Virus record (IMG/VR): IMGVR_UViG_3300031972_002446
Span: 1-64,000 of that record
Length of the DNA: 64,000 nt
Strand: one strand, 5' to 3'
From: a virus
The translations under genes were made by a program, and so were the position numbers. A model generated the notes under the pieces. That model was given only the letters and a program-made list of their open reading frames with translations, had not been told where the DNA came from and ran no database searches. Positions 1 to 64,000 of this stretch are shown piece by piece. The number at the start of each line of letters is the position of its first letter. Within the stretch, counting starts at the first letter, position 1.

Positions 1-518
1 GTATCATCTGTAGAACCTTCGCTTTGCCCTCCATTATAATCAATGAAACAAATTAAATTATTTAAATTTTCTTTAGGAGCATACATAAGAGCTTCCCATA
101 TTTGACCTTCTTGTATTTCTCCATCGCCAAGTATACAAAATACAAAACCTTCTTCTTTTTTAATTTTCTTAGCCAAAGCATGTCCTATACTTATGCTAAG
201 ACCTTGACCTAAAGATCCTGTGGTTGCATCTAATAATGGCAATCTTAATTTGTCTGGATGTCCTTGTAGCGGTGAATCTATTTCTCTAAATAATTTTAAA
301 TCTTCATCCGATATTTTTCCTAATTCATGTAGTGCTGCATATATAATTGGTACAGCATGTCCTTTTGATAATATCAGCTTATCCTTACCATTAATATCAT
401 AATCGTTGTAAAGAACGCTAATAAGTTCAGCAATAGAGAAACTACCACCAATATGGCCTGATTGTTTTCCATAAACCATATCTAGTACTTTTATTCTTAA
501 TATATTAGGATCAAGCAT
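1..518 (-). CDS. transketolase N-terminal (ThDP-binding) subunit, partial
   Basis: The reading frame starts at ATG 518-516 and runs off the left edge, so only about 172 residues are visible. It shows the SKGHA segment and the thiamine diphosphate signature GDGEIQEGQIWEA, as in the N-terminal half of split transketolases. Transketolases move two-carbon units between sugar phosphates. The start overlaps the stop of the SIS isomerase gene (511-513), so the two are probably translationally coupled. Next to an isomerase and a nucleotidyltransferase it probably supplies an unusual sugar precursor for a glycan rather than central metabolism; that role is inference. The C-terminal subunit should lie just left of the window. 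Confidence 0.85.
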   Translation of the reverse strand, partial: MLDPNILRIKVLDMVYGKQSGHIGGSFSIAELISVLYNDYDINGKDKLILSKGHAVPIIYAALHELGKISDEDLKLFREIDSPLQGHPDKLRLPLLDATTGSLGQGLSISIGHALAKKIKKEEGFVFCILGDGEIQEGQIWEALMYAPKENLNNLICFIDYNGGQSEGSTDD

Positions 519-1143
519 TTTGTATCCTTTGTTTAATTACTCCGCAGGCCAAATGTGTCAATTTAGAAATAATATCTTCAAAATGAAAATTATTATTATT
601 ACCTCCTATTTGCCCCGGAAAATACGACTCTCCTTTTAAAGATATAGATAAGTCAGCATATTCATTGCATTTATTGTCCGAGTTTCTAGTCAGCAAGACT
701 GTTTTTCCATTACTATATACACAATATTTCATAGCTTTCACAATATTTTTTGAGTTACCAGAGCCAGACATGCCAATGAATACATCTCCAGTTTCAAACT
801 GATATTTTAACTGCTCTAAATATACGTTTTCATATCCTAAGTCATTAGTAATTCCTGTTAAGGTCGCTTGATCTGAACATAGATTAACGCATTTAAATTT
901 ATTTCTTATTACTGAACTAGGCTTTGTCTTATCATCAGACACAAAAGGATGCATATTAAAGTCAACCACAAAATTTTGCAGATACCCAGCCGTTCCACCA
1001 TTTCCTGCTACAAATATTGTTTTTTGTTTTAGATAGGCTTCAAATATAATATCTATAAATCTAGATATTGATTCATTATCAATTTCATTGAATCTAGCCG
1101 AAGATTCTTTTTTATATAAATCAATTAGATCTGTAGCAGTCAT
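511..1143 (-). CDS. SIS-domain sugar-phosphate isomerase, GmhA-like
   Basis: This 210-residue protein has the SIS fold of phosphosugar isomerases. Residues about 45-55 read VAGNGGTAGYL and about 123-130 GMSGSGNS, the two phosphosugar-binding loops typical of GmhA, the sedoheptulose-7-phosphate isomerase. GmhA proteins are about 190-200 residues, so the length fits. It overlaps the preceding nucleotidyltransferase-kinase gene by 23 nt and the following transketolase gene by 8 nt. Together these point to heptose or a related sugar phosphate as substrate, which is inference from the family and neighbours; the exact substrate cannot be read from sequence. Confidence 0.8.
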   Translation of the reverse strand: MTATDLIDLYKKESSARFNEIDNESISRFIDIIFEAYLKQKTIFVAGNGGTAGYLQNFVVDFNMHPFVSDDKTKPSSVIRNKFKCVNLCSDQATLTGITNDLGYENVYLEQLKYQFETGDVFIGMSGSGNSKNIVKAMKYCVYSNGKTVLLTRNSDNKCNEYADLSISLKGESYFPGQIGGNNNNFHFEDIISKLTHLACGVIKQRIQNA

Positions 1144-2680
1144 TGTCTTCCTTATATTTTGCTAGTAAGTATTTGCTATATAAAAATAAAAAATCACCAT
1201 ATTTATTATTGTCAAAATCTCTGTATAAATTACATATACTCATATAGTGTATAATAGCTAAAAGCTTAATATTTTGCCAACAAAATTTATTATTTTTACA
1301 AAACTTTTTGAATATATTTTTTAAATTATACAAATTATTTTTTATCATAAAACTAACTTCAGCTCTATTTTCTTCTAAAGAATACCCATAATATCCTCGC
1401 ATAATTGTAGTACCATTAATTAACAACCCATGATATATCTTAGATAAATCATAGTAAGCATCACCAAATTCTATACTGGAACCAAATGATTCTCTCCAGT
1501 CTATGATAGAGAATTCTTTATTTCTTATATTATAAAGTATATTTTCTGGTTGTAAATCCCCATGAAATCTTACAGGAATGGCTTTACTGTATATACTTCT
1601 CCAATCTATATCATTTAAAAGTTGTTTTAGTGGTTTAACTTCTAGTCCGTTAATATAGGTAATTTGATCTAAATCACTACCCAATAAGGGTGCTAAACGA
1701 TTGAGTGTTTTTTCTTGATACATTAATTTACAATTATTTATAAATATTTCATCTTTTTCTGAGTTATATTTGTAAAAATTATCTAAATAATATTGTAAAA
1801 ACTTTTTAAATATTCTTTCATCATATATATCTGAAAGCATATATCCTTGAATATAGTCATATGAATACATGTTTTCATTTATTAATTTAATATTAGTATT
1901 TGGTATAAAATCGCATCTAGCAATTCTTTGTGTAATCCTATCAGCATCATCAAAAAATTTAGTAACTATTCCATTGTCTATTAGTAATGTTTCATTATTC
2001 TTATTTGCCACAACTTCTTTATTAAATTTTTGTCGTACTATATTATAAGATTCTGTATTTCCTATATCGTACCATGTGTGTTTTAATATTTGTAAGTTTA
2101 ACCCTTTAAACCCATCAATAACTTGGTGTTCATTATTTATGATGGTCGGGTTTTTAAGGTTATGCCAAAAATGATCGTAGTCATAAATACCAGCGATACC
2201 TGTATAAGCATACTCCCCCTTTCCATAGTATAATTCATTGAAGTGATTATTACTATCACAACCTATCAAGCAGTATCTGTGCGATTCTGATTCTTCTACT
2301 TTTGAAGCACCAATCCAATTATAAGTACATTCCAGATAAGGATACTCTTCTTCTATTATTGTATCAATAGATGTGAAAATAAAAGGTTCTTGTAAAAAAA
2401 TTTCACAACACAATAAACTATACCCAGGTCCAGAGTTATCACCGTCATAGTTATCTATATCAACAAATGTAATTTTTCTATCTTTATAAATATTATTTAT
2501 ATATGTTTTAATTTGTTTAGATTTGTATCCAACGGCTATAACTATATCAGTAGTTGTCGGAATTTTATCTATAATATATGATATAGCAGGTTTATTTTGT
2601 ATAGGAAGTAGAGCTTTATGCAATCCTTTTATACTTGAGTTTCTGGTTCCTTTACCAGCAGCTAATAAACACACTTTCAT
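1121..2680 (-). CDS. bifunctional sugar nucleotidyltransferase / phosphotransferase (kinase-like)
   Basis: A 519-residue two-domain protein. The N-terminal half begins MKVCLLAAGKGTR, the nucleotide-binding signature of sugar-1-phosphate nucleotidyltransferases. The C-terminal half contains HGDLQPENIL and, about 15 residues later, IDWRE, the catalytic and metal-binding loops of choline kinase/aminoglycoside phosphotransferase-type kinases. The fusion is comparable to LicC/LicA-type choline decoration enzymes or to heptose and sugar kinases. It would activate a sugar or small alcohol to an NDP or CDP form for glycan assembly. The substrate is unknown. It follows the cupin gene by 9 nt and overlaps the SIS gene, consistent with one operon. 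Confidence 0.8.
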   Translation of the reverse strand: MKVCLLAAGKGTRNSSIKGLHKALLPIQNKPAISYIIDKIPTTTDIVIAVGYKSKQIKTYINNIYKDRKITFVDIDNYDGDNSGPGYSLLCCEIFLQEPFIFTSIDTIIEEEYPYLECTYNWIGASKVEESESHRYCLIGCDSNNHFNELYYGKGEYAYTGIAGIYDYDHFWHNLKNPTIINNEHQVIDGFKGLNLQILKHTWYDIGNTESYNIVRQKFNKEVVANKNNETLLIDNGIVTKFFDDADRITQRIARCDFIPNTNIKLINENMYSYDYIQGYMLSDIYDERIFKKFLQYYLDNFYKYNSEKDEIFINNCKLMYQEKTLNRLAPLLGSDLDQITYINGLEVKPLKQLLNDIDWRSIYSKAIPVRFHGDLQPENILYNIRNKEFSIIDWRESFGSSIEFGDAYYDLSKIYHGLLINGTTIMRGYYGYSLEENRAEVSFMIKNNLYNLKNIFKKFCKNNKFCWQNIKLLAIIHYMSICNLYRDFDNNKYGDFLFLYSKYLLAKYKEDNDCYRSN

Positions 2681-2689
2681 ATTGATACT

Positions 2690-3160
2690 TTACTCATGTT
2701 CTGTATTGATTTTTCCACTTTCTCTATTACTATCATCTTCAAATCTAAGACAGTCATTTAAATGAGCAGTCGAACACTCTAGTGCTTTATAATCTGTGAT
2801 CGCACACACTCGATGCTTGCGATTTACAGGCACACACCAACCTTCACCCGCTTTATAAACCTTGCTCTCTAGTGTTCCATCTTCTTTTTGTAAAATAACT
2901 TCCGCTTCACCTTCAATAACAAAGTTTGTTTCTATTTTCTTTTCATGTGATTGTAAACTACTTCTATTCCCAGCTTTCATAAAAATAATTTTATAAGCAT
3001 AAAATTCATTTAACTCTAACCATATTTCATAGCCCCAAGGTTTATCTACTCTATAAGAACTAACATCTAATGGATGAGATTTTTGGCTGTCAATCTTGTC
3101 TTTGTATTCCTCTAGAGCTTCTCTAACCCAATTATCTTTAATATTATCATATTTTGACAT
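2690..3160 (-). CDS. cupin, type II mannose-6-phosphate isomerase-like
   Basis: A 156-residue single-cupin protein. DKPWGYEIWL near residue 40 and the later Q-x-H segment (SLQSHEKKIE) with VIEGEAEV match the cupin of type II phosphomannose isomerase/GDP-mannose pyrophosphorylase proteins, including metal-ligand His and Glu positions. It would isomerise or bind a sugar phosphate or nucleotide sugar. The strongly charged C-terminal tail is not part of the cupin. It lies inside the glycan operon between the HAD phosphatase and the nucleotidyltransferase-kinase. Confidence 0.75.
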   Translation of the reverse strand: MSKYDNIKDNWVREALEEYKDKIDSQKSHPLDVSSYRVDKPWGYEIWLELNEFYAYKIIFMKAGNRSSLQSHEKKIETNFVIEGEAEVILQKEDGTLESKVYKAGEGWCVPVNRKHRVCAITDYKALECSTAHLNDCLRFEDDSNRESGKINTEHE

Positions 3161-3170
3161 TATATTCCTT

Positions 3171-3524
3171 TCATATTAAAAAATGTTCTTCTGTCAAACC
3201 TTTGTTTCTCTCTACATTAATTGCTGTAGCTGTTTTGGTTCCGTTTGGCTTTGAATCATTAATCACTATTCTTTCACCTCTTGGTAAACCCATAATCAAC
3301 ATATCATAAAAAATACCAAAATTATTTAATTGGTCTATGGTTAATTGTCTCATGCTTTCTGGACGACCAGTAGTAAGAATAATCTTATAATCTTTTGCTT
3401 TCCATATACTAATTACATCAATTACATTAGGCAACAATTCTGGTTCATTTTGTGTAATTTGATGTAATCCTCCATGATGTTTTAAAAGAGTTCCATCTAT
3501 ATCGCAAAAAATAGTTTTATTCAT
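3171..3524 (-). CDS. HAD-superfamily phosphatase
   Basis: A short 117-residue HAD protein. Motif I is FCDIDGTLL with the nucleophile and acid/base Asp pair, motif II is LTTGRPE, and the distal acidic motif is INDSKPNGTKT. It has no large cap domain, as in KDO8P- or heptose-bisphosphate-type phosphatases used in capsule loci. It probably dephosphorylates a sugar-phosphate intermediate of the neighbouring pathway. It is separated by one base from the preceding gene and 10 nt from the cupin gene. Confidence 0.75.
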   Translation of the reverse strand: MNKTIFCDIDGTLLKHHGGLHQITQNEPELLPNVIDVISIWKAKDYKIILTTGRPESMRQLTIDQLNNFGIFYDMLIMGLPRGERIVINDSKPNGTKTATAINVERNKGLTEEHFLI

Positions 3525-3525
3525 T

Positions 3526-4194
3526 TTATGATACGCTATGAGAAAAATATTGAGAACAATTTCTACTATCCTTACATTGTGCTGTACATTGACCTTTAAA
3601 ATTTACTGGTAATAAATATTTTGTTGGCATGGACATATGTAGATAGTGTCCTGTCTTCATTCCTTCAAGTGATGTGTAATGTAAAAATTTTTTATATAAT
3701 CTTTTGGGTATGATATGCACCATATCTACAGTTCTATCAAAATTATTAGTTTCTTTACACATGACGTACATGGATTTACTATCATATTTTGTAGATCTAA
3801 TTAATTCTATAAATTTATTTGTGATTAATAAATCAGATCTTAATATTAAGCCATGGTCACTTATACTATCTATATCTTTAATTAATAAAGATAATGCATT
3901 CGTGAGTGTGGTGAACTGTGTTGAGTTTTGTTCTGTGTGTAAATAAATAGCCCGTGGACTTAACTTAGTTTTAATATTATTGATAATATCATCCGGGGTG
4001 TTGTCGTAAGATGTTACATAGGTGGCTACTTCGTATTTCTGTTTAAGGGATAGTATTAGTTTTTCATAATCTTCAATACATTTATTAAAATCTATAGTAT
4101 AATTTCTATGCTTTTTTCTTCTTGTTGAAAGTGGGGTCCAGTTTTCTTTATATAAATAGCCCCTTAGTATTACATCCAATGTGGGTTTAGACAT
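3526..4194 (-). CDS. uncharacterised glycan-locus protein, possible glycosyltransferase
   Basis: This 222-residue protein is not recognised with certainty. It starts MSKPTLDVILRGYLY and carries HGLILRSDLLIT near residue 115, followed by VDMVHIIPKRL. The arrangement of an LRxD segment and a later P-containing beta strand resembles the 240-residue protein at 58588-59310 (VCRLRCDHI then DRFAIGP), which looks like a nucleotide-sugar transferase of the SGQMR type. The placement in the glycan operon supports a sugar-transfer role. No signal peptide or membrane segment is visible. Confidence 0.5.
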   Translation of the reverse strand: MSKPTLDVILRGYLYKENWTPLSTRRKKHRNYTIDFNKCIEDYEKLILSLKQKYEVATYVTSYDNTPDDIINNIKTKLSPRAIYLHTEQNSTQFTTLTNALSLLIKDIDSISDHGLILRSDLLITNKFIELIRSTKYDSKSMYVMCKETNNFDRTVDMVHIIPKRLYKKFLHYTSLEGMKTGHYLHMSMPTKYLLPVNFKGQCTAQCKDSRNCSQYFSHSVS

Positions 4195-4218
4195 TTATGT
4201 GCGTATCCTTGTATTATA

Positions 4219-5055
4219 TTATCTTCTTAAAGTATCTTTTTTAAGTTTTTCTTTTTCTAGTAAAATTCTAGCAGCTGGTGGTGCGCTAATGCTAGACTCT
4301 ACATCCCTAATACCTTTTACTAATTTAAATACACCGGAAGGTTCTAGACTAGAGAGATGGTCGCTTCCCCACATACTATGATCTAGTGTTATATGTCTTT
4401 CTATCCACTCAGCACCCAAAGCAACAGCTGCAAAAGTAGTAACCAAACCATATTCATGTCCACTATAACCTATCTGTCTTGTAGGCCATCTTTTTTGTAG
4501 CCATTTAATATAGTTCAGATTGATTTCATTAACCGGGCAGGGATAGGTGCTATTTGTATGCATTACAATATCAGGTCCACAAGAATAAATACATTCTTCT
4601 ATTTCTTGTTCTGTGCTCATACCAGTAGATATTATTAGTGTGTTAAATTTTTTTCTAGCATGACTGCAAAGTTTTTCATTTGTAATAAGAGCAGAAGGTA
4701 TTTTTGCTATATCTGTGTATTTGCTCATCATATTTGAACTAGCAATATCCCAAACACTAGCAAACATTTTGATATTTTGATTTGCAGCATAGTCTATCAG
4801 CTCTCTAATTTGCTCTTCATTAAATTCAATTTTTTCTTTATACTCAAGATAAGTCATGTCTCCCCAAGGTGTTTTGCGTATCTTGTTTTTTTGATCTTCT
4901 GGAACACAAATACTTGGTGTTCTTTTTTGAATTTTCACATAATCACAGCCAGAAGAGCTGGCTATATTTATAAGCTTTTTGCAATTCTCAGGAGATCCGT
5001 TATGATTGATCCCTATTTCTGCTATAATCTTGGTATTACTCTTGGTATTTGTCAT
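4219..5055 (-). CDS. NeuB-like acidic-sugar synthase without SAF domain
   Basis: A 278-residue protein with the NeuB TIM-barrel pattern: KIIAEIGINHNG at the N-terminus, VKIQKR, IISTGMST, a Cys-Pro-containing strand (STYPCP), IGYSGHE and the conserved ERHITLD metal-site segment. NeuB enzymes condense phosphoenolpyruvate with an N-acyl hexosamine to make sialic, legionaminic or pseudaminic acids. Usual length is about 340-350 residues because of a C-terminal antifreeze-like SAF domain, which is absent here. The preceding gene overlaps its start by 20 nt. Function as a nonulosonate synthase is likely, although some relatives act on other sugars. Confidence 0.8.
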   Translation of the reverse strand: MTNTKSNTKIIAEIGINHNGSPENCKKLINIASSSGCDYVKIQKRTPSICVPEDQKNKIRKTPWGDMTYLEYKEKIEFNEEQIRELIDYAANQNIKMFASVWDIASSNMMSKYTDIAKIPSALITNEKLCSHARKKFNTLIISTGMSTEQEIEECIYSCGPDIVMHTNSTYPCPVNEINLNYIKWLQKRWPTRQIGYSGHEYGLVTTFAAVALGAEWIERHITLDHSMWGSDHLSSLEPSGVFKLVKGIRDVESSISAPPAARILLEKEKLKKDTLRR

Positions 5056-5704
5056 AAAAAAAGCCTTTTAAGCCAATAGGATTTATAACATTAATTTGAA
5101 CATTAGGATACTCTGTATCTACAAAAGATCTAAATAATGCCCAACTTTTCTTTAAATACTCTAAATTGCTTTTTCTGTTTTGTTTATGGAAATGTTTAGA
5201 CCCAGATATATCGCAACCAACTATATTGATTTCTTTAAAACCAGCAAATAAAGCAAATTGCATACATATAAATATAGTAGAGACTCCTGCATCACCAAAA
5301 TGATGTTTGTCTATATCTTTTTGAAAATTACCTTTAGGATGACCCCACATAGGACCTTGAGTATCATACCATAAAGCATCCGATTCTATAGCAAATTTTT
5401 GACTACAACCAAAACCATGATCTCCTATAAATGTTCCTATAAATTTTTGAGATTTAGCATTGTACTTTTGTATTTTATTTTTTAATTCTTTAGAACCCCA
5501 AGCACAATCTTGAAAAAATAAATAATCAAAATTTAATTTATCATAGTACACACAACTATTACAACCTATATGTAACGCTTTATCAATAACTTTATATTGA
5601 GTTAGTGTTTCGCCAGTTCCGCATACGGTAGCAATATCGTTTTTATGTTTATTTTTATATGGCCGAAAAGTATTCCAGTTTAGCTTAGAATACGGGTAGT
5701 TCAT
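5036..5704 (-). CDS. DUF115/GT42-like protein, possible sialyltransferase-type enzyme
   Basis: A 222-residue protein. The N-terminal strand-loop IATVCGTGETL and the later GVSTIFICMQFALFAGF followed by INIVGCDISGS resemble the Rossmann-like core shared by DUF115 (Maf/MptE-like) proteins and GT42 sialyltransferases, where an AxxLG(Y/F)K-x-I-(Y/N)-x-x-G-x-D segment is conserved. Its position next to a NeuB-like gene makes transfer or handling of a nonulosonic acid attractive, but this is inference and the two families cannot be separated by eye. Confidence 0.5.
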   Translation of the reverse strand: MNYPYSKLNWNTFRPYKNKHKNDIATVCGTGETLTQYKVIDKALHIGCNSCVYYDKLNFDYLFFQDCAWGSKELKNKIQKYNAKSQKFIGTFIGDHGFGCSQKFAIESDALWYDTQGPMWGHPKGNFQKDIDKHHFGDAGVSTIFICMQFALFAGFKEINIVGCDISGSKHFHKQNRKSNLEYLKKSWALFRSFVDTEYPNVQINVINPIGLKGFFYDKYQE

Positions 5705-5716
5705 TCTCTTACTCCG

Positions 5717-5896
5717 TTATTTATAATAGTCTTGCCAATATTCCCAATCTTCTTCTTTTGGTTTCTCTCGTTTTTCTTTTTTGAATTGTACACTTTGTTT
5801 GTGTTTTACTTTCTCATCTATAAATTTTTTATCTTTATTATTTTTGCAATGATTCCTGGTTTTCCTTGGTTCTTCATTAGAAAAATTATTAGACAT
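5717..5896 (-). CDS. small highly basic hypothetical protein (59 aa)
   Basis: ATG 5896-5894 to TAA 5717-5719 encodes 59 residues very rich in Lys, Arg and Glu, ending WEYWQDYYK. The mRNA upstream has AAAGGTCT before the start. It fills the gap between the glycosyltransferase at 5927 and the gene at 5704 with no competing frame. No domain is recognised; the composition suggests nucleic-acid or polyanion binding or a disordered linker. Confidence 0.5.
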   Translation of the reverse strand: MSNNFSNEEPRKTRNHCKNNKDKKFIDEKVKHKQSVQFKKEKREKPKEEDWEYWQDYYK

Positions 5897-5926
5897 TGTA
5901 TCTAGACCTTTCTACTGTGTAAATAT

Positions 5927-7504
5927 TTAATGCCAATTTTCTCCATATATAGGCAAATCTGCATGATACGCCACGGATCCTCTATCCATAAAAATTTTAC
6001 CACCTTGGCTACGCAACGCTGCACATACCGTATAATGATCCGTAAAAGAAGGATGGTCTTCATATTGTACAATATTATCAAAAATTTTATGATTATTAAC
6101 TTTAGCCATTCTAAAAACTTTTAGAAGCTCATCTTGCAATTTACCGTAACCTTTTTGGAATGTTGATGTTGGCACAACATAAGTACAGCCGACACAATCT
6201 ATTTCTACTAATCTATTATCGTTTTTGACATAAGGGGGATTAAGATCAAAGTTTCTAGAGGCACAGCCTTTTTTCATAATGTCTCTAGCATATTTTGAAT
6301 TAATAGAAGTTCTATCTTTTTGTTGATAGCCACACCAATCATAAAAAACATTTGAATTTTCTATTAACATCACTGGGGCTGTAATGCCTTCAGGATTTAA
6401 GCCAATAGCTCTTGAAACAAAATTATAAGGGTAACTCACTATATCGGAATCTATTACATACAAGTAATCGTAATCATCTAGATTTGTTCTAGAAAGCATA
6501 ATATTTCTTATTCTTTTAACCCTAGACCAAGGTGTATAATCTTTAGATTCCTTGCCGACCCTATCATTTTCAAAGTAATAATGTATATCTAAGTGTGGGT
6601 TATGTTCTTTTAAGCTATAAGCGTGATCCAACATTTTTTGCAACAAATATGGCTCTTGATTTTCTAAGTATGCTATGTGCAATAATACTCTTGGTTTTTG
6701 TGGCAAGGAGCTTAGATGGTCTGTTATTTGTTTGTTTTCTTGTTCTAGGTCTTTTTTACATTTAGACTGCATATATTCTATAACAGATGCTGAGTCTTGA
6801 TTCCTAATAAAAGATGTGAATTTTTCTATTTCTTCAGGAGTTGGTAATTGACCGTTGATTCTGATTGATAGTTGACTAAATATACTATCTTTCAATTCTT
6901 TGAATAAGTCTGAGAATTTACTGCACTTTGTTTTAATTAGTGTTCTTAATTTATTTTGAGAACCACATGTTGCTACAGTCTTTCCTGTAAGCCCTTTAAC
7001 CAACAGGCAAAGAGTTACAAAAGATATATAATATATAAAATTATTATAAGTTTTTAAGCTATCTATAAATTTATCACCATTGAATAAATATTCTTTATGA
7101 GGAAACATTGTTATTCTGTTATTATTCGCAATACTGTTAATGAGTGATAGTTTCAGATTTTGTATATCAATCTCAGATCCTGCACTGTTTTTTAATGAAT
7201 TTAATACTATATCAAATATTTTACTATACGGAGATCTATCTATTAAATCAGTCTTTGCTGATTTAGATATGTAAGTTTTCCTATCTCCTTTCATCGAGTC
7301 AAATTTTTCAGTAACATTATCTTGAATTTGCTTATTCGGATTCTGGGTTTTTAAATATTCTGCTGAATTTTGAAGAGAGCGAACAATCTGATCGACCTGT
7401 CCGTTTTCAATAAGTCGTAAATAGGTTTTAATACCTGATTCATCGACATCTCTGCCCAAAATATTATTATATAATTGGTTTAATTTATTGATATTATGAT
7501 TCAT
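5927..7504 (-). CDS. DUF4214 domain fused to a GT62/Anp1-like glycosyltransferase
   Basis: Start chosen at ATG 7504-7502 because it overlaps the upstream stop as ATGA; an in-frame ATG at 7522 also exists. Residues about 1-60 (LYNNILGRDVDESGIKTYL...) match DUF4214, a small helical domain common in glycosyltransferase and surface-layer proteins. The C-terminal half reads PRVLLHIAYLENQEPYLLQ, then NIMLSRTNLDDYDYLYVIDSD, the Asn-Arg region plus DxD metal motif seen in GT62-type mannosyltransferases. It probably extends a glycan chain. The middle third has no recognised domain. About 525 residues, cytoplasmic. Confidence 0.7.
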   Translation of the reverse strand: MNHNINKLNQLYNNILGRDVDESGIKTYLRLIENGQVDQIVRSLQNSAEYLKTQNPNKQIQDNVTEKFDSMKGDRKTYISKSAKTDLIDRSPYSKIFDIVLNSLKNSAGSEIDIQNLKLSLINSIANNNRITMFPHKEYLFNGDKFIDSLKTYNNFIYYISFVTLCLLVKGLTGKTVATCGSQNKLRTLIKTKCSKFSDLFKELKDSIFSQLSIRINGQLPTPEEIEKFTSFIRNQDSASVIEYMQSKCKKDLEQENKQITDHLSSLPQKPRVLLHIAYLENQEPYLLQKMLDHAYSLKEHNPHLDIHYYFENDRVGKESKDYTPWSRVKRIRNIMLSRTNLDDYDYLYVIDSDIVSYPYNFVSRAIGLNPEGITAPVMLIENSNVFYDWCGYQQKDRTSINSKYARDIMKKGCASRNFDLNPPYVKNDNRLVEIDCVGCTYVVPTSTFQKGYGKLQDELLKVFRMAKVNNHKIFDNIVQYEDHPSFTDHYTVCAALRSQGGKIFMDRGSVAYHADLPIYGENWH

Positions 7505-8343
7505 GAAAATAACCTTTTCCATTTATTATTAGACTGAGAAACCCTCTTCCAATTAAAGGGGTATAGTTCGATTTGGCTACATTCTGTGCCAGCGGCTTTT
7601 TTATCAAATATCCATTGATCTGGTATATAAACATCTTTATGTTGGTTTTTATCTGATAATAGGGAAGCCCACCATGAGAAAGTGCTATTGGCTATAATAT
7701 TCATACCGCTTAAGTACATAATATAGAAATCGTGGTAAGAGTCAAGATTGTCAACAAAAACTATATTATCTTGTTTGATATTATATTGATGAAATTCTCT
7801 TTTAACTAATTCTATATCGTCGCTAATTATAAATACATTAATATAATCTAAACTCTTCATTATACCAGTATAATAGGATATATCTAAAAATCCATGTTTG
7901 GATTGCAGGGATGTATAGTCTGTTCTTCTGAAATGTAAACATAATGTTTTTTCTAAATTATATTTTTTGCTATACTTTTTAATATACTCATTAGACTCTT
8001 TAAGTATTTTATTATTGGGTTGCAACTCTAATCTGATTTCATTTAAAAATATTTTATAGTAATTAAGATTTTGAAAAAAACCACATAAATCTATATTGCT
8101 ATATTTTAAAATGTCTTTATCGAATTCAAATGGATCTTTTTCTATATATTTATGGATACTATTTTCATATAGTTTTTTATAAGATAAATTTTTAGTATTA
8201 AAAAATTTTAAAAAATGTTTAGATGGATTCAGGTGAAAGTCACAGTTGTGTAAGACCGATAAGGCTTTGCATAAACTATATTGAAATAATTGATTTCCAA
8301 ATCTACCATAATCTATATGATTAAAAATTGAGCAAGATATCAT
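7501..8343 (-). CDS. GT11 alpha-1,2-fucosyltransferase-like
   Basis: A 280-residue protein with the diagnostic GT11 motifs: GRFGNQLFQY near the N-terminus, CLHFRRTDY in the middle (the HxRR(x)DY donor motif), FIISDD, and NSTFSWWASLL near the C-terminus. GT11 enzymes transfer fucose, or a close analogue, from GDP-sugar to galactose-type acceptors. Length is normal for the family. It is coupled by ATGA overlaps with the genes on both sides. Confidence 0.88.
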   Translation of the reverse strand: MISCSIFNHIDYGRFGNQLFQYSLCKALSVLHNCDFHLNPSKHFLKFFNTKNLSYKKLYENSIHKYIEKDPFEFDKDILKYSNIDLCGFFQNLNYYKIFLNEIRLELQPNNKILKESNEYIKKYSKKYNLEKTLCLHFRRTDYTSLQSKHGFLDISYYTGIMKSLDYINVFIISDDIELVKREFHQYNIKQDNIVFVDNLDSYHDFYIMYLSGMNIIANSTFSWWASLLSDKNQHKDVYIPDQWIFDKKAAGTECSQIELYPFNWKRVSQSNNKWKRLFS

Positions 8344-9203
8344 TTTATCAAGATATTGGATCCTTCTTTTACTGCTTTATGAAGTAATTTGTAGTCTTTA
8401 TCCATACAATACAAGAATTTTTGAGCCCCAGGAACAGGGTCTCCTTTAAGGTCTTCTGGGTTTACTTTTGTTATATTTATAGTTTTTATACTCTCCGTAA
8501 CATCAGCCAGAATCCCATAGTAAGCGCTAATGATTTTAGCTTTGCTTTTCTTAGTTGGTAAAGTTGTTTTTTTTCTAAGTTCAGAAATTTTTGTTCTTAC
8601 CGCAGATAAAAGCATTATTTTATGTTGAAGCCCTACAGTGTAGTTCGCATGAAACATTTTAATAGGTCTTAATATATGAAAATCTTCACCATTCCATTGT
8701 CTATGCTCAAATGATATATTAAAGAAATCACGAGATAAAAATTTACCTTTTACTTCTTTAATATTATCATTAATAGCATTTTGATCACAGCTATATTTAG
8801 AGTAATTGTTTTTAATTAATTCAAAAAATCTTTTAGTATTATTGTTTATTTTACATATAAAGAATCCAGCACAATATTCTTCATTAACACCTTCTTGAAA
8901 TGCTATATCATAATCCCCTAATTCATCTACGCATTGCTGAACAAAAGAAGAATAAAACTCTATATCGACGTCTGACCAAATGAAATATTGATCATTAGTA
9001 TTTACTGCTTGTAAATATATATCTATTTTTTGTTCCATAGATTCCTTCCAGCCATCTGCATAATAACTCCCATTTGTACAGACGGCGTTATCTTGTTCTA
9101 CAGCAACCAATTCTATCTCTGGTTCAACTCTATTTAAGCTATTGGTAAAAAACTCATCATATAAAAATCTATGTGAGTTAGATACCATAGTGTAAATTTT
9201 CAT
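8340..9203 (-). CDS. glycosyltransferase (GT-A type, DxD)
   Basis: A 287-residue protein beginning MKIYTMVSNSHRFLYDEFF with FIWSDVDIEFYSSF around residue 95, a DxD-type metal site, followed by AGFFICK and CDQNAIND, where a conserved Asp/Gln acceptor segment is found in GT77-like nucleotide-diphospho-sugar transferases. The C-terminal 80 residues are basic and unrecognised. It is the first gene of the leftward glycan operon, after a short gap holding a TATAAATA element. Confidence 0.65.
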   Translation of the reverse strand: MKIYTMVSNSHRFLYDEFFTNSLNRVEPEIELVAVEQDNAVCTNGSYYADGWKESMEQKIDIYLQAVNTNDQYFIWSDVDIEFYSSFVQQCVDELGDYDIAFQEGVNEEYCAGFFICKINNNTKRFFELIKNNYSKYSCDQNAINDNIKEVKGKFLSRDFFNISFEHRQWNGEDFHILRPIKMFHANYTVGLQHKIMLLSAVRTKISELRKKTTLPTKKSKAKIISAYYGILADVTESIKTINITKVNPEDLKGDPVPGAQKFLYCMDKDYKLLHKAVKEGSNILIK

Positions 9204-9228
9204 CTTGACTTTCCTTATGTCCTAGTTA

Positions 9229-9236
9229 TATTTATA
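9229..9236 (-). promoter_or_regulatory. TATAAATA element before glycan operon
   Basis: The minus strand reads TATAAATA 26 nt upstream of the start at 9203, in a 60-nt gap. It is identical to the core of T4 late promoters, though AT-rich DNA makes chance occurrence easy. A partial GGTGTAT-like CTGTATA overlaps it. Confidence 0.35.
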
Positions 9237-9263
9237 CAGGTCCGGGGATATTAATACTATCTA

Positions 9264-9587
9264 CTACTCACTACTTACTGATACGTCATCTACTGCTAGT
9301 TGAACTCTAATTGTATAAATTTTAGTTATCGTATCAACTCCAAGCGAAGAAGATATAGAAGAACTTGTAGTTATTGTTGTTTTTCCTGGTCTGTCTGCAT
9401 CTGATGTATTAGCCCATTTATCAGAAAATGCTTCGCATAAATTATACATTACTTCTCTTACGTCACCAGTATCAGGGTCTGATTTCGTTTGATTCAAATC
9501 ATTAAGAGCTGAGTAAGGTATAGTTAATTCTGTTGCAGATGCGGTTAAACCAGAGAACCAGCCAGATGGTGATGCGTCAAATGCCAT
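9264..9587 (-). CDS. hypothetical protein, possibly a virion or adhesin-like protein (107 aa)
   Basis: A 107-residue protein starting MAFDASPSGWFSGL, rich in Ser, Thr, Asp and Ala with little Lys, quite unlike the Lys/Asn-rich neighbours. The pattern of alternating hydrophobics ending KIYTIRVQLAVDDVSVSSE suggests beta structure, as in phage structural or fibre-associated proteins. Ribosome-binding site GGGAG lies 6 nt upstream. A GGTGTAT element 45 nt upstream is consistent with late expression. No family is recognised. Confidence 0.6.
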   Translation of the reverse strand: MAFDASPSGWFSGLTASATELTIPYSALNDLNQTKSDPDTGDVREVMYNLCEAFSDKWANTSDADRPGKTTITTSSSISSSLGVDTITKIYTIRVQLAVDDVSVSSE

Positions 9588-9631
9588 TTTAATCTCCCAT
9601 ATTTGTGAAGTTTACTATTCAATATTTTATA

Positions 9632-9637
9632 TACACC
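9632..9637 (-). promoter_or_regulatory. GGTGTAT upstream motif
   Basis: Minus strand ATAGGTGTATATAAAATATT, 45 nt before the start at 9587. Member of the recurring GGTGTAT class proposed here as a phage late promoter. Confidence 0.45.
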
Positions 9638-9642
9638 TATAA

Positions 9643-10557
9643 TCATAAATTTGGATGTATTATACCAAATCCTTGATATTTCTTATCTCTAAATCTAGAA
9701 TCTTTAAGAGGTGTTGAATCTTTCTTTAATATATCTATCATTTCCTGTCTAGTCAACTTGCTTTTACTATATTTCTGTCTATAATAGGATATGTATAAAG
9801 CAGCGACGCCTGAAGCAAACGGGTTACTCATACTGGTTCCACTCATCAAGGCGTACCTATTGTAAGGTAGTATACTCATTATGTCATGTCCTGGAGCCAA
9901 AAAGTCTAAACTTGGACCACTACAAGTGAAGTTAGTTCTATTTAAATTTCTATCTATAGCGCCGATACTTATTGTATTATTATACTTAGCTGGGTATAGT
10001 ATATCAACTTTAGGGCCTGAATTTCCAGCTGCGCAGAAAACTAGACATCCTTCATTATTTGCTAATTCTACTGCTTTTTTGACAGCCCCTGACGACCCTC
10101 TGGAACCTAATGACATTGTAATTATATCTACTTTTTCCTTAGCTGCAAATCTTATGGCCTTTGCTACATTAGACAAACTACCTCCACCGTTTTTATCTAA
10201 AGCTTTTAATGCTAATATTTTAGCTTTAGGCGCTACCCCAACCATACCTATTCCATTATTTACAGCAGCAATAGTGCCGCAAACATGCGAACCATGACCA
10301 TTATCGTCGAAAGCATCTTGTGTATTATTGATAAAATTATATTGACCTATAATATTACCTTTTATATCTGGATGATTAATATCGCATCCTGTATCTATTA
10401 CAGCAACAGTTACTCCATCTCCAGTACTTTTAATCCACTGCTTATCTACATTTAACTTTGTTATTTCCCATCCCACCATTTGAGGATCTCTAGGACTTAA
10501 TCCGAAAAATTCTTCGGTTTTATAAGGAAACAGGAAAGCATTATCTCTATGACTCAT
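9643..10557 (-). CDS. subtilisin-like serine protease (S8)
   Basis: About 304 residues with a complete catalytic triad: Asp in VAVIDTGCDINHPD, His in DNGHGSHVCGTIAA and Ser in MSGTSMSNPFASGVAAL, plus the oxyanion Asn region (FCAAGNSGP). The start at ATG 10557 is preferred over 10572 because GAGG lies just upstream. There is no signal peptide and only a short N-terminal extension before the catalytic domain (FFGLSPRDPQMVGW), so it is probably an intracellular or virion-maturation protease. It follows the HNH nuclease gene, whose stop lies at 10565-10567. Phage S8 proteases are uncommon; a role in prohead processing is speculative. Confidence 0.9.
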   Translation of the reverse strand: MSHRDNAFLFPYKTEEFFGLSPRDPQMVGWEITKLNVDKQWIKSTGDGVTVAVIDTGCDINHPDIKGNIIGQYNFINNTQDAFDDNGHGSHVCGTIAAVNNGIGMVGVAPKAKILALKALDKNGGGSLSNVAKAIRFAAKEKVDIITMSLGSRGSSGAVKKAVELANNEGCLVFCAAGNSGPKVDILYPAKYNNTISIGAIDRNLNRTNFTCSGPSLDFLAPGHDIMSILPYNRYALMSGTSMSNPFASGVAALYISYYRQKYSKSKLTRQEMIDILKKDSTPLKDSRFRDKKYQGFGIIHPNL

Positions 10558-10564
10558 AATATCC

Positions 10565-10882
10565 TCATACATTCTTGAAAGGTTTATTTTTGATTTTATA
10601 TAAATATTTTTTAGAATCTTCTATTACATTAGTATTCCAGCTTTTATAGTTCATCAAGTGACCAAATATAAAATGGCAGTACTTATCACAAAGAGTAATT
10701 AAATTATCAGGATCCAACTCTTTTGATGGATCTAGATGTACTGGTATAATATGATGCACTTCTGGTCTTTTGCATGATCCACAAGCCTGACAACAAGGTT
10801 GCTTTTCTATATGCTCTTTGCGCAAGGCTGCCCAACCGGGAGACCGAACAGCATAACGAATTTTTTTATTAAAAGGCCACAT
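10565..10882 (-). CDS. HNH endonuclease
   Basis: The start at ATG 10882-10880 overlaps the stop of the actin-like gene (TAATG) and gives 105 residues. Two CxxC zinc-knuckle pairs (CCQACGSC and the LCDKYCH region) flank the HNH core EVHHIIPVHLDP...NLITLC. Small free-standing HNH proteins of this kind are common next to phage packaging genes, where they assist terminase, but also occur as homing nucleases. No terminase is visible nearby, so the role is open. Confidence 0.85.
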   Translation of the reverse strand: MWPFNKKIRYAVRSPGWAALRKEHIEKQPCCQACGSCKRPEVHHIIPVHLDPSKELDPDNLITLCDKYCHFIFGHLMNYKSWNTNVIEDSKKYLYKIKNKPFKNV

Positions 10883-11886
10883 TAGTCTAAAATGGAAGCC
10901 GCTATAAGGCATCCTTTAGATACTGAGTGCAGAGGGTCTTCTGCATGCTTTACTTCTTCAATAGGTAAAGGAAACTCAGCTTCGAGTAATTTTTCATTCA
11001 GTTTTTCTATATAACCATCTGCTCTCGATGTTCCGCCAGCAACAACAATTCTAATCGGATCTTTAAATTTAGGAAGGGCTTTATGTCCAGATAAAGCAGC
11101 TGAAAGTTGTTTAGCTGTATACTCTATTAATCTTTCATAATAAGAAGCTACTGCTCCAAGTACTGCGTTTTCGTTAGGTTCACCAACCTTAAAACCACCT
11201 CCCTCTTTTTCTACTTGAACAACACTATCTGGCTCTCCGGTTGCTACAGCACTCATACGATCAACCCAATCTCCAGATTTTGTTGTACTGAATACTACAG
11301 TAGGTTCTCCATTAAGCATAACACATACATTTGTCATGCCAGCTCCGCAACTTATACCGATACCAGTATAATCACTAGACTCTAACTCTGCATAACATAA
11401 TGCTTCAGCTTCATTGATTGCTCTAGCATCATAACCAGTTTCTGCAAGTATAGCCGTGACTACATCTTCATGATATCCAACATCAAAGTCATCATCTTCT
11501 TGATCAACTGGTTGAGCAGGAACGCAGAATACTAATTTTTCGCCGGGTTCAGATGCTTGCCCGACTACTTCTTTTAATATATAAGCAAGAACTCTTTTCG
11601 CTTCTTTTTCTTTGACTGATACCACTCCACGATACATAGGTCTTCTAGCAGCTTCGTTTCTTTCCACTGCTTTTTCTATTGCGTCTTTACCTAGAATAAT
11701 AAATGAACCATCGGTATCTTTAACAAATACTTTACCAGCCAAACCTTTTTCAATCATTTTTGTAGCGATTGGTGTTGTTGGTTTAATTACATAAAAAGCA
11801 TCTCTAAAATCTTTAAATCTTATATTATCTCCTTCATAAGAAGATAAAACTATAAAACTTGTACCTACGTCTAAACCTTTACTCAT
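10882..11886 (-). CDS. actin/ParM-like ATPase (ASKHA fold)
   Basis: A 334-residue protein starting MSKGLDVGTSFIVLSSYEG, with the phosphate-1 motif (DVGTS), a second phosphate loop GIGISCGAGMTNVCVML around residue 175 and an adenosine motif RIVVAGGTSRADGY near residue 275. This order is that of Hsp70/MreB/ParM ATPases. Possible roles are phage DNA segregation, positioning of replicating DNA in the cell, or chaperoning. It sits between a membrane-anchored 100-residue protein and the HNH gene. Residue content (Ala, Gly, Glu rich) is less AT-biased than that of the glycan genes. Confidence 0.75.
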   Translation of the reverse strand: MSKGLDVGTSFIVLSSYEGDNIRFKDFRDAFYVIKPTTPIATKMIEKGLAGKVFVKDTDGSFIILGKDAIEKAVERNEAARRPMYRGVVSVKEKEAKRVLAYILKEVVGQASEPGEKLVFCVPAQPVDQEDDDFDVGYHEDVVTAILAETGYDARAINEAEALCYAELESSDYTGIGISCGAGMTNVCVMLNGEPTVVFSTTKSGDWVDRMSAVATGEPDSVVQVEKEGGGFKVGEPNENAVLGAVASYYERLIEYTAKQLSAALSGHKALPKFKDPIRIVVAGGTSRADGYIEKLNEKLLEAEFPLPIEEVKHAEDPLHSVSKGCLIAASILD

Positions 11887-11887
11887 A

Positions 11888-12190
11888 TCATTTACCCTTC
11901 ATGTTTTTCAGTTTATTAATGGCTGACTGAGTATTATCTTTCTTGCTTGTTGTGTTACCCAGTTTTTTACTGCTTTTACTCATACTATCTGTAGATACAC
12001 CTAAAACTATCTTTTTGTCGTTTATATCTATTTTTACAGACTTTTCTTGCTGTTTACTATTTTTATCAAAAAAACTTTTAGGTTTTTGAGAATGCTCTAT
12101 ATTATTCTTATTTAAGATATATTTTTCAAAGAATATACCAAATGTAAACATAAGAAATAATAGTATAAATACCATCATTTGTTCTATCAT
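11888..12190 (-). CDS. small membrane-anchored protein (100 aa)
   Basis: The N-terminal 25 residues (MIEQMMVFILLFLMFTFGIF) form one transmembrane segment, followed by a Lys/Ser-rich cytoplasmic tail ending AINKLKNMKGK. It is separated by one base from the actin-like gene, so it may anchor or partner that filament; this is inference from position. No family is recognised. GGAG precedes the start. Confidence 0.55.
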   Translation of the reverse strand: MIEQMMVFILLFLMFTFGIFFEKYILNKNNIEHSQKPKSFFDKNSKQQEKSVKIDINDKKIVLGVSTDSMSKSSKKLGNTTSKKDNTQSAINKLKNMKGK

Positions 12191-12223
12191 ATTATATCTC
12201 CTGTATATTTTTACAGTATATAA

Positions 12224-12229
12224 TACACT
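12224..12229 (-). promoter_or_regulatory. variant GGTGTAT-type motif (AGTGTATT)
   Basis: Minus strand ATAGTGTATTATATACTG, about 35 nt before the start at 12190, in an otherwise empty 41-nt gap. One base off the class consensus. Confidence 0.35.
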
Positions 12230-12231
12230 AT

Positions 12232-13185
12232 TTAGATTTCTATAGATATAGTCATTTTATTTATGAACTTTTTTTTATAAAGTTTATCTATATCTATATT
12301 ATTAGATATTTCTTTCAATTTATCTTTTAGTATGTTTGTATGTTTTTTCTGTATACATATAGTATGTTCTCTTATTCTTTTCCTTTCATTTAAATTTGGA
12401 TAATTATCAAGCCATTGTTGCACACATGAAGAGACACTCTCGATAGAGTCTTCCGCTATAATACAATTAGTGTCTGTAAAAAATACATCACGACCTCCTG
12501 TGGATTTAGTAGATACTATAGGTAATCCACATAATAGATACTCCACACTACTATACATGGCTCCTTCTTGGCTAGACAAACATAATCCTACTTTTGATTT
12601 ATTAAGTAAATCATTAACCTCGAAAGCTGTTAAATGCTGAGAACATAAAGTAAAAGAATTATTTTGATTATCTATTAGTGCAGAATGACCTTCTTTACTA
12701 TATTTATCATTATATTTATTGCCTGAAGTTAAATATAAAATATTATTTAAACCATAAGAAAGATAATGTCTTTTTAATTTACATACTCTAGCTGTATAAA
12801 CAGAGTTCCAAATATTATTACACTCTTGAATATTAAAAATTTCCCTATCAATAGTAGCGTTATGATTGCATAATATAGCAGAGAAACTACTTATACTTTC
12901 ATTAGATACGATTTCAAGAGAGTTAGTGTCATTGCAACACATAACTATTCTTAACCCAGTACATTCTTTTAAAATTTTTTCCACCGAACGCTTTAAAGAT
13001 GACCACCTGTTAGAATTCATTGTATAATATTGCCATATGAATAAAGTATATGGTTCTTTTTTACTTTTGATATACTTAGTAATTCTATCTAATCCTTTTT
13101 TATTTTGAGGTCTAATATTATTGTTTCTCATAAATGTAGAAGGTACAAATAATGTATTGATTTCTGGTAATTCAAAAACTTTCAT
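12232..13185 (-). CDS. GT4-family glycosyltransferase
   Basis: A 317-residue GT-B protein. The C-terminal donor-binding segment SSQEGAMYSSVEYLLCGLPIVSTKSTGG followed by a conserved acidic residue is the GT4 signature (the E-x7-E equivalent). The N-terminal domain is short and divergent. It would transfer a hexose from an NDP-sugar. It leads a second glycosyltransferase block and is followed by the GT92-like gene after 5 nt. Confidence 0.8.
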   Translation of the reverse strand: MKVFELPEINTLFVPSTFMRNNNIRPQNKKGLDRITKYIKSKKEPYTLFIWQYYTMNSNRWSSLKRSVEKILKECTGLRIVMCCNDTNSLEIVSNESISSFSAILCNHNATIDREIFNIQECNNIWNSVYTARVCKLKRHYLSYGLNNILYLTSGNKYNDKYSKEGHSALIDNQNNSFTLCSQHLTAFEVNDLLNKSKVGLCLSSQEGAMYSSVEYLLCGLPIVSTKSTGGRDVFFTDTNCIIAEDSIESVSSCVQQWLDNYPNLNERKRIREHTICIQKKHTNILKDKLKEISNNIDIDKLYKKKFINKMTISIEI

Positions 13186-13190
13186 TAAAT

Positions 13191-14015
13191 CTAACCCTTT
13201 AGTCGTAGTTCTTTGATCTTTTCAGAAAATCTTAAAATTTGCATCCGATAATAACCTGTACCAATATATTCGTGCCACACTTTTTTATATTCCGCATCTT
13301 TGTTTTTAATAGCATGCTCTTGTTTAATTGACTGAATCTTTCCACCGAAAAACTCGTAGTGTTTTCCTCCTTTATTTGTAACGCTTTTGTAAGACTTTAA
13401 TCCGTTTATCATTTTAGTTTTAAAATGTTTATAGCCCATAATATGAAAATGCATATAGCATAAATTTGTTGAAACCCAATTTTTATTTACTGTTATCTCA
13501 CCGTTATGGTTGCCTTGATCTGTTTTAACAAAATATTTTGCTGGAAATAATGTTTTACTATTTTCATACATAGGTTCATGTAAAAAGTTAGTTATCTCAA
13601 TCAATGGGTCTTTATATTTAATTTCATCTGCGTATGCTCTTAATTCATGAACTTTATATCTACATTTTTTTGGCAGTGATATTAATTCATTTATAATTTT
13701 ATTCTTATTCGGAAAACACTCACCTTCATTTGAAAGATAACATAAGAACTCATCACAGTCTATTGGTATTAATATATCTACTTCATTCTTGTAGTTTTTT
13801 AATACTCTAGATATTTCTTTTTTTTTATTCTGAAATTCACCATTAAAAGAGTTATAAGATACTTTAAATTTACTAAGTATGTCAAAGGTTTTTTGATCGG
13901 GTTTATGATTTATGACATGAATTGACTCGATTCCAAATATATGACTATGATATAGCAACCAATCATTCAATAATATATGCTCATTTTTTTGAAATAATAC
14001 TAATTTTACTTTCAT
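13191..14015 (-). CDS. GT92/DUF23-like glycosyltransferase
   Basis: A 274-residue protein whose start, KLVLFQKNEHILLNDWLLYHSHIFG then IHVINHKP, matches the N-terminal pattern of GT92 and related Glyco_tranf_2_4 proteins (xxFKNExxYLxEWIxYHxxxG). DILIPIDCDEFL supplies the DxD metal motif. It overlaps the HAD gene upstream by ATGA. The same family recurs at 29582-30397. Confidence 0.75.
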   Translation of the reverse strand: MKVKLVLFQKNEHILLNDWLLYHSHIFGIESIHVINHKPDQKTFDILSKFKVSYNSFNGEFQNKKKEISRVLKNYKNEVDILIPIDCDEFLCYLSNEGECFPNKNKIINELISLPKKCRYKVHELRAYADEIKYKDPLIEITNFLHEPMYENSKTLFPAKYFVKTDQGNHNGEITVNKNWVSTNLCYMHFHIMGYKHFKTKMINGLKSYKSVTNKGGKHYEFFGGKIQSIKQEHAIKNKDAEYKKVWHEYIGTGYYRMQILRFSEKIKELRLKG

Positions 14016-14311
14016 TTGAAGTACTCGTGTGCATTAATATTTTTGTCATCTATAAATAGATCATACACTGGTTTACCAAAAAGTATTTGGGTGTATTTCA
14101 CTAACCACTTATCAAATTGTCTTTCTGTAATATCTCTCCAATCAATACCGCTTTTAGTTCCTCTAGCAGTCCAATAAATAATCGTATGTCCTTGATTATA
14201 AAGATCATTCATTTTGGCAATCCTCTCGTAAATTGGAGAGGCTTCAGAATAGTCTTGACTATCTGTAGGTAGTTTACAAATTGTATTATCTATATCTATA
14301 TATATAATCAT
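14012..14311 (-). CDS. HAD-like phosphatase, capsule-biosynthesis type
   Basis: A 99-residue protein with IYIDIDNTICK (motif I), IIYWTARG (motif II) and FIDDKN (motif IV), a minimal HAD core typical of small phosphatases in capsule and phage glycan loci. Start overlaps the upstream GT stop by ATGA. It differs clearly from the HAD gene at 3171-3524, so the window holds two separate sugar-phosphatase-like enzymes. Confidence 0.72.
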   Translation of the reverse strand: MIIYIDIDNTICKLPTDSQDYSEASPIYERIAKMNDLYNQGHTIIYWTARGTKSGIDWRDITERQFDKWLVKYTQILFGKPVYDLFIDDKNINAHEYFK

Positions 14312-15396
14312 CTCATTGTCTTTTTTAAAAAATGTATAGTCTTATTATCTTGTAAAAAAGTGCCGTTATATTCCGTGTTGTTTATTTTACTAAAAACAGT
14401 AGTCTTCTCTTTATCTTTATTAAAAAATACTATTTTGCCATCATCTTCTAGACTCCAATATTTTTCATTGTCGCACCAATAACCTTTTATGCTACCATCA
14501 TTATCCAAAGTTATTGCTGCATATACTAAGTTGGCTTGTCCATCTTTTCTACCAAATAGCCATTCTGCTGGTTTAAGACTATCTATATCTTTAAAGTTAG
14601 TATTAAATACTACAGATCTATTTTCTTGCATTTTATCAATAAAATCTTGGTATCCTTCCCAATCTTTTAAAACATAATGAATATGAGTCAGTTTACCTGT
14701 TGGTGTTACAGCAGAGTAATCCTCAACATGCGCCCATGCACTCATAAATAAAGATTCTACGACAGGTACTTTACATATTTTGGCAACTACAGCGGGAGTA
14801 TTATCTCCGTATCCCGGTAAATATTTATCGGTTAATTCTAAATATCTAGGCAGTATCGGATGATTCTTAATTTTCACTGCTCCACCGCAGGAAAAAACAG
14901 AACCCTCCCAACTATGAATAAAGTATGGAGTATCTTTATAATTATTGATATCCATATTTCCAAAAAATATATTTTTAATCTCCATTTCTCTAAGTATAAG
15001 TTGTTGATGATAGTCCATATCTGGGGTTCTAGAACATAAGAACATAATAGGATCAACATAATCATAAAAATCATTTAAAAGTTCATAACTTCTGTCTATG
15101 TCTGTACTAGAGTCATCATCTACTTGCATTATCCACTCATAGTCCACTTTACTTTGTTCTATATACTTTATAAACCTAGTAGATAATTTTTCTTTTACAT
15201 CAACCCATTCAAAAAGCGGATTGTTTGATATGAAATCAGGAGCCTCTTCATTTTCAGCTAAAAATACAATTTTAATATTTATAGTATCTTTATTAGTAAA
15301 TTTAAAACCATACTTATAAATAAAATCTTTTAATCTTTCAACATATTTTTGTTTTTTAGCAGAGGCTAGTACCGCTAGTTTAAACTGATATTTCAT
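14308..15396 (-). CDS. glycosyltransferase with DDDS motif (fringe-like)
   Basis: A 362-residue protein. WIMQVDDDSSTDI around residue 93 is the metal-binding motif, and HSWEGSVFSCGGAVKI around residue 165 resembles the acceptor-site GG segment of fringe/GT31-type transferases. YLPGYGDNTPAV follows, again as in that family (gxxxGDxx). The last 90 residues have alternating beta strands (GSIKGYWCDNEKYWSLEDDG) and look like a separate small beta domain. It overlaps the 2OG oxygenase gene by 17 nt. Confidence 0.68.
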   Translation of the reverse strand: MKYQFKLAVLASAKKQKYVERLKDFIYKYGFKFTNKDTINIKIVFLAENEEAPDFISNNPLFEWVDVKEKLSTRFIKYIEQSKVDYEWIMQVDDDSSTDIDRSYELLNDFYDYVDPIMFLCSRTPDMDYHQQLILREMEIKNIFFGNMDINNYKDTPYFIHSWEGSVFSCGGAVKIKNHPILPRYLELTDKYLPGYGDNTPAVVAKICKVPVVESLFMSAWAHVEDYSAVTPTGKLTHIHYVLKDWEGYQDFIDKMQENRSVVFNTNFKDIDSLKPAEWLFGRKDGQANLVYAAITLDNDGSIKGYWCDNEKYWSLEDDGKIVFFNKDKEKTTVFSKINNTEYNGTFLQDNKTIHFLKKTMR

Positions 15397-15961
15397 TAAT
15401 TTTTATATGACTATATTTTTCATCATAGGTTAAAAAAGAAGCAATAGTATATCTAACACCAGAAGTTATTTTTGTTACTCCATGTAAATATTTTAAAGTT
15501 CCCGGAAAGTATATAGAATATCCAGGCTTAGGTTCAATTTTTAAATTATGATCGGGGAAAAATAAAGTACCACCTTCAAAGTCGTCATTCAAAAAAGTAA
15601 CTAACGCAAAATCTCTCCAAGGGAAATTATGTTTTGGACTACCGGGAGGATTTTCTGCATCGGCATGTGGTTGTAATTCGTAACCCACAGGCCATCGAGC
15701 AATAGATAAATGCTCACAATATATTGGTTTTTCAATATTCATAGACTCTTTCATATGAGCAACGCCTTTAGACAATACATCTATGATTATATTTCTTACT
15801 CTACCATCTTCTATAGAGTCATGAAACAATGTCCTACCTTGCCAATAGTTGTTTTGGCTGACTTCTCCCCACTTATCGGTATGAGTATCTAAATAATTTC
15901 GCACGGTCTGTAGTTCATCTTGACTATCAATATTTTTAAATGTATTGGGGAATTTATCCAT
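15380..15961 (-). CDS. 2-oxoglutarate/Fe(II)-dependent oxygenase (prolyl-hydroxylase type)
   Basis: A 193-residue dioxygenase. The iron ligands are visible as LQPHADAENP (HxD) and, about 60 residues later, YLHGVTKITSGVRYTIASF, giving the distal His and the 2-oxoglutarate-binding Arg. GGTLFFPD and GYSIYFPG are the usual strands between them. Such enzymes hydroxylate protein or other side chains; in marine phages they are common accessory genes. It lies between DUF6065 and a glycosyltransferase, so hydroxylation may create a glycan attachment site (inference). Confidence 0.85.
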   Translation of the reverse strand: MDKFPNTFKNIDSQDELQTVRNYLDTHTDKWGEVSQNNYWQGRTLFHDSIEDGRVRNIIIDVLSKGVAHMKESMNIEKPIYCEHLSIARWPVGYELQPHADAENPPGSPKHNFPWRDFALVTFLNDDFEGGTLFFPDHNLKIEPKPGYSIYFPGTLKYLHGVTKITSGVRYTIASFLTYDEKYSHIKINEISV

Positions 15962-15971
15962 GTGCTTCCTT

Positions 15972-16724
15972 TTAATCTAATGAAATTTGGTGATCTTGAA
16001 ATTTATTTCCATATACATCTTCGCCGTTAAAATACCTTCTACCATTTCTATGTCTTTTTTGTTGATCTGCACCTGCTCTTTCCAGACCATGTTGTTTAGC
16101 GCATTCTCTCTCTTTTGTTATATCGTCTTCAGATAAAATGTCAATCACATTGGTGAGAGTAAAGTTATCTATGAAATGTCTTGGGTAAGGAATAAAACAA
16201 CCTAAAATATCTCCTTTTTTAATCTTTATATTATAATTTGGTCTTGTTATCCTTAGATTAAAAGTAAAATCACGCCTTAAATTATCAGATTCAATAACTC
16301 CTGTCATATGATAAATACCGTCTATATAATGATTAGGCGGATTTATTGTCATTAAATTAATACCATCTGGAGTACGTAGAGAAAATGTTGTTTGTATTGT
16401 TATTGTACCCATACCGAAATGACTTTTTATAGACTGCAAAGCATTCAACTCGGCATGTTCTGTATCATTATGATGAGTAACCTTAACATCATTCGGACTG
16501 TTTCCCCCATTCCAGTTAACTGTAATATCGTAAAGACTTTTCATAATGAAACCATGCTGATTACCCATAACTAAAGGTAAACAAAAGTAAGCATGTTGAA
16601 CAAACCAATCTCTTTTTATTTGTCCTTTTAGGCTACTAAAAAGCATATTAACATACTCTTGCTTTTGCCATTTATCATCGTGTGCTATTAGACATATATT
16701 ATCTTTTGGTATTAAATCACTCAT
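15972..16724 (-). CDS. DUF6065-family protein
   Basis: The start at ATG 16724 overlaps the upstream stop as ATGA; an in-frame alternative lies at 16742. About 250 residues with the pattern CLPLVMGNQHGFIM, VTVNW-like NGGN and GDILGCFIPYPR that I associate with DUF6065, a family often found beside 2OG oxygenases and glycosyltransferases. The fold looks cupin-like or all-beta. Enzymatic function is not known. His-rich segment VTHHNDTEH could bind metal. Confidence 0.65.
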   Translation of the reverse strand: MSDLIPKDNICLIAHDDKWQKQEYVNMLFSSLKGQIKRDWFVQHAYFCLPLVMGNQHGFIMKSLYDITVNWNGGNSPNDVKVTHHNDTEHAELNALQSIKSHFGMGTITIQTTFSLRTPDGINLMTINPPNHYIDGIYHMTGVIESDNLRRDFTFNLRITRPNYNIKIKKGDILGCFIPYPRHFIDNFTLTNVIDILSEDDITKERECAKQHGLERAGADQQKRHRNGRRYFNGEDVYGNKFQDHQISLD

Positions 16725-17761
16725 GTAAATAACAACCCCCAACTATCAGACACTTTATTAGTAATTTTTACATCTTCTTTTGTCTTATCAATTTCTTCAT
16801 CTTCTTTTGTCTTATCAATTTCTTCAAATTCTTTTTTAAAGAAATAAGAATATTCAATTCTCATTTGATTTGTTTGCATCTCGTAGGGAACCCAAAAAAT
16901 AGATTTACCAGAAGAATAATGTATAACATATATTTTTTCTTGTATGTCAGAGATATACGATCCAGTATCTTTAAGATTAATTGTATATCGAGGCCACTCC
17001 TCTGTATTAATATCCTTTCCATTAATTCTATATATCACTGGGTCTGCTGGATGGGTTATCTCTTCATAATTCAGTTCCTCATATTTTAATCCCATGTCCA
17101 TTAAAGTAAACTGACCACAATACTGTTCATTAAAATACTCATAACCCTCAAGCATTGTTTCGTCAATTTTTTTTGCTTCTAAAAGTTTACGACCTTTCTT
17201 CGAGAGATACATACGCTTTTTGACTATATTATTATACAGACTTTTTTTATTTCTAATAGATTTTGAGTCAATTATAAATTGCCCACTGTTCATATTTTTA
17301 ATATCAGGATATAATATATCATTAACAGGATCAATACATGATAAAGTCCATAACTTACCGTTTTCATATTTATTAAAAAAATCAGATGGATTTCTTACAA
17401 ACATAGAGTCGCAATCTAGGAAGAAAATTTTATCATAACCCATCTGCAACGCTTTTTGTAAATGATACCATTTAGACATATATGAGTCATGCTTGTAAGG
17501 TCTTTTGCGAACGACCTTATACTTATTAGTGTAGTCTGTTTTCACACACTTAACAAAATCAAAATCTGTAGATATATTATATTTATCATTTAATTTAAAA
17601 TGATTTATATCAATATTATCATAAAGATAATAAAAAACTAAAACATCGAAAGAATTATCATAAACTTCTGATAAAGTCTTTAAAGAATAGTATGCCATAG
17701 AATAATATTTCATATCCCATTCATTATCTATAAACATTGAATAATATAAGCAGTTTTTCAT
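16721..17761 (-). CDS. glycosyltransferase, GT8-like, with repeated acidic tail
   Basis: A 346-residue protein. SKWYHLQKALQMGYDKIFFLDCDSMFV around residues 95-120 includes the DxD motif (DCD) and the preceding Lys-x-x-x-Leu helix of GT-A retaining transferases; MNSGQFIID follows, a common GT8-type feature. The C-terminus carries two direct copies of a nine-residue EEIDKTKED unit, a likely recent duplication that extends an acidic, disordered tail. It precedes DUF6065 and follows RuvB by ATGA overlap. Confidence 0.7.
   Translation of the reverse strand: MKNCLYYSMFIDNEWDMKYYSMAYYSLKTLSEVYDNSFDVLVFYYLYDNIDINHFKLNDKYNISTDFDFVKCVKTDYTNKYKVVRKRPYKHDSYMSKWYHLQKALQMGYDKIFFLDCDSMFVRNPSDFFNKYENGKLWTLSCIDPVNDILYPDIKNMNSGQFIIDSKSIRNKKSLYNNIVKKRMYLSKKGRKLLEAKKIDETMLEGYEYFNEQYCGQFTLMDMGLKYEELNYEEITHPADPVIYRINGKDINTEEWPRYTINLKDTGSYISDIQEKIYVIHYSSGKSIFWVPYEMQTNQMRIEYSYFFKKEFEEIDKTKEDEEIDKTKEDVKITNKVSDSWGLLFT
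16773..16826 (-). repeat. two-copy 27-bp tandem repeat
   Basis: Two exact, adjacent 27-bp copies (16773-16799 and 16800-16826) within the 3' part of the GT8-like gene, encoding the duplicated acidic nine-residue unit. In frame, so it changes length without breaking the gene; probably replication slippage. Confidence 0.85.
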
Positions 17762-18657
17762 ACTGGGGCTTTTCTAGATATAATTCTACCTTTTTGTGTT
17801 CTGTGTATATATCCCATTCTTATCATATAAGGCTCTATACTATTCTCTATAGTCTCTTGTGCTATACCTGTCATGCTAGAAATACTTTTTATACCTAAAG
17901 GAATTGTTCTATTTTTCTTTAATATCTTAATATATGTAATATCATTTTCATCGAAACCATTGCAATCTATACCTTGGCTAGAAAACACTTCATCAATATC
18001 ATTTTTTTCTGGATAGTATTCTGTATAACTTTTATACCACTGTAGTCTTGCATTTAATATTCTAGGAGTACCTTTGCTTCTTTTTGCTATTTCAAAAGCC
18101 TGCTCTTTGCTTAAAGATATACCTGTTCTATCAGCATTCGACCTTGCTAGTTCTGCTAAGACATCTAGACTATAAAAAGAAAGATGCTCTTTAATTGTGA
18201 AGCGATCATAAAAAGGCTGACTTAAACTACCCCCACTAGTAGTTGCCCCAATTAAAGTAAACACTGGAACATCAATAGAGTCTGGTTTATTTTCTACAAG
18301 CATATCTATACGAAAATCTTCCATCACAGGATACAAAAATTCTTCTACTAACTTAGGTAATCTGTGTATCTCGTCTATAAATAATACAGATTTAGTTGTC
18401 ATACCTATAAGATAGGGTATGATATTCTTAGGGCTACGAATCATAGCAGCGTTTACTGTATAAATACTGACACCCATTTCGTTAGCAATAGCATTAGATA
18501 AGGTCGTCTTACCGAGGCCGGGAGGCCCGTCTATTAATATGTGTGGCATAACGCCATCATTTTTTTTACTACCAGCACAGAGGATTCTCAGGCGAGATAC
18601 CACATCATCCTGACCTATAACGTCTTTAAAAGAACAAGGTCTATACGCATTGCCCAT
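17758..18657 (-). CDS. ruvB: RuvB Holliday-junction branch-migration ATPase
   Basis: About 299 residues matching RuvB along the whole length: Walker A GPPGLGKTT, Walker B VLFIDEIHRLPKLVEEFLYP, sensor 1 LIGATTSGGSL, sensor 2 GTPRILNARL, and a C-terminal winged helix ending YMIRMGYIHRTQKGR. RuvB hexamers drive branch migration with RuvA at Holliday junctions. ATG 18657 is chosen over 18663 because GGAG is then 9 nt upstream. Bacterial RuvB is about 335-350 residues, so this one is slightly compact. No complete RuvA or RuvC is seen; the overlapping upstream gene ends in a RuvA domain III-like segment. RuvB is rare in phages. Confidence 0.92.
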   Translation of the reverse strand: MGNAYRPCSFKDVIGQDDVVSRLRILCAGSKKNDGVMPHILIDGPPGLGKTTLSNAIANEMGVSIYTVNAAMIRSPKNIIPYLIGMTTKSVLFIDEIHRLPKLVEEFLYPVMEDFRIDMLVENKPDSIDVPVFTLIGATTSGGSLSQPFYDRFTIKEHLSFYSLDVLAELARSNADRTGISLSKEQAFEIAKRSKGTPRILNARLQWYKSYTEYYPEKNDIDEVFSSQGIDCNGFDENDITYIKILKKNRTIPLGIKSISSMTGIAQETIENSIEPYMIRMGYIHRTQKGRIISRKAPV

Positions 18658-19117
18658 CTGCATTTACTCCAATCTTTTGTATTGCTAATTTTACCAATAT
18701 TTTAACATCCTGATGTTTAGTTTCATCAAAAATTTCTTTAATCATTTCTGATGCTTCTTTTTTCTCGAAACCGTATTGTTCTAAAATAGCCGTACATTGT
18801 TTGAGAACTTTCTTATCAATCTTTATTTTCTTAGGTTCTGTAGAAGTTTGAGGTCTTTGCTCCTGATTGCTTGCAGAATCATTTTCCTCATTTTCTTTTG
18901 AGAAAAAGTCAATTTTACCTTCTTTATATATAATCTCAATATTTTTAATAGGTTTTGGAACAATGATAGATTTACAATCACATACTATCTTGTAGTTTTT
19001 TGTTGAAGCCTCAACAGAACTAAGCCAATGATTAAAACCACAGTTAGGACATATATACTCATAGTAAATATCGTGGCTACTAGGTTTTGCTTTAAGTATT
19101 TTCTTGATCTTTTTCAT
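18641..19117 (-). CDS. zinc-ribbon protein with RuvA domain III-like C-terminus
   Basis: A 158-residue protein. The N-terminal third has a zinc ribbon (ICPNCGFN ... VCDCK). A charged, disordered middle (ENDSASNQEQRPQTST) leads to residues about 108-152, where AILEQYGFEKKEASEMIKEI matches the RuvA C-terminal RuvB-binding domain pattern (A-L-x-x-L-G-Y-x-x-x-E-A-x-x-x-V-x-x-I). The gene overlaps ruvB by 17 nt. I infer that it is an adaptor that recruits RuvB to DNA through the zinc ribbon instead of RuvA domains I-II. The similarity is by eye only. Confidence 0.65.
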   Translation of the reverse strand: MKKIKKILKAKPSSHDIYYEYICPNCGFNHWLSSVEASTKNYKIVCDCKSIIVPKPIKNIEIIYKEGKIDFFSKENEENDSASNQEQRPQTSTEPKKIKIDKKVLKQCTAILEQYGFEKKEASEMIKEIFDETKHQDVKILVKLAIQKIGVNADGQCV

Positions 19118-19514
19118 TTTTATTTACCCAAAATATAAAGTCATTACGTTCTGCATCAAAAGCAGTTTCCAATAATCCTTTTCCAACCATACGCTGAACA
19201 ATATTTGATACAAACCTAGAATTTATTGCTTCCAAGATGTTTTCGTAATCCTCATCCCGTATGAATAATCTGATCTGTTTTGTTTTTTTATGTCTTTTTC
19301 TTATGATAAATTCATTAAAAATTATTTTAATTTCTTTGTGAGGTAAAATATCATTCATCTCTGCTAGTTCTATGTTATTGAACTTTGATAGGTTTTGAAA
19401 AAAGGTTTGATCTTCTTGATCTCTTTTATTAGGATCAAAATTGGAATAGATGAGTCGCCTGCTAAAGTCTATCAATTTATCTAAATTCTCTATTTCTAAC
19501 CAGTCTTGATCCAT
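19092..19514 (-). CDS. hypothetical protein (140 aa) upstream of the RuvB pair
   Basis: A charged, helical 140-residue protein (MDQDWLEIENLDKLIDFSRRL) with no recognised domain. The segment VSNIVQRMVGKGLLETAFDAERNDFIFW resembles a winged-helix strand-turn. It overlaps the zinc-ribbon gene by 26 nt, so it is probably co-expressed with RuvB and may act in the same recombination or replication step. Confidence 0.6.
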   Translation of the reverse strand: MDQDWLEIENLDKLIDFSRRLIYSNFDPNKRDQEDQTFFQNLSKFNNIELAEMNDILPHKEIKIIFNEFIIRKRHKKTKQIRLFIRDEDYENILEAINSRFVSNIVQRMVGKGLLETAFDAERNDFIFWVNKNEKDQENT

Positions 19515-19525
19515 AATATCTACCT

Positions 19526-19924
19526 TTAATTTAAATTATCGTACAGACCTTTATAGTACTCTGGCTGTTGAACAAAATAAGATGCGTGTGATTGAATATG
19601 TTTTTTATATTGCTGATCTATCTTATCATTGATAAAATATTTAATTTTCCAAATTGCTTCATCATAATTATTATTACCTAGATATACAAAGCATTTATCG
19701 CTTAAAGAACCTTTGTTTTGCAGGTTATTACCAACTAACCATACATCGTCTTTCTCTTTTATTATATCCGACATAGCATCTTTAAGCCATTCTTCCCAAG
19801 CGGCCCAATCTATTTGAAATTCTTTGGGATATCCATGTTCATTATATTCATTAAATTGCCCGCCATCAGGATAATATTTGTATTCATCATCATCATAATC
19901 TTCATGTTCTGGTTCGTGATGCAT
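19526..19924 (-). CDS. acidic hypothetical protein (132 aa)
   Basis: Begins MHHEPEHEDYDDDEYKYYPDGG, a very acidic and Tyr-rich head, then a helical region with IDWAAWEEWLKDAMSDI. No domain is recognised. A GGGGTATAGTAAG element about 50 nt upstream resembles the GGTGTAT class loosely. Acidic phage proteins of this type may be DNA mimics or inhibitors, but nothing specific supports that here. Confidence 0.5.
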   Translation of the reverse strand: MHHEPEHEDYDDDEYKYYPDGGQFNEYNEHGYPKEFQIDWAAWEEWLKDAMSDIIKEKDDVWLVGNNLQNKGSLSDKCFVYLGNNNYDEAIWKIKYFINDKIDQQYKKHIQSHASYFVQQPEYYKGLYDNLN

Positions 19925-20027
19925 AATTTGCCTTTTACTTTAAAAAAGAATTATTTATTATGATGGATATCTTACTATACCCCGTAGTTTTATGAATGAA
20001 ACTTAAATTCATATCATAATATAAAGA

Positions 20028-20070
20028 GGGTGTGGTGGAGTCGAACCACCTTAGCCCAAATTGCTCACCC
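20028..20070 (-). other. tRNA-like element lacking an anticodon arm
   Basis: The minus strand folds as a 5-bp acceptor (GGGTG/CACCC), a D-like hairpin (AGC/GCT), and a perfect T-arm (GGTGG TTCGACT CCACC). There is no anticodon arm, so it is either a decayed tRNA or a minimal tRNA mimic. It lies 27 nt after the rIIB stop codon, preceded by two copies of TCCTGTGATT-like sequence. It could be a processing site for RNase P or Z that defines the rIIB mRNA end, or a pseudo-tRNA. Confidence 0.5.
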
Positions 20071-20096
20071 ATCCAATCACAGGAAATCACAGGCTA

Positions 20097-20936
20097 TTAA
20101 AATTCTTCGTCGTCTTCGTCTTCAAACTGATCCCAGTAATCTTCGTCGTACTCATCATAAACTGTTGAGTATTCATCTTCATCAACATAAGAGTCTGCCT
20201 CAAATTCAGCCTTATAAAGAGGCTTCGGTAGTTCTCCCTGATAAAGACCGACTACTTCATATTTACAAGTGCGAAGTTTTTCACAGTTGCAATCGCTAGG
20301 AACACTAACAACATCTTCAGGATTGATTTTAACAATCACAATATTATCACCAGCATCCACATTGCCATAATTTGCAACATAATTTAATGCCCCAGCATGA
20401 AGTCCAGCAGAACATCCTCTACCTCTATTGTCGTCTACCTTTGCTCGACGCATTTCGCAGACCTGACCAACCTTATTGTCGAATGTTCCTTTCCACTTGT
20501 CTTTAAAGTCACTATTGACTGCCTTGTATGCAAGGAAGCACCCATCTTCAGTGATAGGAAGATTTTCATGCTCCAAGAAGTCATACAGTTCTTGCTGGCT
20601 CTGCATACTTGGATTCTCCATAAGATTTTCCAAGAACTTTACAAGAGGCTCAAAGGGTAATCCCTTACTCATAAACTCTATAATTCTCTTGCTGATGCTG
20701 CCGTGAACTTCTTCACCCTCAAACATCACCTTGCCATTTACGATTGATACTTGTCCGTCACTAAAGGTAGTAATCGCTTTTTCAATATCTACCAGTTCTA
20801 GCAACTCATCTTCTGTTGCTGTTGGAAGTGCTTCCAGAATTAACTTGTAATTAGTATGATCTGGAATTACTTGGTGAGCCTTATTCTTTAAGATCACCGT
20901 TAAGTTACCGTCAACCCACATAAAAGGAACACTCAT
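20097..20936 (-). CDS. rIIB: rIIB-like protein
   Basis: A 279-residue homologue of phage T4-type rIIB proteins. The middle region (ENLPITEDGCFLAYKAVNSDFKD, then GRGCSAGLHAGALNYVANYG and IVIVKINPEDVVSVPSDC) is the conserved core of this family; the C-terminus is highly acidic (YDEDYWDQFEDEDDEE). In T4, rIIA and rIIB act together at the membrane or on DNA to block exclusion by resident prophages. It lies directly after rIIA (25-nt gap with GGAG-type ribosome site), as in T4-like phages. Confidence 0.85.
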   Translation of the reverse strand: MSVPFMWVDGNLTVILKNKAHQVIPDHTNYKLILEALPTATEDELLELVDIEKAITTFSDGQVSIVNGKVMFEGEEVHGSISKRIIEFMSKGLPFEPLVKFLENLMENPSMQSQQELYDFLEHENLPITEDGCFLAYKAVNSDFKDKWKGTFDNKVGQVCEMRRAKVDDNRGRGCSAGLHAGALNYVANYGNVDAGDNIVIVKINPEDVVSVPSDCNCEKLRTCKYEVVGLYQGELPKPLYKAEFEADSYVDEDEYSTVYDEYDEDYWDQFEDEDDEEF

Positions 20937-20961
20937 AATTTAAAACTCCTGTGAATAAAAC

Positions 20962-23607
20962 CTAAACCAAATTTCCTACTGCTGTTCTCAGTTCGCTGAG
21001 TTCAACATTGTCAAACCATTTATCTCGACCATAGTAACCATTGTTGTGAATATCTGTAGGAGAATCATTCTTGATCTTCTCAATATCCAACTCATCGTTA
21101 CCACTAACAATATACTTTAGTATCGGTGAACTGTCAATAGCACCTTTAAGAATTTTTCTAAGAGCATCCATCTTAGGCAGGGTCTTGATGATCTCCTGAC
21201 TGCGTGATTTCTTACCAGATGGCAATTCTTCGTAACCATATAGTTTCTTAAATTCACAAAGCATATTGTCTAGTTTAAGAATTTTAGTGTGAATATCTTT
21301 TGCATCTTCTACGATGTTGTATTCACCTGCTATATTATTTACATGCTGTTCAAGTCTTTGCCTACTAAATACCCTAAGATTAAAGTATTCACTATTTGCA
21401 ACCTGAGCAAAGTAGTACATAAGCAGCCATTGATCCATAGCCTTGGTGACTGTCTCGTTTTTAATATAGTCTTTGTAGTCAAGACCATAGATATTTAAAA
21501 GATTAGCCATTACAACTCTATCTGAACGCTCAGGCTGACTACTCCAACTTCTTTGCTTCTTAAAATCTGAAGTAGAATACTCTTTGTCACAGTAGTTTAT
21601 GACTGCATCATACTTACCTACTTCTTCTCTTAATTTCTTAGACATTTTTGCAGCCTTACTCTTAAACCATTTGTTAAAGCAAACTAGATTGATACCTTGC
21701 TTTTGTAGTTTAGATACAGAGCCTTGCTTGATAGCATAAATATTATATTTCTTGAATAGCAAAGCCCCTAAGACGTTATCTTTACCTGCTAGACTATAAA
21801 TACTATGAATGGCGGGATAAGGGCTAACAGAAGCATATCTAGTAATAGGAACATAGATTACTTGGTCAGCATCTTCTAGTTCTTCTACCAGACTATCACT
21901 TAATTCACTAAGCATATTAGAGTCATTAAGATTATTACCGCTAAGATCAGAACACTCATCCGGCTGATAATCTTTAGAACTTTTTAGTAGAAAGATTTCG
22001 TCTTTACTAATCATACCAGCACCAGTACCAGTTCTTCCCTTGGTGCTAGATTGCAGCAGACTACGGTACTCAGAGATATTCTTGACATTCTCTTCTCCAC
22101 CAATATCTTTGATAAGTTTAGTAAAACCTTCGCCAGAATCTTCTGCTGGGTTTTGAGTGTCTACCATAAGATATGCCATACAATCATTCTGATTACAATA
22201 TCTAATAGCAATCTTCTTGGCAGTTTCAGGACTTCTAGTATCGCAGACAAAGAAGGCTAGAGGATTACTCTTACGCTTATTATCCCAATAATTAGACGAT
22301 CTACCCTGTAGACTTTCATGATGGATTTTATCTGTTAGATATAGCATTCTCTTGGAACGATGACTAGCAGTACGATAATTAATAACATACAACTGTTTAT
22401 GCTTACCTAATTTATAATCTAAATCTTCACCAGCAGACAAATCATGTTTTTTACCTTCTGGATCGACCCACTCTGCACCAGCAGTATATCCACCAGCAAT
22501 ATCAGCCAACTTATAATATGTCTGGTAAGCATCTATAAGATTAGTACACTCTTCAACTTTGGTTGACATATTGCTCTTGAGTTGCAAATAAATATCTTGA
22601 GTCTTTTCTCTAAGAGTTTTAATAACACCCTTGGTATACTGTAGACCTTCTCTACTAACATCCATCTCTAGTTCACCAATATCGCAGGTAATTTCAAGAT
22701 ACATGCCAGAGTTTAGAATCTCTTTGACTAAGTTAGTCCAATTATCTACATCTGCTTTCTTAAATGCTCTGTTCCATCGCTGGATAGCATCACTCTTTTG
22801 CTCTTGTTCTTCTTTGCCGATAATTTTATCGGAATCTACTGGGTACGCAATATTACCCATGATAGCGACAATACCAGCACCGGGACTATTATATGTGCTA
22901 GGATATTTGTCATCATTATCAGAGATTCTACCAACACGCCAGTTCTTCCCTTCTATAATAACATTATGGTGACAATACGCATGGTTCTGAAGAAGATTAC
23001 AAGTACCACCCTCCATCATTGGCTTAGTCTTAAAGTAATGAAAGATTCTCTTAGACTTATTAGTAAACTCTTGGAAATCACTTTGTTTGACTGCAAAACT
23101 AATTTCAAGACCGTTAGGTTCATCAGTATGAGTGACCCCAAACAAACTTAGACTAGGTACTCCACCTTCATCCATAGCCGCTATGTAGTTGTACGCTTTG
23201 CCATTGAAGAAAGAAGTTGTGCTAAAACTCTTAGTGTAAGCAAATGGACTCTTAGAACCAAGACCAAGACAACCAGTAAAATCGTTACTGTCATTCTTGT
23301 TACTAGCCCCATAAGTTGTATAGAGTTCTTCCATGTCTTCTTGAGAAAGTCCTGTACCATAATCTCTCACCGTAAAGTTAGGGTTGGCTTGCGTAGGCAA
23401 ACTAACCTTGAAAGGATTTCTATTCCCTGATGCAACATGAGCATCGTTAGCATTTGTAGACAGTTCACGAATAACTGCCATTACTTTATCAGAATACAAT
23501 GAGTCTGATAAAATCTTGAACATTTTACTTGTTTGAGCAATACTAAACTGATTGCTTGCATCAACACCGTTTGAGTGAATTTCAACTGTACGATCTGCGA
23601 GTTTCAT
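20962..23607 (-). CDS. rIIA: rIIA-like GHKL ATPase
   Basis: About 881 residues from ATG 23607, chosen because TTTTGGAG lies upstream and the promoter at 23648-23676 excludes the longer frame. The N-terminal 230 residues carry GHKL ATPase motifs: N-box ELSTNANDA, FTVRDYGTGLS, and GLGSKSPFAY glycine lid. These match rIIA proteins and topoisomerase/Hsp90-type ATPases. The rest is family-specific. T4 rIIA is about 725 residues, so this one is longer. Strong sigma70-like promoter suggests early expression. Confidence 0.88.
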   Translation of the reverse strand: MKLADRTVEIHSNGVDASNQFSIAQTSKMFKILSDSLYSDKVMAVIRELSTNANDAHVASGNRNPFKVSLPTQANPNFTVRDYGTGLSQEDMEELYTTYGASNKNDSNDFTGCLGLGSKSPFAYTKSFSTTSFFNGKAYNYIAAMDEGGVPSLSLFGVTHTDEPNGLEISFAVKQSDFQEFTNKSKRIFHYFKTKPMMEGGTCNLLQNHAYCHHNVIIEGKNWRVGRISDNDDKYPSTYNSPGAGIVAIMGNIAYPVDSDKIIGKEEQEQKSDAIQRWNRAFKKADVDNWTNLVKEILNSGMYLEITCDIGELEMDVSREGLQYTKGVIKTLREKTQDIYLQLKSNMSTKVEECTNLIDAYQTYYKLADIAGGYTAGAEWVDPEGKKHDLSAGEDLDYKLGKHKQLYVINYRTASHRSKRMLYLTDKIHHESLQGRSSNYWDNKRKSNPLAFFVCDTRSPETAKKIAIRYCNQNDCMAYLMVDTQNPAEDSGEGFTKLIKDIGGEENVKNISEYRSLLQSSTKGRTGTGAGMISKDEIFLLKSSKDYQPDECSDLSGNNLNDSNMLSELSDSLVEELEDADQVIYVPITRYASVSPYPAIHSIYSLAGKDNVLGALLFKKYNIYAIKQGSVSKLQKQGINLVCFNKWFKSKAAKMSKKLREEVGKYDAVINYCDKEYSTSDFKKQRSWSSQPERSDRVVMANLLNIYGLDYKDYIKNETVTKAMDQWLLMYYFAQVANSEYFNLRVFSRQRLEQHVNNIAGEYNIVEDAKDIHTKILKLDNMLCEFKKLYGYEELPSGKKSRSQEIIKTLPKMDALRKILKGAIDSSPILKYIVSGNDELDIEKIKNDSPTDIHNNGYYGRDKWFDNVELSELRTAVGNLV

Positions 23608-23647
23608 CTGTGATAGTCTCCAAAAGTTAATTTCTTGTGATAGCCTA

Positions 23648-23676
23648 AGTATACTATCGGATACATAGGTTGTCAA
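23648..23676 (-). promoter_or_regulatory. sigma70-like promoter of rIIA-rIIB
   Basis: Minus strand TTGACA (23676-23671), 17-nt spacer, TATACT (23653-23648), about 40 nt before the rIIA start. The spacer ends TCCGATAG, a relative of the GACGATA element found in other promoters of this window. Confidence 0.75.
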
Positions 23677-23684
23677 GCGTTAAT

Positions 23685-23771
23685 TTATTCTGTCCAAATG
23701 TTATCCACACACGGCAGTAAAGGATATTCTAATTCCTCATCTTCTATTTCAAACCAATCCTCAATATCCAT
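23685..23771 (-). CDS. tiny acidic peptide (28 aa)
   Basis: ATG 23771 to TAA 23685 encodes 28 residues beginning MDIEDWFEIEDEELE. It overlaps the stop of the coiled-coil gene by 11 nt and ends just before the rIIA promoter. Short and acidic; translation is plausible from the overlap alone. Confidence 0.3.
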   Translation of the reverse strand: MDIEDWFEIEDEELEYPLLPCVDNIWTE

Positions 23772-24066
23772 GAGGTGTATCATCTTCATCATCGTAATCC
23801 TCATAATCTTCTGGATGATAATCTTCATCCTCATAAGGAGTCCAATCTGTGTTATAGATATTTTCCTCTTCGATTACTTGGTCTTCTAATATTTCAGCAG
23901 CATCCATAATTATTTCAAATTCTGCAAGTCTATCGGATATACTTTTAATTTGTTTTTCTAAATTTTTAAGTATCTTTTTTATATCCCTATTTTCTTTATC
24001 AATAGTTGATAAAGTTTTATTGGTTTCTGTCAGCATTTTAATAATTTTTTGAAATTCAGTATTCAT
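23761..24066 (-). CDS. coiled-coil protein with acidic tail (101 aa)
   Basis: The first 60 residues form a heptad-like coiled coil (IIKMLTETNKTLSTIDKENR), followed by a strongly acidic Tyr/Asp tail (YEDEDYHPEDYEDYDDEDD). It shares one base with the neighbouring start/stop at 24066. No family recognised. Confidence 0.5.
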   Translation of the reverse strand: MNTEFQKIIKMLTETNKTLSTIDKENRDIKKILKNLEKQIKSISDRLAEFEIIMDAAEILEDQVIEEENIYNTDWTPYEDEDYHPEDYEDYDDEDDTPHGY

Positions 24067-24368
24067 TATAGAGGCTTATACTCTTTAATATCACCATTTT
24101 CTATAATTTTTTTATCTTCATATGAGGTGGCAATACGACGATAAAACTCTTGCTTTATATTTTCTAATACACCAGTAATCATAGCAATCTTACTGTAAGA
24201 TATATTGCCCATACTTTTAGCAAGTATCCTACTAAAAGAGTAGTTAATTTCGCCTAATAATAGGGTAAATTCCTCATTGGTTACTTCATTGTTGTGCGTT
24301 AAGCACTCAACCATATTGTCTATACAGTCATCCAACTCTAATCTTGCGCTTTCATTTATATATGGCAT
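24066..24368 (-). CDS. hypothetical helical protein (100 aa)
   Basis: A 100-residue helical protein (MPYINESARLELDDCIDNMVECL) with no recognised domain. Similar small proteins around 100 residues with YS+IAMITGVLENIKQEFYRR-like helices occur in large phages next to structural or regulatory genes. Overlaps both neighbours slightly, so part of one operon. Confidence 0.5.
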   Translation of the reverse strand: MPYINESARLELDDCIDNMVECLTHNNEVTNEEFTLLLGEINYSFSRILAKSMGNISYSKIAMITGVLENIKQEFYRRIATSYEDKKIIENGDIKEYKPL

Positions 24369-24916
24369 AATTCATCCTCATAAGTACTAGAACAATAACA
24401 CTGATAATCATTACAATATGGACACTTTGGCCCCGGTTCAAGAAAACCCCAAGCATTACAATATGGAGTAAAACTTTCTGTTCCTGTATCTATACAAACT
24501 AATCTATTATTAATATAGCCAACATTTGTCCAATGACAATCCCAAAATTTAAGTCCTGTTTGTTCTTTGATTATACTTACAAGATATTCTAGTCTATCAT
24601 AGGGTTTTTCGTCTATATCTAATAGCCTCGCTTTTTCTGTAACATACCCCCAAGAGGTTACAGTTTCTTCTGGAGTCCAGTATTTTAAAATATTAGGGTC
24701 GTAGGAGTATGGTATTTTACAGACCTTTGTAATGGCTTGTGGGGCCAAATTAAACTTGGCTAATTTTTTCTGTATTTTATAAGTTTCTTTTGCTCTGGTT
24801 TTTAATTTAAAACTTTTAAACCCCAAATTATCCTCTCCCTTAATAGGGAGGAAATCACAGTAACTACCAGAATCATCCATATAAGATGTATCAACCAAAT
24901 AATCGTTATTTACCAT
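24356..24916 (-). CDS. divergent protein-kinase-like fold protein (186 aa)
   Basis: Residues about 125-150 read LKFWDCHWTNVGYINNRLVCIDTG, resembling a kinase catalytic loop (D-x-H-x-x-N) followed by a metal-binding Asp-Gly (IDTG in place of DFG). An upstream Lys and Glu may serve as nucleotide ligands. The C-terminus has CPYCNDYQCYC, a possible zinc site. A small kinase or kinase-derived binder is the best reading; the fold call is by eye. Confidence 0.45.
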   Translation of the reverse strand: MVNNDYLVDTSYMDDSGSYCDFLPIKGEDNLGFKSFKLKTRAKETYKIQKKLAKFNLAPQAITKVCKIPYSYDPNILKYWTPEETVTSWGYVTEKARLLDIDEKPYDRLEYLVSIIKEQTGLKFWDCHWTNVGYINNRLVCIDTGTESFTPYCNAWGFLEPGPKCPYCNDYQCYCSSTYEDELCHI

Positions 24917-25091
24917 TTACATTCCTATATTCTTCATCAGTCCACATTTTGTAGACCAAATAAAAATCTCTAGGTTTCCATTGTTTTACTTTTTCTTCAC
25001 TAGATACTTCTCCCCTTGGAACGGAGAGAAGCATCACCAGATATAAAAAGCACAACCCAATAATAATCCACAAACTTTTATCTTTAATCAA
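24906..25091 (-). CDS. small single-pass membrane protein (61 aa)
   Basis: Residues 7-26 (LWIIIGLCFLYLVMLLSVP) form one transmembrane helix followed by a short polar tail (SSEEKVKQWKPRDFYLVYKM). It overlaps the pseudopilin gene by 8 nt, so it may be co-translated with it. Confidence 0.5.
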   Translation of the reverse strand: MIKDKSLWIIIGLCFLYLVMLLSVPRGEVSSEEKVKQWKPRDFYLVYKMWTDEEYRNVNGK

Positions 25092-26091
25092 TACTTCCTA
25101 CTTCTCTTCCATTACGAGTAATTGCAGCAGCAAATGCTCTTAAATCTACGTTATCATTAATAGTTCTAGTAGAACCATCTGCATATACGCAATTCATTAC
25201 GCCGGGGTGCATACTATATGCTTCACCATCATTAATAACATTGAATGGTACATTACCAGAACAATTTTTACATTTATCACCATTAGCATCAACACCATGT
25301 AATTTAAATGGCCCTAATGAATCTGCCCAACCAATACACTGGTTAGTACCACCAATAGCAGTTTTACCATTACTAGCCTTATATATATCAGGTCTACTTG
25401 CACACTCTACAATCATAAGAGTATTAGAAAAACCATCAACAATTTCTTGCTCTTTAGTTACTTTATCTTTAATCAAGCAACCATCATCATTAGTTTTACT
25501 TGCGTAAGGATCGCTACCAGCAGGAAAAATCTTATCTTTTACTCCAGTAAACACCTCATAGTCTGTATAACCAAGTATATTCGGGTCTAAACTCGGTGCA
25601 GCACTATCGCTATCTCTACTAGGCCCATCAACACTGGCGTACCCACCATTAGGAGGAAGTGCGGTTGGACATTTAAATACAGATGCTTCTGTAGCAATAG
25701 CAGCAGTATTTTGCCACCAATGTTTATTGAAGTCATAAATGTTTGCTACGTTACCCTGTTCTAAATTTGCAAGAACAAATGCTCTCCAACTATGTTCTGT
25801 TCGTGAAGGATTACCTAGCGAACTAGGAGTCTCGGACAAATTCTTTGCTTCGATAGTCCATGCAGCAGCAGGGAAATATCTCTTCTGGTCTAAACTCATG
25901 TGCATAGCAAGACCTTGTTGTTTTAGATTATTTGAGCATGATGCTCGTCTTGCAGACTCTCTGGCAGACTGAACAGCGGGTAATAGCAATCCTACTAAAA
26001 CGCCGATGATTGCAATAACTACCAGTAATTCGATGAGAGTAAAACCTTTATTGTTTTTAGTTTTTTTACTTCGTTTGAAAAAGTTAAACAT
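25084..26091 (-). CDS. DUF1559 pseudopilin (planctomycete type)
   Basis: A 335-residue protein with a type IV/II prepilin leader: basic head, then GFTLIELLVVIAIIG, Gly-Phe cleavage site and hydrophobic helix. The following ARESARRASCSNNLKQ and the C-terminal H-P-G-V-x-N-x-x-x-A-D-G-S segment (SMHPGVMNCVYADGSTR) are the DUF1559 hallmarks, a family expanded in Planctomycetes. It would be processed by a host prepilin peptidase and assembled in, or mimic, host secretion or pilus systems. A weak -10 (TATAAT at 26160-26155) lies upstream. No pilus machinery is nearby. Confidence 0.92.
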   Translation of the reverse strand: MFNFFKRSKKTKNNKGFTLIELLVVIAIIGVLVGLLLPAVQSARESARRASCSNNLKQQGLAMHMSLDQKRYFPAAAWTIEAKNLSETPSSLGNPSRTEHSWRAFVLANLEQGNVANIYDFNKHWWQNTAAIATEASVFKCPTALPPNGGYASVDGPSRDSDSAAPSLDPNILGYTDYEVFTGVKDKIFPAGSDPYASKTNDDGCLIKDKVTKEQEIVDGFSNTLMIVECASRPDIYKASNGKTAIGGTNQCIGWADSLGPFKLHGVDANGDKCKNCSGNVPFNVINDGEAYSMHPGVMNCVYADGSTRTINDNVDLRAFAAAITRNGREVGSID

Positions 26092-26211
26092 TTATATTTG
26101 CCCTTTTGTCAATGGATACTTTGGTAAGAAACTTACAGTAAGTTCTGATATCTCATTATACCCATATTAAGATACTATGGTGAGTCCGGCATTGTTAGAA
26201 TTGTGTTAAAA

Positions 26212-26532
26212 TCAATACGAGTAGATATGTACAGAATTACCAGTCAATTCTTCTATCAAACTGGTAGCCTCTTTAATCTGCCAGTAGTCACCTATAGCCC
26301 TTCTTCCTCTATGATAATCGTTTTTATAGACAGCAAACACTCTGTAAAATGGATCATCTAAACCAAATTCATTAGAACCTAAGAAGTCTTCCGCTGTTTT
26401 TAACTGTTCTATAATAGTGCCTCCGCTATAATCACTCACTTCTCTGCAAGTAATTATTTCAAAACCTTTTATAACAGATTTACTGTTTGTGTTTAACGCA
26501 AAAGCATTACATAGTCTGTTTGATCGTTCCAT
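26212..26532 (-). CDS. hypothetical protein (106 aa)
   Basis: Start at ATG 26532, with AGGAAC 7 nt upstream; a longer frame to 26565 lacks one. Contains GFEIITCREVSDYSGG and FYRVFAVYKNDYHRGRRAIGDYW. No domain recognised; compact mixed alpha/beta composition. Confidence 0.5.
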   Translation of the reverse strand: MERSNRLCNAFALNTNSKSVIKGFEIITCREVSDYSGGTIIEQLKTAEDFLGSNEFGLDDPFYRVFAVYKNDYHRGRRAIGDYWQIKEATSLIEELTGNSVHIYSY

Positions 26533-26551
26533 CTTATTGTTCCTGTAATTA

Positions 26552-26947
26552 TTAATATAATTCATCGTCAGTTCTAAAAATTTTCATTCTCTTATAAGCG
26601 GTGCTGATATCAGGCATTGATCCTTTATCTTCTTTCTTACACCTAACCCACATGCCCTCGTGCCATTTGCAGTAATAATTATTTCTAATAGCATACTCTA
26701 TTGGGGTCTCTATATCTTTTTCTATACTAGTGTTATCTGGTATTTTATCCGCAACATTCCATAAAACCTCCAAATCACTCGCAGCACCAAAATCAGATAA
26801 AATTTGAATAATTCTTGATGGATTAGAGATTTGATGTTTTTCTAAGAATCTTTTCGTATAAATAAATCCATGAATATTTTCTCTTTTAGTCCTACTGGCA
26901 AATTTTTTTTCTATAAATAAATAAAGATCACCATATGTTTTATTCAT
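26552..26947 (-). CDS. hypothetical protein (131 aa)
   Basis: MNKTYGDLYLFIEKKFASR start with AAGGG upstream. Mixed helical protein with no recognised domain; IQILSDFGAASDLEVLWNVADK may be a helical repeat. It begins just after the tRNA gene, so it may be expressed from the same transcript. Confidence 0.5.
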   Translation of the reverse strand: MNKTYGDLYLFIEKKFASRTKRENIHGFIYTKRFLEKHQISNPSRIIQILSDFGAASDLEVLWNVADKIPDNTSIEKDIETPIEYAIRNNYYCKWHEGMWVRCKKEDKGSMPDISTAYKRMKIFRTDDELY

Positions 26948-26960
26948 AACTAGCCCTTAG

Positions 26961-27033
26961 TAGGGTTGGCGGGAGTCGAACCCGCACTGTACGGATTTTA
27001 AGTCCGTTGTCTCTGCCTTTGGACTACAACCCC
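26961..27033 (-). tRNA. tRNA-Leu(UAA)-like, short variable loop
   Basis: A complete 73-nt cloverleaf: acceptor GGGGTTG/CAACCCT, D arm, anticodon stem ACGGA/TCCGT with loop CTTAAAA (anticodon TAA at 27000-26998), variable region ACAGT, T arm GCGGG TTCGACT CCCGC, discriminator A. CCA is not encoded. The UAA anticodon reads UUA leucine codons, frequent in this AT-rich DNA. Bacterial tRNA-Leu normally has a long variable arm, absent here, so charging identity is uncertain. Confidence 0.85.
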
Positions 27034-27046
27034 GAATAGTATTTTA

Positions 27047-27331
27047 TTAAGTTCTATTCGACGCTTCCTTTAATCTACTAACAATCTCAATCATATTCTT
27101 CACGTTATCAATATTCTTTTCTGTTTTTTTTCTTTGCATATCTGGGATACTAACACCTTTTTCAGATAAACTTCTTTTAACTCTAGCATATCTAGCCATA
27201 GTGCTAGCGACTTTTTGACCTGTCTTCTCAGCGATCTCTGCATAAGTTTTACTAGAAAATATTGCTTCTAAAAATTTTTCGTCACTACAACGAATCCTTT
27301 TCTGTTTCGTTGTCATAATTACTTTAGTCAT
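27047..27331 (-). CDS. small HTH DNA-binding-like protein (94 aa)
   Basis: Residues about 17-60 (CSDEKFLEAIFSSKTYAEIAEKTG then VASTMARYARVKRSL) read as a helix-turn-helix of the type that tests 'does this unit recur' in small phage regulators. The basic N-terminus and tail support nucleic-acid binding. It has its own strong promoter immediately upstream and GGAG before the start. Likely an early regulator. Confidence 0.6.
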   Translation of the reverse strand: MTKVIMTTKQKRIRCSDEKFLEAIFSSKTYAEIAEKTGQKVASTMARYARVKRSLSEKGVSIPDMQRKKTEKNIDNVKNMIEIVSRLKEASNRT

Positions 27332-27365
27332 TTTAAATCTCCATGTCCAAAAGTTTCTTGTTCCT

Positions 27366-27394
27366 ATTATACATTATGTTATCGTCACTGTCAA
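27366..27394 (-). promoter_or_regulatory. sigma70-like promoter with GACGATAA spacer
   Basis: TTGACA (27394-27389), 17-nt spacer containing GACGATAACA, TATAAT (27371-27366), about 35 nt before the HTH gene. Perfect consensus hexamers. Confidence 0.85.
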
Positions 27395-27404
27395 TACCAT
27401 ATCT

Positions 27405-27785
27405 TTATTTTTTTTTACCGAAACATACACACCAGAATAATATGTCGTCATCAGAATACCCGAAACCGCATCCTATATGAGTAAAAGTGCTACTCATTAT
27501 ATTAGCCCGATGCCCAGCACTATTCAACCATGTTTTCATTACGGTTGTTTCATTTTTTTGACCATAGGCTATATTTTCTCCAGCAGAATTAAAACCTAAA
27601 TTCATTATGTTTTTAATTTTACTATGATACATCCTCTCTTTTTGAGACATATATAAAGCCCAATCTTGAGCATACATCATTAATTTATTATCAGGTTCTA
27701 ATGGTTTTAATTTCCACCAATTATCTCCCCTTGCTTTATTATGCATTTCTATTAATGTAAACATATTTGGAAATATTAACTTCAT
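27405..27785 (-). CDS. CAP/SCP-superfamily protein
   Basis: A 126-residue CAP domain: HNKARGDNWWKLKPL, YAQDWA, SAGENIAYG, and MKTWLNSAGHRANIM, the four sequence boxes of the SCP/PR-1 family, including the His residues of the CAP cavity. These proteins are usually secreted, but no signal peptide is seen at the chosen start, which overlaps the next gene's stop by 4 nt. The role in bacteria and phages is unclear (surface or lipid binding, peptidase-like). Confidence 0.85.
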   Translation of the reverse strand: MKLIFPNMFTLIEMHNKARGDNWWKLKPLEPDNKLMMYAQDWALYMSQKERMYHSKIKNIMNLGFNSAGENIAYGQKNETTVMKTWLNSAGHRANIMSSTFTHIGCGFGYSDDDILFWCVCFGKKK

Positions 27786-28618
27786 TGAATAAATACTCCA
27801 TCAAATTCCTCTATAAGAAAATCTCTTATTAATTTAGCATCTTTGTTGTTCTGCAAATTATTTAATAGAGAATCTTGTCCACTAGAAGGGAATATGGTTC
27901 TGCCTTCAAAAAAAACTTTTTCGGAACGGATTAAAAAAAACTGAATAGTATTTCTAAATTGTGGATAATTTTGCCAATAATCTGGTTGTTTTTCTTTTAT
28001 CGCTTTTGCTAAAGCAGTACAATATATACTAAACTCTAACGCACCAGACACACTATCGTAATTTTTTTGAGTTAACATATTATTCATGTGATCATCTACT
28101 GCACACTCAGCACCACTGATATATGCACTCCACTCATCAACTGGATACAAACAAACATTGTTCCAAGACTTTAATTGCTTAACAAAATACAATGTATATC
28201 TATAACCTCTGAGAGTATTAGGTATGTAAGGAATTATATCTTCCATTTTAAGATGATTTGGCTCTTTAAGCCATACGCATCTACAACACCCTGAATAGAA
28301 AGCCCTATAACCTTTTCTTGTATTACTGATTGCGTTATTGATACCATGAACTGTTTCGTGAGCGTTGGTGCTTCTACCATGTTTGTTTCCAAATGGTTTA
28401 GCAAAACAAGTTATAACTTGATTATAGATAGAATTTTTTTCTAAATGTTTTTTATCTTCTAATTCAAAAATATCTAAAACTATCGGCGTTGATCTCGGTT
28501 CCATTTCTGAAAAAGTTTTAACTTCAACAGTCTCATTACCGAGACAATATTGAAATGATGAAATGGATAACGCATAATAACACCATATAGTTAATATTGC
28601 TGTAAAGAATCTAACCAT
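27782..28618 (-). CDS. secreted HExxH-motif putative metallopeptidase
   Basis: A 278-residue protein with an N-terminal signal peptide (FFTAILTIWCYYALSISSF) and an AHETVHGIN zinc-binding motif around residue 87. A downstream acidic segment (PVDEWSAYISGAEC) could provide the third zinc ligand. Cys residues suggest disulfides in the periplasm. No close family is recognised. It overlaps the thioredoxin-like gene by 28 nt and the CAP gene by 4 nt, forming an envelope-directed group. Confidence 0.65.
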   Translation of the reverse strand: MVRFFTAILTIWCYYALSISSFQYCLGNETVEVKTFSEMEPRSTPIVLDIFELEDKKHLEKNSIYNQVITCFAKPFGNKHGRSTNAHETVHGINNAISNTRKGYRAFYSGCCRCVWLKEPNHLKMEDIIPYIPNTLRGYRYTLYFVKQLKSWNNVCLYPVDEWSAYISGAECAVDDHMNNMLTQKNYDSVSGALEFSIYCTALAKAIKEKQPDYWQNYPQFRNTIQFFLIRSEKVFFEGRTIFPSSGQDSLLNNLQNNKDAKLIRDFLIEEFDGVFIQ

Positions 28619-29064
28619 TTTGAGTAATCCTTATCTTTATATCCTATTTTCCTTGAGAGTTCATTTCCTTTTAAATCAATTAGTATAGATGTAGGTAAAC
28701 TTCTAGGTCTATATTTATTAATATCATTACTATTATTATCCTTATTATCTGTGTCTAAAAAACAAATAATATAATCCTTAAACTGCTTAATCTTTTTAGA
28801 TGCTCTTTTCAAATCTTTACAGTAAGGACACCATTCAGCACCAAATATTACAATCACTTTTCTTTTATGCGTGGATGCTATCGCTTTGGCTTTTTTCAAA
28901 TCGTCGTATACAAAATTAGTATCTAATGTAGGAACAACAACAGGTTGATTATCTATATCAACTATATTAGTATCGGGTTTTGGATTCTCTTGTGTAACGC
29001 CACTTCTAAAAGCAATCACACTTACTAAGACTAAAAGGATAATATATAAAAATGATCTACTCAT
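28591..29064 (-). CDS. exported thioredoxin-like protein
   Basis: A 157-residue protein with an N-terminal hydrophobic signal/anchor (FLYIILLVLVSVIAF) and a thioredoxin fold: VIVIFGAEWCPYCKDLKRA carries the CPYC active site, and RPRSLPTSILIDLKG has the cis-proline region. It would act as a periplasmic disulfide oxidoreductase, possibly to fold the Cys-rich secreted proteins of this window. Confidence 0.85.
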   Translation of the reverse strand: MSRSFLYIILLVLVSVIAFRSGVTQENPKPDTNIVDIDNQPVVVPTLDTNFVYDDLKKAKAIASTHKRKVIVIFGAEWCPYCKDLKRASKKIKQFKDYIICFLDTDNKDNNSNDINKYRPRSLPTSILIDLKGNELSRKIGYKDKDYSKWLDSLQQY

Positions 29065-29074
29065 ATTTGCAACA

Positions 29075-29260
29075 TCACTTCTTCTTGGGAAGCAATATTC
29101 CTAAAAGTAAATATATCCATAGTAAAATAGAACCAGAAGCAATAGTTCCAAAAACTACAGACAATCTAATAATACTAACATCAATGCCTGTGGCGTTAGA
29201 AATACCGGAACAAACGCCAAATATCATACCATTCTCTTTATCTTTAAATAATGATTTCAT
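29075..29260 (-). CDS. PspC-domain membrane protein
   Basis: A 61-residue PspC domain: the pattern GMIFGVCSGISNATGID followed by VSIIRLSVVFG and one transmembrane helix (LLWIYLLLGILLP). In bacteria PspC senses or transmits membrane stress and regulates phage-shock proteins. A phage copy may modify the host membrane-stress response. Start shares TAATG with the upstream gene. Confidence 0.85.
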   Translation of the reverse strand: MKSLFKDKENGMIFGVCSGISNATGIDVSIIRLSVVFGTIASGSILLWIYLLLGILLPKKK

Positions 29261-29415
29261 TATACATCGCCTTTAAATAATTTTTCATCAATATCTATTA
29301 AGGTCTGGGCGTTATCTTTTAGAAAGTTTTCTATCTTATTTTCGATAGAAGTAATTTGACCTTTTATTACTATTATATCCTTAACCGCTTCCTCGGACTT
29401 CTTAATTTTTTTCAT
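29260..29415 (-). CDS. small coiled-coil protein (51 aa)
   Basis: ATG 29415 to TAA 29260, preceded by GAGG. Sequence MKKIKKSEEAVKDIIVIKGQ continues as an amphipathic helix. TAATG overlap with the PspC gene. No family recognised. Confidence 0.55.
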   Translation of the reverse strand: MKKIKKSEEAVKDIIVIKGQITSIENKIENFLKDNAQTLIDIDEKLFKGDV

Positions 29416-29464
29416 AATATTTACCTCAAAAGGGAAGTCGAGTATTTGTATTCACAAACAATAA

Positions 29465-29470
29465 TACACC
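29465..29470 (-). promoter_or_regulatory. GGTGTAT upstream motif
   Basis: Minus strand ATTGGTGTATTATTG, 50 nt before the start at 29415; candidate promoter for the PspC, thioredoxin, HExxH and CAP genes. Confidence 0.45.
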
Positions 29471-29472
29471 AA

Positions 29473-29580
29473 TTAATCTTTTTTATCTCTAACTATACTA
29501 AATAAGGTATATATTATAGCAATATCTATTATGTATTTTATCCATATAACACTTAAAACATCCATTAATCCATGTTGCAT
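29473..29580 (-). CDS. tiny membrane peptide (35 aa)
   Basis: ATG 29580 preceded by AAAGGAG; 35 residues with a central hydrophobic segment (YIIDIAIIYTLFSIV). Fills the gap after the GT92-like gene. Typical of small phage membrane peptides. Confidence 0.5.
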   Translation of the reverse strand: MQHGLMDVLSVIWIKYIIDIAIIYTLFSIVRDKKD

Positions 29581-29581
29581 C

Positions 29582-30397
29582 TTATTCTCCTTTAATTCTG
29601 CTATATAGTTTAATTATATCGTCATTAAATACTTTTTCTGCTTGAACACTTTTGTAGTCCTTTTTTTTATACACCCTTTTAGTATTACATCCTCCAGACC
29701 TAGACATTTTATCTTCAAAAAAATCTTGATAACTTCTAGTATAATAATGATTAATTCGCATCACTCTGTCAATGATTGGTTCTGTTTTATTTTCGTCTTT
29801 AAGAGTATGGCCGTAAAAATTTATAAGTCTTTGCTTATCTACATTAACAGTTCCTCTTTGTGTAGTACAACCATGAGGACTACATATGTCAAGCACCCTC
29901 ATAGGATACACAAAAGATTTTATATGTAGATTAGCAGGATTATTTGGGCAGCATTGAGTATACGCTTGGATAACAGATTCTTGTCTATATTTATGATTAT
30001 TAGAACCAAACATTAGCCAATATAAACCTATACCATCAACGTCTTCATACCTACAAAGATAATCTTTAATATTTTTAGATTCTTCCAATAACACAACAAA
30101 TTCATCACTATCAACGAAACCCACCCACCTGTATCCATGTAATCTTTTTAAACAATTTTTATACGCTCTTAACTGTTTACCATCTTGATTATCTTTACGC
30201 CAAGAAATAATACTCACTAATCCTTTTTTTATATACAAAACCAATGAGTCATAAAGTATCTGTTTATCATATTCGCAATTATCATATATGCATATCTTAT
30301 CTATGCCAATATGTAAATGATATTCCACCCACTCTTTCACATATTCAGGTCTATCTCTACAAAACAGACACAATGCTACATAGTTATTGCTCTTCAT
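29582..30397 (-). CDS. GT92-like glycosyltransferase
   Basis: About 271 residues from ATG 30397. YVALCLFCRDRPEYVKEWVEYHLHIG followed by ICIYDN is the GT92 N-terminal motif; WVGFVDSDEFVV supplies the DxD. The C-terminus has repeated Cys and an INHYYTRSYQDF segment common in the family (HY-x-x-S-x-E/D-F). Related to 13191-14015. A longer frame upstream overlaps the 44-residue gene in another frame and is unlikely to be the real start. Confidence 0.78.
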   Translation of the reverse strand: MKSNNYVALCLFCRDRPEYVKEWVEYHLHIGIDKICIYDNCEYDKQILYDSLVLYIKKGLVSIISWRKDNQDGKQLRAYKNCLKRLHGYRWVGFVDSDEFVVLLEESKNIKDYLCRYEDVDGIGLYWLMFGSNNHKYRQESVIQAYTQCCPNNPANLHIKSFVYPMRVLDICSPHGCTTQRGTVNVDKQRLINFYGHTLKDENKTEPIIDRVMRINHYYTRSYQDFFEDKMSRSGGCNTKRVYKKKDYKSVQAEKVFNDDIIKLYSRIKGE

Positions 30398-30518
30398 TTT
30401 CTGTATCATTTTCTTGATCGTTTTGCTCTTGATCGCCAAAAATTCTTTCATAGTTTTGTGACCAAGTTTTGAAATCAATACCTAAAGGTCTATTTCTATC
30501 TCCTTTTCCGTTAGACAT
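30384..30518 (-). CDS. small phage-type protein (44 aa)
   Basis: ATG 30518 overlaps the stop of the sulfotransferase gene (TAATG). MSNGKGDRNRPLGIDFKTW then YERIFGD resembles a widespread tiny phage protein of unknown role (KGDxxRP...YxxIFG), which I recognise only by pattern. The acidic C-terminal third ends in GAAGAGCAATAA and overlaps the next gene's start by 14 nt. Confidence 0.6.
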   Translation of the reverse strand: MSNGKGDRNRPLGIDFKTWSQNYERIFGDQEQNDQENDTENEEQ

Positions 30519-31168
30519 TAATATCTCCTTTGATTTTTTTGGTAATTAAATAAAGACTCGACATCCCAATTAATATTTTTATTTATAATATCTTTATGTC
30601 TATTTTCTATATTGTATGGTTGTTTGTGTTTTGTTTTTTCAAAATTTTTATTTTTTATTTTTATAGAAAACACTTCGGAAATACTTGCAATAACACCTTC
30701 CAAATTATTACATAAATCTTCATACCTTATATGGTAATGATTATTGTTCATTGACGGCACAGTATCGTGCAGATATAATAATTTTCTTTCTCTCATTTGG
30801 AAAATGTTTTTATGTCTAGAATTATCTTTCCAATATCTATCATCAGTTCTTTCTTTACCATAATCGGGATGTCTATTTCCATGATGTATAGAATACCATT
30901 CTGATAACAAAAAACTTTCAAATGTCTTCATATGAAAAGGCACATGATGTTTGCTTTCAAATAAAGCAGATAACCAATCATAAGGATTTCTTACTACACA
31001 TAAAAACAATGTATCATTAGAATCTTTCATGCCTTGATCATGCCAACCCATAAAGTGTTTTGGCCCAAAGTCAAAAGTATATTTTAAATCAAATACTTTA
31101 GGTATGAGTCTTTCTATATAGTTAGTTCCACAATTTCTTTCTGCACAAACTGTAAATTTTTTAATCAT
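30518..31168 (-). CDS. sulfotransferase-like protein
   Basis: A 216-residue protein. FTVCAERNCGTNYIERLI provides the 5'-phosphosulfate loop, a variant of the usual P-x-S-G-T-x-x. LFLCVVRNPYDWLSALF is the 3'-phosphate motif (RNPxDxxxS). These transfer sulfate from PAPS to glycans or other acceptors. The KTKHKQPYN tail resembles the C-termini of the other sulfotransferases here. Overlaps the HhH glycosylase gene by 4 nt. Confidence 0.72.
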   Translation of the reverse strand: MIKKFTVCAERNCGTNYIERLIPKVFDLKYTFDFGPKHFMGWHDQGMKDSNDTLFLCVVRNPYDWLSALFESKHHVPFHMKTFESFLLSEWYSIHHGNRHPDYGKERTDDRYWKDNSRHKNIFQMRERKLLYLHDTVPSMNNNHYHIRYEDLCNNLEGVIASISEVFSIKIKNKNFEKTKHKQPYNIENRHKDIINKNINWDVESLFNYQKNQRRY

Positions 31169-31869
31169 GCTTCTAATACATAACTCCAGTATCTACTATC
31201 TTCTTTATCTTGTAGAGCATCCCAGTAAACACATCTAGCAATATAAGAAGGCACTTTTATTTTCCCGCAATTTACGCTCCAGTGTTGCTCCATGCGCTTG
31301 TACTTTTGCGTTCCTTGCTTACTCTTATTATAAGATAAATGCTCCATGTCGTAAAGTCTTAATTGATGTACATCACCACATAAAACTCTGGCGAAGTTTG
31401 GATGAATCATTTCTAGAGCAAAAGATACTTTAGCCATACCTAAACCAGTCACTCGATTTACAATTTCATCACGTTTTTTAACATGATACTTTTTTGTTGT
31501 CAAATAAAAGTCAGTAGGTTTAGCCCAGAACTGTGTTGCAAAATCCCAGATGTATTTTGTACGATTGTTGTGCAGACCTACTCCTGAATTGGCTAATTTA
31601 GATAGGAGTTTTTCTTTGTCGTCGATCCATTCTTCATACTGCTTGATGGCTTCATAGCCACGACAATTCCCCTGCCAACTTGTATGAACAGAACAGTAAG
31701 CAAACAGATAACGCCTAAAAATATCGCCATGATTCTGTGGTCGTACACTTTCCCAATACTCCTTATATGCTTCTACTTTTTCTACAGGGAATGTCTTAAA
31801 AAAGTCGTCTGCTTTAGAGCGACAGTATGTAGTTTTTTTCTCAGGTTTAGTTTCTAATGCAATTACCAT
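31165..31869 (-). CDS. HhH-type DNA glycosylase-like protein
   Basis: The ATG at 31869 is used because the -10 box of its promoter overlaps the longer frame and TTTGGAG lies upstream. About 234 residues. VTGLGMAKVSFALEMI resembles the helix-hairpin-helix of base-excision glycosylases and is followed by LCGDVHQLRLY, where an Asp at the catalytic position is expected. No iron-sulfur Cys cluster. It may excise damaged or modified bases, or be a phage-specific relative of unknown substrate. Confidence 0.6.
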   Translation of the reverse strand: MVIALETKPEKKTTYCRSKADDFFKTFPVEKVEAYKEYWESVRPQNHGDIFRRYLFAYCSVHTSWQGNCRGYEAIKQYEEWIDDKEKLLSKLANSGVGLHNNRTKYIWDFATQFWAKPTDFYLTTKKYHVKKRDEIVNRVTGLGMAKVSFALEMIHPNFARVLCGDVHQLRLYDMEHLSYNKSKQGTQKYKRMEQHWSVNCGKIKVPSYIARCVYWDALQDKEDSRYWSYVLEA

Positions 31870-31906
31870 AACAGTCTCCAAATAGTTTCCAAATGTGATA
31901 CTATCC

Positions 31907-31935
31907 ATTCTACATTACTGTTATCGTCTTGTCAA
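31907..31935 (-). promoter_or_regulatory. sigma70-like promoter with GACGATAA spacer
   Basis: TTGACA (31935-31930), 17-nt spacer with GACGATAACA, TAGAAT (31912-31907), 38 nt before the glycosylase start. Confidence 0.82.
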
Positions 31936-31967
31936 CTCAATTACTTGAGTCTTTTATATTTTATTGT

Positions 31968-32618
31968 TTATGTCCTTAAATTTGTAAACTTTTCAGTTGA
32001 ATATTTTACAGGATGATACAAACCGGGAGTGTTTATATTAAATTCTAAAGATTTATTATTTTCTATGAATTTAATATTTCTTAGTGATGGGTGACTTTCG
32101 ATTTTAATTTTATTACGATTAAGTATACTAGGAAGTCTTACCTCGCAACACATTCTCTCTTTGTATATTTGATCATATTTTTTATTTATTAAAATATCTA
32201 AACAGTTTTTAGACATGAAATATAAAGAAAAAGGCATACATCCAACCGCATATTTTTTCCATTCTTCTAATCTTAATATATGGGGCCAATTTCTCCATAT
32301 TGCAGATGTTTCGGGTATCATTTTTTTATGACATAATAGTTCGTTGTTTAGTTTAATATCAGGTAATCGTTGAGTTATTAATACATCATATTCTACTAAA
32401 GCAACATTATTATATTTTATATTATTTATCCTAGAAGGCTTTGATAAGAACCAATCTCTAACTATCATATCGCATTGAAAACCCGCAAGAGGATTTGGAT
32501 TTGTAAAATCTAATTTAATAATCTGAGCATCTGGATTGGATTCTTTTAAATATTTTAAATGTAAATATTCATTTTTGTGATTTGAGCAGGCTATTACCGT
32601 CCAATTATTTTTACTCAT
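31968..32618 (-). CDS. possible glycosyltransferase, unrecognised (216 aa)
   Basis: MSKNNWTVIACSNHKNEYLHLKYLK start, then VALVEYDVLIT around residue 73, which could be a modified metal motif (EYD). WPHILRLEEWKK and GLYHPVKYS later. The general look is of a GT-A-like transferase and it lies in the glycosyl/sulfotransferase block, but there is no firm family match. Confidence 0.45.
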   Translation of the reverse strand: MSKNNWTVIACSNHKNEYLHLKYLKESNPDAQIIKLDFTNPNPLAGFQCDMIVRDWFLSKPSRINNIKYNNVALVEYDVLITQRLPDIKLNNELLCHKKMIPETSAIWRNWPHILRLEEWKKYAVGCMPFSLYFMSKNCLDILINKKYDQIYKERMCCEVRLPSILNRNKIKIESHPSLRNIKFIENNKSLEFNINTPGLYHPVKYSTEKFTNLRT

Positions 32619-33456
32619 ATGAAATGTATTTTTGTATGGACAAACTATCTTTTAAGAAATCTTCTTTGTTGATAAAATTATCTTCAATTTGCATATTGTC
32701 TTTAGATTGTTTTAATGTTGTTCTTAATTTTCTATGATTTGTTTCTAACTTTATACCGATTGTTTCATACAATAGTTTATATAGTTCGTCGGTACTCTGG
32801 TTAACTATATCTTCATAAGATAGCCAAATTTTAGGTTTTGTGCATTGTTTATATATCTCCAAGTATTCTTTCAATATATTCTTATGTGTTTCAGCATAAG
32901 ATATGAAATATTCTTTATTCCATAAAATTTTAACTTCTTGATTATTATTTAATATTGTTGGATTCTTTTTTAACGTATTTCTATTGACATTCCACAAGCC
33001 TGTTTTATGTGCTTTATTTAAACTAATAAACTGTGCTAAAACATCTTTTCTATTTAAAAATATAACAAAGTCTACCATTTCTATTATTTTATTAATTTCT
33101 TTGCTCTGACCATATAATAACTTCATGCACACATATTCGTATTTATCTGCTAACTCATCCAGTTTTACAGATAAGTGCCTATGATTTATCACACCTATAT
33201 CTAAATAGGCGGGATTGTATTGCATACTAGATACATTTTCTAGAAAATCCTTATATAGATATAATTTTTCTATTTTATTTTGTTTTATATATTTTTTTAT
33301 ATCTTCTAAGTGTTTATCTATATGGAATTTAGATCTATTAAAAAACTCAGCCAGATTATAAACATTTGATAATCCATTGCATAATTGTGTGAGTAAAAAT
33401 GAACTACCGCTTCGCATACTTGCTAATATTAGTATTTTTTTTGGTTTAGAAATCAT
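32611..33456 (-). CDS. sulfotransferase, type 1-like
   Basis: A 281-residue protein. ILILASMRSGSSFLLTQL is the 5'-phosphosulfate-binding loop (R-S-G-S-S) of sulfotransferases such as the Stf0/type 1 families; VIFLNRKDVLAQFISLNKA holds the RxDxxxQxxS 3'-phosphate motif. WLSYEDIV is the later conserved YE-D segment. Likely PAPS-dependent and aimed at a carbohydrate. Overlaps its neighbours by 8-11 nt. Confidence 0.85.
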   Translation of the reverse strand: MISKPKKILILASMRSGSSFLLTQLCNGLSNVYNLAEFFNRSKFHIDKHLEDIKKYIKQNKIEKLYLYKDFLENVSSMQYNPAYLDIGVINHRHLSVKLDELADKYEYVCMKLLYGQSKEINKIIEMVDFVIFLNRKDVLAQFISLNKAHKTGLWNVNRNTLKKNPTILNNNQEVKILWNKEYFISYAETHKNILKEYLEIYKQCTKPKIWLSYEDIVNQSTDELYKLLYETIGIKLETNHRKLRTTLKQSKDNMQIEDNFINKEDFLKDSLSIQKYISYE

Positions 33457-34033
33457 ATTTAAAAAAATTTATCTCCTCTTTGTATCTATTTAGAACAATA
33501 TTCTTTGTTTCTTCAGTATAGTACTCTCGGTAATTTTTATGATCTGATTGATGAACATGCGGGAGGTTAGTAATATCTTCTTTAATATTAAGTTTATCAC
33601 AAACATATTGGATATCTTCTTTAAGATTTTCAAAACTTATAAAAGCATTCATTATATTTTGCTTACATTGATAATGTTTATACAAATTTTCTATTGGAAA
33701 CTTACTATTTACAAAATCATAAAAAGTAGAATCACTATCTATTGTATTTCTTTTTTTCATCCAAAAAAATTTAGAAACCATTCTGTCCCAAGTATTTCTA
33801 ATATTAGCAAATTTGAAATATGATTCCCATTGCTCTTCAGTCACATAAGGTTTAACGTGACAGGGTTTCATATGGTTCCAAAATGTTGTGCCTTCAGGGA
33901 TTGGGGGGTTTCCTCTCCATCCTACTATATCTATATTTTTATCACAAAATTGTTCAAAAAACATTTCTGTGGATGTTCCAGCAGTTTTACCAATTTTAAA
34001 ATATATGAATTTTTTGGTATGCGATATGATCAT
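33446..34033 (-). CDS. sulfotransferase family 2-like
   Basis: A 195-residue protein: YFKIGKTAGTSTEMFF is the phosphosulfate loop (K-x-A-G-T-S) and FANIRNTWDRMVSKFF the 3'-phosphate motif. The end HQSDHKNYREYYTEETKNIV is a tail motif shared with 37206, 37795 and 52960. PAPS-dependent carbohydrate sulfation is the likely activity. It overlaps the DNA ligase stop by 4 nt. Confidence 0.85.
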   Translation of the reverse strand: MIISHTKKFIYFKIGKTAGTSTEMFFEQFCDKNIDIVGWRGNPPIPEGTTFWNHMKPCHVKPYVTEEQWESYFKFANIRNTWDRMVSKFFWMKKRNTIDSDSTFYDFVNSKFPIENLYKHYQCKQNIMNAFISFENLKEDIQYVCDKLNIKEDITNLPHVHQSDHKNYREYYTEETKNIVLNRYKEEINFFKYDF

Positions 34034-35349
34034 ACTGTTCTCATATCCCCATGTAGTATTTTAAATGTTGGAAATCTAAGACTAATACCTCCTTCTTGAT
34101 TTTTAGTTTCTTCAAAGTATTGTACTGTTATAATCTTGCCCACAATAGCATCAGGATTTTTATAAAAGTCTTGTCTCTGATCTATAGAGAATCCACTACC
34201 CACTCTAACTGTATTATCTTTATGTTTGATATATACACAAGAAAGCATCTCTTCTTCAGTTTCTTTACCATTTATTGTTAGAGGAAACATACCTATTTCA
34301 GTATCTAACACTTCATACTCAGCATCATGGAAAGTTTTTACTTTAAGTAAGTCTTTACTACGCTTACCTTTATACTGAACATTTTTGCGTAGCATGACAC
34401 CTTCCCATTCGTTAACATCTGCTTTAGATACCCACTGCTGGAAATGGTCGTCATCATTTACTATCTCCATTTCTAACACAGATAGACAGGGACACTCGTT
34501 GTCTTCCATAGTAAATAATAATTCTTTATATCTCTGGTAAAGATTGTGTTCACTTTTCTTTGCTTTAAACTCATCTTGTGTCATCATGTCAAAGATTTTA
34601 TAAGAAGGATTCTCGATAGTGTGATCTTTCTTGCGAAGTTGTTTCATAATACCCTGAAAGTCTTCATTACCATCTTTATCAACTAAACATAGTTCGCCAT
34701 CAAACACTATGTCAGTAAGTCCCAAAGCACTAATACTATCAGCGACCACGCCAAGAGTAAGGAACTCTTTTCCTGTGCGGGAATAGAAGGTAGTGTTGCC
34801 AAAATGATCAACAATAGCGAGACATCTAACACCATCCAGTTTCCTTGAAACAAACCACTCATCTTCCCACTCCACTAATTTAGGTTCATACTTTTCTGCA
34901 AGAGCGACACTGAACTCTGGAATAAAATCGGGTATAACTTTATTGATAAGTTTTACGCCAACTTTAGTTTTAAGGTCTTTGTCTAAAATACAATAAACAA
35001 GTTCTTCTTGTTCTGGATGCTTATTAATATAAGCATTTACAATTCTAATAGCATCATGTCCTGTAAATCTTCTAATATTCAAATCACTGAACAGTTGACA
35101 CAAGCCATATCCCGGTTCACAATCTCCGAAAAACAGGTCTGATCTTTTCTTAACTTGACTACTTGTTAAGCCATACATAAGATAATCATTGTGTGCTAGA
35201 TTCAATACGTTTCTAGCATGAAGTTGATCTCCGTTATCCTCCTCTTTACCTGCTTTACAATACTTGGCAATGATTTCCTGCTTGGCTATAGTACCACTGT
35301 TGTTACGCAGTTCGTTGATCATAGACATAACGTATTCTGTACTGTTCAT
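34030..35349 (-). CDS. ATP-dependent DNA ligase
   Basis: A 439-residue ligase. Motif I is FVSRKLDGVRCLA with the AMP-accepting Lys, then FYSRTGKEF (motif III region), IVFDGELCL, EGVMLRK (motif IV/V) and LLKVKTF (motif V), followed by an OB-fold with VGKIITVQYFEETK. It seals nicks with ATP, as T4-type phage ligases do. The start has GGAT upstream and the gene has its own early-type promoter. Sulfotransferase genes follow directly, an odd pairing. Confidence 0.92.
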   Translation of the reverse strand: MNSTEYVMSMINELRNNSGTIAKQEIIAKYCKAGKEEDNGDQLHARNVLNLAHNDYLMYGLTSSQVKKRSDLFFGDCEPGYGLCQLFSDLNIRRFTGHDAIRIVNAYINKHPEQEELVYCILDKDLKTKVGVKLINKVIPDFIPEFSVALAEKYEPKLVEWEDEWFVSRKLDGVRCLAIVDHFGNTTFYSRTGKEFLTLGVVADSISALGLTDIVFDGELCLVDKDGNEDFQGIMKQLRKKDHTIENPSYKIFDMMTQDEFKAKKSEHNLYQRYKELLFTMEDNECPCLSVLEMEIVNDDDHFQQWVSKADVNEWEGVMLRKNVQYKGKRSKDLLKVKTFHDAEYEVLDTEIGMFPLTINGKETEEEMLSCVYIKHKDNTVRVGSGFSIDQRQDFYKNPDAIVGKIITVQYFEETKNQEGGISLRFPTFKILHGDMRTV

Positions 35350-35385
35350 TATAATATCCTGTGTCCTGTGATTCCTGTTACTTGC

Positions 35386-35414
35386 AGTATATACTATTCA
35401 TCGGTAATTGTCAA
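35386..35414 (-). promoter_or_regulatory. sigma70-like promoter of DNA ligase
   Basis: TTGACA (35414-35409), 17-nt spacer containing ACCGATGA, TATACT (35391-35386), about 37 nt before the ligase start. It overlaps the 3' end of the coiled-coil gene. Confidence 0.78.
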
Positions 35415-35665
35415 TCACAATCTTTAGTGGAATCACCAGTAAATAACTCTTGTATAGATTCTATTTTTGATGACAAAATTTCTTTTTGAAGTTGGGCAGT
35501 TTCTTGCTCTGTTTTTAGGTCGTCTATATCCTGTTGTGCTATAGTATTTCTTACTAATTTATTAGCATGTTCATATCTTTGTATTTTTTTTGCTAAATTT
35601 TTCTCCAAAATTTCTTGTTGTTTTAATTCTAGTTTTAGAATTTTTAATTCTGTGTCTTTACTCAT
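35411..35665 (-). CDS. coiled-coil protein (84 aa)
   Basis: Almost entirely one amphipathic coiled coil (LKILKLELKQQEILEKNLAK onward) with a short Asp-rich end. No family recognised. Its 3' end overlaps the ligase promoter. Confidence 0.5.
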   Translation of the reverse strand: MSKDTELKILKLELKQQEILEKNLAKKIQRYEHANKLVRNTIAQQDIDDLKTEQETAQLQKEILSSKIESIQELFTGDSTKDCD

Positions 35666-35706
35666 TATGATATCCTATCAATTAATAACTAATATTTGTT
35701 AAATCT

Positions 35707-36462
35707 TTACATAAAATTTTCATATTGATCAATATTCATGTAATCTTGAAGATCAAATCCCTTTTTCTTCCAAAAACCATGCATATTTCTAGGCATTCTT
35801 ATATCACTATCTCTAATCTCACTAATACAAAGAGGTGGATTTAATATAGTGGATTTAAGTTTAGATGCTTCCTTCCAAACAATATGATCTATTGGTACTA
35901 TTTCACTATAATCTAAATTGTTTAATTTGTCTGACAGTTTGTGTATTGCTTTCAATGAATACCAAATAGCATATGTTCCACAAGTAATAAATTTTCTGTT
36001 TTCGGATACTGGTATATTCTTTTGATTGGTTTGGATCGCTGTTTGTTGAACTGTAGATAGAGAGTAATTATTGTAACCAAAATAAATTAAATCATACTGA
36101 TCAAATATATTCTCTAAATATAGATTGTTTAAATTTTCTTTAAACTTTTTATGAAAATACACATCATCTTCTATTACTAAACAAGAATTTATTTCTTCTG
36201 TTAGTAAGTGATTAAATAACATCTGGTAACTTAATAGACATCCAAAAGCGCCTTTATCTCCAGTTAAAATTTTCTGATGGTTTTTTCTACAGTAATTTTC
36301 ATAATCGTTATACGATTTACATTTCTTACCATCTATTGCATTGAAGTATAAGTAATTATTTAATCCTATATTTTTCATCTTAAAATTCATAAATTTTCTT
36401 CTATGAATACTTTTGCTCATTGATAATATGATTATGCTACCTAGCATTTTTGATAAAATCAT
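35707..36462 (-). CDS. GT25-family glycosyltransferase
   Basis: A 251-residue protein with GSIIILSMSKSIHRRKFM, the GT25 start (I-x-L-x-R-x-x-R-R), YFNAIDGK, GAFGCLLSYQMLF and SCLVIEDDVYF, the ED-D motif of LPS-type galactosyltransferases. A later in-frame start at 36447 is possible. Overlaps the GT2 gene by 26 nt. Confidence 0.82.
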   Translation of the reverse strand: MILSKMLGSIIILSMSKSIHRRKFMNFKMKNIGLNNYLYFNAIDGKKCKSYNDYENYCRKNHQKILTGDKGAFGCLLSYQMLFNHLLTEEINSCLVIEDDVYFHKKFKENLNNLYLENIFDQYDLIYFGYNNYSLSTVQQTAIQTNQKNIPVSENRKFITCGTYAIWYSLKAIHKLSDKLNNLDYSEIVPIDHIVWKEASKLKSTILNPPLCISEIRDSDIRMPRNMHGFWKKKGFDLQDYMNIDQYENFM

Positions 36463-37216
36463 TCACTTTTTCCCTATAGACTCTCATTTCTGAGTTACAT
36501 ATAGCATCATTTACACCATTAATATTATCAACATAATGATAGTATGAAGTATTATACCGTATAGAATTATTTGTATTGTAAACATAAATTGGTTTATCAA
36601 TATATTTAGGTCTGCTGTTTTCTTGTTCTAAAACATAAAACATTTCAGCCATATCTGTTCCTACTTGTATCCATTGATTATCTATTTGTAAATAATGGGA
36701 TGGATTTATACTATTGATTAATTGACTCTTCATAGTTCTTAAATGAGATGCCGAGTTTGACATAGTATTTCTATAAGATTTTTGACGATGAACAATATTA
36801 CGAAAATCTTTTCTAGGTCTAGACATATTAGTACCCGTGCTGAGATACGAACCATAAGTGCAATTATATCCAGCATCATATTCAGTGTTTAAAATATTTA
36901 AAACACTATCTCCGTACAACCAATCATCTCCATCTAGCATACAGCATATTTCATCATCATTAGTATTCATATACCCTTGATATCTTGATCCTGCTGGCCC
37001 TATTTTTTTTGGGTTTTGTAGATAAGTAAATTTTTTAGTTAAGCCTAAATTTTTCACATAGTCTTTTACTAATTTCAATGTATTATCAGTAGAGTGATCA
37101 TCTATATATATTACTCTCCAATTATCGTATTTTTGTTTTGCTATTGACTTAATATTGTACTCATACCAATCTTTATTGTTATAAGAAGGTATAATAAACA
37201 CAAAATTAAAACCCAT
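36437..37216 (-). CDS. GT2-family glycosyltransferase
   Basis: A 259-residue GT-A enzyme: FVFIIPSYNNKDWYEYNIKS, YIDDHSTDNT and CCMLDGDDWLYG are the classical GT2 nucleotide-binding and DxD motifs. Likely transfers a hexose to a growing glycan. Overlaps the upstream sulfotransferase by 11 nt. Confidence 0.9.
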   Translation of the reverse strand: MGFNFVFIIPSYNNKDWYEYNIKSIAKQKYDNWRVIYIDDHSTDNTLKLVKDYVKNLGLTKKFTYLQNPKKIGPAGSRYQGYMNTNDDEICCMLDGDDWLYGDSVLNILNTEYDAGYNCTYGSYLSTGTNMSRPRKDFRNIVHRQKSYRNTMSNSASHLRTMKSQLINSINPSHYLQIDNQWIQVGTDMAEMFYVLEQENSRPKYIDKPIYVYNTNNSIRYNTSYYHYVDNINGVNDAICNSEMRVYREKVNDFIKNAR

Positions 37217-37808
37217 AATTAAAAGCCTTTATGTCTTTTTTGAACAGATTAAAAACGTGTTCTTTAGTTTCTTTATCATAATATGTTGAGTAGTGTTGAT
37301 GCTTAGTACTATTACAATTATCTAGTTGTATTGAGGTTATATTCATATGCTTACAAACTTTATTGAAATCATTTTGTAAATTTTCAAACTTTCCTACAAA
37401 ATCTACTGCTAAATCACCATTCACAGTTAAACAGTCATATTGTGTAGATGCTTGCCACATAATAGGTTCTCGTTTTTTATCATTCATCAACCATTCTCTA
37501 AAAGGAGTGTCGATTGTTTCTTCATGTCCCTCCCTCTGTCTGTAAAAATAATGAGAAACACATAAATCCCAAGGATTTCTAACAAAAGAGAATTTAAATA
37601 ACTTATCCCAAATAGAATTTATTTCTGGACAATCAGCAAGTATTTCTGCTGAATTATGTTTATACCTAAAGTTTGGTCTTTTTTTGATTTTAACTGTACT
37701 AGATACAACATGCGGATATAAATACTCTCGTAATGCTTTTTCTATACTGGTTGTTCCTGTTTTTTGTATTGCTATAAACAATATAGCATATGTTTTACTT
37801 AGGATCAT
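37206..37808 (-). CDS. sulfotransferase family 2-like
   Basis: About 200 residues from ATG 37808. ILFIAIQKTGTTSIEKAL is the phosphosulfate loop and FKFSFVRNPWDLCVSHYF the 3'-phosphate motif. The tail KHQHYSTYYDKETKEHVFN is the same C-terminal pattern as the other family members. The start overlaps the 44-residue remnant gene, which carries the same tail. An in-frame upstream ATG at 37823 is less likely. Confidence 0.88.
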   Translation of the reverse strand: MILSKTYAILFIAIQKTGTTSIEKALREYLYPHVVSSTVKIKKRPNFRYKHNSAEILADCPEINSIWDKLFKFSFVRNPWDLCVSHYFYRQREGHEETIDTPFREWLMNDKKREPIMWQASTQYDCLTVNGDLAVDFVGKFENLQNDFNKVCKHMNITSIQLDNCNSTKHQHYSTYYDKETKEHVFNLFKKDIKAFNYGF

Positions 37809-37929
37809 ATCCGAACCTTTCAAAATCTTGTTTATATTTTTCGTATACTTTATCTCTCAATGCTTTATTATAATACTCTGAATTGTGTTTATGTCCCAAG
37901 CAAGGTTTATATAATCTAGAATCTGGCAT
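37795..37929 (-). pseudogene. stand-alone sulfotransferase C-terminal tail (44 aa)
   Basis: ATG 37929 to TAA 37795. The 44 residues contain GHKHNSEYYNKALRDKVYEKY then DFERFGYD, matching only the final 40 residues of the neighbouring sulfotransferases (H-x-H-x-x-Y-Y-x-x-x-x-x-x-x-V). The catalytic part is missing, so this is most simply the remnant of a deleted or recombined sulfotransferase copy, though a small functional peptide cannot be excluded. Confidence 0.6.
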
Positions 37930-37945
37930 TATTCACGTTTTTGAC

Positions 37946-38200
37946 TTATGATTTATATATATTATTAAATTTTTCAATCTTATCTTTTACTTTTAACCAC
38001 TCGTTTTGATCTGTAAAAACTGTATTTAATTTGTTTGTTAGATTAGCACCGGCTTTAGAAAAACATGCGGGGATAATTGAATGGAAAATTAATAAACACC
38101 CAGCAATTATACATTTAAAACCATAGACTGAAGCAAATCTGAGATGCTGTAAATATGTCATATCATTATCTCTCAAATGCTGTTTAGATTTTTTAAACAT
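37946..38200 (-). CDS. DUF6356-like membrane protein
   Basis: About 84 residues from ATG 38200 (TTGGAGAAAC upstream). MTYLQHLRFASVYGFKCIIAGCLLIFHSIIPACF matches the DUF6356 pattern (Y-x-x-H-x-x-F-A...G...HAL-x-P). A hydrophobic segment suggests membrane association. Small phage-encoded proteins of this family occur next to capsule-related genes; function unknown. Confidence 0.6.
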   Translation of the reverse strand: MFKKSKQHLRDNDMTYLQHLRFASVYGFKCIIAGCLLIFHSIIPACFSKAGANLTNKLNTVFTDQNEWLKVKDKIEKFNNIYKS

Positions 38201-38243
38201 CAGATGTTTCTCCAAGTTATAGTGTGTTGTAACACTATTACTA

Positions 38244-38249
38244 TACACC
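38244..38249 (-). promoter_or_regulatory. GGTGTAT upstream motif
   Basis: Minus strand TAAGGTGTATAGTAATAG, 44 nt before the start at 38200. Confidence 0.5.
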
Positions 38250-38531
38250 TTATGTTTTTACAAACTTAATATATCTCCAATGAATTGTATTGTGTAAATG
38301 GAAATTTTCAAAAAATATATATATATTCATACATTGAAAAGCGGCACAATCTTTTCTTATCTCTGGTTCAGTAACTTCGATTTCAATATGGGTAAACATG
38401 AACGTACTATGAAAGTATGTTATCTGCTTCGGTCTGCCGTCTATTAAAAATCTGAATACCTGATTATGCCGAACTATTTCAACGGCATTTAAAAGCAAGA
38501 AGAACGATAGTAAGACTGCTTTAGTTTTCAT
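38250..38531 (-). CDS. exported hypothetical protein (93 aa)
   Basis: N-terminal hydrophobic signal (KAVLLSFFLLLNAVEIV), then a beta-rich region. ATG 38531 begins three bases after the tmRNA 3' end and has no clear ribosome-binding site, so it may be translated only after tmRNA processing, or not at all. No family recognised. Confidence 0.4.
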   Translation of the reverse strand: MKTKAVLLSFFLLLNAVEIVRHNQVFRFLIDGRPKQITYFHSTFMFTHIEIEVTEPEIRKDCAAFQCMNIYIFFENFHLHNTIHWRYIKFVKT

Positions 38532-38534
38532 AAG

Positions 38535-38873
38535 TGGAGGCGAGGGGAGTCGAACCCCTGTCCAGTATAAATTCCATATAAACTTCTACATCGTTAGTCT
38601 GTTGTTATTAATACTACAGACAAAACTGTTTGTCTTTCCAACGGCAAAGTGATTACACTTATCTTTATATTTAATTCAGGTATAATTCCCTATCCGATTA
38701 TCGGAGTCAACATAATTGGGTAAAAAGGTTTATGTAACCCCTCCCACCTAAGCGGCGAGTGCTAATACAGAAGTATCGGCAATTAAAATGTGATCTATTT
38801 TTAAACTGGCCTTTAGATCAACCAGTCGATGCAATCTATACTTCTATTTATCTGTCGATACCAGTACGCCCCC
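38535..38873 (-). ncRNA. ssrA: transfer-messenger RNA (tmRNA)
   Basis: A 339-nt one-piece tmRNA. The 5' end GGGGGCG pairs with the 3' end CGCCTCC (7 bp, one G-U), the T arm is GGGG TTCGACT CCCC-type, and the characteristic 5' GGTATCGACAG follows. CCA is not encoded. The tag reading frame lies at 38780-38748. tmRNA with SmpB rescues stalled ribosomes and marks the nascent peptide for proteolysis. A phage copy may support translation late in infection or alter the tag. Confidence 0.93.
38748..38780 (-). other. tmRNA tag-peptide reading frame
   Basis: Resume codon GCC at 38780-38778 gives ADTSVLALAA followed by TAG. The ALAA end is the conserved protease degron of SsrA tags; the middle differs from the ANDENYALAA of E. 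coli. The resume codon is assigned by fit to known tag length. Confidence 0.75.
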
Positions 38874-39050
38874 TTATATAAATCTAATGCCTTCTGGTGG
38901 TTTAGTGAAAACCTCAATGTTCTGTCTAATTATAACAGGTTGCAACTCTTTTTCAAGTTTTTTTATCTGAGAATGTTGCAGCCAATTTGTCGCTATACTA
39001 ATCATTAATAATCCCCATAAAATCCATGTAGCGGGATGTATTCTATTCAT
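38874..39050 (-). CDS. small membrane protein upstream of tmRNA (58 aa)
   Basis: ATG 39050 to TAA 38874, directly abutting the tmRNA 5' end. TWILWGLLMISIATNWL forms one transmembrane helix, then a coiled polar tail. Typical small phage membrane protein. Its 3' half contains the candidate tmRNA promoter. Confidence 0.5.
   Translation of the reverse strand: MNRIHPATWILWGLLMISIATNWLQHSQIKKLEKELQPVIIRQNIEVFTKPPEGIRFI
38929..38956 (-). promoter_or_regulatory. possible tmRNA promoter inside upstream gene
   Basis: TTGAAA (38956-38951), 16 nt, TATAAT (38934-38929), placing a start near 38921, about 48 nt before the mature tmRNA 5' end. It overlaps coding sequence. Confidence 0.45.
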
Positions 39051-39161
39051 AGTAGACCTTTATATAAAAATAAATAGCGTGATAGCAAGCCTAACCATCT
39101 GTATCAGTATAGATTTTTGATGATACACCCTTGGCTTTAATAGGGACGCTAATTATTCGGC

Positions 39162-39392
39162 TTAACGCCTAGTGCTTTTTTGTTTACGCTTTTTGGTAGT
39201 AGTTACACCATATCTTGTTTCACCATTCCTACCTGTAGACTTAGTGACCAGATAACCCTCTGATTTTAGCATAGGTTTAATATCGCTAATAGTTGCCCTT
39301 AGATTGCCAACATCAAACATACTTGCTGCGCTATGTTGGCTCAAAGTTCTACCCTTAACTAGATAGTTAATAACACGATCCTGTTTAGTCAT
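39162..39392 (-). CDS. small HTH protein (76 aa)
   Basis: MTKQDRVINYLVKGRTLSQHSAASMFDVGNLRATISDI reads as a winged/HTH domain; a basic Arg/Lys tail (TTTKKRKQKSTRR) supports DNA binding. Such helix-turn-helix proteins occur in large phages as regulators. GAGG precedes the start. Confidence 0.65.
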   Translation of the reverse strand: MTKQDRVINYLVKGRTLSQHSAASMFDVGNLRATISDIKPMLKSEGYLVTKSTGRNGETRYGVTTTKKRKQKSTRR

Positions 39393-39472
39393 TTTTACCT
39401 CTAAACTTTAATGGCGTATTTAAAATAAATAATATTGCATTGTCGCCACAACCAAAACAATATTCCTGTTTT

Positions 39473-39501
39473 ATGATATTGATAACTTGTGTTTTTGTCA
39501 A
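39473..39501 (-). promoter_or_regulatory. weak sigma70-like promoter before HTH gene
   Basis: TTGACA (39501-39496), 17 nt, TATCAT (39478-39473). The -10 has one deviation, and no GACGATA is present in the spacer. Confidence 0.5.
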
Positions 39502-39503
39502 CC

Positions 39504-39818
39504 TTATTTTAAAATTGCTATAGCATCTGCAAACACTGAACTCTTGTTTACAATTTGCATATCAGTAAATACTATATTAAGATCACTAAATCTACACAAT
39601 GGACAAGCATAGCGGCAGGGGTCGGCTAATCCACTATCTAGTCTGTTTTTATAAGTTATGTAATATCCTCTTTCATCTTTACAAATAACTTTATCTGATG
39701 GAACATTGTGTCCTCTTGCTTCAGCGTCTAAATTAACAACCATACTAGAGTGACTTCCATACGGAGATGGAGTTTCGATAGTTCTTATGCTATCTTTGTC
39801 TTTGTGTATTTTTGCCAT
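39504..39818 (-). CDS. hypothetical protein (104 aa) with Cys pair
   Basis: MAKIHKDKDSIRTIETPSPYG start; a Cys-x-x-Cys-type pair occurs at CRYACPLC (three Cys), possibly a zinc or Fe-S site. No family recognised. GGAG precedes the start. Confidence 0.5.
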   Translation of the reverse strand: MAKIHKDKDSIRTIETPSPYGSHSSMVVNLDAEARGHNVPSDKVICKDERGYYITYKNRLDSGLADPCRYACPLCRFSDLNIVFTDMQIVNKSSVFADAIAILK

Positions 39819-39853
39819 TTATAATCTCCAATGTATAATATAACTATCTATAA

Positions 39854-40261
39854 TTACACCTGTTGGAGATTCTTTTTCTTTAATTTTACTAACCTGTGCT
39901 TAGTTCTCCAAATTTTAGTTAAAGCACATTGAGAGTCTTCTCCCATCCAAATGTGACAAAAGCCGCCCTCTTTTGATCCATAGGCTATAACCCCGTTCTT
40001 ATCAACGCTTATGACAGTAAACCTACCTCTACATCCCATAGGAATAAATTCACCGTCTACCACAGAATATGGGCCTCCTGTGGCTTTAATAGTATCTCCC
40101 TTTTCTAACTCTCTCCAATCAAATTTCCTAATCATTTTTGTAGTTTTTTTCTCTTTGCTTTGAACCGCAAAAACAAAAGGATGTTGACATTCTGGACACA
40201 TATATGCTCTTGGGCCACACTGATGTCCACATTTTTCGCAAGTCTTTTTACCTTTAGGCAT
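39854..40261 (-). CDS. zinc-ribbon protein (135 aa)
   Basis: KKTCEKCGHQCGPRAYMCPECQHPF is an N-terminal zinc ribbon with CxxC pairs, as in small UPF0547-type regulators. The rest (KATGGPYSVVDGEFIPMG, GRFTVISVD) is a beta-barrel-like domain without a named match. CAGGAG precedes ATG 40261. It is driven by an early-type promoter. Confidence 0.68.
   Translation of the reverse strand: MPKGKKTCEKCGHQCGPRAYMCPECQHPFVFAVQSKEKKTTKMIRKFDWRELEKGDTIKATGGPYSVVDGEFIPMGCRGRFTVISVDKNGVIAYGSKEGGFCHIWMGEDSQCALTKIWRTKHRLVKLKKKNLQQV
39855..39860 (-). promoter_or_regulatory. GGTGTAA upstream motif
   Basis: Minus strand ACAGGTGTAATTATAG, 37 nt before the start at 39818; it includes the stop codon of the zinc-ribbon gene, so weaker evidence. 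Confidence 0.3.
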
Positions 40262-40295
40262 TGATCGTTCTCCTGTGAAATAAACTGATAATAAC

Positions 40296-40323
40296 AGTAT
40301 AACATACTTATCGTCAATGTCAA
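40296..40323 (-). promoter_or_regulatory. sigma70-like promoter with GACGATAA spacer
   Basis: TTGACA (40323-40318), 16-nt spacer with TTGACGATAAG, TATACT (40301-40296), 35 nt before the zinc-ribbon start. Divergent from the plus-strand protease promoter region. Confidence 0.82.
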
Positions 40324-40351
40324 GACATATCTTGAGTTTTTTTACTTAATT

Positions 40352-40357
40352 GGTGTA
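40352..40357 (+). promoter_or_regulatory. GGTGTAT motif on the plus strand
   Basis: Plus strand ATTGGTGTATTCTTAATAG, 43 nt before the protease start at 40400, followed 12 nt later by TATAAT. The same motif, pointing the other way, at the only plus-strand gene. Confidence 0.55.
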
Positions 40358-40399
40358 TTCTTAATAGAACTATAATATATAAAACAATAAAGGTGTGGC

Positions 40400-41176
40400 A
40401 TGAAAATACTATTCTTAATAATGCTACTATTTTCTTCTACTATTACTTTAGCAGGAACGATAGACCCAGATAACTCAGATGAGCAGTATCTTGACTATGG
40501 TAAAAAACATGAATGTGTTTTAAAATTAATAGGACATATGAATGATGAATTAAATAGTTCTTATAGCGGTTCTTGTGTTGTGATTGATCCTTATTACGTT
40601 ATTACAGCGGCTCATGTTGTTGCCAATGGTATAACTTTTACTGTGATACACGATGGTAAACCTCATGTCGCTAGTATAGTTGCGACACATATAAATTTTA
40701 AGCCCAAAGAATTTGGTTCAAATGATATATCTTTAATTAAATTAGCAACTCCTATCAAATTAGATTTTTATCCAGACTTATATAAGAAAAAAGACGAGTT
40801 AAATCAGGTGTGTAGTATAGCAGGGTATGGTTACGCAGGAACTTTTATTACTGGTTATGATAGTAAAAAATTTGATAACAAGAAAAGGGCTGGCTCAAAT
40901 GTTATTAACTCAATAAGAGATAACGTATTATTATGCTCTACTACAGATCAAAAAACTACTTTAGAATTTTTAATAACTCCCGGTGATAGCGGTGGTGGTT
41001 TATTTATAGACAATAAATTAGCGGGCATTAATTCATGTGTATTTGCTAAAGACGGAAATGGTAATTCTGATTATGGTGATGAATCTGGTCACACAAGAAT
41101 TAGTGATTATCTTGAATGGATACAAAAAACAAAAGCAACTATAGAAAAAATATCTCAACAAGATTTAGTAGAGTAA
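40400..41176 (+). CDS. secreted trypsin-like serine protease (S1)
   Basis: A 258-residue protein with a signal peptide (ILFLIMLLFSSTITLAG) and a complete triad: VITAAHVV (His), NDISLIKL (Asp) and TPGDSGGGL (Ser). Cys residues fit an exported fold. AGGTG precedes the start. It is the only plus-strand gene here and converges on the minus-strand genes at 41180. It could attack host surface proteins, process virion proteins, or defend against proteases. Confidence 0.9.
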   Translation: MKILFLIMLLFSSTITLAGTIDPDNSDEQYLDYGKKHECVLKLIGHMNDELNSSYSGSCVVIDPYYVITAAHVVANGITFTVIHDGKPHVASIVATHINFKPKEFGSNDISLIKLATPIKLDFYPDLYKKKDELNQVCSIAGYGYAGTFITGYDSKKFDNKKRAGSNVINSIRDNVLLCSTTDQKTTLEFLITPGDSGGGLFIDNKLAGINSCVFAKDGNGNSDYGDESGHTRISDYLEWIQKTKATIEKISQQDLVE

Positions 41177-41179
41177 GTA

Positions 41180-41332
41180 TTATTCTTGTTTTTTAGGTGT
41201 TTGTTTTAAATATTCTTTTGAGTTTTCTATAATATCATGTAATTCTTTTTCAATGCTTGGCATAGGTATCCTTTTTACATCTGGTATTTTAGGTGTTGTT
41301 GGATCAAGAGGTATTCTTTTTGGTTCTTTCAT
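41180..41332 (-). CDS. small Pro/Lys-rich protein (50 aa)
   Basis: ATG 41332 with AAAGGAGT upstream, MKEPKRIPLDPTTPKIPDVK and an amphipathic C-terminus. Three bases beyond the protease stop. No family recognised. Confidence 0.5.
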   Translation of the reverse strand: MKEPKRIPLDPTTPKIPDVKRIPMPSIEKELHDIIENSKEYLKQTPKKQE

Positions 41333-41346
41333 ATTGGAACTCCTTT

Positions 41347-41493
41347 TTATTTTGAAGCCAGTAAATATAGACCTATATTAGAAAAAGCATAACCTAAGTA
41401 CGCTATAAACATCCCCGGATTTCCTTTATATAATTGTTCTAAACTAACATATAAATATATACAGCCAGTTAACGCTATTAACCAACTACTCAT
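41347..41493 (-). CDS. small membrane protein (48 aa)
   Basis: ATG 41493 overlaps the UvdE stop (ATGA). MSSWLIALTGCIYLYVSL and FIAYLGYAFSNIGLYLLA form two hydrophobic helices with Gly-Asn-Pro between, a small helical hairpin typical of phage membrane peptides. Confidence 0.55.
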   Translation of the reverse strand: MSSWLIALTGCIYLYVSLEQLYKGNPGMFIAYLGYAFSNIGLYLLASK

Positions 41494-42407
41494 AATACTA
41501 ATACACCTTCTATATACTTTGATATTGCTTTATCTTTCATTTTTATTTCCATATCTATATCAAAATCCAATCCATATGTATTAAAGGTATGTTCTGCATA
41601 ATCTGCGTGTTTGCGAGGGTTTGGGTGATCTGGTATATTTTCGCTGTAATGAAATAGTGGTCTATATTCATGCCATGTAAGATAACACTCTTCTAATGCT
41701 TGTTGCTCTGTCCAGCCATCTGGATGGCAGTGATGGTGTAAATAATCGAATGTAATTGGTATATTAGTTTTAGGATAAAAGTCTTCTATTAATTGTTTTA
41801 CAGACCAGCAATTAAGTTTATCGTCGTTTTCAATAACCAGACGGCTACGACAATTATCGTCAAGTCTATTAAAATTTTGTATAAATCTTCCCACAACTTC
41901 ATCGTTACTTCCTTGTCGATTATTGATGTGTAAATTCATTGGACAATTATAATCGGTAGAACAACCTATTCTGTCAAGAAAACTACTGTAAAAATTTAAT
42001 TCAGTAATTGTCTTATCTACTGCCTCGGTATTTGTCGATGCTAAGACATTAAACTCGCTTGGATGACAAGAAACCCTAACATTAGTTTGCTGAATAGTGT
42101 AAGCAATTTTATCAAAGGATTCTTCTATTTGCTGGTAGTTTGGAAGTTGATCCAGATTAATATCGGCATTAGCATAAGTAATGAGAGGAAAAAGATTACT
42201 ACTGATCCTATAGCAATAATTATTGTTGGCGCAATGTTGTATTGTTGCATCAGTAACTTTCATGTTGTTAAGTATTCGATCACCCAATATAGACAATGCT
42301 TCACTACGATCTAATTGGCTAAATCTTTTATAAGTCATCGTTTGAAACTTGAGAGTTTTATCAAGTTCTTGTAAATCTAAAGAAATACAACATAAACCAA
42401 ATCTCAT
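41490..42407 (-). CDS. uvdE: UV damage endonuclease UvdE
   Basis: A 305-residue protein in the UVDE TIM-barrel family: MRFGLCCI start, YRISSNLFPL, VSCHPSEFNVL, NLHINN, VIENDD and DYLHHHCHP, which supply the His, Glu and Asp ligands of the metal cluster. UvdE nicks 5' of UV photoproducts and other lesions as an alternative excision-repair entry. GGAGG before ATG 42407 and a strong promoter 20 nt further up mark early expression. Confidence 0.9.
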   Translation of the reverse strand: MRFGLCCISLDLQELDKTLKFQTMTYKRFSQLDRSEALSILGDRILNNMKVTDATIQHCANNNYCYRISSNLFPLITYANADINLDQLPNYQQIEESFDKIAYTIQQTNVRVSCHPSEFNVLASTNTEAVDKTITELNFYSSFLDRIGCSTDYNCPMNLHINNRQGSNDEVVGRFIQNFNRLDDNCRSRLVIENDDKLNCWSVKQLIEDFYPKTNIPITFDYLHHHCHPDGWTEQQALEECYLTWHEYRPLFHYSENIPDHPNPRKHADYAEHTFNTYGLDFDIDMEIKMKDKAISKYIEGVLVL

Positions 42408-42426
42408 ATCTTACCTCCATGCAGTT

Positions 42427-42454
42427 ATTATACATAATATCGGCAATTTGTCAA
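42427..42454 (-). promoter_or_regulatory. sigma70-like promoter of uvdE
   Basis: TTGACA (42454-42449), 16-nt spacer with GCCGATAT, TATAAT (42432-42427). Leader of about 13-20 nt to the start, so a strong, tightly placed promoter. Confidence 0.8.
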
Positions 42455-42461
42455 CTGTACT

Positions 42462-43103
42462 TTATACGAATCGACCATCTTCGTATTGTCCATGTAGATA
42501 GAAATGGGATTTAGCATACAATATTTGTTTCTCTAAATCGTTTGGGAACATTGCTTTGCTAACTCTTTCTATATCTGGATTTAATTTTAGATATCTTTCG
42601 CTATTAAAATTATTAATCGAAGTTACTTTTTTAAATTGAGCAAGAGAATATGGTTTCAAATATTTGGAAAAACTTGAATCATTGTCTTTATTCTCCAGAC
42701 ACCCTTTGTAATATAATTCTCTATCTTCTTCATTTTTCCATGAGAGCATTGAGGTATCGCATAAAGTTAAATCTATATTCTCATTTAATAAAATAATACT
42801 TTGATTAAACTGTTCTTTTGTAGGCTGATAGTGTCCAGATTTATTATCAATATAATATACCTTACCACTTTTATTAATTTTTAAAGAACCTGCGCCTAAA
42901 ACCGTAGGTGCGTTTTTAATTAAATAATAATGACTAAGACCAATGTGTAATCTTTGATTTATATCTAGTATGTAATCTAAACTTTTATTAAAACACCCTT
43001 CGTATGAAGGGTATATATTTCTGTTGTCAATTATGAAATTAATTTTATTTATAACTTGTCTGGGTTTTTTAAATAAACCTCTTTTATCTTTTAATTCAAT
43101 CAT
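42462..43103 (-). CDS. hypothetical protein with surface-repeat-like C-terminus (213 aa)
   Basis: The C-terminus (YLKLNPDIERVSKAMF ... FYLHGQYEDGRFV) resembles the Y-x-x-x-N-P-D-V ... HY-x-x-x-G-x-x-E-G-R repeats found at ends of many glycosyltransferase and surface-layer proteins. The middle has GAGSLKINKSGKVYYIDNKSGHYQPT, a beta hairpin resembling domains in secreted effectors, which I cannot name. Probably surface or effector related. Confidence 0.45.
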   Translation of the reverse strand: MIELKDKRGLFKKPRQVINKINFIIDNRNIYPSYEGCFNKSLDYILDINQRLHIGLSHYYLIKNAPTVLGAGSLKINKSGKVYYIDNKSGHYQPTKEQFNQSIILLNENIDLTLCDTSMLSWKNEEDRELYYKGCLENKDNDSSFSKYLKPYSLAQFKKVTSINNFNSERYLKLNPDIERVSKAMFPNDLEKQILYAKSHFYLHGQYEDGRFV

Positions 43104-43143
43104 ATTTTTATGATAGCAATATTCATTATTAAAAAAAATTCTT

Positions 43144-43245
43144 CTATCGCCGGAAATAATTTTTCTTTGTATTCTTGTTTACATTATCATAACTATATAA
43201 AGGATGTTTGTGTTTATTTTTCCAAAAATTTATACTACTTTTCAT
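43144..43245 (-). CDS. small basic peptide (33 aa)
   Basis: ATG 43245 shares TAATG with the ThyX stop; MKSSINFWKNKHKHPLYSYD then NKNTKKNYFRR. Basic and aromatic; coupling to thyX supports translation. No family recognised. Confidence 0.35.
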   Translation of the reverse strand: MKSSINFWKNKHKHPLYSYDNVNKNTKKNYFRR

Positions 43246-43901
43246 TAATTGGTTGATTGAGGGTCTATCCATGATAATGCTTCAGATATAATTGGAAATT
43301 GTTTACAGAATATTTTTTTACACTCCAAGGCAATATCCATGTGTTCTTTTTGTGTTCCGTTTTTTTCTCTAAGTTCTATATAATGAATCCAATTACGAAT
43401 ACTGCCACTCATATATAACCTTGTAGGAGTCGCTAAAGGCAGTACGAATCTAGCACATTCTTTTGCTATCCCATCTTTAATCATTTCATCATACAGTCCT
43501 TTTGCTCTAGCAAAATGCTCTCTTATTTGTCTATTCCATTTAAATACTATGTCTTGATCTACATCATCAATACTATTTTGTCTATTTTTATTATCCTGAC
43601 TTCTTAAATTAAATACAGGTATTTCTTCTGCAAGATGCGTTGTATCAGCATATCTTTGACTAAATTCTTGAAATGTAAAACTTCTGTGCCTTAATATTTG
43701 TGCTGCTATACCCCTATTAGTATTAATTTCAATAGTCATAAATGCCATTTCAAATATAGACCAGTGCTTATGTTTAATGCAGTAATTAAGCAAACCGGAT
43801 ATATTGTCATTATCTTGATTGTTTGGGTTAGACACTCTAGCACAATAGGCTATATTTTTTTCTGCTTCTGGAGTTACGCTGATTAATTTGATATCACTCA
43901 T
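43245..43901 (-). CDS. thyX: flavin-dependent thymidylate synthase ThyX
   Basis: A 218-residue protein with the diagnostic ThyX motif RHRSFTFQEFSQRY (RHRxxSxxxxSxR) plus HWSIFEMAFMTIEI before it and the C-terminal R-x-x-x-H-I-x-L/Y region (RNWIHYIELR). It makes dTMP from dUMP using FAD and methylenetetrahydrofolate, supporting phage DNA synthesis. Start overlaps the upstream gene by ATGA. Confidence 0.95.
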   Translation of the reverse strand: MSDIKLISVTPEAEKNIAYCARVSNPNNQDNDNISGLLNYCIKHKHWSIFEMAFMTIEINTNRGIAAQILRHRSFTFQEFSQRYADTTHLAEEIPVFNLRSQDNKNRQNSIDDVDQDIVFKWNRQIREHFARAKGLYDEMIKDGIAKECARFVLPLATPTRLYMSGSIRNWIHYIELREKNGTQKEHMDIALECKKIFCKQFPIISEALSWIDPQSTN

Positions 43902-44074
43902 TTATCTTCTTTATCCTTTTTATTTTCCCACCATTTGACCAGTTTCTTCCACACTGGCTCAAAGAACCATAAAACAATATATGCAACCACCGCTTCTATT
44001 GCTTTTCCTATAATAGTACTAACAGTAATAGATTGTTTTTTAATTTTATTATCTTCACCATGCTTTGTAGACAT
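43898..44074 (-). CDS. small single-pass membrane protein (58 aa)
   Basis: VSTIIGKAIEAVVAYIVLWFFEP is one membrane-spanning segment followed by a highly charged tail (KWWENKKDKEDK). The start at ATG 44074 has GGAA upstream. Coupled to thyX; role unknown, resembles small holin-like or anchoring peptides only loosely. Confidence 0.5.
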   Translation of the reverse strand: MSTKHGEDNKIKKQSITVSTIIGKAIEAVVAYIVLWFFEPVWKKLVKWWENKKDKEDK

Positions 44075-44318
44075 AATCAATTTCCTGTTGTAATTGCTGT
44101 TGCCTATATCTTTCTTGATGCTTTATATGCTTGTTATTAGTTATATCATTATAAATATTCATAGCCAGTTTACTTAAACTATTAATAGCGCCTTTTCTTT
44201 CAGGATTATCTATAAGATACCATTCGTAATTATAAGGATTGCCTTCATCTCCAGATTTTTCTCTATTAACCTTATACCCTTTATCTTTAGCCCATTTTTT
44301 AATATTAGTCCAATTCAT
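44055..44318 (-). CDS. hypothetical protein (87 aa)
   Basis: MNWTNIKKWAKDKGYKVNREK start, Tyr/Lys/Asn-rich and helical. No domain recognised. Operonic with overlapping neighbours. Confidence 0.45.
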   Translation of the reverse strand: MNWTNIKKWAKDKGYKVNREKSGDEGNPYNYEWYLIDNPERKGAINSLSKLAMNIYNDITNNKHIKHQERYRQQQLQQEIDYVYKAW

Positions 44319-44502
44319 CTAATTCAACCTCATCCATTTTCAAATCTTTATTTTGTAAATACTCTATTAATATATACAGTTCATTTATGTGTTGTTGTAC
44401 AGAATGGGGTTTTTCTGTATGAAATATTTTATTTTTAGTTTTTTGTTTTATACAATTATATTTTAAATCAGAATTAAGATAATTCCTCAGTACATCGTTC
44501 AT
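44305..44502 (-). CDS. hypothetical protein (65 aa)
   Basis: Helical, with QQHINELYILIEYLQNKDLK. The segment QHI-x-ELY resembles HI-DLYKLVEHQ of the next gene upstream, so the two may be distant duplicates. No family recognised. Confidence 0.45.
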   Translation of the reverse strand: MNDVLRNYLNSDLKYNCIKQKTKNKIFHTEKPHSVQQHINELYILIEYLQNKDLKMDEVELDELD

Positions 44503-44786
44503 TTCTTATAACTTCTAGTTTCAGGGTTATACTCCTTTATATCCTTATCATATCTTTTCCATGCTTCAATGTGTTTAATTGCAATCATTTGCTTTTCTTG
44601 TCTCATTTGTTGCATCATTTGATGTTCTACTAATTTATAAAGATCATCAATGTGTCCTCTAATTTCATTAGAGTTGCCCATACCATCAAGAACTTGAGAT
44701 ATGTGTTGTCTTACTTCTGGCTGAAAACAAGCATACTTTAAGGGTAACTTGTCTTTCTTACTCATTTGCTTGTATTCTTCAGGCAT
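44499..44786 (-). CDS. hypothetical protein (95 aa)
   Basis: MPEEYKQMSKKDKLPLKYAC start; contains GHIDDLYKLVEHQMMQQMRQ and a basic tail. ATGA-coupled to the 65-residue gene, which has a similar short helix. No function seen. Confidence 0.45.
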   Translation of the reverse strand: MPEEYKQMSKKDKLPLKYACFQPEVRQHISQVLDGMGNSNEIRGHIDDLYKLVEHQMMQQMRQEKQMIAIKHIEAWKRYDKDIKEYNPETRSYKK

Positions 44787-45015
44787 CCGAGACCCTTGGA
44801 TAAATTTCTAATGCGTTTTGTAAAGCAGATATTAATTGAAATAGATACATACTTTGGGTATTGCTGATATCTTCAATATGATCTAAATCTTCTATCATAT
44901 ACCTAAACATATTTTCATAACCAACATCTTCTAGAGTCTTCCTTATACAATGCTTCTGTTCTAAATACTTTGCCTCTTTTTTAATTGCTTGTCTTTTTTC
45001 TTTACTTATTGACAT
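44779..45015 (-). CDS. hypothetical protein (78 aa)
   Basis: MSISKEKRQAIKKEAKYLEQ start, helical, ending QNALEIYPRVSDA. First gene of the 43.9-45.0 kb cluster; a GGTGTAT motif lies about 76 nt upstream. Confidence 0.45.
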   Translation of the reverse strand: MSISKEKRQAIKKEAKYLEQKHCIRKTLEDVGYENMFRYMIEDLDHIEDISNTQSMYLFQLISALQNALEIYPRVSDA

Positions 45016-45090
45016 CCTAAAAACCCTTTAAACTCCATATGTATATAATATATTCCTTTAAATAATTTAATTGTTATCCTATTGCTTTAT

Positions 45091-45096
45091 ACACCG
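45091..45096 (-). promoter_or_regulatory. GGTGTAT upstream motif
   Basis: Minus strand GACGGTGTATAAAGC, about 76 nt before the start at 45015, in a 105-nt gene-free gap. Confidence 0.4.
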
Positions 45097-45120
45097 TCTA
45101 GTATTCTGAGATAAGTCTTC

Positions 45121-45342
45121 TTAATTATCACTATTTTGATTATGGTCTTTAAATACTTTTTGAATAATGTCTAATTTGGAGGTATTAGATTCTAATATAT
45201 TTATATACTCATCTAAAACTGATAAAATATCTGGATGTTCTCCAACACCTACAGATTTAGTAATATATAAATCTATAGTTGCTATTGCCTCATCAATTTT
45301 AGCCTGATATTTTGACTCTAACGCTTTAACAAATCTATTCAT
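45121..45342 (-). CDS. helical hypothetical protein (73 aa)
   Basis: ATG 45342 with GGAGGA upstream; MNRFVKALESKYQAKIDEAI and heptad pattern suggest a coiled coil. No family recognised. Confidence 0.5.
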   Translation of the reverse strand: MNRFVKALESKYQAKIDEAIATIDLYITKSVGVGEHPDILSVLDEYINILESNTSKLDIIQKVFKDHNQNSDN

Positions 45343-45433
45343 CTGTATCCTCCGAATGCACATAAGTAAAAGTAAATTGTTGTTGTTCTACGGGTATGTC
45401 TACCGTATCAGAAGATTCATCTCCCTCTGTCAT
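45335..45433 (-). CDS. small acidic peptide (32 aa)
   Basis: ATG 45433 with GGAGG 6 nt upstream. MTEGDESSDTVDIPVEQQQF then TYVHSEDTDE; overlaps the next start. An in-frame upstream ATG at 45463 would extend it by ten residues. Confidence 0.4.
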   Translation of the reverse strand: MTEGDESSDTVDIPVEQQQFTFTYVHSEDTDE

Positions 45434-45462
45434 AATTTCCTCCATAATATTTATTATATCCA

Positions 45463-45753
45463 TTATCTAATATACAAAGGTTGATAATACCATTGTACTT
45501 GTGGTTGGTAAGTAATTTGTTTTTCTCTTCTTAAAAACCAACAACGTCTTTCTGTCACAACTGGAACATTATAGTAATAAGGAACCCATCCATACAATAC
45601 TGTAGGTTGCGGTACTGTATAAGTTACCGCAGGAACGGGGGTTGTTATAACCATAGGTGGTGGTGCGGGTGCAACTGGTACACTCGCCACCCACTCACCA
45701 GTATATCCGATAGATGCCCATAATGCAACTACTAAAAATAAAAATGTCCTCAT
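45463..45753 (-). CDS. secreted Pro/Tyr-rich protein (96 aa)
   Basis: Signal peptide (FLFLVVALWASIGYTG) followed by a Pro/Val/Thr-rich region (VAPAPPPMVITTPVPAV) and Tyr/Trp segments with YYYNVPVV. Such proteins are frequent in planctomycete secretomes. Likely a surface or matrix protein. No enzymatic motif. Confidence 0.55.
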   Translation of the reverse strand: MRTFLFLVVALWASIGYTGEWVASVPVAPAPPPMVITTPVPAVTYTVPQPTVLYGWVPYYYNVPVVTERRCWFLRREKQITYQPQVQWYYQPLYIR

Positions 45754-45770
45754 AACACTCCTCTTTCTTT

Positions 45771-46283
45771 TTAAAATTTAATATGATTACTTTCTATGCC
45801 CTTCATCTCATCCCTGAGTCTCCAAGCCCTATCTGTTTCTCGGCTATTTAATGAACCTTCTTCAATATACTTTTTCATTTCTTCCACATCCCAAGGATCA
45901 AAAGCCTCATCTTCATAATAATATTCCCAAGGTTTCCATCTAATTCTAGTGTGGTCTATATTTATTTTTGTATTTCCATTCTTATCCGTATAACTATATT
46001 TACACCAGTACCATTCTTCTGCTGCTATAGCCTCTTCAATTACTTTGAAGTCTTTAGGATAAGCATTAAAAGCGAATATCTTAAATTGCCCTCGACTGTA
46101 AAGCCACTGTAAAACACCCTCGTCTTCAAAGTCGATAGGAAAGAATGTATTATAAAATGAATTGTGAACAATAGGGTATTTCCACCCCAGATATTCTGCG
46201 TTTAACAAAAAGCCTACAGATAATCCAACAAATAATAAAAAGAACTGATAAAATAAAGTTCGACAAACAGTTATAAGTATCAT
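45771..46283 (-). CDS. membrane-anchored hypothetical protein (170 aa)
   Basis: Start ATG 46283. N-terminal hydrophobic segment (ILITVCRTLFYQFFLLFVGL), then a Trp/Tyr/Asp-rich soluble region (WYWCKYSYTDKNG, RIRWKPWEYYYEDE). No recognised fold. A GGTGTAA motif lies about 52 nt upstream. Confidence 0.5.
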   Translation of the reverse strand: MILITVCRTLFYQFFLLFVGLSVGFLLNAEYLGWKYPIVHNSFYNTFFPIDFEDEGVLQWLYSRGQFKIFAFNAYPKDFKVIEEAIAAEEWYWCKYSYTDKNGNTKINIDHTRIRWKPWEYYYEDEAFDPWDVEEMKKYIEEGSLNSRETDRAWRLRDEMKGIESNHIKF

Positions 46284-46334
46284 AAAAAAACCTATATTTT
46301 TAAGGTAGGATATTAATAGCATAATACTTATTTT

Positions 46335-46340
46335 TACACC
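46335..46340 (-). promoter_or_regulatory. GGTGTAA upstream motif
   Basis: Minus strand ATAGGTGTAAAAATAAG, 52 nt before the start at 46283; overlaps the stop of the 27-residue frame by one base. Confidence 0.38.
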
Positions 46341-46423
46341 TATTTGTTGTTATTATTAAAATAGTTATGTAATATTGTCTCTATTACCATAATTAATGCC
46401 ATGAAAATTAATAATACTGTCAT
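46340..46423 (-). CDS. tiny membrane peptide (27 aa)
   Basis: ATG 46423 to TAG 46340. TVLLIFMALIMVIETIL spans the membrane. Weak ribosome site; placed here because the gap has no other frame. Confidence 0.3.
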   Translation of the reverse strand: MTVLLIFMALIMVIETILHNYFNNNNK

Positions 46424-46426
46424 TTA

Positions 46427-46606
46427 TTAATTTAATTTTATGATATGTAAAATTCTACGGGCTAATGCTGCTTGACCTACGATTCTACCATCATCATAAT
46501 CATTATAGTACCCAGCGTTAGATTCGTGAGTGTGTTGATCTTTTATTTTTTGGTTACACAACTTTATTATTTGTGTTATTTTTTCTTCAAGTACTGGATC
46601 AATCAT
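46427..46606 (-). CDS. small hypothetical protein (59 aa)
   Basis: ATG 46606 overlaps the upstream gene. MIDPVLEEKITQIIKLCNQK, HTHESNAGYYNDYDDG, ends in RRILHIIKLN. No family recognised. Confidence 0.5.
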   Translation of the reverse strand: MIDPVLEEKITQIIKLCNQKIKDQHTHESNAGYYNDYDDGRIVGQAALARRILHIIKLN

Positions 46607-46859
46607 TTTTCTTTTTTTTAGTATATTTACTTTTTAACAAATCTGCTATTTGACCAGCAGTAAACTGAACAGTATTACCTCCCCAAAAATACTCATTAAC
46701 AAGATCAACTATACTTCCAGCCATAGGACTCTCGGAAAATAACCTATATATTCTAGGACTATATTCTTCCGTTATGTAAATACATACATCCTCATAGAAC
46801 ATTTGTTGCATCGCTCTTATTTTTGCTTCTCTTAATTCTCTTCTGGATTTCTTTTTCAC
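46599..46859 (-). CDS. member of a small paralogous helical domain family (86 aa)
   Basis: YEDVCIYITEEYSPRIYRLF ... VDLVNEYFWGG ... QFTAGQIADLL follows the same layout as 46856, 61005 and 61944 (aromatic-x3-V-x2-Y-(I/L)-x2-E-Y-x-n then A-x2-I-x2-(F/L)-L). A basic tail follows. Function unknown; probably small protein-protein or DNA-binding modules. Confidence 0.5.
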   Translation of the reverse strand: MKKKSRRELREAKIRAMQQMFYEDVCIYITEEYSPRIYRLFSESPMAGSIVDLVNEYFWGGNTVQFTAGQIADLLKSKYTKKKKND

Positions 46860-47059
46860 GATGGTATAATCCTTAACATAGCCATAATTTTATGTGCTGT
46901 TTTATCTACAGTATATTCTTTTGATATAGAATCATCTGTGATATTCTTAATGATCTCAATGTTATCTTTATTTTTTACTTGCTTGATAACTTTTTTCCCA
47001 TAGGTCACTTCGATAAAAGCAAACACCTCGCTGGTGAAATCGGTAACAGTAGCAGTCAT
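46856..47059 (-). CDS. member of the small paralogous helical domain family (67 aa)
   Basis: Start at ATG 47059 with AGAGGG upstream. FTSEVFAFIEVTYGKKVIKQ ... TAHKIMAMLRI; same layout as the neighbouring 86-residue gene and the pair near 61-62 kb. It has its own early-type promoter. Confidence 0.5.
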   Translation of the reverse strand: MTATVTDFTSEVFAFIEVTYGKKVIKQVKNKDNIEIIKNITDDSISKEYTVDKTAHKIMAMLRIIPS

Positions 47060-47105
47060 AAATCCCTCTTTAAAAAGTATATAAAATTTCAATCTCTCTA
47101 ATCTT

Positions 47106-47133
47106 AGTATAACATAAATATCGTCATTGTCAA
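47106..47133 (-). promoter_or_regulatory. sigma70-like promoter with GACGATAT spacer
   Basis: TTGACA (47133-47128), 16-nt spacer with ATGACGATAT, TATACT (47111-47106), about 47 nt before ATG 47059. Confidence 0.8.
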
Positions 47134-47158
47134 GAACAATCTTTAGATCATTACGAAT

Positions 47159-47314
47159 TTATTGATACCAACTTTTTAGAATGTTAACAACTATAAATAG
47201 ATTGGTAAGGATAGCCTGTAATACAAGCGCAGACCTAATAAAAGCAATACCATCGCTTTGTCTATCGGTCGTACCAGATTTTTCACCCAATGCTTTGCAC
47301 CAAATCTTCCACAT
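47159..47314 (-). CDS. small membrane protein (51 aa)
   Basis: ATG 47314. MWKIWCKALGEKSGTTDRQS then a hydrophobic helix (SALVLQAILTNLFIVVNIL). This W-x-I-W-C-K-A-L-G motif with a single transmembrane helix recurs in phage genomes as I remember it. Coupled to the 24-residue frame upstream by TAATG. Confidence 0.55.
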   Translation of the reverse strand: MWKIWCKALGEKSGTTDRQSDGIAFIRSALVLQAILTNLFIVVNILKSWYQ

Positions 47315-47388
47315 TACTTAGTCTTTCTAAATAATAATAAAAATAAACATCTAGGTACAGATAATAAAAAATAAATTATGCTTTTCAT
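47314..47388 (-). CDS. tiny membrane peptide (24 aa)
   Basis: ATG 47388 overlaps the upstream stop as ATGA, and its TAA shares bases with the next ATG. IIYFLLSVPRCLFLLLF is hydrophobic. Start-stop coupling on both sides supports translation. Confidence 0.4.
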   Translation of the reverse strand: MKSIIYFLLSVPRCLFLLLFRKTK

Positions 47389-47597
47389 TTGTTATTACAA
47401 TAATCATATATGAAGTCTGCAAGTTTAAGAAGTCTATATTTATCTACATACGAATTAACATTAGCAAATCCTTTATATGCAGTTTGTTCGTGGGTACATT
47501 TTGTATCTTTTATGATCATAAATGTTTTACCATCGAGTTCTTCTAACTCAAAACTCATCTTGCATGTATCGTCCAATTTACAATGTTTTCTTTTCAT
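47385..47597 (-). CDS. hypothetical protein (70 aa)
   Basis: Start ATG 47597 overlaps the upstream stop (ATGA); a longer frame to 47666 would overlap the previous gene heavily. MKRKHCKLDDTCKMSFELEE is Cys-containing; ends YRLLKLADFIYDYC. No family recognised. Confidence 0.45.
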   Translation of the reverse strand: MKRKHCKLDDTCKMSFELEELDGKTFMIIKDTKCTHEQTAYKGFANVNSYVDKYRLLKLADFIYDYCNNK

Positions 47598-47857
47598 TTT
47601 AATAAACTCTGAACATATAAAACTAAAACGACCATCATCACTGTTAAAATAATTGGTGCAATCCAATAATGGAGAAGAATATTAGACTGTATATGAATAG
47701 ACCAATAATCACTGATCGCATTGTCAATTTCAGTCTTTGAGTATCCTTCATTCTTTAACACCCAATATAATTGCTTTTCTGTTAATTGATCCTCTTCATC
47801 CCAATATCTTCTCGCCATTATCAATAGACGTTCATCTTCATCAATATTCCTGTACAT
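47594..47857 (-). CDS. hypothetical protein with C-terminal membrane helix (87 aa)
   Basis: Helical N-terminus (DERLLIMARRYWDEEDQLTE) and a tail anchor (LLHYWIAPIILTVMMVVLVL). No family recognised; typical of tail-anchored small phage proteins. Confidence 0.5.
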   Translation of the reverse strand: MYRNIDEDERLLIMARRYWDEEDQLTEKQLYWVLKNEGYSKTEIDNAISDYWSIHIQSNILLHYWIAPIILTVMMVVLVLYVQSLLK

Positions 47858-47915
47858 TGTTCTATTATCATTTCTACCGCCTTTAAATTAGGTAAAAATT
47901 TACTGAAAATATGTA

Positions 47916-47938
47916 GAGGTTTGATATTATCTCCCCTC
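47916..47938 (-). other. hairpin with conserved GATAAYATCAAA loop (copy 1)
   Basis: Minus strand GAGGGGAGATAATATCAAACCTC: a GAGG/CCTC stem around a loop that is repeated at 48749-48774. Located just after the stop of the 61-residue gene. No poly-U tract, so not an obvious intrinsic terminator. Confidence 0.5.
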
Positions 47939-47944
47939 TCATAT

Positions 47945-48130
47945 TTAAACTTTAGCATTTTGCAAAACTTCTTTTTCTTTTTCTAATTGTAGTCTTGCTT
48001 TTTGTAACTGCCTTAATTTTTCTTTTTCAAAATATTTATAATATCCTAGAAAAACTTCTGAAGTAATCACACCCATACCAGAGATGAGCGTAATTACAAT
48101 ACCACATACAAATAAGGTAAAGTTATCCAT
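47945..48130 (-). CDS. small membrane/coiled-coil protein (61 aa)
   Basis: One N-terminal membrane helix (LFVCGIVITLISGMGVI) followed by a long charged coiled coil (EKEKLRQLQKARLQLEKEKE). May anchor a cytoplasmic complex. Immediately followed by hairpin copy 1. Confidence 0.5.
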   Translation of the reverse strand: MDNFTLFVCGIVITLISGMGVITSEVFLGYYKYFEKEKLRQLQKARLQLEKEKEVLQNAKV

Positions 48131-48139
48131 AATTATTCC

Positions 48140-48310
48140 TTACTTATTACATTTACCAAAATATGTTCCTAAAGTCAAAATGCTAGGAACCCATAGTCCT
48201 ACAAAAATTCCTTGCTCTTTTGCAACTGCTTGGTCTCCAAGAAACCAAAGAGAAACGCTAAGAACAAAACTAGCAAATGCTGCTACAAGAAAATAATTTT
48301 TATTACTCAT
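48140..48310 (-). CDS. small two-helix membrane protein (56 aa)
   Basis: ATG 48310 with GAGG upstream. YFLVAAFASFVLSVSLWFLG and GIFVGLWVPSILTLGTYF are two hydrophobic helices with a short loop, a common phage or prophage small membrane protein architecture. Driven by a strong promoter 45 nt upstream. Confidence 0.55.
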   Translation of the reverse strand: MSNKNYFLVAAFASFVLSVSLWFLGDQAVAKEQGIFVGLWVPSILTLGTYFGKCNK

Positions 48311-48354
48311 AATCCTCATTCTTTCCGTTTGTTAAAACAATAAACCACAACTAT

Positions 48355-48383
48355 AGTATAGCCTAAACAATATTGTTTGTCAA
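48355..48383 (-). promoter_or_regulatory. sigma70-like promoter with palindromic spacer
   Basis: TTGACA (48383-48378), 17-nt spacer holding the palindrome AACAATATTGTT, TATACT (48360-48355), 45 nt before ATG 48310. The palindrome could be a repressor site. It overlaps the 3' end of the preceding gene. Confidence 0.75.
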
Positions 48384-48724
48384 TGCCTTGAGTATCTTTT
48401 GCAACAATACCACATACCAGATTTACCTTGGGCGTAACCGACATCAATAACAAACATTCCGCTATTACTGTAGCAACAGTTGTTATATGCTTCGTTTTGA
48501 CTCCAACCGCTACCACAACCCTCGTAATTATTACTATGTCCACCAAAATGAGCAACACAATTTCTCGATGCCATTGTGTTAGCAACTCCTTGTGCGGAGG
48601 TATTATCTACTGTCGTAGAGTATGTATACTTATAAGTTGTGTTAGTTTTCTTTCTATTTCTTCTAGCCTCACAAACATTTGTTAATAAAGTTACAGCAAT
48701 TAAACATAATACTATTTTTTGCAT
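48380..48724 (-). CDS. secreted protein, planctomycete-type QGVANTMA domain (114 aa)
   Basis: Start ATG 48724 with GGAGG upstream. Signal peptide (KIVLCLIAVTLLTNVC), basic stretch, then QGVANTMASRNCVAHFGGHS, NYEGCGSGWS, NNCCYSNSGM and GMWYCCKRY. This Cys-rich domain recurs in planctomycete secreted proteins as I recall. Likely disulfide-bonded outside the cell. Function unknown. Confidence 0.65.
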   Translation of the reverse strand: MQKIVLCLIAVTLLTNVCEARRNRKKTNTTYKYTYSTTVDNTSAQGVANTMASRNCVAHFGGHSNNYEGCGSGWSQNEAYNNCCYSNSGMFVIDVGYAQGKSGMWYCCKRYSRH

Positions 48725-48748
48725 AATTATTTCCTCCATGAAATGAAA

Positions 48749-48774
48749 GGGGGTTTGATGTTATCTCACCCCCC
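48749..48774 (-). other. hairpin with conserved GATAAYATCAAA loop (copy 2)
   Basis: Minus strand GGGGG, then TGAGATAACATCAAA, then CCCCC: perfect 5-bp stem around the same loop as at 47916-47938 despite different stem bases. Lies between the Cys-rich gene's stop (48781) and the next start. Confidence 0.6.
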
Positions 48775-48780
48775 ATAAAA

Positions 48781-49101
48781 TTACTTGCAATTACAAGTGT
48801 TGCCGTTGCAAATAGTTCTACTAAAAGTTCTTGAACGAAGAACATTACAGCACCCATCTGTAACTGTTCTGGTTCTTGAGTATGTGCTGCCAGTTTTATT
48901 GCAAGCACAATCTGTAGAACGAATAAAAAGTCTCCTGCCAAACAAGCCTCTACGCACCCTACAGTTGCATGTGCTACATTCACAAGGACTGCAATCACAA
49001 TCTGCCGATACTGTAGTTTGAGGTTCAGATACTACTGGTGCTTCCCCGGCAAAAGCAGGCAAAGTTAAACCAGCCAATAATACTGCAATAAAAATCTTCA
49101 T
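48781..49101 (-). CDS. secreted Cys-rich protein (106 aa)
   Basis: Start ATG 49101 with GGAGG upstream. Signal peptide (IFIAVLLAGLTLPAFA), then dense Cys pairs (DCDCSPCECSTCNC, then CACN, CCN, CNGNTCNC). A disulfide-rich surface or metal-binding protein of planctomycete style. Followed by hairpin copy 2. Confidence 0.6.
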   Translation of the reverse strand: MKIFIAVLLAGLTLPAFAGEAPVVSEPQTTVSADCDCSPCECSTCNCRVRRGLFGRRLFIRSTDCACNKTGSTYSRTRTVTDGCCNVLRSRTFSRTICNGNTCNCK

Positions 49102-49166
49102 ATTTCCTCCTGAAATTAAAAGTAAAATAATCACAAAACGTATTGTGATTCACAAAATTAATTGTT

Positions 49167-49484
49167 TTAAAATTTGGATCTAAATGTATAGAAAATTATA
49201 CCTATCAACATTGTTATTACTAACCATAAAATCCATTTATAAATTGGCGTTAAAATCATCATTGTACTTCTATTTATTGTGTGTTTTATATCTTGTGGAT
49301 TATTGTTACTTTTTTTTATTAATTCTTTTAATTCACATTTTGCATTTATGATATCAAACAAATCAATTTCTTTACCTTGTTTTAAACGAGACAAAACATA
49401 TTCTATAGGTTCTCCATACCTTTGTCTAGTTTCTTCTTTGTATTCTTTATGATTCAATCTAATCTCCCACTCATGTCTGTCCAT
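49167..49484 (-). CDS. hypothetical protein with C-terminal membrane helix (105 aa)
   Basis: Start ATG 49484, overlapping the glycosylase stop. Charged helical head (MDRHEWEIRLNHKEYKEETR), ends with IYKWILWLVITMLIGIIFYTF, a tail anchor. No family recognised. Confidence 0.5.
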   Translation of the reverse strand: MDRHEWEIRLNHKEYKEETRQRYGEPIEYVLSRLKQGKEIDLFDIINAKCELKELIKKSNNNPQDIKHTINRSTMMILTPIYKWILWLVITMLIGIIFYTFRSKF

Positions 49485-50035
49485 ATCATAAGGTCTGCTT
49501 GAGCCAATGTCAAGCCTGTATAATGTTGCTCCATTAGATATTTGCACAATCCTGCGTACTGAGCGTATTTTTCTGGATTTTGTGGAGTATTCTTTGGTGC
49601 TTCTTTAACATCACACCTTTCTCTCATCCACCTAAGTATATGAGTATCTAATACAACTTCATCACAAAATTCTCTAGTATGAAGCAAAAAGAATCTGGCA
49701 GTCTTTGGCCCAACACCATAAACATCCATCAAGTCTTCTCTTGTGCAAGTTCTCAAGTTTAATTTAGATGAGAAATATAAAGCCTTGCGTATCCTATCAT
49801 ACTGTCCTGTCTTATGTGCCTTCAAATAATTATGAAGTTCTGATAACTTGAGGCTTTTAATAAACTCAAATGGAGTCATATCTCCTCTGTCTTTGAGTAG
49901 TTTAGTAACTAATCTAGCAGTTGTGTCGCTATTCTTACCGGCAACGAGGATGCAGAATATCCAGAAAGATTGCAATTCTGAATCGGTACGATTGTAGTTA
50001 GTAATATCTTTAGGATCAATCAAAGTTTCCATCAT
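49454..50035 (-). CDS. HhH-GPD DNA glycosylase (endonuclease III-like)
   Basis: A 193-residue protein. DVYGVGPKTARFFLLH is the helix-hairpin-helix and VVLDTHILRWM the GPD region with the catalytic Asp. No C-terminal Cys cluster, so it lacks the Fe-S site of Nth. It would remove damaged or modified bases, perhaps supporting DNA repair or escape from host restriction. Own early promoter. Confidence 0.82.
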   Translation of the reverse strand: MMETLIDPKDITNYNRTDSELQSFWIFCILVAGKNSDTTARLVTKLLKDRGDMTPFEFIKSLKLSELHNYLKAHKTGQYDRIRKALYFSSKLNLRTCTREDLMDVYGVGPKTARFFLLHTREFCDEVVLDTHILRWMRERCDVKEAPKNTPQNPEKYAQYAGLCKYLMEQHYTGLTLAQADLMIWTDMSGRLD

Positions 50036-50100
50036 TAAAATCCGTTATCCAAAGTAGTAGATAGACCAAAGTAAACAACAACAAAATAGTGATATTGTCC

Positions 50101-50129
50101 ATTATATAACTCTATTCGTCTTTTGTCAA
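50101..50129 (-). promoter_or_regulatory. sigma70-like promoter with GACGAATA spacer
   Basis: TTGACA (50129-50124), 17-nt spacer with AGACGAATAG, TATAAT (50106-50101), about 65 nt before ATG 50035. It overlaps the 3' end of the GT25 gene. Confidence 0.8.
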
Positions 50130-50846
50130 CTGGCAACTTGAATTTTTTTTATAATTTAAAGTTGACTCAAAATTTTCACATTGACCAATTAAGTCGGTTA
50201 TAGGCGTATATATATTTAGTCTCGGATGAATGTAATATTTATATACTTGGTCTATATGGCTTAGTCTTTTAAGACCTTGATCTTTTTTGATCGCACCACT
50301 CTCCATATTATTTATATGGTCTATTAGCGTTTGAACCACATCTTTAATAATTTTTGGATTCATAATATATGCATGTGTTTGTAATTGCCACTCCGGTTTA
50401 TAAATATAATTATCAACTAATTTAGTTTCGGAGATTAATTTTGCATTTTGGCTTTCTTTATTAAAATAAACAGGCTTATCAAAATATATCATATCCCAAT
50501 TCAGAGACAAATTGTTTTTCAGTATATAATCTATATACTTATTTACTTCGTCAATATCATAAATTTCGGCATCGTCTTCTAAAATTAAGCACAGTTCATC
50601 TATATCTGTAATACTTTTAAGAATCTCTAAATGAGTTAAAAATAAAGATTTGATATTCGTATTATAAAAGTTTGTAAAATGATTACATTTTATAGAATTA
50701 ATAATTTGATATTTTAATTTAAATTTCTCAAATTGTTTTTTTTGAAAATATAACCTATCAATAAGTTTAGGATGGTTTATTAAAAATATTTTATCCACAG
50801 AAGTTTTATTTGGTGCTTCGTGGATGTCCTTTTGGTAGTAAGTCAT
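50112..50846 (-). CDS. GT25-like glycosyltransferase
   Basis: About 244 residues from ATG 50846. IFLINHPKLIDRLYF is the GT25 start, IKSLFLTHLEIL the acceptor helix and LCLILEDDAEIYD the metal motif. Overlaps the preceding gene by 41 nt, an unusually long overlap. Second GT25 in the window after 35707-36462. Confidence 0.75.
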   Translation of the reverse strand: MTYYQKDIHEAPNKTSVDKIFLINHPKLIDRLYFQKKQFEKFKLKYQIINSIKCNHFTNFYNTNIKSLFLTHLEILKSITDIDELCLILEDDAEIYDIDEVNKYIDYILKNNLSLNWDMIYFDKPVYFNKESQNAKLISETKLVDNYIYKPEWQLQTHAYIMNPKIIKDVVQTLIDHINNMESGAIKKDQGLKRLSHIDQVYKYYIHPRLNIYTPITDLIGQCENFESTLNYKKNSSCQLTKDE

Positions 50847-51252
50847 TGTCTTGCTTATAGCCAGAATTTGATGGCCTTCCCGTTCTGAGTATTGTAAGAA
50901 AAGCATTTACTCTTGCCATAGCCCAACCATCTCTACTCATTTTAGGGGCGTGAGAAGTTGAATACGCTCCAGCGCCTCTTCTGTATACTGCTTTTAACAT
51001 ACCTAATGTAGCCTTACTCCCTTTACCCTTCTTTTTAATTTTTTCATTATGTTCACTAACTTTATTCTTTAATTTATCTATAGTCTTTTTACTAAACGTA
51101 ATCTTGCTTTTGTCGTCTTTGGCACTATCAGGTTTATTTTTCTTACTACCTTTTTTCTGATCTTTTTTAGGAGCAGGAGTTCTTCGTGGGTCTTTTGGCC
51201 CAGGTTTATCTGCTACTGTTTTTAACGCCTCTAGAAATTTGTTAGTTCTCAT
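50806..51252 (-). CDS. DUF5824-like basic protein (148 aa)
   Basis: Lys-rich N-terminal half and a C-terminal domain YRRGAGAYSTSHAPKMSRDG then WAMARVNAFL, which matches the DUF5824 core seen in phage structural or head-associated proteins. Basic, so it may bind DNA in the virion. Preceded by GGAG and a GGTGTAT motif, which fits late expression. Confidence 0.6.
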   Translation of the reverse strand: MRTNKFLEALKTVADKPGPKDPRRTPAPKKDQKKGSKKNKPDSAKDDKSKITFSKKTIDKLKNKVSEHNEKIKKKGKGSKATLGMLKAVYRRGAGAYSTSHAPKMSRDGWAMARVNAFLTILRTGRPSNSGYKQDNDLLPKGHPRSTK

Positions 51253-51275
51253 AATATCTCCTTTATTAGAAATGG

Positions 51276-51662
51276 TTATACACCATTTTTTTTACCTTTT
51301 AAATCTGCTATATTTTGTGCAATATCTACTAGCCTATCCCAATTTGCATCAATATATTCTTTTGGCCCACCCATATCAGCCTGTGCCTGTGCTATTTCTT
51401 CGGTAGGAACCATCTCGATAGCATCCCAAGGACAGACTTTAAGATCATATTTCTTACCTTTACCGCCGGGAACATGAATACATTGTTCGCAACCTATACA
51501 AGTAGACAAATCAATCTCACACCATTGAGTTACTCCCTGTTTTATCTGGAATATACAATCAACAGGACATACTTCTAAACAAGCCTCACAACCAGTACAA
51601 TTATCTGCTTGAATTATTGCTAATTCTTTAGGAATCTTTTTTCTTGGTTTTTTGTTTGCCAT
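51276..51662 (-). CDS. double 4Fe-4S ferredoxin-like protein
   Basis: A 128-residue protein with CTGCEACLEVCPVDC (a canonical 4Fe-4S site) and CIGCEQCIHVPGGK...VCPWDA (second site, longer spacing). It is encoded directly after DUF1501 with shared TAATG and has an extended C-terminus. Such ferredoxins sit near redox genes in Planctomycetes. In a phage it could be electron-transfer cargo. Confidence 0.85.
   Translation of the reverse strand: MANKKPRKKIPKELAIIQADNCTGCEACLEVCPVDCIFQIKQGVTQWCEIDLSTCIGCEQCIHVPGGKGKKYDLKVCPWDAIEMVPTEEIAQAQADMGGPKEYIDANWDRLVDIAQNIADLKGKKNGV
51279..51284 (-). promoter_or_regulatory. GGTGTAT upstream motif
   Basis: Minus strand AATGGTGTATAACC, 27-32 nt before the start at 51252; overlaps the ferredoxin stop region. 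Confidence 0.4.
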
Positions 51663-52957
51663 TATGCTATAATATCGTGTTGAATGTTACCAAATACATC
51701 AGTTAGTCTAAAGTCTCTACCACTATATCTATATGTTAATTTACTATGGTCAATACCCATTAGATGTAATATAGTAGCATGTAAATCATGCATGTCCATA
51801 CCATCCACTGCTTTATGCCCAAAATCATCAGTAGAACCATATCTCATACCACCTTTAACACCACCACCTGCCATCCACATAGAAAATCCACTATTATTAT
51901 GATCTCTACCTGTTGCTCCTTCTTTTATACCGGGAGTTCTGCCAAACTCACTTCCAAATAATATAATTGTATCTTCAAATAATCCAGAATCTTTTAAGTC
52001 TTGGATCAAAGCAGCGATAGGTTTATCAATAGCAGAAGTATTCTTTTTTAAATTATCATTAATGTTCTGGTGCATATCCCATCCACCATGACCAATCTCT
52101 ACGAATCTAACTCCTGCTTCACTAAATTTCTTTGCTAATAAACACTGTTTGCCAAATTTAGCAGTGGCTTTATCATTGATACCATACTTCTGTAAGGTTT
52201 GTTGCGATTCTTTTGATATATCAATAGTATTAGGAACACTTGTCTGCATCCTAAAAGCCAACTCATAACTCTCAATCAATCCTTCTAGTCTACCATTTTC
52301 TGCACCATCTTTTAGGTGCATCTGGTTAAAGTCTCTTAATAAATCTAAATCTTTTCTTTGTCTGTCTTTAGTTGTAGATGTATTTACAAGATTAGGTATA
52401 GCACTTTTACTACCAGCATTAATAGCAGTGCCTTGATATACTGCTGGTAAGAATGAACTACCATAATTATCAGGCCCAATGTTAGCATCTATAGTTATAA
52501 ACCCCGGCAACTCTTTATTCTCTGTGCCTAATCCATACAATAACCAACTACCCATACTAGGTCTACTGAATTGAAAATTCCCGGTATGTAATAAACTTCT
52601 TGCTTGATTATGATTACCTGTTTTACTCTTCATACCATTCAACAGACATAAATCATCTGCATGTTTACGCAAGTGTGGGAAGTTCTCGCTAATTTCTATG
52701 CCGCTATCTCCTGCTGGAGTTAAAGGCACTCCCGGTTTCATAATCTTTCTACCTTTACTTACAGGATCATCTATACCTGCTTTTTCTACCATTAAAGGCT
52801 TATGATCAAAAGTATCAGTATGAGTCATACCACCATTCATATACATGAATATAACTCTCTTATTACTTTTCATAGCCTCTTCTGCCATTAATCCTTTTAA
52901 TGCTAACATACCGAAACCAAAACTACTGGCTTGTAATAAACTTCTTCTATTTAACAT
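51662..52957 (-). CDS. DUF1501 protein with Tat-like leader
   Basis: A 431-residue protein of the planctomycete DUF1501 family, related to the sulfatase/alkaline phosphatase fold. Leader MLNRRSLLQASSFGFG looks Tat-type. Hallmarks: HTDTFDHKP, GHGGWDMHQN, LFGSEFGRTPG, ATILHLMGID and the C-terminal YSGRDFRLTDV. In Planctomycetes these genes pair with DUF1549/DUF1553 proteins, as here. Exported; substrate unknown. Confidence 0.93.
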   Translation of the reverse strand: MLNRRSLLQASSFGFGMLALKGLMAEEAMKSNKRVIFMYMNGGMTHTDTFDHKPLMVEKAGIDDPVSKGRKIMKPGVPLTPAGDSGIEISENFPHLRKHADDLCLLNGMKSKTGNHNQARSLLHTGNFQFSRPSMGSWLLYGLGTENKELPGFITIDANIGPDNYGSSFLPAVYQGTAINAGSKSAIPNLVNTSTTKDRQRKDLDLLRDFNQMHLKDGAENGRLEGLIESYELAFRMQTSVPNTIDISKESQQTLQKYGINDKATAKFGKQCLLAKKFSEAGVRFVEIGHGGWDMHQNINDNLKKNTSAIDKPIAALIQDLKDSGLFEDTIILFGSEFGRTPGIKEGATGRDHNNSGFSMWMAGGGVKGGMRYGSTDDFGHKAVDGMDMHDLHATILHLMGIDHSKLTYRYSGRDFRLTDVFGNIQHDIIA

Positions 52958-52959
52958 AT

Positions 52960-53583
52960 TTACTCTCCGAATTTATAGTTTAATAATTCTATATCTTGTT
53001 CATATTTGTCTTTAACTATTTGTTGAGTTTCCTCATTATAATATTCTTGATATGGTCTGTGTTTGGATTTGTGCATTGTTTTAAATTTCTTACGTTTGGG
53101 CATACCTATTGCATCACACACAAAACCAAGATCATTTGCAAAATTTTCAAAACGACCTACAAAATCTATTTGATCAATAGGATACAATTCTGTTTGTAAC
53201 CTATAATGTCTATCGCATGTCTTAGTCTTTACATTTCTTATATAATGTATAAACTTATCAAATGTTTTAAAGTTATTCTTATTGAAGTTCTCATAACCAT
53301 CCTCCATTTTATTAAAATAACAACTAACTAATCTATCCCAAGGGTTTCTAACAAAAGCAAATTTAAAATAATTATCAGAATACATTCGGTTTTTCCATAG
53401 CAGATATTCCTGCCAAACATTTTCATCGTTCTGATATATATTAATTCTATTACAAAAACTTATTTTAGTATGTTGGCATAAGTGGGAAAGAATCGTTGTT
53501 GTTGCTGCTTTCGCAACCCTGAACCACAAATATTTATTTTTTTGTGATGAAGTTATCATAAATTTTGTTTTAATATACTTCAT
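52960..53583 (-). CDS. sulfotransferase family 2-like
   Basis: A 207-residue protein: WFRVAKAATTTILSHL is a variant phosphosulfate loop, FKFAFVRNPWDRLVSCYF the 3'-phosphate motif, and SKHRPYQEYYNEETQQIVKD the tail shared with other copies. It is inserted between the two members of the planctomycete gene pair, in the same direction and with 2-4 nt spacing. Confidence 0.85.
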   Translation of the reverse strand: MKYIKTKFMITSSQKNKYLWFRVAKAATTTILSHLCQHTKISFCNRINIYQNDENVWQEYLLWKNRMYSDNYFKFAFVRNPWDRLVSCYFNKMEDGYENFNKNNFKTFDKFIHYIRNVKTKTCDRHYRLQTELYPIDQIDFVGRFENFANDLGFVCDAIGMPKRKKFKTMHKSKHRPYQEYYNEETQQIVKDKYEQDIELLNYKFGE

Positions 53584-55952
53584 TTAATATTTCTAAATTC
53601 TCCTGTACAGATTATTATTTGAATAAGTTTGGCAAGATCGCTATCTTGTTTAATAAACTCTATAGATTTTTTATTCTCTTGCTCTGTCGGTGGACGACCT
53701 AAAAACTTTAGAAATATTTTATTTATGTTGTTGCGATATAATATACTGGGCATGGTTTTACCCATCTTTTTATTATGTTCAATCAATACTTTGGCTTCTT
53801 CTTGTGCCAATGCTATAATCTTAGGATTATTCATTAGAAATAACGCTTGTGTAGAAACTGTCGTAACGCTTCTCTCTGCATTAAGCAAACTATTATCTGG
53901 TCTATCAAATATATCCAGCACCTCAATCTTATTATCTCTTAACGATGGAATATAAATTGATCTTGCTCTTGTTTCTCCAATATACTTTCTTAATTCTTTA
54001 CTAGGATTTTTTATACCTGTTTGAAAATCACTTACATTTTTATGCGACCCGTCTAGTTTACCTGATACAAATAATAATGAATCCCTAATTTGTTCAGCCT
54101 CTAATCTTTTCTCATTCATTCTCCAGAAATAAATATTGTCAGGATCAATCTCATAATTATTTTTATCAAACTTACTACTACGCCTATAAGCATTGCTCAT
54201 TACAATAGTTTTTATAAGTCTTTTATTTGATAGTCTACCAGTAATAAATTTAGTGGATAAATAGTTCATAAGTTTAAGATTAGTAGGCTCTCCACCAAGT
54301 ATACCAAAATTATCAAAACTATCCAGTATACCTTTACCAAACAAATGTCTCCATACCCTATTAACATGAACCCTATAAGTTAATGGATTAGTTTTATGCG
54401 TTATCCATTCCGCAAACTCATATCGTCCACTGGTATTATCAAAATTAAGATTAGGTCTATCGCTAAATATTTCTGGTAATCTTCTAGGTACTTCATCACC
54501 CAGATTATTTACCTCTCCTCTGATCGCTAACTTAACCTCGCTCATTTTTTCTTTATCTTTAACAGACATAACCGGCTCAAGATATTCTAGCGTAGGAAAT
54601 TCTTCCTTGCCAGTAATCTCTTTTAGTTTATTCATCTTTTCTGTTAGTTGTTTTTCTCTTTTTCCTAATTCTTTATCTAATTGTTGTTCTGTTGCTCTTT
54701 TATTCCATGTTTTAATAGAATCTATTTGTGTCTGTAAATTTTTAATATCACATAATAAAAACCATTCCTCTATTTTTTTCTTCTTATATAAATCTTCTGT
54801 TTCTTTTGTCACAAGATAATCATAGTTTCCAAGATATCCAGTATTATTATTTCCCCGATACAAACCATCCATATTTTCTGTATTATTAAACACCCCAGCA
54901 ACACCATAATAGTCTTGCTGAGAAAATGGATCAAACTTATGATCATGGCATCTAGCACAACTTAAAGTCATACCTAGAAAACCCCTAGTGATTACATCTA
55001 TCTGATCGTCATTACGATCTGCCTCAAACTGTTTGGTTTGTGCCTGTATATTTTTAGTACCTATAGTTAAAAATCCTGTAGCGATCCTGTTATTGTTATA
55101 TTCTTCATAACTTTTATGTGGTAGTAGATCACCAGCGATTTGTTCTTTGATAAATTGATCGTATGGTTTGTCTTGATTAAAACTATCTATAACATAATCT
55201 CTATATCTCCAAGCATAAGGACTAATTAAATTCCTATCTTGCCCAGATGATTCTGCGTACCTTGCCACATCAAGCCAGTGTCGTCCCCATTTCTCTCCAA
55301 ACCCCTCATCTTGCAATAAACTATCAACTAACTTTTCATACTTATCTTCTGAAGTATCATCAGTATAGCCTTTTATTTGTTCAATACTTGGTGGCAAACC
55401 AATCAGGTCAAAATAAAGTCTGCGAACAATAGTATAATCGTCTGCTGCCTCTACTGGTTTTAGTTTGTTCTTTTCTATTTCTAAATTTAATATAGCATCT
55501 ATCTCTGTACCATCATCGTATTTGGCTACAGGAGGTCTCGCAACCTTTTTAAATGCCCAGAAATTTCTAGCCTGCTTTAATTCTACTGCCCTATTCTCAT
55601 GCTTATATCTTGGGTCAGGCATACCCATTTTAATCCATTGTCTAAAATTATTGACAACTTCTTCGCTGAGAGGATTATCTGGAGGCATATCACCAGACTC
55701 AATATAATCTAATAACAAACTCTCATCTGTCTTACCGGGAACAACTGATGGGCCAGAATCACCACCGTTTAATATGCCTTGCCTAGTATCTACAGACAAT
55801 CCACCCTTTACATCTTTAGAATTGGAAGAGTGACAAGAATAACATTGAGTGGTCAAAACTGGCTTAATATTTTGTTCAAAAAACTTTATACCGTTGTCTT
55901 GGGCAAATAATGATCCAGATAATAACACAAAGATAATACAGGACGACCTCAT
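53580..55952 (-). CDS. PSCyt1-DUF1549-DUF1553 planctomycete cytochrome-like protein
   Basis: A 790-residue exported protein (signal SSCIIFVLLSGSLFA). N-terminal PSCyt1 domain with heme-binding CYSCH and GDMPP; PSCyt2/DUF1549 with YTIVRRLYFDLIGLPP, GEKWGRHWLDVARYAES and a second CARCHDHKFDP site; C-terminal DUF1553 region with R-F-A-E-W-like EFAEWITHK and VNRVWRHLFG. Planctomycete relatives are usually nearer 1000 residues, so this is a compact version. AGGAGG precedes the start. Likely a secreted c-type cytochrome or degradative protein. Confidence 0.93.
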   Translation of the reverse strand: MRSSCIIFVLLSGSLFAQDNGIKFFEQNIKPVLTTQCYSCHSSNSKDVKGGLSVDTRQGILNGGDSGPSVVPGKTDESLLLDYIESGDMPPDNPLSEEVVNNFRQWIKMGMPDPRYKHENRAVELKQARNFWAFKKVARPPVAKYDDGTEIDAILNLEIEKNKLKPVEAADDYTIVRRLYFDLIGLPPSIEQIKGYTDDTSEDKYEKLVDSLLQDEGFGEKWGRHWLDVARYAESSGQDRNLISPYAWRYRDYVIDSFNQDKPYDQFIKEQIAGDLLPHKSYEEYNNNRIATGFLTIGTKNIQAQTKQFEADRNDDQIDVITRGFLGMTLSCARCHDHKFDPFSQQDYYGVAGVFNNTENMDGLYRGNNNTGYLGNYDYLVTKETEDLYKKKKIEEWFLLCDIKNLQTQIDSIKTWNKRATEQQLDKELGKREKQLTEKMNKLKEITGKEEFPTLEYLEPVMSVKDKEKMSEVKLAIRGEVNNLGDEVPRRLPEIFSDRPNLNFDNTSGRYEFAEWITHKTNPLTYRVHVNRVWRHLFGKGILDSFDNFGILGGEPTNLKLMNYLSTKFITGRLSNKRLIKTIVMSNAYRRSSKFDKNNYEIDPDNIYFWRMNEKRLEAEQIRDSLLFVSGKLDGSHKNVSDFQTGIKNPSKELRKYIGETRARSIYIPSLRDNKIEVLDIFDRPDNSLLNAERSVTTVSTQALFLMNNPKIIALAQEEAKVLIEHNKKMGKTMPSILYRNNINKIFLKFLGRPPTEQENKKSIEFIKQDSDLAKLIQIIICTGEFRNIK

Positions 55953-55983
55953 GTGTGATACCTCCTAAATTGGTATATTGAAA

Positions 55984-55989
55984 TACACC
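55984..55989 (-). promoter_or_regulatory. GGTGTAT upstream motif
   Basis: Minus strand TACGGTGTATTTCAATATAC, 32-37 nt before the PSCyt1 gene start; places the planctomycete cargo under the same motif as possible late genes. Confidence 0.5.
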
Positions 55990-55992
55990 GTA

Positions 55993-56106
55993 CTATGTTT
56001 TTATACTACCTTTCTTATGTTTAGGTATATATGGACAATTCCTGCATCCACTACCACAACACTCTTTTCTCGATAATAATAATTCTCTAGTTAATGCATT
56101 TGTCAT
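55993..56106 (-). CDS. DUF5522-like small Cys protein (37 aa)
   Basis: ATG 56106. ECCGSGCRNCPYIPKHKKG matches the C-C-G-S-G-C-R-x-C-P-Y motif of DUF5522 proteins. It overlaps the upstream gene by 20 nt. Short but pattern-perfect. Confidence 0.7.
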   Translation of the reverse strand: MTNALTRELLLSRKECCGSGCRNCPYIPKHKKGSIKT

Positions 56107-56275
56107 TTAATTTAATAATTGTCCAGTACTTACTGCCACAATGATTATCCACCCATTCTTCTGCCATGTATTTTTCTTCAAAAGGCCCGAATATTCTATC
56201 ATCTCTATCACCAATACGAAAATTTTTTAATTCAATAGCGTATTTACTCATGTTGCTAGTAACAACAATATACAT
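56087..56275 (-). CDS. small hypothetical protein (62 aa)
   Basis: Contains FRIGDRDDRIFGPFEEKYMA and DNHCGSKYWTIIKL; compact beta-type. No family recognised. Confidence 0.5.
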   Translation of the reverse strand: MYIVVTSNMSKYAIELKNFRIGDRDDRIFGPFEEKYMAEEWVDNHCGSKYWTIIKLNDKCIN

Positions 56276-56295
56276 ATTACATCCTTATATTTTTA

Positions 56296-56670
56296 TTACA
56301 GACAATTCTTTGTAAAAATTATTCCTTTGTTTTGTGGTGCTGGTTGAGGCTTAGGGAATTTAACCACATCACTAACAACCCACCCATATTTGTTTTTATC
56401 GTCCCATTTATACGACATATCATTATCTGGTACAAGATGACGGTTATAATCATCACGCCACTCATTTTCATCTTTATATTGAAAACTATGAGAGAAAGTA
56501 ACTATACCAATGATCCTAGCCTTGAAATTCCCTGTCTTGCCGGGAGTTTCTATTAAGGCTAGTTCTTCGCCCTCATATTTCTCTGGCAGGGGGTAACTTC
56601 TCGTTTCCACACATTTATTTCCAATAATTAAATTTTCTGCCCAAGGACACTGAATATTAATACCAGTCAT
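56296..56670 (-). CDS. ASCH-domain protein
   Basis: A 124-residue ASCH domain: NIQCPWAENLIIGNKCVETRSYPLP (substrate-binding basic pocket with Lys and Glu), then ALIETPG and FKARIIGIVTF, the beta barrel. ASCH proteins bind RNA or act on modified nucleobases. Overlaps the 67-residue gene by 14 nt. Confidence 0.82.
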   Translation of the reverse strand: MTGINIQCPWAENLIIGNKCVETRSYPLPEKYEGEELALIETPGKTGNFKARIIGIVTFSHSFQYKDENEWRDDYNRHLVPDNDMSYKWDDKNKYGWVVSDVVKFPKPQPAPQNKGIIFTKNCL

Positions 56671-56860
56671 TTTTATGCAAATACTCCTGAAGGAAATTTT
56701 TTAAGGCATGAAGTTCTATTTTACTCATCGGACTGAAACTGTCAATATATCCAGTTTTTTCTTCGCCTTCTTCTGTTTTATAAACTCTGTAAAATTGAAT
56801 AGAGTGTATATCCTTATGTATATTTTCTTGTATTTTGAAATCTACTGTTTTAGGTAACAT
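56657..56860 (-). CDS. small hypothetical protein (67 aa)
   Basis: MLPKTVDFKIQENIHKDIHS and a beta-rich middle (YRVYKTEEGEEKTGYIDS). No family recognised. GGTGTAT motif upstream. Confidence 0.5.
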   Translation of the reverse strand: MLPKTVDFKIQENIHKDIHSIQFYRVYKTEEGEEKTGYIDSFSPMSKIELHALKNFLQEYLHKNDWY

Positions 56861-56904
56861 AATTAATAATCCGGTTCTACAATGTAAAAATAATACAGTT
56901 TGTA

Positions 56905-56910
56905 TACACC
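56905..56910 (-). promoter_or_regulatory. GGTGTAT upstream motif
   Basis: Minus strand AAAGGTGTATACAAACTG, 45 nt before ATG 56860. Confidence 0.48.
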
Positions 56911-56917
56911 TTTATAT

Positions 56918-57745
56918 TTAATTATTCGTATAGTATTTTAATATGTCGTCAATACCTTTTTTTATAGTGATTTGAGGATGCCAGAAGTTCATTATGTATT
57001 CATCTGGAGGATTTAGTTTATTAAATTGTACTTCATCTGTTTGCGTGTCCTTTACTATATCACAATTTGTTTTATTGCTAATCAGTTTAGCAATATCTAT
57101 TATTTTCACCCATTCAAAACTAGTTATATGATAGGGCTTAGTCTTGTCTAGACTATGAAACTGTTCAGCCAGTATACTTAAACAATTACTACAATCATCT
57201 GCGTGTAAAAACTGCCTAGATTCCTCACCATCTGTTAACATATCAATAACGCCATTATTAATTGCTTTTAATATAAAGTCTGTTATTACATGGAATTTGT
57301 TTGCATCTTTTTCTATTCCGTAAACATTCCAAAACTTAACAACTAAACCACCCAATAATTTTGTATAAATTTCCCCTATGTTTTTTAATGCGCCATAGGT
57401 CGATTGTTCCATGTTGGACATTTGAGAGGAAGCAAATATAAAAGGTTTCGCATGTCTTCCTATAAGACTCATAGTATTTTCTATGATTCTCATATTATTG
57501 GAAACAAATTTTGGATCATTTTGATATTCTTTTAAATATCTTGAACCACCAACATCAAACGCTAAAAAATATATAAAATCACTTTTACATATGTAGTCTT
57601 CTAAGATTGTATTATTTGGTATTCGTAAATCATGGTTGTGAGTAATACTAATATCAAATTCTAAAACTTTTTCTTGTTTGTTTTTTAAGAAAGAAGTTAG
57701 ATGGTTGCCTATTTGACCAGATGATCCTATAATTAAACTTGTCAT
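56918..57745 (-). CDS. NAD-dependent epimerase/dehydratase (extended SDR)
   Basis: A 275-residue Rossmann enzyme: LIIGSSGQIGNHL (NAD loop), then SQMSNMEQSTYGALKN with catalytic Tyr and Lys (YxxxK), and FLHADDC near the substrate site. It interconverts nucleotide sugars. Overlaps its neighbour by 1 nt in the last glycan block of the window. Confidence 0.85.
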   Translation of the reverse strand: MTSLIIGSSGQIGNHLTSFLKNKQEKVLEFDISITHNHDLRIPNNTILEDYICKSDFIYFLAFDVGGSRYLKEYQNDPKFVSNNMRIIENTMSLIGRHAKPFIFASSQMSNMEQSTYGALKNIGEIYTKLLGGLVVKFWNVYGIEKDANKFHVITDFILKAINNGVIDMLTDGEESRQFLHADDCSNCLSILAEQFHSLDKTKPYHITSFEWVKIIDIAKLISNKTNCDIVKDTQTDEVQFNKLNPPDEYIMNFWHPQITIKKGIDDILKYYTNN

Positions 57746-58587
57746 TATGCTACATACCTTATATGTTTATCTATCATGGTATAAGGACTATTAGAGTATA
57801 AAGCACTAAAGAATCCTAAATTACTATTAACCAATAATTTATGATGACATTTACTCATCAGCAAAGCCTCTAAAACAGCCGCTTCACCTTTATCATAATT
57901 ATTGTTATTAAAAAGCCAAGTAGTATCAATATTATTTTTATCCGATATATATGGATGATCATAGAATATAATACTATTACCGAAATATTTTCTAATATAA
58001 TCTCTGGGTTCTTTATCATTAGACATTACATAAACTTTATCGTAATCGTCTATGTAAGATTTAATAGTTTTAACATAGTATTCGTTGTCCATCAAATATT
58101 GTTGATGTCTACCATGTCCTCTGTTATTATTGGCGTAATGTTCCCCATTTCTAATATGTATACCAATTACTTTGTATTGACTGAATAATGTTTGATGTAA
58201 AATATCTAATTTGTGTTGTATATGAGGCTGGATTTTAATATATTTGTCAATTATTGTCTTGGCAAAATGTATAACATCTTGATCTTTATCTAAAACATAT
58301 CTACCATTTTTTACAGTGAACATTAGGTTATTGACGAAATTTTGATTAACTATAATATCGGAGGTTGTCTCGGAAGATATATCTACATCTAAAAAAGGTT
58401 GTTGAAAATAATATTCCCAAACATTGTTGGTTTTATTATAATTAGTGTCGTAATAAGGCGTGGTATTAATTAAAGAAATATATAAAGCATCTTCTGAATT
58501 TTTTAAATATTTAAAAGCATCTACGACAGTCCAAAAATATGCAAACAAACCTCTGGAAGCAAAATTATCTTTATAAATATAAATCAT
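57745..58587 (-). CDS. fucosyltransferase-like glycosyltransferase
   Basis: A 280-residue protein with VIGIHIRNGEHY (HxR donor motif), DYDKVYVMSND and a C-terminal VNSNLGFFSALYS segment, the pattern of O-fucosyltransferase/NodZ-like GT families. Different from the GT11 at 7501-8343. Probably adds fucose or a related deoxysugar. Confidence 0.68.
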   Translation of the reverse strand: MIYIYKDNFASRGLFAYFWTVVDAFKYLKNSEDALYISLINTTPYYDTNYNKTNNVWEYYFQQPFLDVDISSETTSDIIVNQNFVNNLMFTVKNGRYVLDKDQDVIHFAKTIIDKYIKIQPHIQHKLDILHQTLFSQYKVIGIHIRNGEHYANNNRGHGRHQQYLMDNEYYVKTIKSYIDDYDKVYVMSNDKEPRDYIRKYFGNSIIFYDHPYISDKNNIDTTWLFNNNNYDKGEAAVLEALLMSKCHHKLLVNSNLGFFSALYSNSPYTMIDKHIRYVA

Positions 58588-59310
58588 TTATCTATCAGAT
58601 TGTACTGTTCCATCGTTGTTTAGTCTATCGTGCAAATAACACAATCTATTAATTTTACTTCTATCAATATTGTTTTGTTTTAAATGCTCTAAAAGCCTTA
58701 ACTCTGAGTTACCATTACCAATGTTGTCTTTTAAAATACTTAAATACTTTTCACAATATATTTTAATTGTTTCTATTGGGCCAATAGCAAACCTGTCATA
58801 CACACCTCCTAAATAATCTTTAATATTAGTTTTATTATGACATAGAGGAATATTTAACGTGTCTTTATTTATTTTATCAATCGGAAAATTTTCCCACGGT
58901 ATATGATCACATCTTAATCTACATACTAAATCATATTTAATATTATTAATTTTAACATACTCTTGAAATAATTGAAAACAGCGATAAACACCATACCATT
59001 GTAGTATATAATGTTCCATTCTGTTTTTTAAAATATATTCGTTTTTTTCTATCTTGGGTTTGCTAAAAGTTATGCCATTTTTGTGACTTATATCTTTAGT
59101 TTCTGAATTTTTCATAGAGTCTTTTTCAAAACATAAGACGTTTGGTTTTAATTTTTGAAGAGAGGATACGTTTATTTCGGTTAAATCCTCATCAGGTATG
59201 TAGAAATATGTATCAAATCCATCAAACTGTGAAAAAAGTTTGTTGTGTATTTCTGGTAGTGCATATGCAAAGCCTCTCATTTGACCACTAAACAAAAAAG
59301 CACAGTTCAT
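58588..59310 (-). CDS. SGQMR-type glycosyltransferase-like protein
   Basis: A 240-residue protein with CAFLFSGQMRGF at the N-terminus and LVCRLRCDHIPW plus DRFAIGP later, a set I associate with a poorly characterised transferase family. Related in layout to 3526-4194. Directly adjoining the methyltransferase gene. Confidence 0.5.
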   Translation of the reverse strand: MNCAFLFSGQMRGFAYALPEIHNKLFSQFDGFDTYFYIPDEDLTEINVSSLQKLKPNVLCFEKDSMKNSETKDISHKNGITFSKPKIEKNEYILKNRMEHYILQWYGVYRCFQLFQEYVKINNIKYDLVCRLRCDHIPWENFPIDKINKDTLNIPLCHNKTNIKDYLGGVYDRFAIGPIETIKIYCEKYLSILKDNIGNGNSELRLLEHLKQNNIDRSKINRLCYLHDRLNNDGTVQSDR

Positions 59311-59939
59311 TATATCTTCCTTAATATAGTTAAACCATGACTAATTGGTAATGTACTATATTCGTAAGAATCTCCATATATCTCCATAAATTTCAATAAA
59401 CCACCGTAAACACCATTACCTCCAAATTCATGGTTGGGAGGATAATTGTTTCGGTTGTATTCCGGTTGATTATTAGTATGCATAGTATCGTGTAGCAAAA
59501 CTAAAGATTTATTATTAATAATTTGATCTATTAAACATAATTCTTTAAATACATGATCTGAACTGTGCCAGTCATCTACAAGTACGATATCGTAAATATC
59601 TTTATTTTCAACTGATTCTTCTAAAAATTTTAAACTATCTTTTTGATGAAAAATCCAATAAAGTAATAAGTTATTAGGTAAACGCCCTCCAATATGACGA
59701 AATTGAGGGATATTTTTATCTACAGAGCATACCTCGCCATCAGTAATTTCTGCACCAAGCACTAGGGGTAATGTACTACCACCATCTCTACAGCCTAGTT
59801 CAAGAATATTTTTGGCTTTTAAACCAGTAACTAAGGATATAAATATTGGGCCTAATGCTGGAGTTTCATTGTTTCTGGGGTTAATTTCTTGGGTAATTTT
59901 AAACGTGTTGTGGATATGCCACATCGCATCAAAATCCAT
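59310..59939 (-). CDS. class I SAM methyltransferase (Methyltransf_24/CmcI-like)
   Basis: A 209-residue methyltransferase: LGPIFISLVTGLKAKNILEL then GCRDGGST is the SAM-binding glycine loop, CSVDKNIPQF supplies the acidic ribose-binding residue, and VLVDDWHSSDHV the post-motif. Probably methylates a sugar in the adjacent glycan pathway. Confidence 0.8.
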   Translation of the reverse strand: MDFDAMWHIHNTFKITQEINPRNNETPALGPIFISLVTGLKAKNILELGCRDGGSTLPLVLGAEITDGEVCSVDKNIPQFRHIGGRLPNNLLLYWIFHQKDSLKFLEESVENKDIYDIVLVDDWHSSDHVFKELCLIDQIINNKSLVLLHDTMHTNNQPEYNRNNYPPNHEFGGNGVYGGLLKFMEIYGDSYEYSTLPISHGLTILRKI

Positions 59940-60137
59940 TTACTTTTCCTTTTTCGATTTTATGAAAAGATTAATTAAAAAATTTCTTAATTCTTTTAAT
60001 TCTGATACTGATATATCTTCCAACTTTTCATACAATACCCAATCGTCTTTGTTTTCTCCAAACTTTCTCCAAACTTCTAATATTGTTTTTTTAGTTTCAG
60101 AATCCTGAGTAACTCTAAACTTGGTATTATCACTCAT
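59940..60137 (-). CDS. small helical protein (65 aa)
   Basis: SDNTKFRVTQDSETKKTILE start, coiled C-terminus (SVSELKELRNFLINLFIKSK). No family recognised. GGAGG upstream and a GGTGTAT motif 37-42 nt away. Confidence 0.45.
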   Translation of the reverse strand: MSDNTKFRVTQDSETKKTILEVWRKFGENKDDWVLYEKLEDISVSELKELRNFLINLFIKSKKEK

Positions 60138-60173
60138 AATGACCTCCTAACTTTTATCGGCCATATATAACAA

Positions 60174-60179
60174 TACACC
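60174..60179 (-). promoter_or_regulatory. GGTGTAT upstream motif
   Basis: Minus strand ATAGGTGTATTGTTATATAT, 37-42 nt before ATG 60137. Confidence 0.48.
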
Positions 60180-60182
60180 TAT

Positions 60183-60329
60183 TTACTCACTATGAACAAT
60201 TTTTTTCATTTTCTTTTCTATATTAGTAAGAGTCTTTTTTACTTGGGTTGATAATTCATAATCTTTTTTATATGCTAAAACAGCATCTAAAATCTTCCAT
60301 GCTTCTGCTGGACTTATTTCTATAGACAT
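60183..60329 (-). CDS. small helical protein (48 aa)
   Basis: ATG 60329, AGGGA upstream. SIEISPAEAWKILDAVLAYK then a basic helix. No family recognised. Confidence 0.45.
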   Translation of the reverse strand: MSIEISPAEAWKILDAVLAYKKDYELSTQVKKTLTNIEKKMKKIVHSE

Positions 60330-60337
60330 AATTTTCC

Positions 60338-60835
60338 CTAGTAAGAATGAACAGTCCAAGTGGTCTCAGTAATAAATTCCATCTGTAATGTTTTAGCAAG
60401 TTCCTTGCCCAGTTTTGTCATTTTAGTTTCAAAAAGACCATAAGGCTCAAACATGATGTACAAAACACCTGTCATTATATCGTAACCTGATTCTCTATTA
60501 CTATCAAATATTCTCAAATTCCAATCAGGTAAATCATCAGCATCAATTCCTGTATGCTGGCAAAATGTTCTGAGCATAAACTGATTATGCTCTCTATCAT
60601 TTTCATAACCAGATGAATATTCACCCTGTTCCATACTGAGCGCATTAATAAATGTGTCGATAAATCCATCTCTGTTTTTAATCATAGTAGCAAATACTTC
60701 TTCATCAATATATTTTTCTTGATATAGAACATTTGCAATAATTTGCCTAACTGCTTTCTTTTTAATTTCATTTCTACGAAGAAAATCTACAAACTCAACA
60801 GCAACAGCACTTTCTGTATAAATATCACTTCCCAT
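60338..60835 (-). CDS. hypothetical protein (165 aa)
   Basis: MGSDIYTESAVAVEFVDFLR and later YDIMTGVLYIMFEPYGLFET. Acidic and helical at the start, beta later. Not recognised; co-located with the small-domain family genes. Confidence 0.45.
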   Translation of the reverse strand: MGSDIYTESAVAVEFVDFLRRNEIKKKAVRQIIANVLYQEKYIDEEVFATMIKNRDGFIDTFINALSMEQGEYSSGYENDREHNQFMLRTFCQHTGIDADDLPDWNLRIFDSNRESGYDIMTGVLYIMFEPYGLFETKMTKLGKELAKTLQMEFITETTWTVHSY

Positions 60836-61008
60836 TATTCATCAACCTCCTTAGTAAATCTATAATATAATCTTTCTACCTCTTTTAAATTGTAAGAATA
60901 AGGAGCAACATTATCCTCATTCTGATTGTTCCATCGCATATCTTCATGTAGAGAATCTAGTGCGTCAAGAACAATATCCATGTCATTTTCCTCAATAAGA
61001 TACTTCAT
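60835..61008 (-). CDS. small acidic protein (57 aa)
   Basis: ATG 61008 overlaps the upstream stop as ATGA, and its stop overlaps the next start. MKYLIEENDMDIVLDALDSL is helical. Coupled on both sides. Confidence 0.45.
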   Translation of the reverse strand: MKYLIEENDMDIVLDALDSLHEDMRWNNQNEDNVAPYSYNLKEVERLYYRFTKEVDE

Positions 61009-61538
61009 GCTTCTGACCCGTATCTTTGACCTGCCTCATAACTCAACTGTATAATATCATCTAATTCACAGAATAAACTATCAGACATACCTAATTGCCA
61101 ATCTTCACCATTGTACCCTTTATCGAATACCTCTTGACAAATCTCCCAAAGCATATTGCTAGTTTCACCTTCATGTATCATTCGATGAACACAACCACTG
61201 TCTGTATAATCCTCAACGTCATCTTCTGTATAATCAGGATTCTCGTCTAAATAACCATCAATATAATGGTTCATTCTTGGTTCTGCTACCTCAACCCACC
61301 AACTATCAAATGTTTTAAATTCTACTTCATTCATTACATTTCCTCTCACACTTTTTAAGTATTTAGCAATAGTTGCAGCAGTATCCTGTACTGGTATTCC
61401 TGCCTGTTCATGTATAATTAATGCCATTATAGCAGTATCAGCAACATCTTCTCTTAACAAAATAGTAAATAAATCCTCTCCATATTCTTGTTTTATGTAA
61501 TCAGCGACTTTATTAGTATAAGTGTCATTATGCTTCAT
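61005..61538 (-). CDS. small-domain family member with acidic extension (177 aa)
   Basis: Residues about 1-65 (TNKVADYIKQEYGEDLFTIL ... AATIAKYLKSVRG) match the layout of the 61944 gene nearly position by position. The remaining part is a separate Glu/Asp-rich region with ELDDIIQLSYEAGQRYG at its end. Same paralogous family as 46599 and 46856. Confidence 0.5.
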   Translation of the reverse strand: MKHNDTYTNKVADYIKQEYGEDLFTILLREDVADTAIMALIIHEQAGIPVQDTAATIAKYLKSVRGNVMNEVEFKTFDSWWVEVAEPRMNHYIDGYLDENPDYTEDDVEDYTDSGCVHRMIHEGETSNMLWEICQEVFDKGYNGEDWQLGMSDSLFCELDDIIQLSYEAGQRYGSEA

Positions 61539-61543
61539 AATTG

Positions 61544-61771
61544 TCAATCATCTAATTCTTCACCATACATTTTTTTCCAACAATTATCACAAGTTCCGCT
61601 AATTAGCAATTCTCTTTCTGCTACTGTTAAATAATCTAAACAATTTTGTATGTAGCAATCTCCTTTTTGCCAAGCGTCAAAATCTCGCTCATCTAAAGTT
61701 ATAGCATATTCTACATTACAATGCCTGCAAACTACATGCATAACATCATTTCTTTCATTAAATGCTATCAT
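61544..61771 (-). CDS. small zinc-ribbon protein (75 aa)
   Basis: CRHCNVEY and CDNCWKKM provide CxxC pairs with an intervening Asp/Glu-rich loop. Start ATG 61771 overlaps the previous stop; an internal ATG at residue 11 is an alternative. Putative nucleic-acid- or protein-binding zinc module. Confidence 0.6.
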   Translation of the reverse strand: MIAFNERNDVMHVVCRHCNVEYAITLDERDFDAWQKGDCYIQNCLDYLTVAERELLISGTCDNCWKKMYGEELDD

Positions 61772-61944
61772 TTTAAATATTCATTAATTTTATTAGACAA
61801 ATCCTGCAATTCATTTGTTGTTACCCTCATTCTAATATAATCCGAACTGATAACATTAGTAATATCTAACACATGATGTCCACACTCTTCACTTACCCTG
61901 AATTTATAAACATCAAATTCATAAACCAAGTCTTGTTTAAGCAT
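61768..61944 (-). CDS. small hypothetical protein (58 aa)
   Basis: ATG 61944 shares TAATG with the upstream stop. MLKQDLVYEFDVYKFRVSEE ... TTNELQDLSNKINEYLK; beta/helix mixture. No family recognised. Confidence 0.45.
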   Translation of the reverse strand: MLKQDLVYEFDVYKFRVSEECGHHVLDITNVISSDYIRMRVTTNELQDLSNKINEYLK

Positions 61945-62150
61945 TATTTCCTCTTTTTTCTTAAAAAACCTATAAGATGATGTGCAGCGTTATTAATGCT
62001 TTCTCCTGATTCATAGCAGTAATTTATAATAGCACCTGCATTATTTGCGTCTTCATCAGAAATTTGTAATTCCTGTGTCATATCTCCGTATTCATCCACC
62101 AAATAATCAGCAACAGCACTACTGTATTCGTTAACATTTTGAAATTGCAT
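61944..62150 (-). CDS. small-domain family member (68 aa)
   Basis: EYSSAVADYLVDEYGDMTQE ... ESGESINNAAHHLIGFLR aligns with the 61005 gene's N-terminal domain. This is the shortest copy and represents the domain alone. Driven by its own early-type promoter. Confidence 0.55.
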   Translation of the reverse strand: MQFQNVNEYSSAVADYLVDEYGDMTQELQISDEDANNAGAIINYCYESGESINNAAHHLIGFLRKKRK

Positions 62151-62183
62151 TGTTGTTTCTTTCTGAAAAGGTCGGTTTTTATT

Positions 62184-62212
62184 AGTATATCATACTTATC
62201 GTCTGTTGTCAA
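62184..62212 (-). promoter_or_regulatory. sigma70-like promoter with GACGATAAG spacer
   Basis: TTGACA (62212-62207) overlapping the previous stop codon, 17-nt spacer with CAGACGATAAG, TATACT (62189-62184), 34 nt before ATG 62150. Confidence 0.85.
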
Positions 62213-62376
62213 TCAATATCTTTACAAGAATTTTCATCTATGGTATCACCTAGTAAAACTACAGCATTTTCTAGTAAAACACCCATAATTTTGGGTTCGA
62301 TATTATCTATATGGGTTAATTGATTCTCATAGTCGATAATGAATTTTTCAATCCTTAGCCTTAATTGATTAGTCAC
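62209..62376 (-). CDS. small protein, GTG start (55 aa), copy A of a pair
   Basis: GTG 62376 with TAGGAT upstream. TNQLRLRIEKFIIDYENQLT ... VLLENAVVLLGDTI is clearly homologous to the 62563 gene. An in-frame ATG is lacking. Helical. Confidence 0.55.
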   Translation of the reverse strand: MTNQLRLRIEKFIIDYENQLTHIDNIEPKIMGVLLENAVVLLGDTIDENSCKDID

Positions 62377-62384
62377 ATATTATC

Positions 62385-62561
62385 CTATTTTAAATCTCTA
62401 ATATTATAAAACCCATCAAGAAAATTAACCATATTATTTATCTGATCAACAGTATAAGGTTGATACCCTGTACTCTTTTCCAGTTTTTTCATAACTTCGC
62501 CCATATGCTCCAATGAGTCCACAATCATGGTAATATCATGTTTATCTAATTCTACAAGCAT
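62385..62561 (-). CDS. small hypothetical protein (58 aa)
   Basis: ATG 62561. MLVELDKHDITMIVDSLEHM ... NNMVNFLDGFYNIRDLK; helical. Lies between the two paralogues. Confidence 0.48.
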   Translation of the reverse strand: MLVELDKHDITMIVDSLEHMGEVMKKLEKSTGYQPYTVDQINNMVNFLDGFYNIRDLK

Positions 62562-62562
62562 C

Positions 62563-62715
62563 TTAATTGTCCTTTTTTACAACTTCTGTTAGTAGATCAA
62601 TAGCACCCTCTAAAAATATATCTGTAGTTGCCACATCCATATTATCTATATCATTAATTTGATTCTCATAGGCCAGAATAAACTTTTCTATATTTTGTCG
62701 TAATTCATCTGTCAT
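62563..62715 (-). CDS. small protein (50 aa), copy B of a pair
   Basis: ATG 62715 overlaps the upstream stop (ATGA). TDELRQNIEKFILAYENQIN ... DIFLEGAIDLLTEVV matches copy A (62209-62376) closely over the first 25 residues. Tandem duplication with one gene between. Confidence 0.55.
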   Translation of the reverse strand: MTDELRQNIEKFILAYENQINDIDNMDVATTDIFLEGAIDLLTEVVKKDN

Positions 62716-62933
62716 ACTGACACCCTCTCTTTGCTAAATCTATCCTCTAAATTAAAGACTTCCCACATTTCCCTAGACAATCTATTAATATCTTCCATAT
62801 TATAATCTTTACCCATATCAGGGAAACCTTTTTCTTGGTCTTTTCTCATCCTTGCACGTTTTTCCAATAGAGCGTCGTACAACATAAGATAATCTTGGTC
62901 TGTAATATCAAATAATTCATTAAAGTATTTCAT
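62712..62933 (-). CDS. small hypothetical protein (73 aa)
   Basis: Start ATG 62933 with GGTGGCGG upstream overlaps the previous stop. MKYFNELFDITDQDYLMLYD, DMGKDYNMEDINRLSREMW; helical. No family recognised. Confidence 0.5.
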   Translation of the reverse strand: MKYFNELFDITDQDYLMLYDALLEKRARMRKDQEKGFPDMGKDYNMEDINRLSREMWEVFNLEDRFSKERVSV

Positions 62934-63256
62934 ACCGCCACCTTCCTTCCACTGTATAAATAACCCCCATGAGGATCGCAAACCTCTAAAATTCTATCAA
63001 AATTCTCTGCCAGATTATATCTAGCACCTTTTGCTGGAGAGTTCCATGTAGCCGCTTTTAGTATATCCAAATTATTATTATCCACAAAAGCATGAACACT
63101 ACTACCACCGCCAGCATCTACTCTGATAATTTTAGTATACTTTTTATTTACTTTAAAGTCATACTTGACAGGAGGGTTTGTAGGATATTTAGCCTTAAAT
63201 TTAGACTCCAATATTTCACACCATTCTTCTACAAAATTAATATACTTATTAATCAT
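62930..63256 (-). CDS. hypothetical protein (108 aa)
   Basis: MINKYINFVEEWCEILESKF; DAGGGSSVHAFVDNNNLDIL and KGARYNLAENFDRILEVCD suggest an alpha/beta fold. Similar small proteins with VHAFVD segments occur widely in large phages. Unknown role. Confidence 0.5.
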   Translation of the reverse strand: MINKYINFVEEWCEILESKFKAKYPTNPPVKYDFKVNKKYTKIIRVDAGGGSSVHAFVDNNNLDILKAATWNSPAKGARYNLAENFDRILEVCDPHGGYLYSGRKVAV

Positions 63257-63363
63257 ACTTTCTTTCTCCTTTTATCTACTTTCCATTCTCTGTAAGATGC
63301 TATAAAAAACCACGCTGTAGCCACAATAGCCACGATATGTAATACTCTTCCGACTATTTCCAT
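63253..63363 (-). CDS. tiny membrane protein (36 aa)
   Basis: ATG 63363; GRVLHIVAIVATAWFFIA is one membrane helix with a basic tail (KRRKKV). Start and stop overlap neighbours. Likely membrane anchor or holin-like peptide. Confidence 0.45.
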   Translation of the reverse strand: MEIVGRVLHIVAIVATAWFFIASYREWKVDKRRKKV

Positions 63364-63409
63364 TTGATTTCTATTTCATTTCTTTTTGATTTGTGGGTGA
63401 TTAACCCAT

Positions 63410-63586
63410 TTAGGTCATTTGATTCTTATTTTTGGTGGGAATCGTACCCAATAAGGTTCTATCAATTATATGCAGATTCTTTATTTCTTGATGCTTTATA
63501 TCTATTGGATTTGTATGTAAATGAGTGTGTAAAACCTTGCGTAATAGTTTGATTTCGCTATCTGTGAGAAGTATGCTTTTATACAT
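63410..63586 (-). CDS. small basic protein (58 aa), first gene after promoter
   Basis: ATG 63586 with AGGTATAGG upstream. MYKSILLTDSEIKLLRKVLH then a His/Asn/Lys-rich stretch. Driven by the promoter at 63632-63659; it leads the small-gene operon. Confidence 0.5.
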   Translation of the reverse strand: MYKSILLTDSEIKLLRKVLHTHLHTNPIDIKHQEIKNLHIIDRTLLGTIPTKNKNQMT

Positions 63587-63631
63587 TTTTTCCTATACCT
63601 ATTACATAAACTACTACTAGTACTAATAGAC

Positions 63632-63659
63632 ATTATACCATAAGTAACCATAGAGTCAA
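63632..63659 (-). promoter_or_regulatory. sigma70-like promoter at right-hand end
   Basis: TTGACT (63659-63654), 16 nt, TATAAT (63637-63632). CCGATA lies just upstream of the -35, not in the spacer. Drives the 63.6-59.9 kb small-gene block. Confidence 0.7.
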
Positions 63660-64000
63660 TATCGGAATTTAGAGCGTCTGGACTTTAGTTTTTTTATGCT
63701 CTTTTTTCCCTTAGAAAACCCTTATTTTACAAGTCAGTTATATTTAATAAGTAAATTAAGGTTATATTTATGACAAAATTGGTCTAAAAAACGATAAAAA
63801 CCAGTTCATTATTATTAATACAGGAAAGATAAACCCTAAAAACGGACATAAAAGATGTCTAAAATATGAAAAAATTCAAGAAACATGATGATAATTCCTA
63901 ATAGTTATATATTCTTTAGTAGTAGGGAAAATGTTATTAAAACTCTATTATAATCAATATTTTTTATTTTGATACTTGACCCTTCATTTCTATAGATACT
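63660..64000. other. gene-free AT-rich end region
   Basis: I see no coding frame longer than a few codons on either strand. The region is about 75% A+T. It separates the leftward operon from whatever lies beyond the window; it may hold a divergent promoter or regulatory region, but no motif is convincing. Confidence 0.5.

What the first reader, a model, noticed from the sequence alone, without database searches (positions are those of the whole stretch)
17758..19117. RuvB paired with a zinc-ribbon protein ending in a RuvA domain III-like segment
A near-complete RuvB sits in a 17-nt overlap with a 158-residue gene whose zinc ribbon is followed by a segment resembling the RuvB-binding domain III of RuvA (AILEQYGFEKKEASEMIKEI). 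RuvA domains I and II, which bind the junction, appear to be replaced by a zinc ribbon. This would be a minimal two-protein branch-migration or RuvB-loading system, different from RuvAB.
Basis: partly seen in the sequence, partly recalled or inferred. Interest (0 to 1): 0.82.

Follow-up and report, generated by a model that had tools for sequence, protein, structure and literature searches.

The report
Phage RuvB motor with RuvA-less adaptor
A large family of uncultured phages carries a complete copy of the bacterial DNA-junction motor RuvB next to a small zinc-binding protein that keeps only the motor-binding tail of RuvA, so they appear to steer the motor with a different head than the one bacteria use.

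Summary
The window is part of a 166-kb phage contig. 17758-18663 (-) encodes a complete RuvB (three Pfam RuvB domains; best PDB matches are RuvB). 18641-19117 (-) encodes a 158-aa protein: basic four-Cys zinc ribbon, flexible linker, three-helix C-terminal domain. That domain is RuvA domain III by several routes: a family profile against the PDB (top seven hits all RuvA, best E 3e-4), profile-profile alignment with bacterial RuvA (E 1e-8), AlphaFold plus Foldseek (rank 1 = RuvA domain III from its crystal with RuvB, TM 0.79), and a RuvA_C scan of the contig whose only hit is this gene. Of 84 distinct viral RuvBs, 73 have the adaptor directly upstream, in a conserved rIIA-rIIB operon; 0 of 20 related contigs has RuvA_N. 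Several lineages lack the adaptor, and one distant contig carries domain III on a membrane-anchored protein instead. Most likely domain III docks on RuvB and the zinc ribbon targets the motor to DNA: a RuvA-free branch-migration or fork-remodelling system. Docking is well supported by homology but unmeasured; DNA targeting and branch migration are inference. New variant of a known kind; no RuvA-free RuvB adaptor turned up in the literature searched.

The parts
17758..18663 (-). RuvB: AAA+ motor with RuvB lid and winged-helix C-terminal domain; Walker A GPPGLGKTT at 46, Walker B FIDEIHR at 95, trans-acting E115/D116, presensor-1 hairpin about 118-131, DNA-binding hairpin RTQKGR at 288
18641..19117 (-). 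158-aa adaptor gene: zinc ribbon + linker + RuvA domain III
18914..19117 (-). zinc ribbon with basic N-terminus (residues 1-68, net charge +7; C23, C26, C46, C48)
18818..18913 (-). low-confidence, probably flexible linker (about residues 69-100)
   Evidence: pLDDT under 50 at 72-95
18659..18817 (-). RuvA domain III-like three-helix bundle (residues 101-153; pLDDT about 90)
19092..19514 (-). 140-aa gene of unknown function upstream, overlapping the adaptor; conserved next to RuvB even where the adaptor is absent
19526..19924 (-). 132-aa gene of unknown function, conserved in the operon
20097..20936 (-). rIIB-like gene of the operon
20962..23676 (-). rIIA-like gene of the operon

Best explanation
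The two genes form a phage-encoded RuvB motor and its dedicated adaptor. (1) Shown: the adaptor's C-terminal domain is homologous to RuvA domain III and lies next to RuvB in most members of the clade. (2) Inferred from homology with solved RuvA-RuvB complexes: this domain docks on RuvB (helix alpha3 and presensor-1 hairpin), tethers the hexamer and stimulates nucleotide exchange. (3) Inferred: the basic zinc ribbon, in place of RuvA's OB-fold and helix-hairpin-helix domains, brings the motor to DNA (a branch, fork or junction) or to a DNA-bound phage protein. The motor then pulls duplex DNA to migrate or remodel branches during recombination-dependent phage replication. A RuvA-like tetramer holding a four-way junction is not expected, since the domains that build it are missing.
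For: Profile of 22 homologues against 177,635 PDB sequences: the first seven hits are all RuvA, best 1ixs_A E 3.1e-4. hhalign with 40 bacterial RuvA: Prob 95.6, E 1.3e-8, aligned on domain III only. AlphaFold model, C-terminal helices pLDDT about 90; Foldseek rank 1 is 1ixs_A, RuvA domain III in its complex with RuvB, TM 0.79. RuvA_C scan of the 166-kb contig: one hit at E<=5 (E 0.008), in this gene; in a relative (G005) the only hit, E 2e-4, is again the adaptor. 73 of 84 distinct viral RuvBs have the adaptor adjacent on the same strand; operon synteny. RuvA_N in 0 of 20 contigs. RuvB Walker motifs, trans residues and DNA hairpin conserved. Purifying selection, dN/dS mostly 0.1-0.4 for the adaptor and 0.02-0.09 for RuvB. 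The contig carries a RecA-like recombinase, DnaB, primase, Pol III alpha. Domain III-RuvB mode of action: PMC9477746.
Against: No interface was modelled or measured. The RuvB presensor-1 hairpin is shorter than in well-studied bacterial RuvB. 11 of 84 RuvBs, in several separate branches, lack a detectable adaptor, so it is not strictly required, or is replaced. Zinc ribbons often bind proteins rather than DNA. No RuvC or endonuclease VII in this contig. Single-sequence Pfam hits are below cut-off; only 7 of 22 members hit RuvA_C at E<=0.5.
Confidence: 0.62

Rival explanations
1. The adaptor docks phage RuvB onto a phage protein (replisome, recombinase, nuclease or packaging) rather than onto DNA; the zinc ribbon is a protein-protein module and RuvB acts as a generic duplex translocase.
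For: The zinc-ribbon head has no specific match to any known DNA-binding ribbon (best PDB hits eL42 and AgmX, E 0.03-0.04). Domain III is also found on a membrane-anchored head in a distant relative, i.e. heads are swappable.
Against: The zinc-ribbon half is basic (median +7), which suits nucleic acid; no partner gene is constant other than the two small genes upstream.
Confidence: 0.2
2. The adaptor is a decoy: a free domain III that occupies host RuvB (or host RuvAB) to block host recombination or repair during infection, with phage RuvB unrelated to it.
For: Domain III is the RuvB-binding part of RuvA (PMC9477746).
Against: Tight linkage and overlap with phage RuvB in 73 of 84 cases; a decoy would not need a conserved zinc ribbon with four invariant Cys.
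Confidence: 0.06
3. RuvB plus adaptor has taken over as the phage clamp loader or a helicase loader.
For: RuvB is the only clamp-loader-like AAA+ found in each of 20 contigs and the contig has a Pol III alpha polymerase.
Against: RuvB keeps its winged-helix DNA-binding domain and DNA-pulling hairpin; no beta clamp in 14 contigs, so the polymerase may use the host clamp and loader.
Confidence: 0.05
4. The C-terminal bundle is some other UBA-like fold and the RuvA resemblance is convergent; the gene is an unrelated zinc-ribbon regulator.
For: Short domain; single-sequence hits are weak.
Against: UBA-like domains of other proteins are common in the PDB (own knowledge) yet did not appear in the profile search; four routes converge on RuvA.
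Confidence: 0.05

Closest known systems
Bacterial RuvAB branch-migration complex
   Same: RuvB motor with all domains; a partner carrying RuvA domain III; genes adjacent in the order adaptor-RuvB, as ruvA-ruvB in many bacteria
   Different: RuvA domains I and II (junction-binding, tetramer-forming) absent and replaced by a zinc ribbon; no RuvC found in this contig; encoded by a phage in an rIIA-rIIB operon
RuvA (PF01330/PF07499)
   Same: C-terminal domain III, flexible linker before it
   Different: N-terminal two-thirds unrelated; RuvA_N not found in 20 contigs
Phage branch-migration helicases (T4 UvsW, T5 D10)
   Same: Phage-encoded branch migration as the likely task
   Different: Those are SF2 helicases (own knowledge; for D10 branch migration see PMC5180179, abstract only), not RuvB-type hexamers with an adaptor
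Phage clamp loaders (phrog_168)
   Same: AAA+ core; best PHROG hit of this RuvB (E 2e-20)
   Different: This protein has the RuvB-type lid and winged-helix C-terminus

Membership tests
RuvB | RuvB_N, RuvB lid and RuvB_C domains in order | tested here: met
   all three over cut-off; top PDB folds are RuvB
RuvB | Walker A, Walker B, trans-acting E/D and DNA-binding C-terminal hairpin | tested here: met
   conserved across 24 homologues (GPPGTGKT in L034 only); one Arg of the DNA hairpin is Lys in the window protein
RuvB | Hexameric DNA translocation and branch migration | not testable with these tools
   needs biochemistry
RuvA | Domain I (OB fold, RuvA_N) | tested here: not met
   no RuvA_N in G000 or 19 relatives; none in the adaptor
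RuvA | Domain II (helix-hairpin-helix) | tested here: not met
   no helical domain between zinc ribbon and domain III; no Pfam hit
RuvA | Domain III (RuvA_C) | tested here: met
   the Pfam single-sequence score is below cut-off
RuvA | Tetramer that binds a four-way junction | not testable with these tools
   the domains that do this in RuvA are absent
RuvABC system | RuvC resolvase | tested here: not met
   no RuvC (PF02075) in G000

The most novel reading that the evidence does not exclude
RuvA domain III is a portable RuvB-docking tag: this phage lineage has dispensed with the junction-binding RuvA core and built at least two other adaptors around the tag, one with a zinc ribbon and one with a membrane anchor, so that RuvB motors work on DNA structures, or at places, that RuvA never takes them to.
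Probability: 0.4. Interest if true: 0.8.

Novelty: new variant of a known kind. Interest (0 to 1): 0.72.

Why it matters
RuvAB is the textbook branch-migration machine, and RuvA's junction-holding core is treated as inseparable from RuvB loading. A natural RuvB paired with an adaptor that kept only the docking domain would separate the two roles of RuvA, tethering/activating the motor and holding the junction, and make each directly testable. [quoted passage not shown]

Tried and rejected
Chance resemblance: rejected. Bacterial contamination or a recently captured host gene: rejected; 73 distinct phage RuvBs are one side of a well-supported branch against the 80 nearest bacterial RuvBs found, and the gene sits in a phage operon. 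RuvB hits in the INPHARED collection: many come from unannotated fecal or phage-prep fragments and may be bacterial DNA; not checked one by one. Clamp-loader replacement: considered, disfavoured. Resolvase beside it: no RuvC or endonuclease VII in this contig, though 9 of 14 relatives have a small endonuclease VII-type HNH protein, in most of them some 7-20 kb from RuvB. Adaptor hidden elsewhere in adaptor-less contigs: not found even at E<=10 in the whole records, apart from the membrane-anchored protein in G022. Zinc-ribbon identity: no informative match; viral fold library also uninformative.

Full report
What is there. The window is the first 64 kb of a 165,940-bp virus record. Its genes include rIIA and rIIB, a split DNA polymerase III alpha, DnaB helicase, primase, a RecA-like recombinase, PhoH and a terminase. 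It is far from sequenced phages: the terminase has about 25% identity at best, and the adaptor and its upstream neighbour have no match in 50,697 phage records.

RuvB. 17758-18663 (-) is a complete RuvB. The best solved relatives are RuvB chains over about 300 residues (218 bits), and its AlphaFold model (pLDDT 83.5) finds RuvB at the top of the PDB (the low global TM probably reflects uncertain placement of domains). Walker A, Walker B, the trans-acting E/D pair and the C-terminal DNA hairpin are conserved. Related viral RuvBs are 45-74% identical to it. 73 distinct ones lie on one side of a supported branch and the 80 nearest bacterial ones found on the other (quick tree), which argues for an old acquisition.

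Adaptor. 18641-19117 (-) has three parts: a basic zinc ribbon (net +7), a low-confidence linker, and a three-helix bundle. In 67 distinct homologues the four Cys and one Pro are invariant. The bundle is RuvA domain III by several routes. First, a profile of 22 homologues searched against all PDB sequences gives RuvA as its first seven hits, with no other UBA-like protein listed. Second, hhalign against RuvA from 40 bacterial loci gives Prob 95.6 and E 1.3e-8, aligned only on domain III. Third, the AlphaFold model's best PDB match is 1ixs_A, RuvA domain III crystallised with RuvB; the Foldseek E-value is weak (0.4), as expected for about 50 residues, but probability is 0.99 and TM 0.79. Fourth, the Pfam RuvA_C model run over the contig has one hit at E<=5, this gene. 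In loci around bacterial ruvB, the adaptor profile likewise picks out RuvA: 22 of 23 hits. The weak point is that single sequences score below Pfam's cut-off.

Gene context. Counting distinct RuvB proteins, 73 of 84 have the adaptor directly upstream on the same strand, in the order rIIA, rIIB, two small genes, adaptor, RuvB. The genes overlap by a few bases in most loci, and here RuvB's likely start codon has its ribosome site inside the adaptor gene, which suggests coupled translation. Both genes are under purifying selection; the adaptor evolves faster. RuvA_N is absent from 20 records, with the control search ringing in 10 of 14 known genomes.

Exceptions. Eleven distinct RuvBs lack the adaptor, in several separate parts of the tree, and whole-record searches do not find it elsewhere. 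The most distant one (L034, contig G022) is special: about 21 kb from its RuvB, right after rIIB, it has a protein with an N-terminal membrane segment (read by eye) and a C-terminal RuvA_C domain over Pfam's cut-off (E 9.6e-9). Two further contigs carry a relative after rIIB, though no RuvB lies in the stretches read. Most records are fragments, so absences are provisional.

How it probably works. In bacteria, domain III binds a hydrophobic surface formed by RuvB helix alpha3 and the presensor-1 hairpin, tethers the motor, and acts as a nucleotide-exchange and ATPase-activating element (PMC9477746). The phage RuvB keeps the hairpin, in shortened form. The likeliest reading is that the adaptor does the same docking while its zinc ribbon selects the DNA structure or partner. 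Steps shown: the domain's identity, the pairing, and the lack of the RuvA core. Steps inferred: binding, DNA targeting, branch migration. The contig also has a RecA-like protein, fitting a recombination role; the resolvase is not identified.

Compared with what is known. RuvB membership is met on every sequence feature tested. RuvA membership is not met: domain III is present, domains I and II are not. So it may work like RuvAB in part, but the adaptor is not RuvA. [quoted passage not shown]

Noticed in passing
L134:1492-1938 (-), and L230/L231:7995-8357 (+): Protein with an N-terminal membrane segment and a C-terminal RuvA_C domain directly downstream of rIIB; a second, membrane-anchored carrier of RuvA domain III.
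   Followed up: partly
19092-19514 (-) and 19526-19924 (-): Two small genes of unknown function conserved beside RuvB; the 140-aa one is kept in nearly all contigs that lost the adaptor.
   Followed up: partly
L041:12091-16434 (contig about 133-137 kb): DNA polymerase III alpha split in two genes with an exonuclease gene between them.
   Followed up: no
L220-L227 (pieces of contigs G014, G019, G004, G013, G011, G005, G002, G007): Small endonuclease VII-type HNH proteins, in most of these contigs some 7-20 kb from RuvB; a possible junction resolvase of the clade, absent from this contig.
   Followed up: partly
window 5-17 kb, 29-60 kb: Many glycosyltransferase, sulfotransferase and sugar-epimerase-like genes.
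   Followed up: no
INPHARED records MT83xxxx, OR84xxxx: RuvB matches in unannotated phage-collection fragments that may be bacterial DNA.
   Followed up: no

What the first reader, a model, noticed from the sequence alone, without database searches (positions are those of the whole stretch)
51276..55952. Planctomycete hallmark gene set carried in a phage-like genome
A DUF1501 protein, a PSCyt1/DUF1549/DUF1553 protein and a double 4Fe-4S ferredoxin lie as adjoining genes, with a sulfotransferase inserted between the first two. These families are characteristic of Planctomycetes and I know of no described phage set. The block has the same low GC, minus-strand packing and near-zero spacing as the phage-type genes, and a GGTGTAT motif sits before its first gene, which suggests integration into the phage program rather than recent passive transfer. 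If real, the phage may encode surface- or respiration-directed cytochrome-like and phosphatase-fold proteins for its host.
Basis: partly seen in the sequence, partly recalled or inferred. Interest (0 to 1): 0.85.

Follow-up and report, generated by a model that had tools for sequence, protein, structure and literature searches.

The report
Planctomycete cytochrome operon kept by phages
A family of large tailed phages carries a two-gene set (a c-type-cytochrome protein and its sulfatase-fold partner, often with a ferredoxin) that was taken long ago from Planctomycetes and is still under strong selection, which suggests that these poorly understood host proteins matter during infection.

Summary
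Window 51276-55952 (minus strand) encodes a 2x[4Fe-4S] ferredoxin, a DUF1501 protein, a sulfotransferase and a PSCyt1/DUF1549/DUF1553 protein, packed end to end. The record (165,940 bp) is a genuine tailed phage: terminase, a 4,205-aa tape-measure protein, DNA polymerase and RNR are on it. It is neither chromosome nor chimera: 18 further IMG/VR contigs from 18 metagenomes carry close relatives, and PSCyt precedes DUF1501 in all 13 where that side is visible. The ferredoxin is in 13 of 18. The sulfotransferase insertion is private to this phage. In cells, 46 of the 50 nearest DUF1501 relatives sit beside PSCyt, so a ready-made operon was captured. The phage DUF1501 proteins form one clade on a long stem inside Planctomycetota. 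dN/dS is 0.02-0.11, GC3 matches phage genes, and heme, Tat and metal-site motifs are intact. A second phage subgroup took a different DUF1501, paired with a vWA protein. INPHARED, PHROGs and open literature show no precedent, apart from one automatically named DUF1501 phage protein. Likely role: an exported redox/hydrolase pair working in the host periplasm for the phage. The substrate is unknown, because the families have no known biochemistry. The planctomycete host is inferred, not shown.

The parts
53580..55952 (-). PSCyt1-PSCyt2(DUF1549)-PSD1(DUF1553) protein, 790 aa; N-terminal Sec-like signal (by eye), two CxxCH heme motifs (C37YSCH, C332ARCHDH) and a MPP motif
   Evidence: Pfam; CxxCH scan: the only phage ORF with such motifs; residue conservation; purifying selection; no known fold in PDB
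52960..53583 (-). Sulfotransferase (Sulfotransfer_2 / phrog_3347) inserted between the two operon genes
   Evidence: Pfam, PHROG auxiliary-gene family; absent at this place in all other relatives with that junction except the near-identical L002; two paralogues in the window at 37206 and 33446
51662..52957 (-). DUF1501 protein, 431 aa; twin-arginine motif NRRSLLQ; sulfatase/alkaline-phosphatase fold; WDxH and GRDH motifs intact
   Evidence: Pfam E=1e-133; AlphaFold pLDDT 86 and Foldseek to sulfatases; residue conservation; tree; dN/dS 0.02-0.08
51276..51662 (-). 2x[4Fe-4S] ferredoxin, 128 aa, cytosolic (no signal seen)
   Evidence: Pfam Fer4; 69% to a Pirellulales MAG protein; present in 13 of 18 phage relatives
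55983..55989 (-). GGTGTAT promoter-like element 37 nt before the PSCyt start
   Evidence: 7 of 28 genomic copies lie 15-70 nt before gene starts, 0.77 expected; also before PSCyt in L004 and L006
28591..29064 (-). Exported thioredoxin-like protein (WCPYC); possible helper for heme attachment; an analogous gene lies directly upstream of PSCyt in L017
   Evidence: Pfam Thioredoxin_2 7e-10; L017:586-957 Thioredoxin 1e-11; the helper role is inference
25084..26091 (-). DUF1559 (SBP_bac_10) pilin-like protein with H-X9-DG C-terminal motif, a further planctomycete-type gene
   Evidence: Pfam 5e-39; NCBIfam pre_pil_HX9DG; full-length cellular match only in a Planctomycetota genome among those tested; present in 6 of 23 phage records
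50806..51252 (-). DUF5824 phage gene flanking the cassette downstream, kept beside it in most relatives
   Evidence: Pfam; context

Best explanation
This is a phage auxiliary-gene cassette. An ancestor of this phage group took a ready-made PSCyt-DUF1501 operon from a planctomycete (shown by synteny and tree) and has kept it functional (shown by selection and motif conservation). During infection the proteins are most likely exported: PSCyt by Sec with heme added by the host's cytochrome-c machinery, perhaps helped by the phage's own exported thioredoxin, and DUF1501 by Tat after metal loading in the cytoplasm (inferred from signals, motifs and fold). In the periplasm DUF1501 would hydrolyse an ester-linked, possibly sulfated or phosphorylated, sugar-type substrate, while the diheme PSCyt protein would oxidise the product or pass its electrons to the respiratory chain, sustaining energy and carbon supply in the infected cell (inferred). 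The cytosolic ferredoxin is an optional add-on that would carry low-potential electrons to phage or host reductases (inferred). Confidence: captured and functional planctomycete operon about 0.9; both proteins exported about 0.75; hydrolysis coupled to electron transfer for phage energy supply about 0.35.
For: Phage nature. Recurrence in 18 contigs with fixed PSCyt>DUF1501 order. Same order in 46 of 50 nearest cellular relatives. Phage DUF1501 clade 100/100, stem 0.78, inside Planctomycetota (sister G384, 92/80). Phage PSCyt clade 100 with stem 1.58. dN/dS 0.02-0.11. Phage-like GC3 and codon usage. The DUF1501 ribosome-binding site lies inside the PSCyt 3' end in relatives. Heme motifs, RR motif, WDxH and GRDH intact. 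DUF1501 model matches sulfatases, E=7e-8. PSCyt genes neighbour sulfatases and carry carbohydrate-binding modules in Verrucomicrobia (PMC5615132). Sulfatases and GFO/IDH/MocA oxidoreductases occur near the pair in planctomycetes, at low frequency.
Against: No member of PSCyt2/PSD1 or DUF1501 has a known reaction, and the PSCyt model matches no solved fold. Neighbouring genes in cells are too varied to name a pathway: 2-3 of 87 for any one family. The N-terminal metal ligand of sulfatases (DD) is not obvious in DUF1501 (GGM[ST]H instead). A stress gene in R. baltica carries PSC2-PSD1 (PMC2754498), which fits a protective role equally well. Host assignment is indirect, and the phage's 31% GC is lower than usual for planctomycetes.
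Confidence: 0.7

Rival explanations
1. Stress protection: the pair keeps the infected host's envelope or redox balance intact until lysis, as its relatives may do in the planctomycete stress response, rather than feeding catabolism.
For: A PSC2+PSD1 gene (RB10051) with its sigma factor RB10049 belongs to the common stress response of Rhodopirellula baltica, where a DUF1559 gene and a thioredoxin also appear among stress-regulated genes (PMC2754498); the phage carries DUF1559 and an exported thioredoxin.
Against: Sulfatase-type fold of DUF1501 and sulfatase neighbourhoods point to substrate turnover; nothing ties the phage genes to stress timing.
Confidence: 0.25
2. Surface remodelling or superinfection exclusion: the exported proteins, with the phage's sulfotransferases, glycosyltransferases and pilin-like DUF1559 protein, change the host envelope so that other phages cannot attach.
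For: The window is rich in sulfotransferase, glycosyltransferase, epimerase and NeuB genes; DUF1559 is pilin-like; a sulfotransferase has inserted into this very operon.
Against: The sulfotransferase is absent from the operon in all other relatives; a diheme cytochrome has no obvious part in surface masking.
Confidence: 0.2
3. Virion or lysis component: the proteins are packaged or act at exit.
For: The GGTGTAT element also precedes virion-type genes on the plus strand, which could mean late expression.
Against: The cassette lies among replication, nucleotide and glycan genes, far from the structural block; signal sequences point to export.
Confidence: 0.05
4. Assembly chimera, contamination or recent passive transfer from a bacterial chromosome.
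For: The families are cellular hallmarks.
Against: 18 other contigs, phage flanks on both sides, ameliorated codon usage, long phage stem, terminase and PSCyt on one contig in G012 and G013.
Confidence: 0.01

Closest known systems
Planctomycetota PSCyt1-DUF1549-DUF1553 / DUF1501 gene pairs (e.g. G384:C35, G081:C73)
   Same: Same domains, same gene order, same motifs; 55-57% (DUF1501) and 42-43% (PSCyt) identity
   Different: Phage copies are shorter, AT-rich, single-copy, form their own clade, and are translated under phage signals
Phage auxiliary metabolic genes for periplasmic electron transfer (soxC/soxD, PMC8190135)
   Same: Virus-borne periplasmic c-type cytochrome partner genes kept under selection and thought to raise host energy yield
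   Different: Different families, different presumed host phylum, substrate unknown; here the genes are a conserved translationally coupled operon
Cyanophage ferredoxin/photosynthetic electron transfer AMGs (from knowledge)
   Same: Phage-encoded electron carriers
   Different: Those ferredoxins are plant-type 2Fe-2S; this one is bacterial 2x[4Fe-4S], with no match in INPHARED
Phage-ZRK32 of a deep-sea planctomycete (PMC10945688)
   Same: Phage of a planctomycete with auxiliary genes
   Different: 21.9 kb chronic phage; its auxiliary genes are for nitrogen and amino acids, probably from Pseudomonas; no PSCyt or DUF1501 reported in the passages read
A0A6J5M742, DUF1501 protein of an uncultured Caudovirales phage (BFVD)
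   Same: A DUF1501 protein already auto-annotated in a phage
   Different: Only 14% identity over the structural alignment; context not examined

Membership tests
PSCyt1-PSCyt2-PSD1 (planctomycete-specific cytochrome) family | PF07635 + PF07583 + PF07587 in that order | tested here: met
   All above gathering cut-off
PSCyt1-PSCyt2-PSD1 (planctomycete-specific cytochrome) family | CxxCH heme motifs in PSCyt1 and PSCyt2 | tested here: met
   CYSCH and CARCHDHKFD conserved in all phage copies compared
PSCyt1-PSCyt2-PSD1 (planctomycete-specific cytochrome) family | Covalent heme and redox activity | not testable with these tools
   Needs expression and spectroscopy
DUF1501 (alkaline phosphatase/sulfatase superfamily) | PF07394 over full length and sulfatase-type fold | tested here: met
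   E=1e-133; Foldseek to sulfatases E=7e-8 though TM only about 0.4
DUF1501 (alkaline phosphatase/sulfatase superfamily) | Complete sulfatase active site (DD, formylglycine Cys/Ser, metal ligands) | tested here: inconclusive
   C-terminal WDxH and GRDH present; N-terminal DD and CxPxR not evident, in phage or in cells
Bacterial 2x[4Fe-4S] ferredoxin | Two cysteine clusters for [4Fe-4S] | tested here: met
   Sequence; Fer4 families
Phage auxiliary metabolic gene cassette | On a genome with phage hallmark genes, flanked by phage genes, cellular origin, under selection | tested here: met
Phage auxiliary metabolic gene cassette | Expressed in infection and changing host metabolism | not testable with these tools
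   No transcriptome or isolate
Phage of Planctomycetota | Host shown by CRISPR spacer, prophage or isolate | not tested
   Only indirect: origin of PSCyt-DUF1501, ferredoxin and DUF1559 genes; tmRNA uninformative

The most novel reading that the evidence does not exclude
A lineage of large planctomycete phages has independently captured DUF1501-type operons at least twice (PSCyt-paired and vWA-paired), together with DUF1559, thioredoxin and ferredoxin genes, as a dedicated programme acting in the host periplasm. This would make DUF1501/PSCyt a rate-limiting function of infected planctomycetes and a minimal, single-copy handle on families that are present dozens of times, without known function, in each host genome.
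Probability: 0.35. Interest if true: 0.78.

Novelty: new variant of a known kind. Interest (0 to 1): 0.6.

Why it matters
PSCyt/PSD and DUF1501 families are hallmark proteins of Planctomycetes and Verrucomicrobia, with tens to over a hundred copies per genome and no known biochemistry. A phage that keeps exactly one matched pair under strong selection shows which combination is sufficient to be useful and gives a small, tractable system for assigning function. It also adds an electron-transfer operon not previously described to the auxiliary genes of phages, and gives markers for finding phages of Planctomycetes, of which few are known.

Tried and rejected
tmRNA as a host marker: about 50% identical to both Planctomycetota and Verrucomicrobiota tmRNAs, uninformative. 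phmmer hits of PSCyt to polyomavirus VP1 (E about 0.001) judged spurious. First motif statistic was faulty because regions at piece ends were mis-sliced; redone. Cellular neighbourhoods of the ferredoxin show no link to PSCyt/DUF1501. Family census around cellular pairs gave no dominant pathway. PSCyt fold search gave nothing. Ferredoxin, DUF1501 and PSCyt have no INPHARED match and no PHROG. In the PSCyt tree one row (L325) was a wrong-frame ORF and is ignored; the exact sister of the phage PSCyt clade is unresolved.
Full report
WHAT WAS CHECKED. The genes overlap or are two bases apart.

THE RECORD IS A PHAGE. The window is part of a 165,940-bp viral record. It encodes a large terminase subunit (record 91173-93209; PHROG 2e-23, and distant matches to phages Slash, Stills and MaeS), a 4,205-aa tape-measure protein (record 105718-118335; matches to annotated tape-measure proteins), DNA polymerase III, ribonucleotide reductase, ThyX, DNA ligase, RuvB, a viral actin (Volactin) and a tmRNA. 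GC of the window is 26-37% throughout.

THE CASSETTE IS NOT AN ASSEMBLY ACCIDENT. One scan of IMG/VR found 18 other contigs, from 18 metagenome numbers, encoding DUF1501 at 79-100% identity, and two more distant ones. Wherever the upstream side is on the contig (13 cases) PSCyt stands before DUF1501. The ferredoxin follows in 13 of 18. In the relatives DUF1501 starts within the last codons of PSCyt, and its ribosome-binding site (AGGAG) is part of the PSCyt coding sequence. In the window phage and the near-identical L002 a sulfotransferase has slipped in between and brought its own spacing. The flanking phage genes differ between phages, so the unit is kept while its position changes. Contigs G012 and G013 hold both the terminase and PSCyt.

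DISTRIBUTION AMONG RELATED PHAGES. Of 14 terminase-relative contigs of 48-224 kb, 12 lack DUF1501; the exceptions are G012 (same PSCyt-DUF1501 type) and G411, which carries a different DUF1501 paired with an exported vWA protein, as does L020. Many of these contigs are fragments. The PSCyt type thus seems limited to one branch of a much wider phage group.

ORIGIN. The best cellular DUF1501 matches are 55-57% identical in Planctomycetota and 53-54% in Verrucomicrobiota; the best PSCyt matches are 42-43%. Of the 50 nearest cellular DUF1501 relatives, 46 have PSCyt next to them on the same strand, so the pair was taken as an operon. In the DUF1501 tree the ten phage proteins are one clade (100/100) with a stem of 0.78 changes per site, inside a Planctomycetota group, sister to G384 (92/80). 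The L020/G411 type groups with Planctomycetales bacterium 10988 (100/100), a separate capture; two further phage copies (L020b, L021) form a third, long-branched group. The phage PSCyt clade is also single, with a long stem, but its sister is unresolved. The ferredoxin is 69% identical to a Pirellulales MAG protein, and only 7 of 392 Planctomycetota genomes have a match at E<=1e-30. A DUF1559 protein in the same phage has its only full-length match among the genomes tested in a Planctomycetota genome. Together these point to planctomycete hosts; no direct host link was obtained.

STILL FUNCTIONAL. dN/dS among phage copies is 0.02-0.08 for DUF1501, 0.04-0.11 for PSCyt and 0.05-0.12 for the ferredoxin, as for an ordinary phage gene (0.06-0.10); dS is saturated for the most distant pairs. 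GC3 and codon usage are those of the phage. Both CxxCH heme motifs of PSCyt, the twin-arginine motif, WDxH and GRDH of DUF1501 and the cysteines of the ferredoxin are conserved in all phage copies that cover them. PSCyt is the only ORF of the phage with CxxCH motifs, and the phage encodes an exported thioredoxin (28591-29064); L017 has one directly upstream of PSCyt.

STRUCTURE AND FUNCTION. The DUF1501 model (pLDDT 86) matches sulfatases and other alkaline-phosphatase-superfamily enzymes (best E=7e-8, TM about 0.4). The classical sulfatase nucleophile motif is not evident in phage or cellular members. The PSCyt model (pLDDT 77) matches no solved structure. Published hints: PSCyt genes in freshwater Verrucomicrobia neighbour sulfatases and carry carbohydrate-binding modules, with function unknown (PMC5615132); a PSC2-PSD1 gene belongs to the common stress response of Rhodopirellula baltica (PMC2754498). 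Around 20 close cellular pairs, sulfatases, GFO/IDH/MocA oxidoreductases and the parallel PSCyt3/DUF1552 set recur, but each only two or three times among 87 genes. The most likely mechanism is an exported hydrolase plus diheme electron-transfer protein that helps the infected cell gain or balance energy in the periplasm. The export and heme steps are well supported by sequence; the reaction is a guess.

EXPRESSION. GGTGTAT is over-represented before gene starts in this phage (7 against 0.77 expected) and precedes PSCyt at 37 nt; it also precedes virion-type genes and PSCyt of L004 and L006, but not PSCyt of most other relatives. It is a plausible phage promoter element, not a proven one.

NOVELTY. 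No match in 50,697 phage records for DUF1501, PSCyt or the ferredoxin, no PHROG, and no paper in the open-access library linking these families to phages. One DUF1501 protein of an uncultured phage is named in BFVD, and phage-borne periplasmic c-type cytochrome partners have a precedent in soxD (PMC8190135). I therefore file it as a new variant of a known kind: a phage auxiliary cassette made of families not previously described as such. Many subscription papers could not be searched.

Noticed in passing
window 38534-38873 (-): Phage-encoded tmRNA with tag ADTSVLALAA; about 50% identical to cellular tmRNAs of Planctomycetota and Verrucomicrobiota, so an old phage gene.
   Followed up: partly
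L024:1718-14335 (record 105718-118335): A 4,205-aa open frame whose part matches annotated tape-measure proteins; it would imply an unusually long phage tail.
   Followed up: partly
window 25084-26091 (-); L263-L269: DUF1559 pilin-like protein with H-X9-DG motif in six related phage records, two copies in G011; a planctomycete-type pilin in phages.
   Followed up: partly
L270:8280-11410 (-) and L020:8031-11155 (+): Second kind of DUF1501 pair in related phages: exported vWA-domain protein overlapping a DUF1501 from a different cellular branch; L020 has a further DUF1501 copy at 14897-16138.
   Followed up: partly
window 10882-11886 (-): Volactin (viral actin) gene, Pfam E=4e-67.
   Followed up: no
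window 17758-18663 (-): Nearly complete RuvB (N, lid and C domains) in the phage.
   Followed up: no
window 3-18663 and 29582-37823 (-): Many sugar and glycan genes: transketolase part, SIS isomerase, NeuB, nucleotidyltransferase, glycosyltransferases and several sulfotransferases.
   Followed up: no
window 50112-51252 (-): Gene 50112-50906 (264 aa, no Pfam match) starts about 100 bp inside the DUF5824 gene 50806-51252; most relatives show at best the first 34-37 residues of it, so it looks like an insertion.
   Followed up: no
L015:913-3762: The 194,787-bp contig IMGVR_UViG_3300050343_000285 has frame breaks in DUF1501, ferredoxin, DUF5824 and the glycosylase gene, probably sequencing errors.
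   Followed up: no
window, 18 sites; record, 28 sites: GGTGTAT is 2.7 times over-represented in the window and concentrated before gene starts: candidate phage promoter element.
   Followed up: partly
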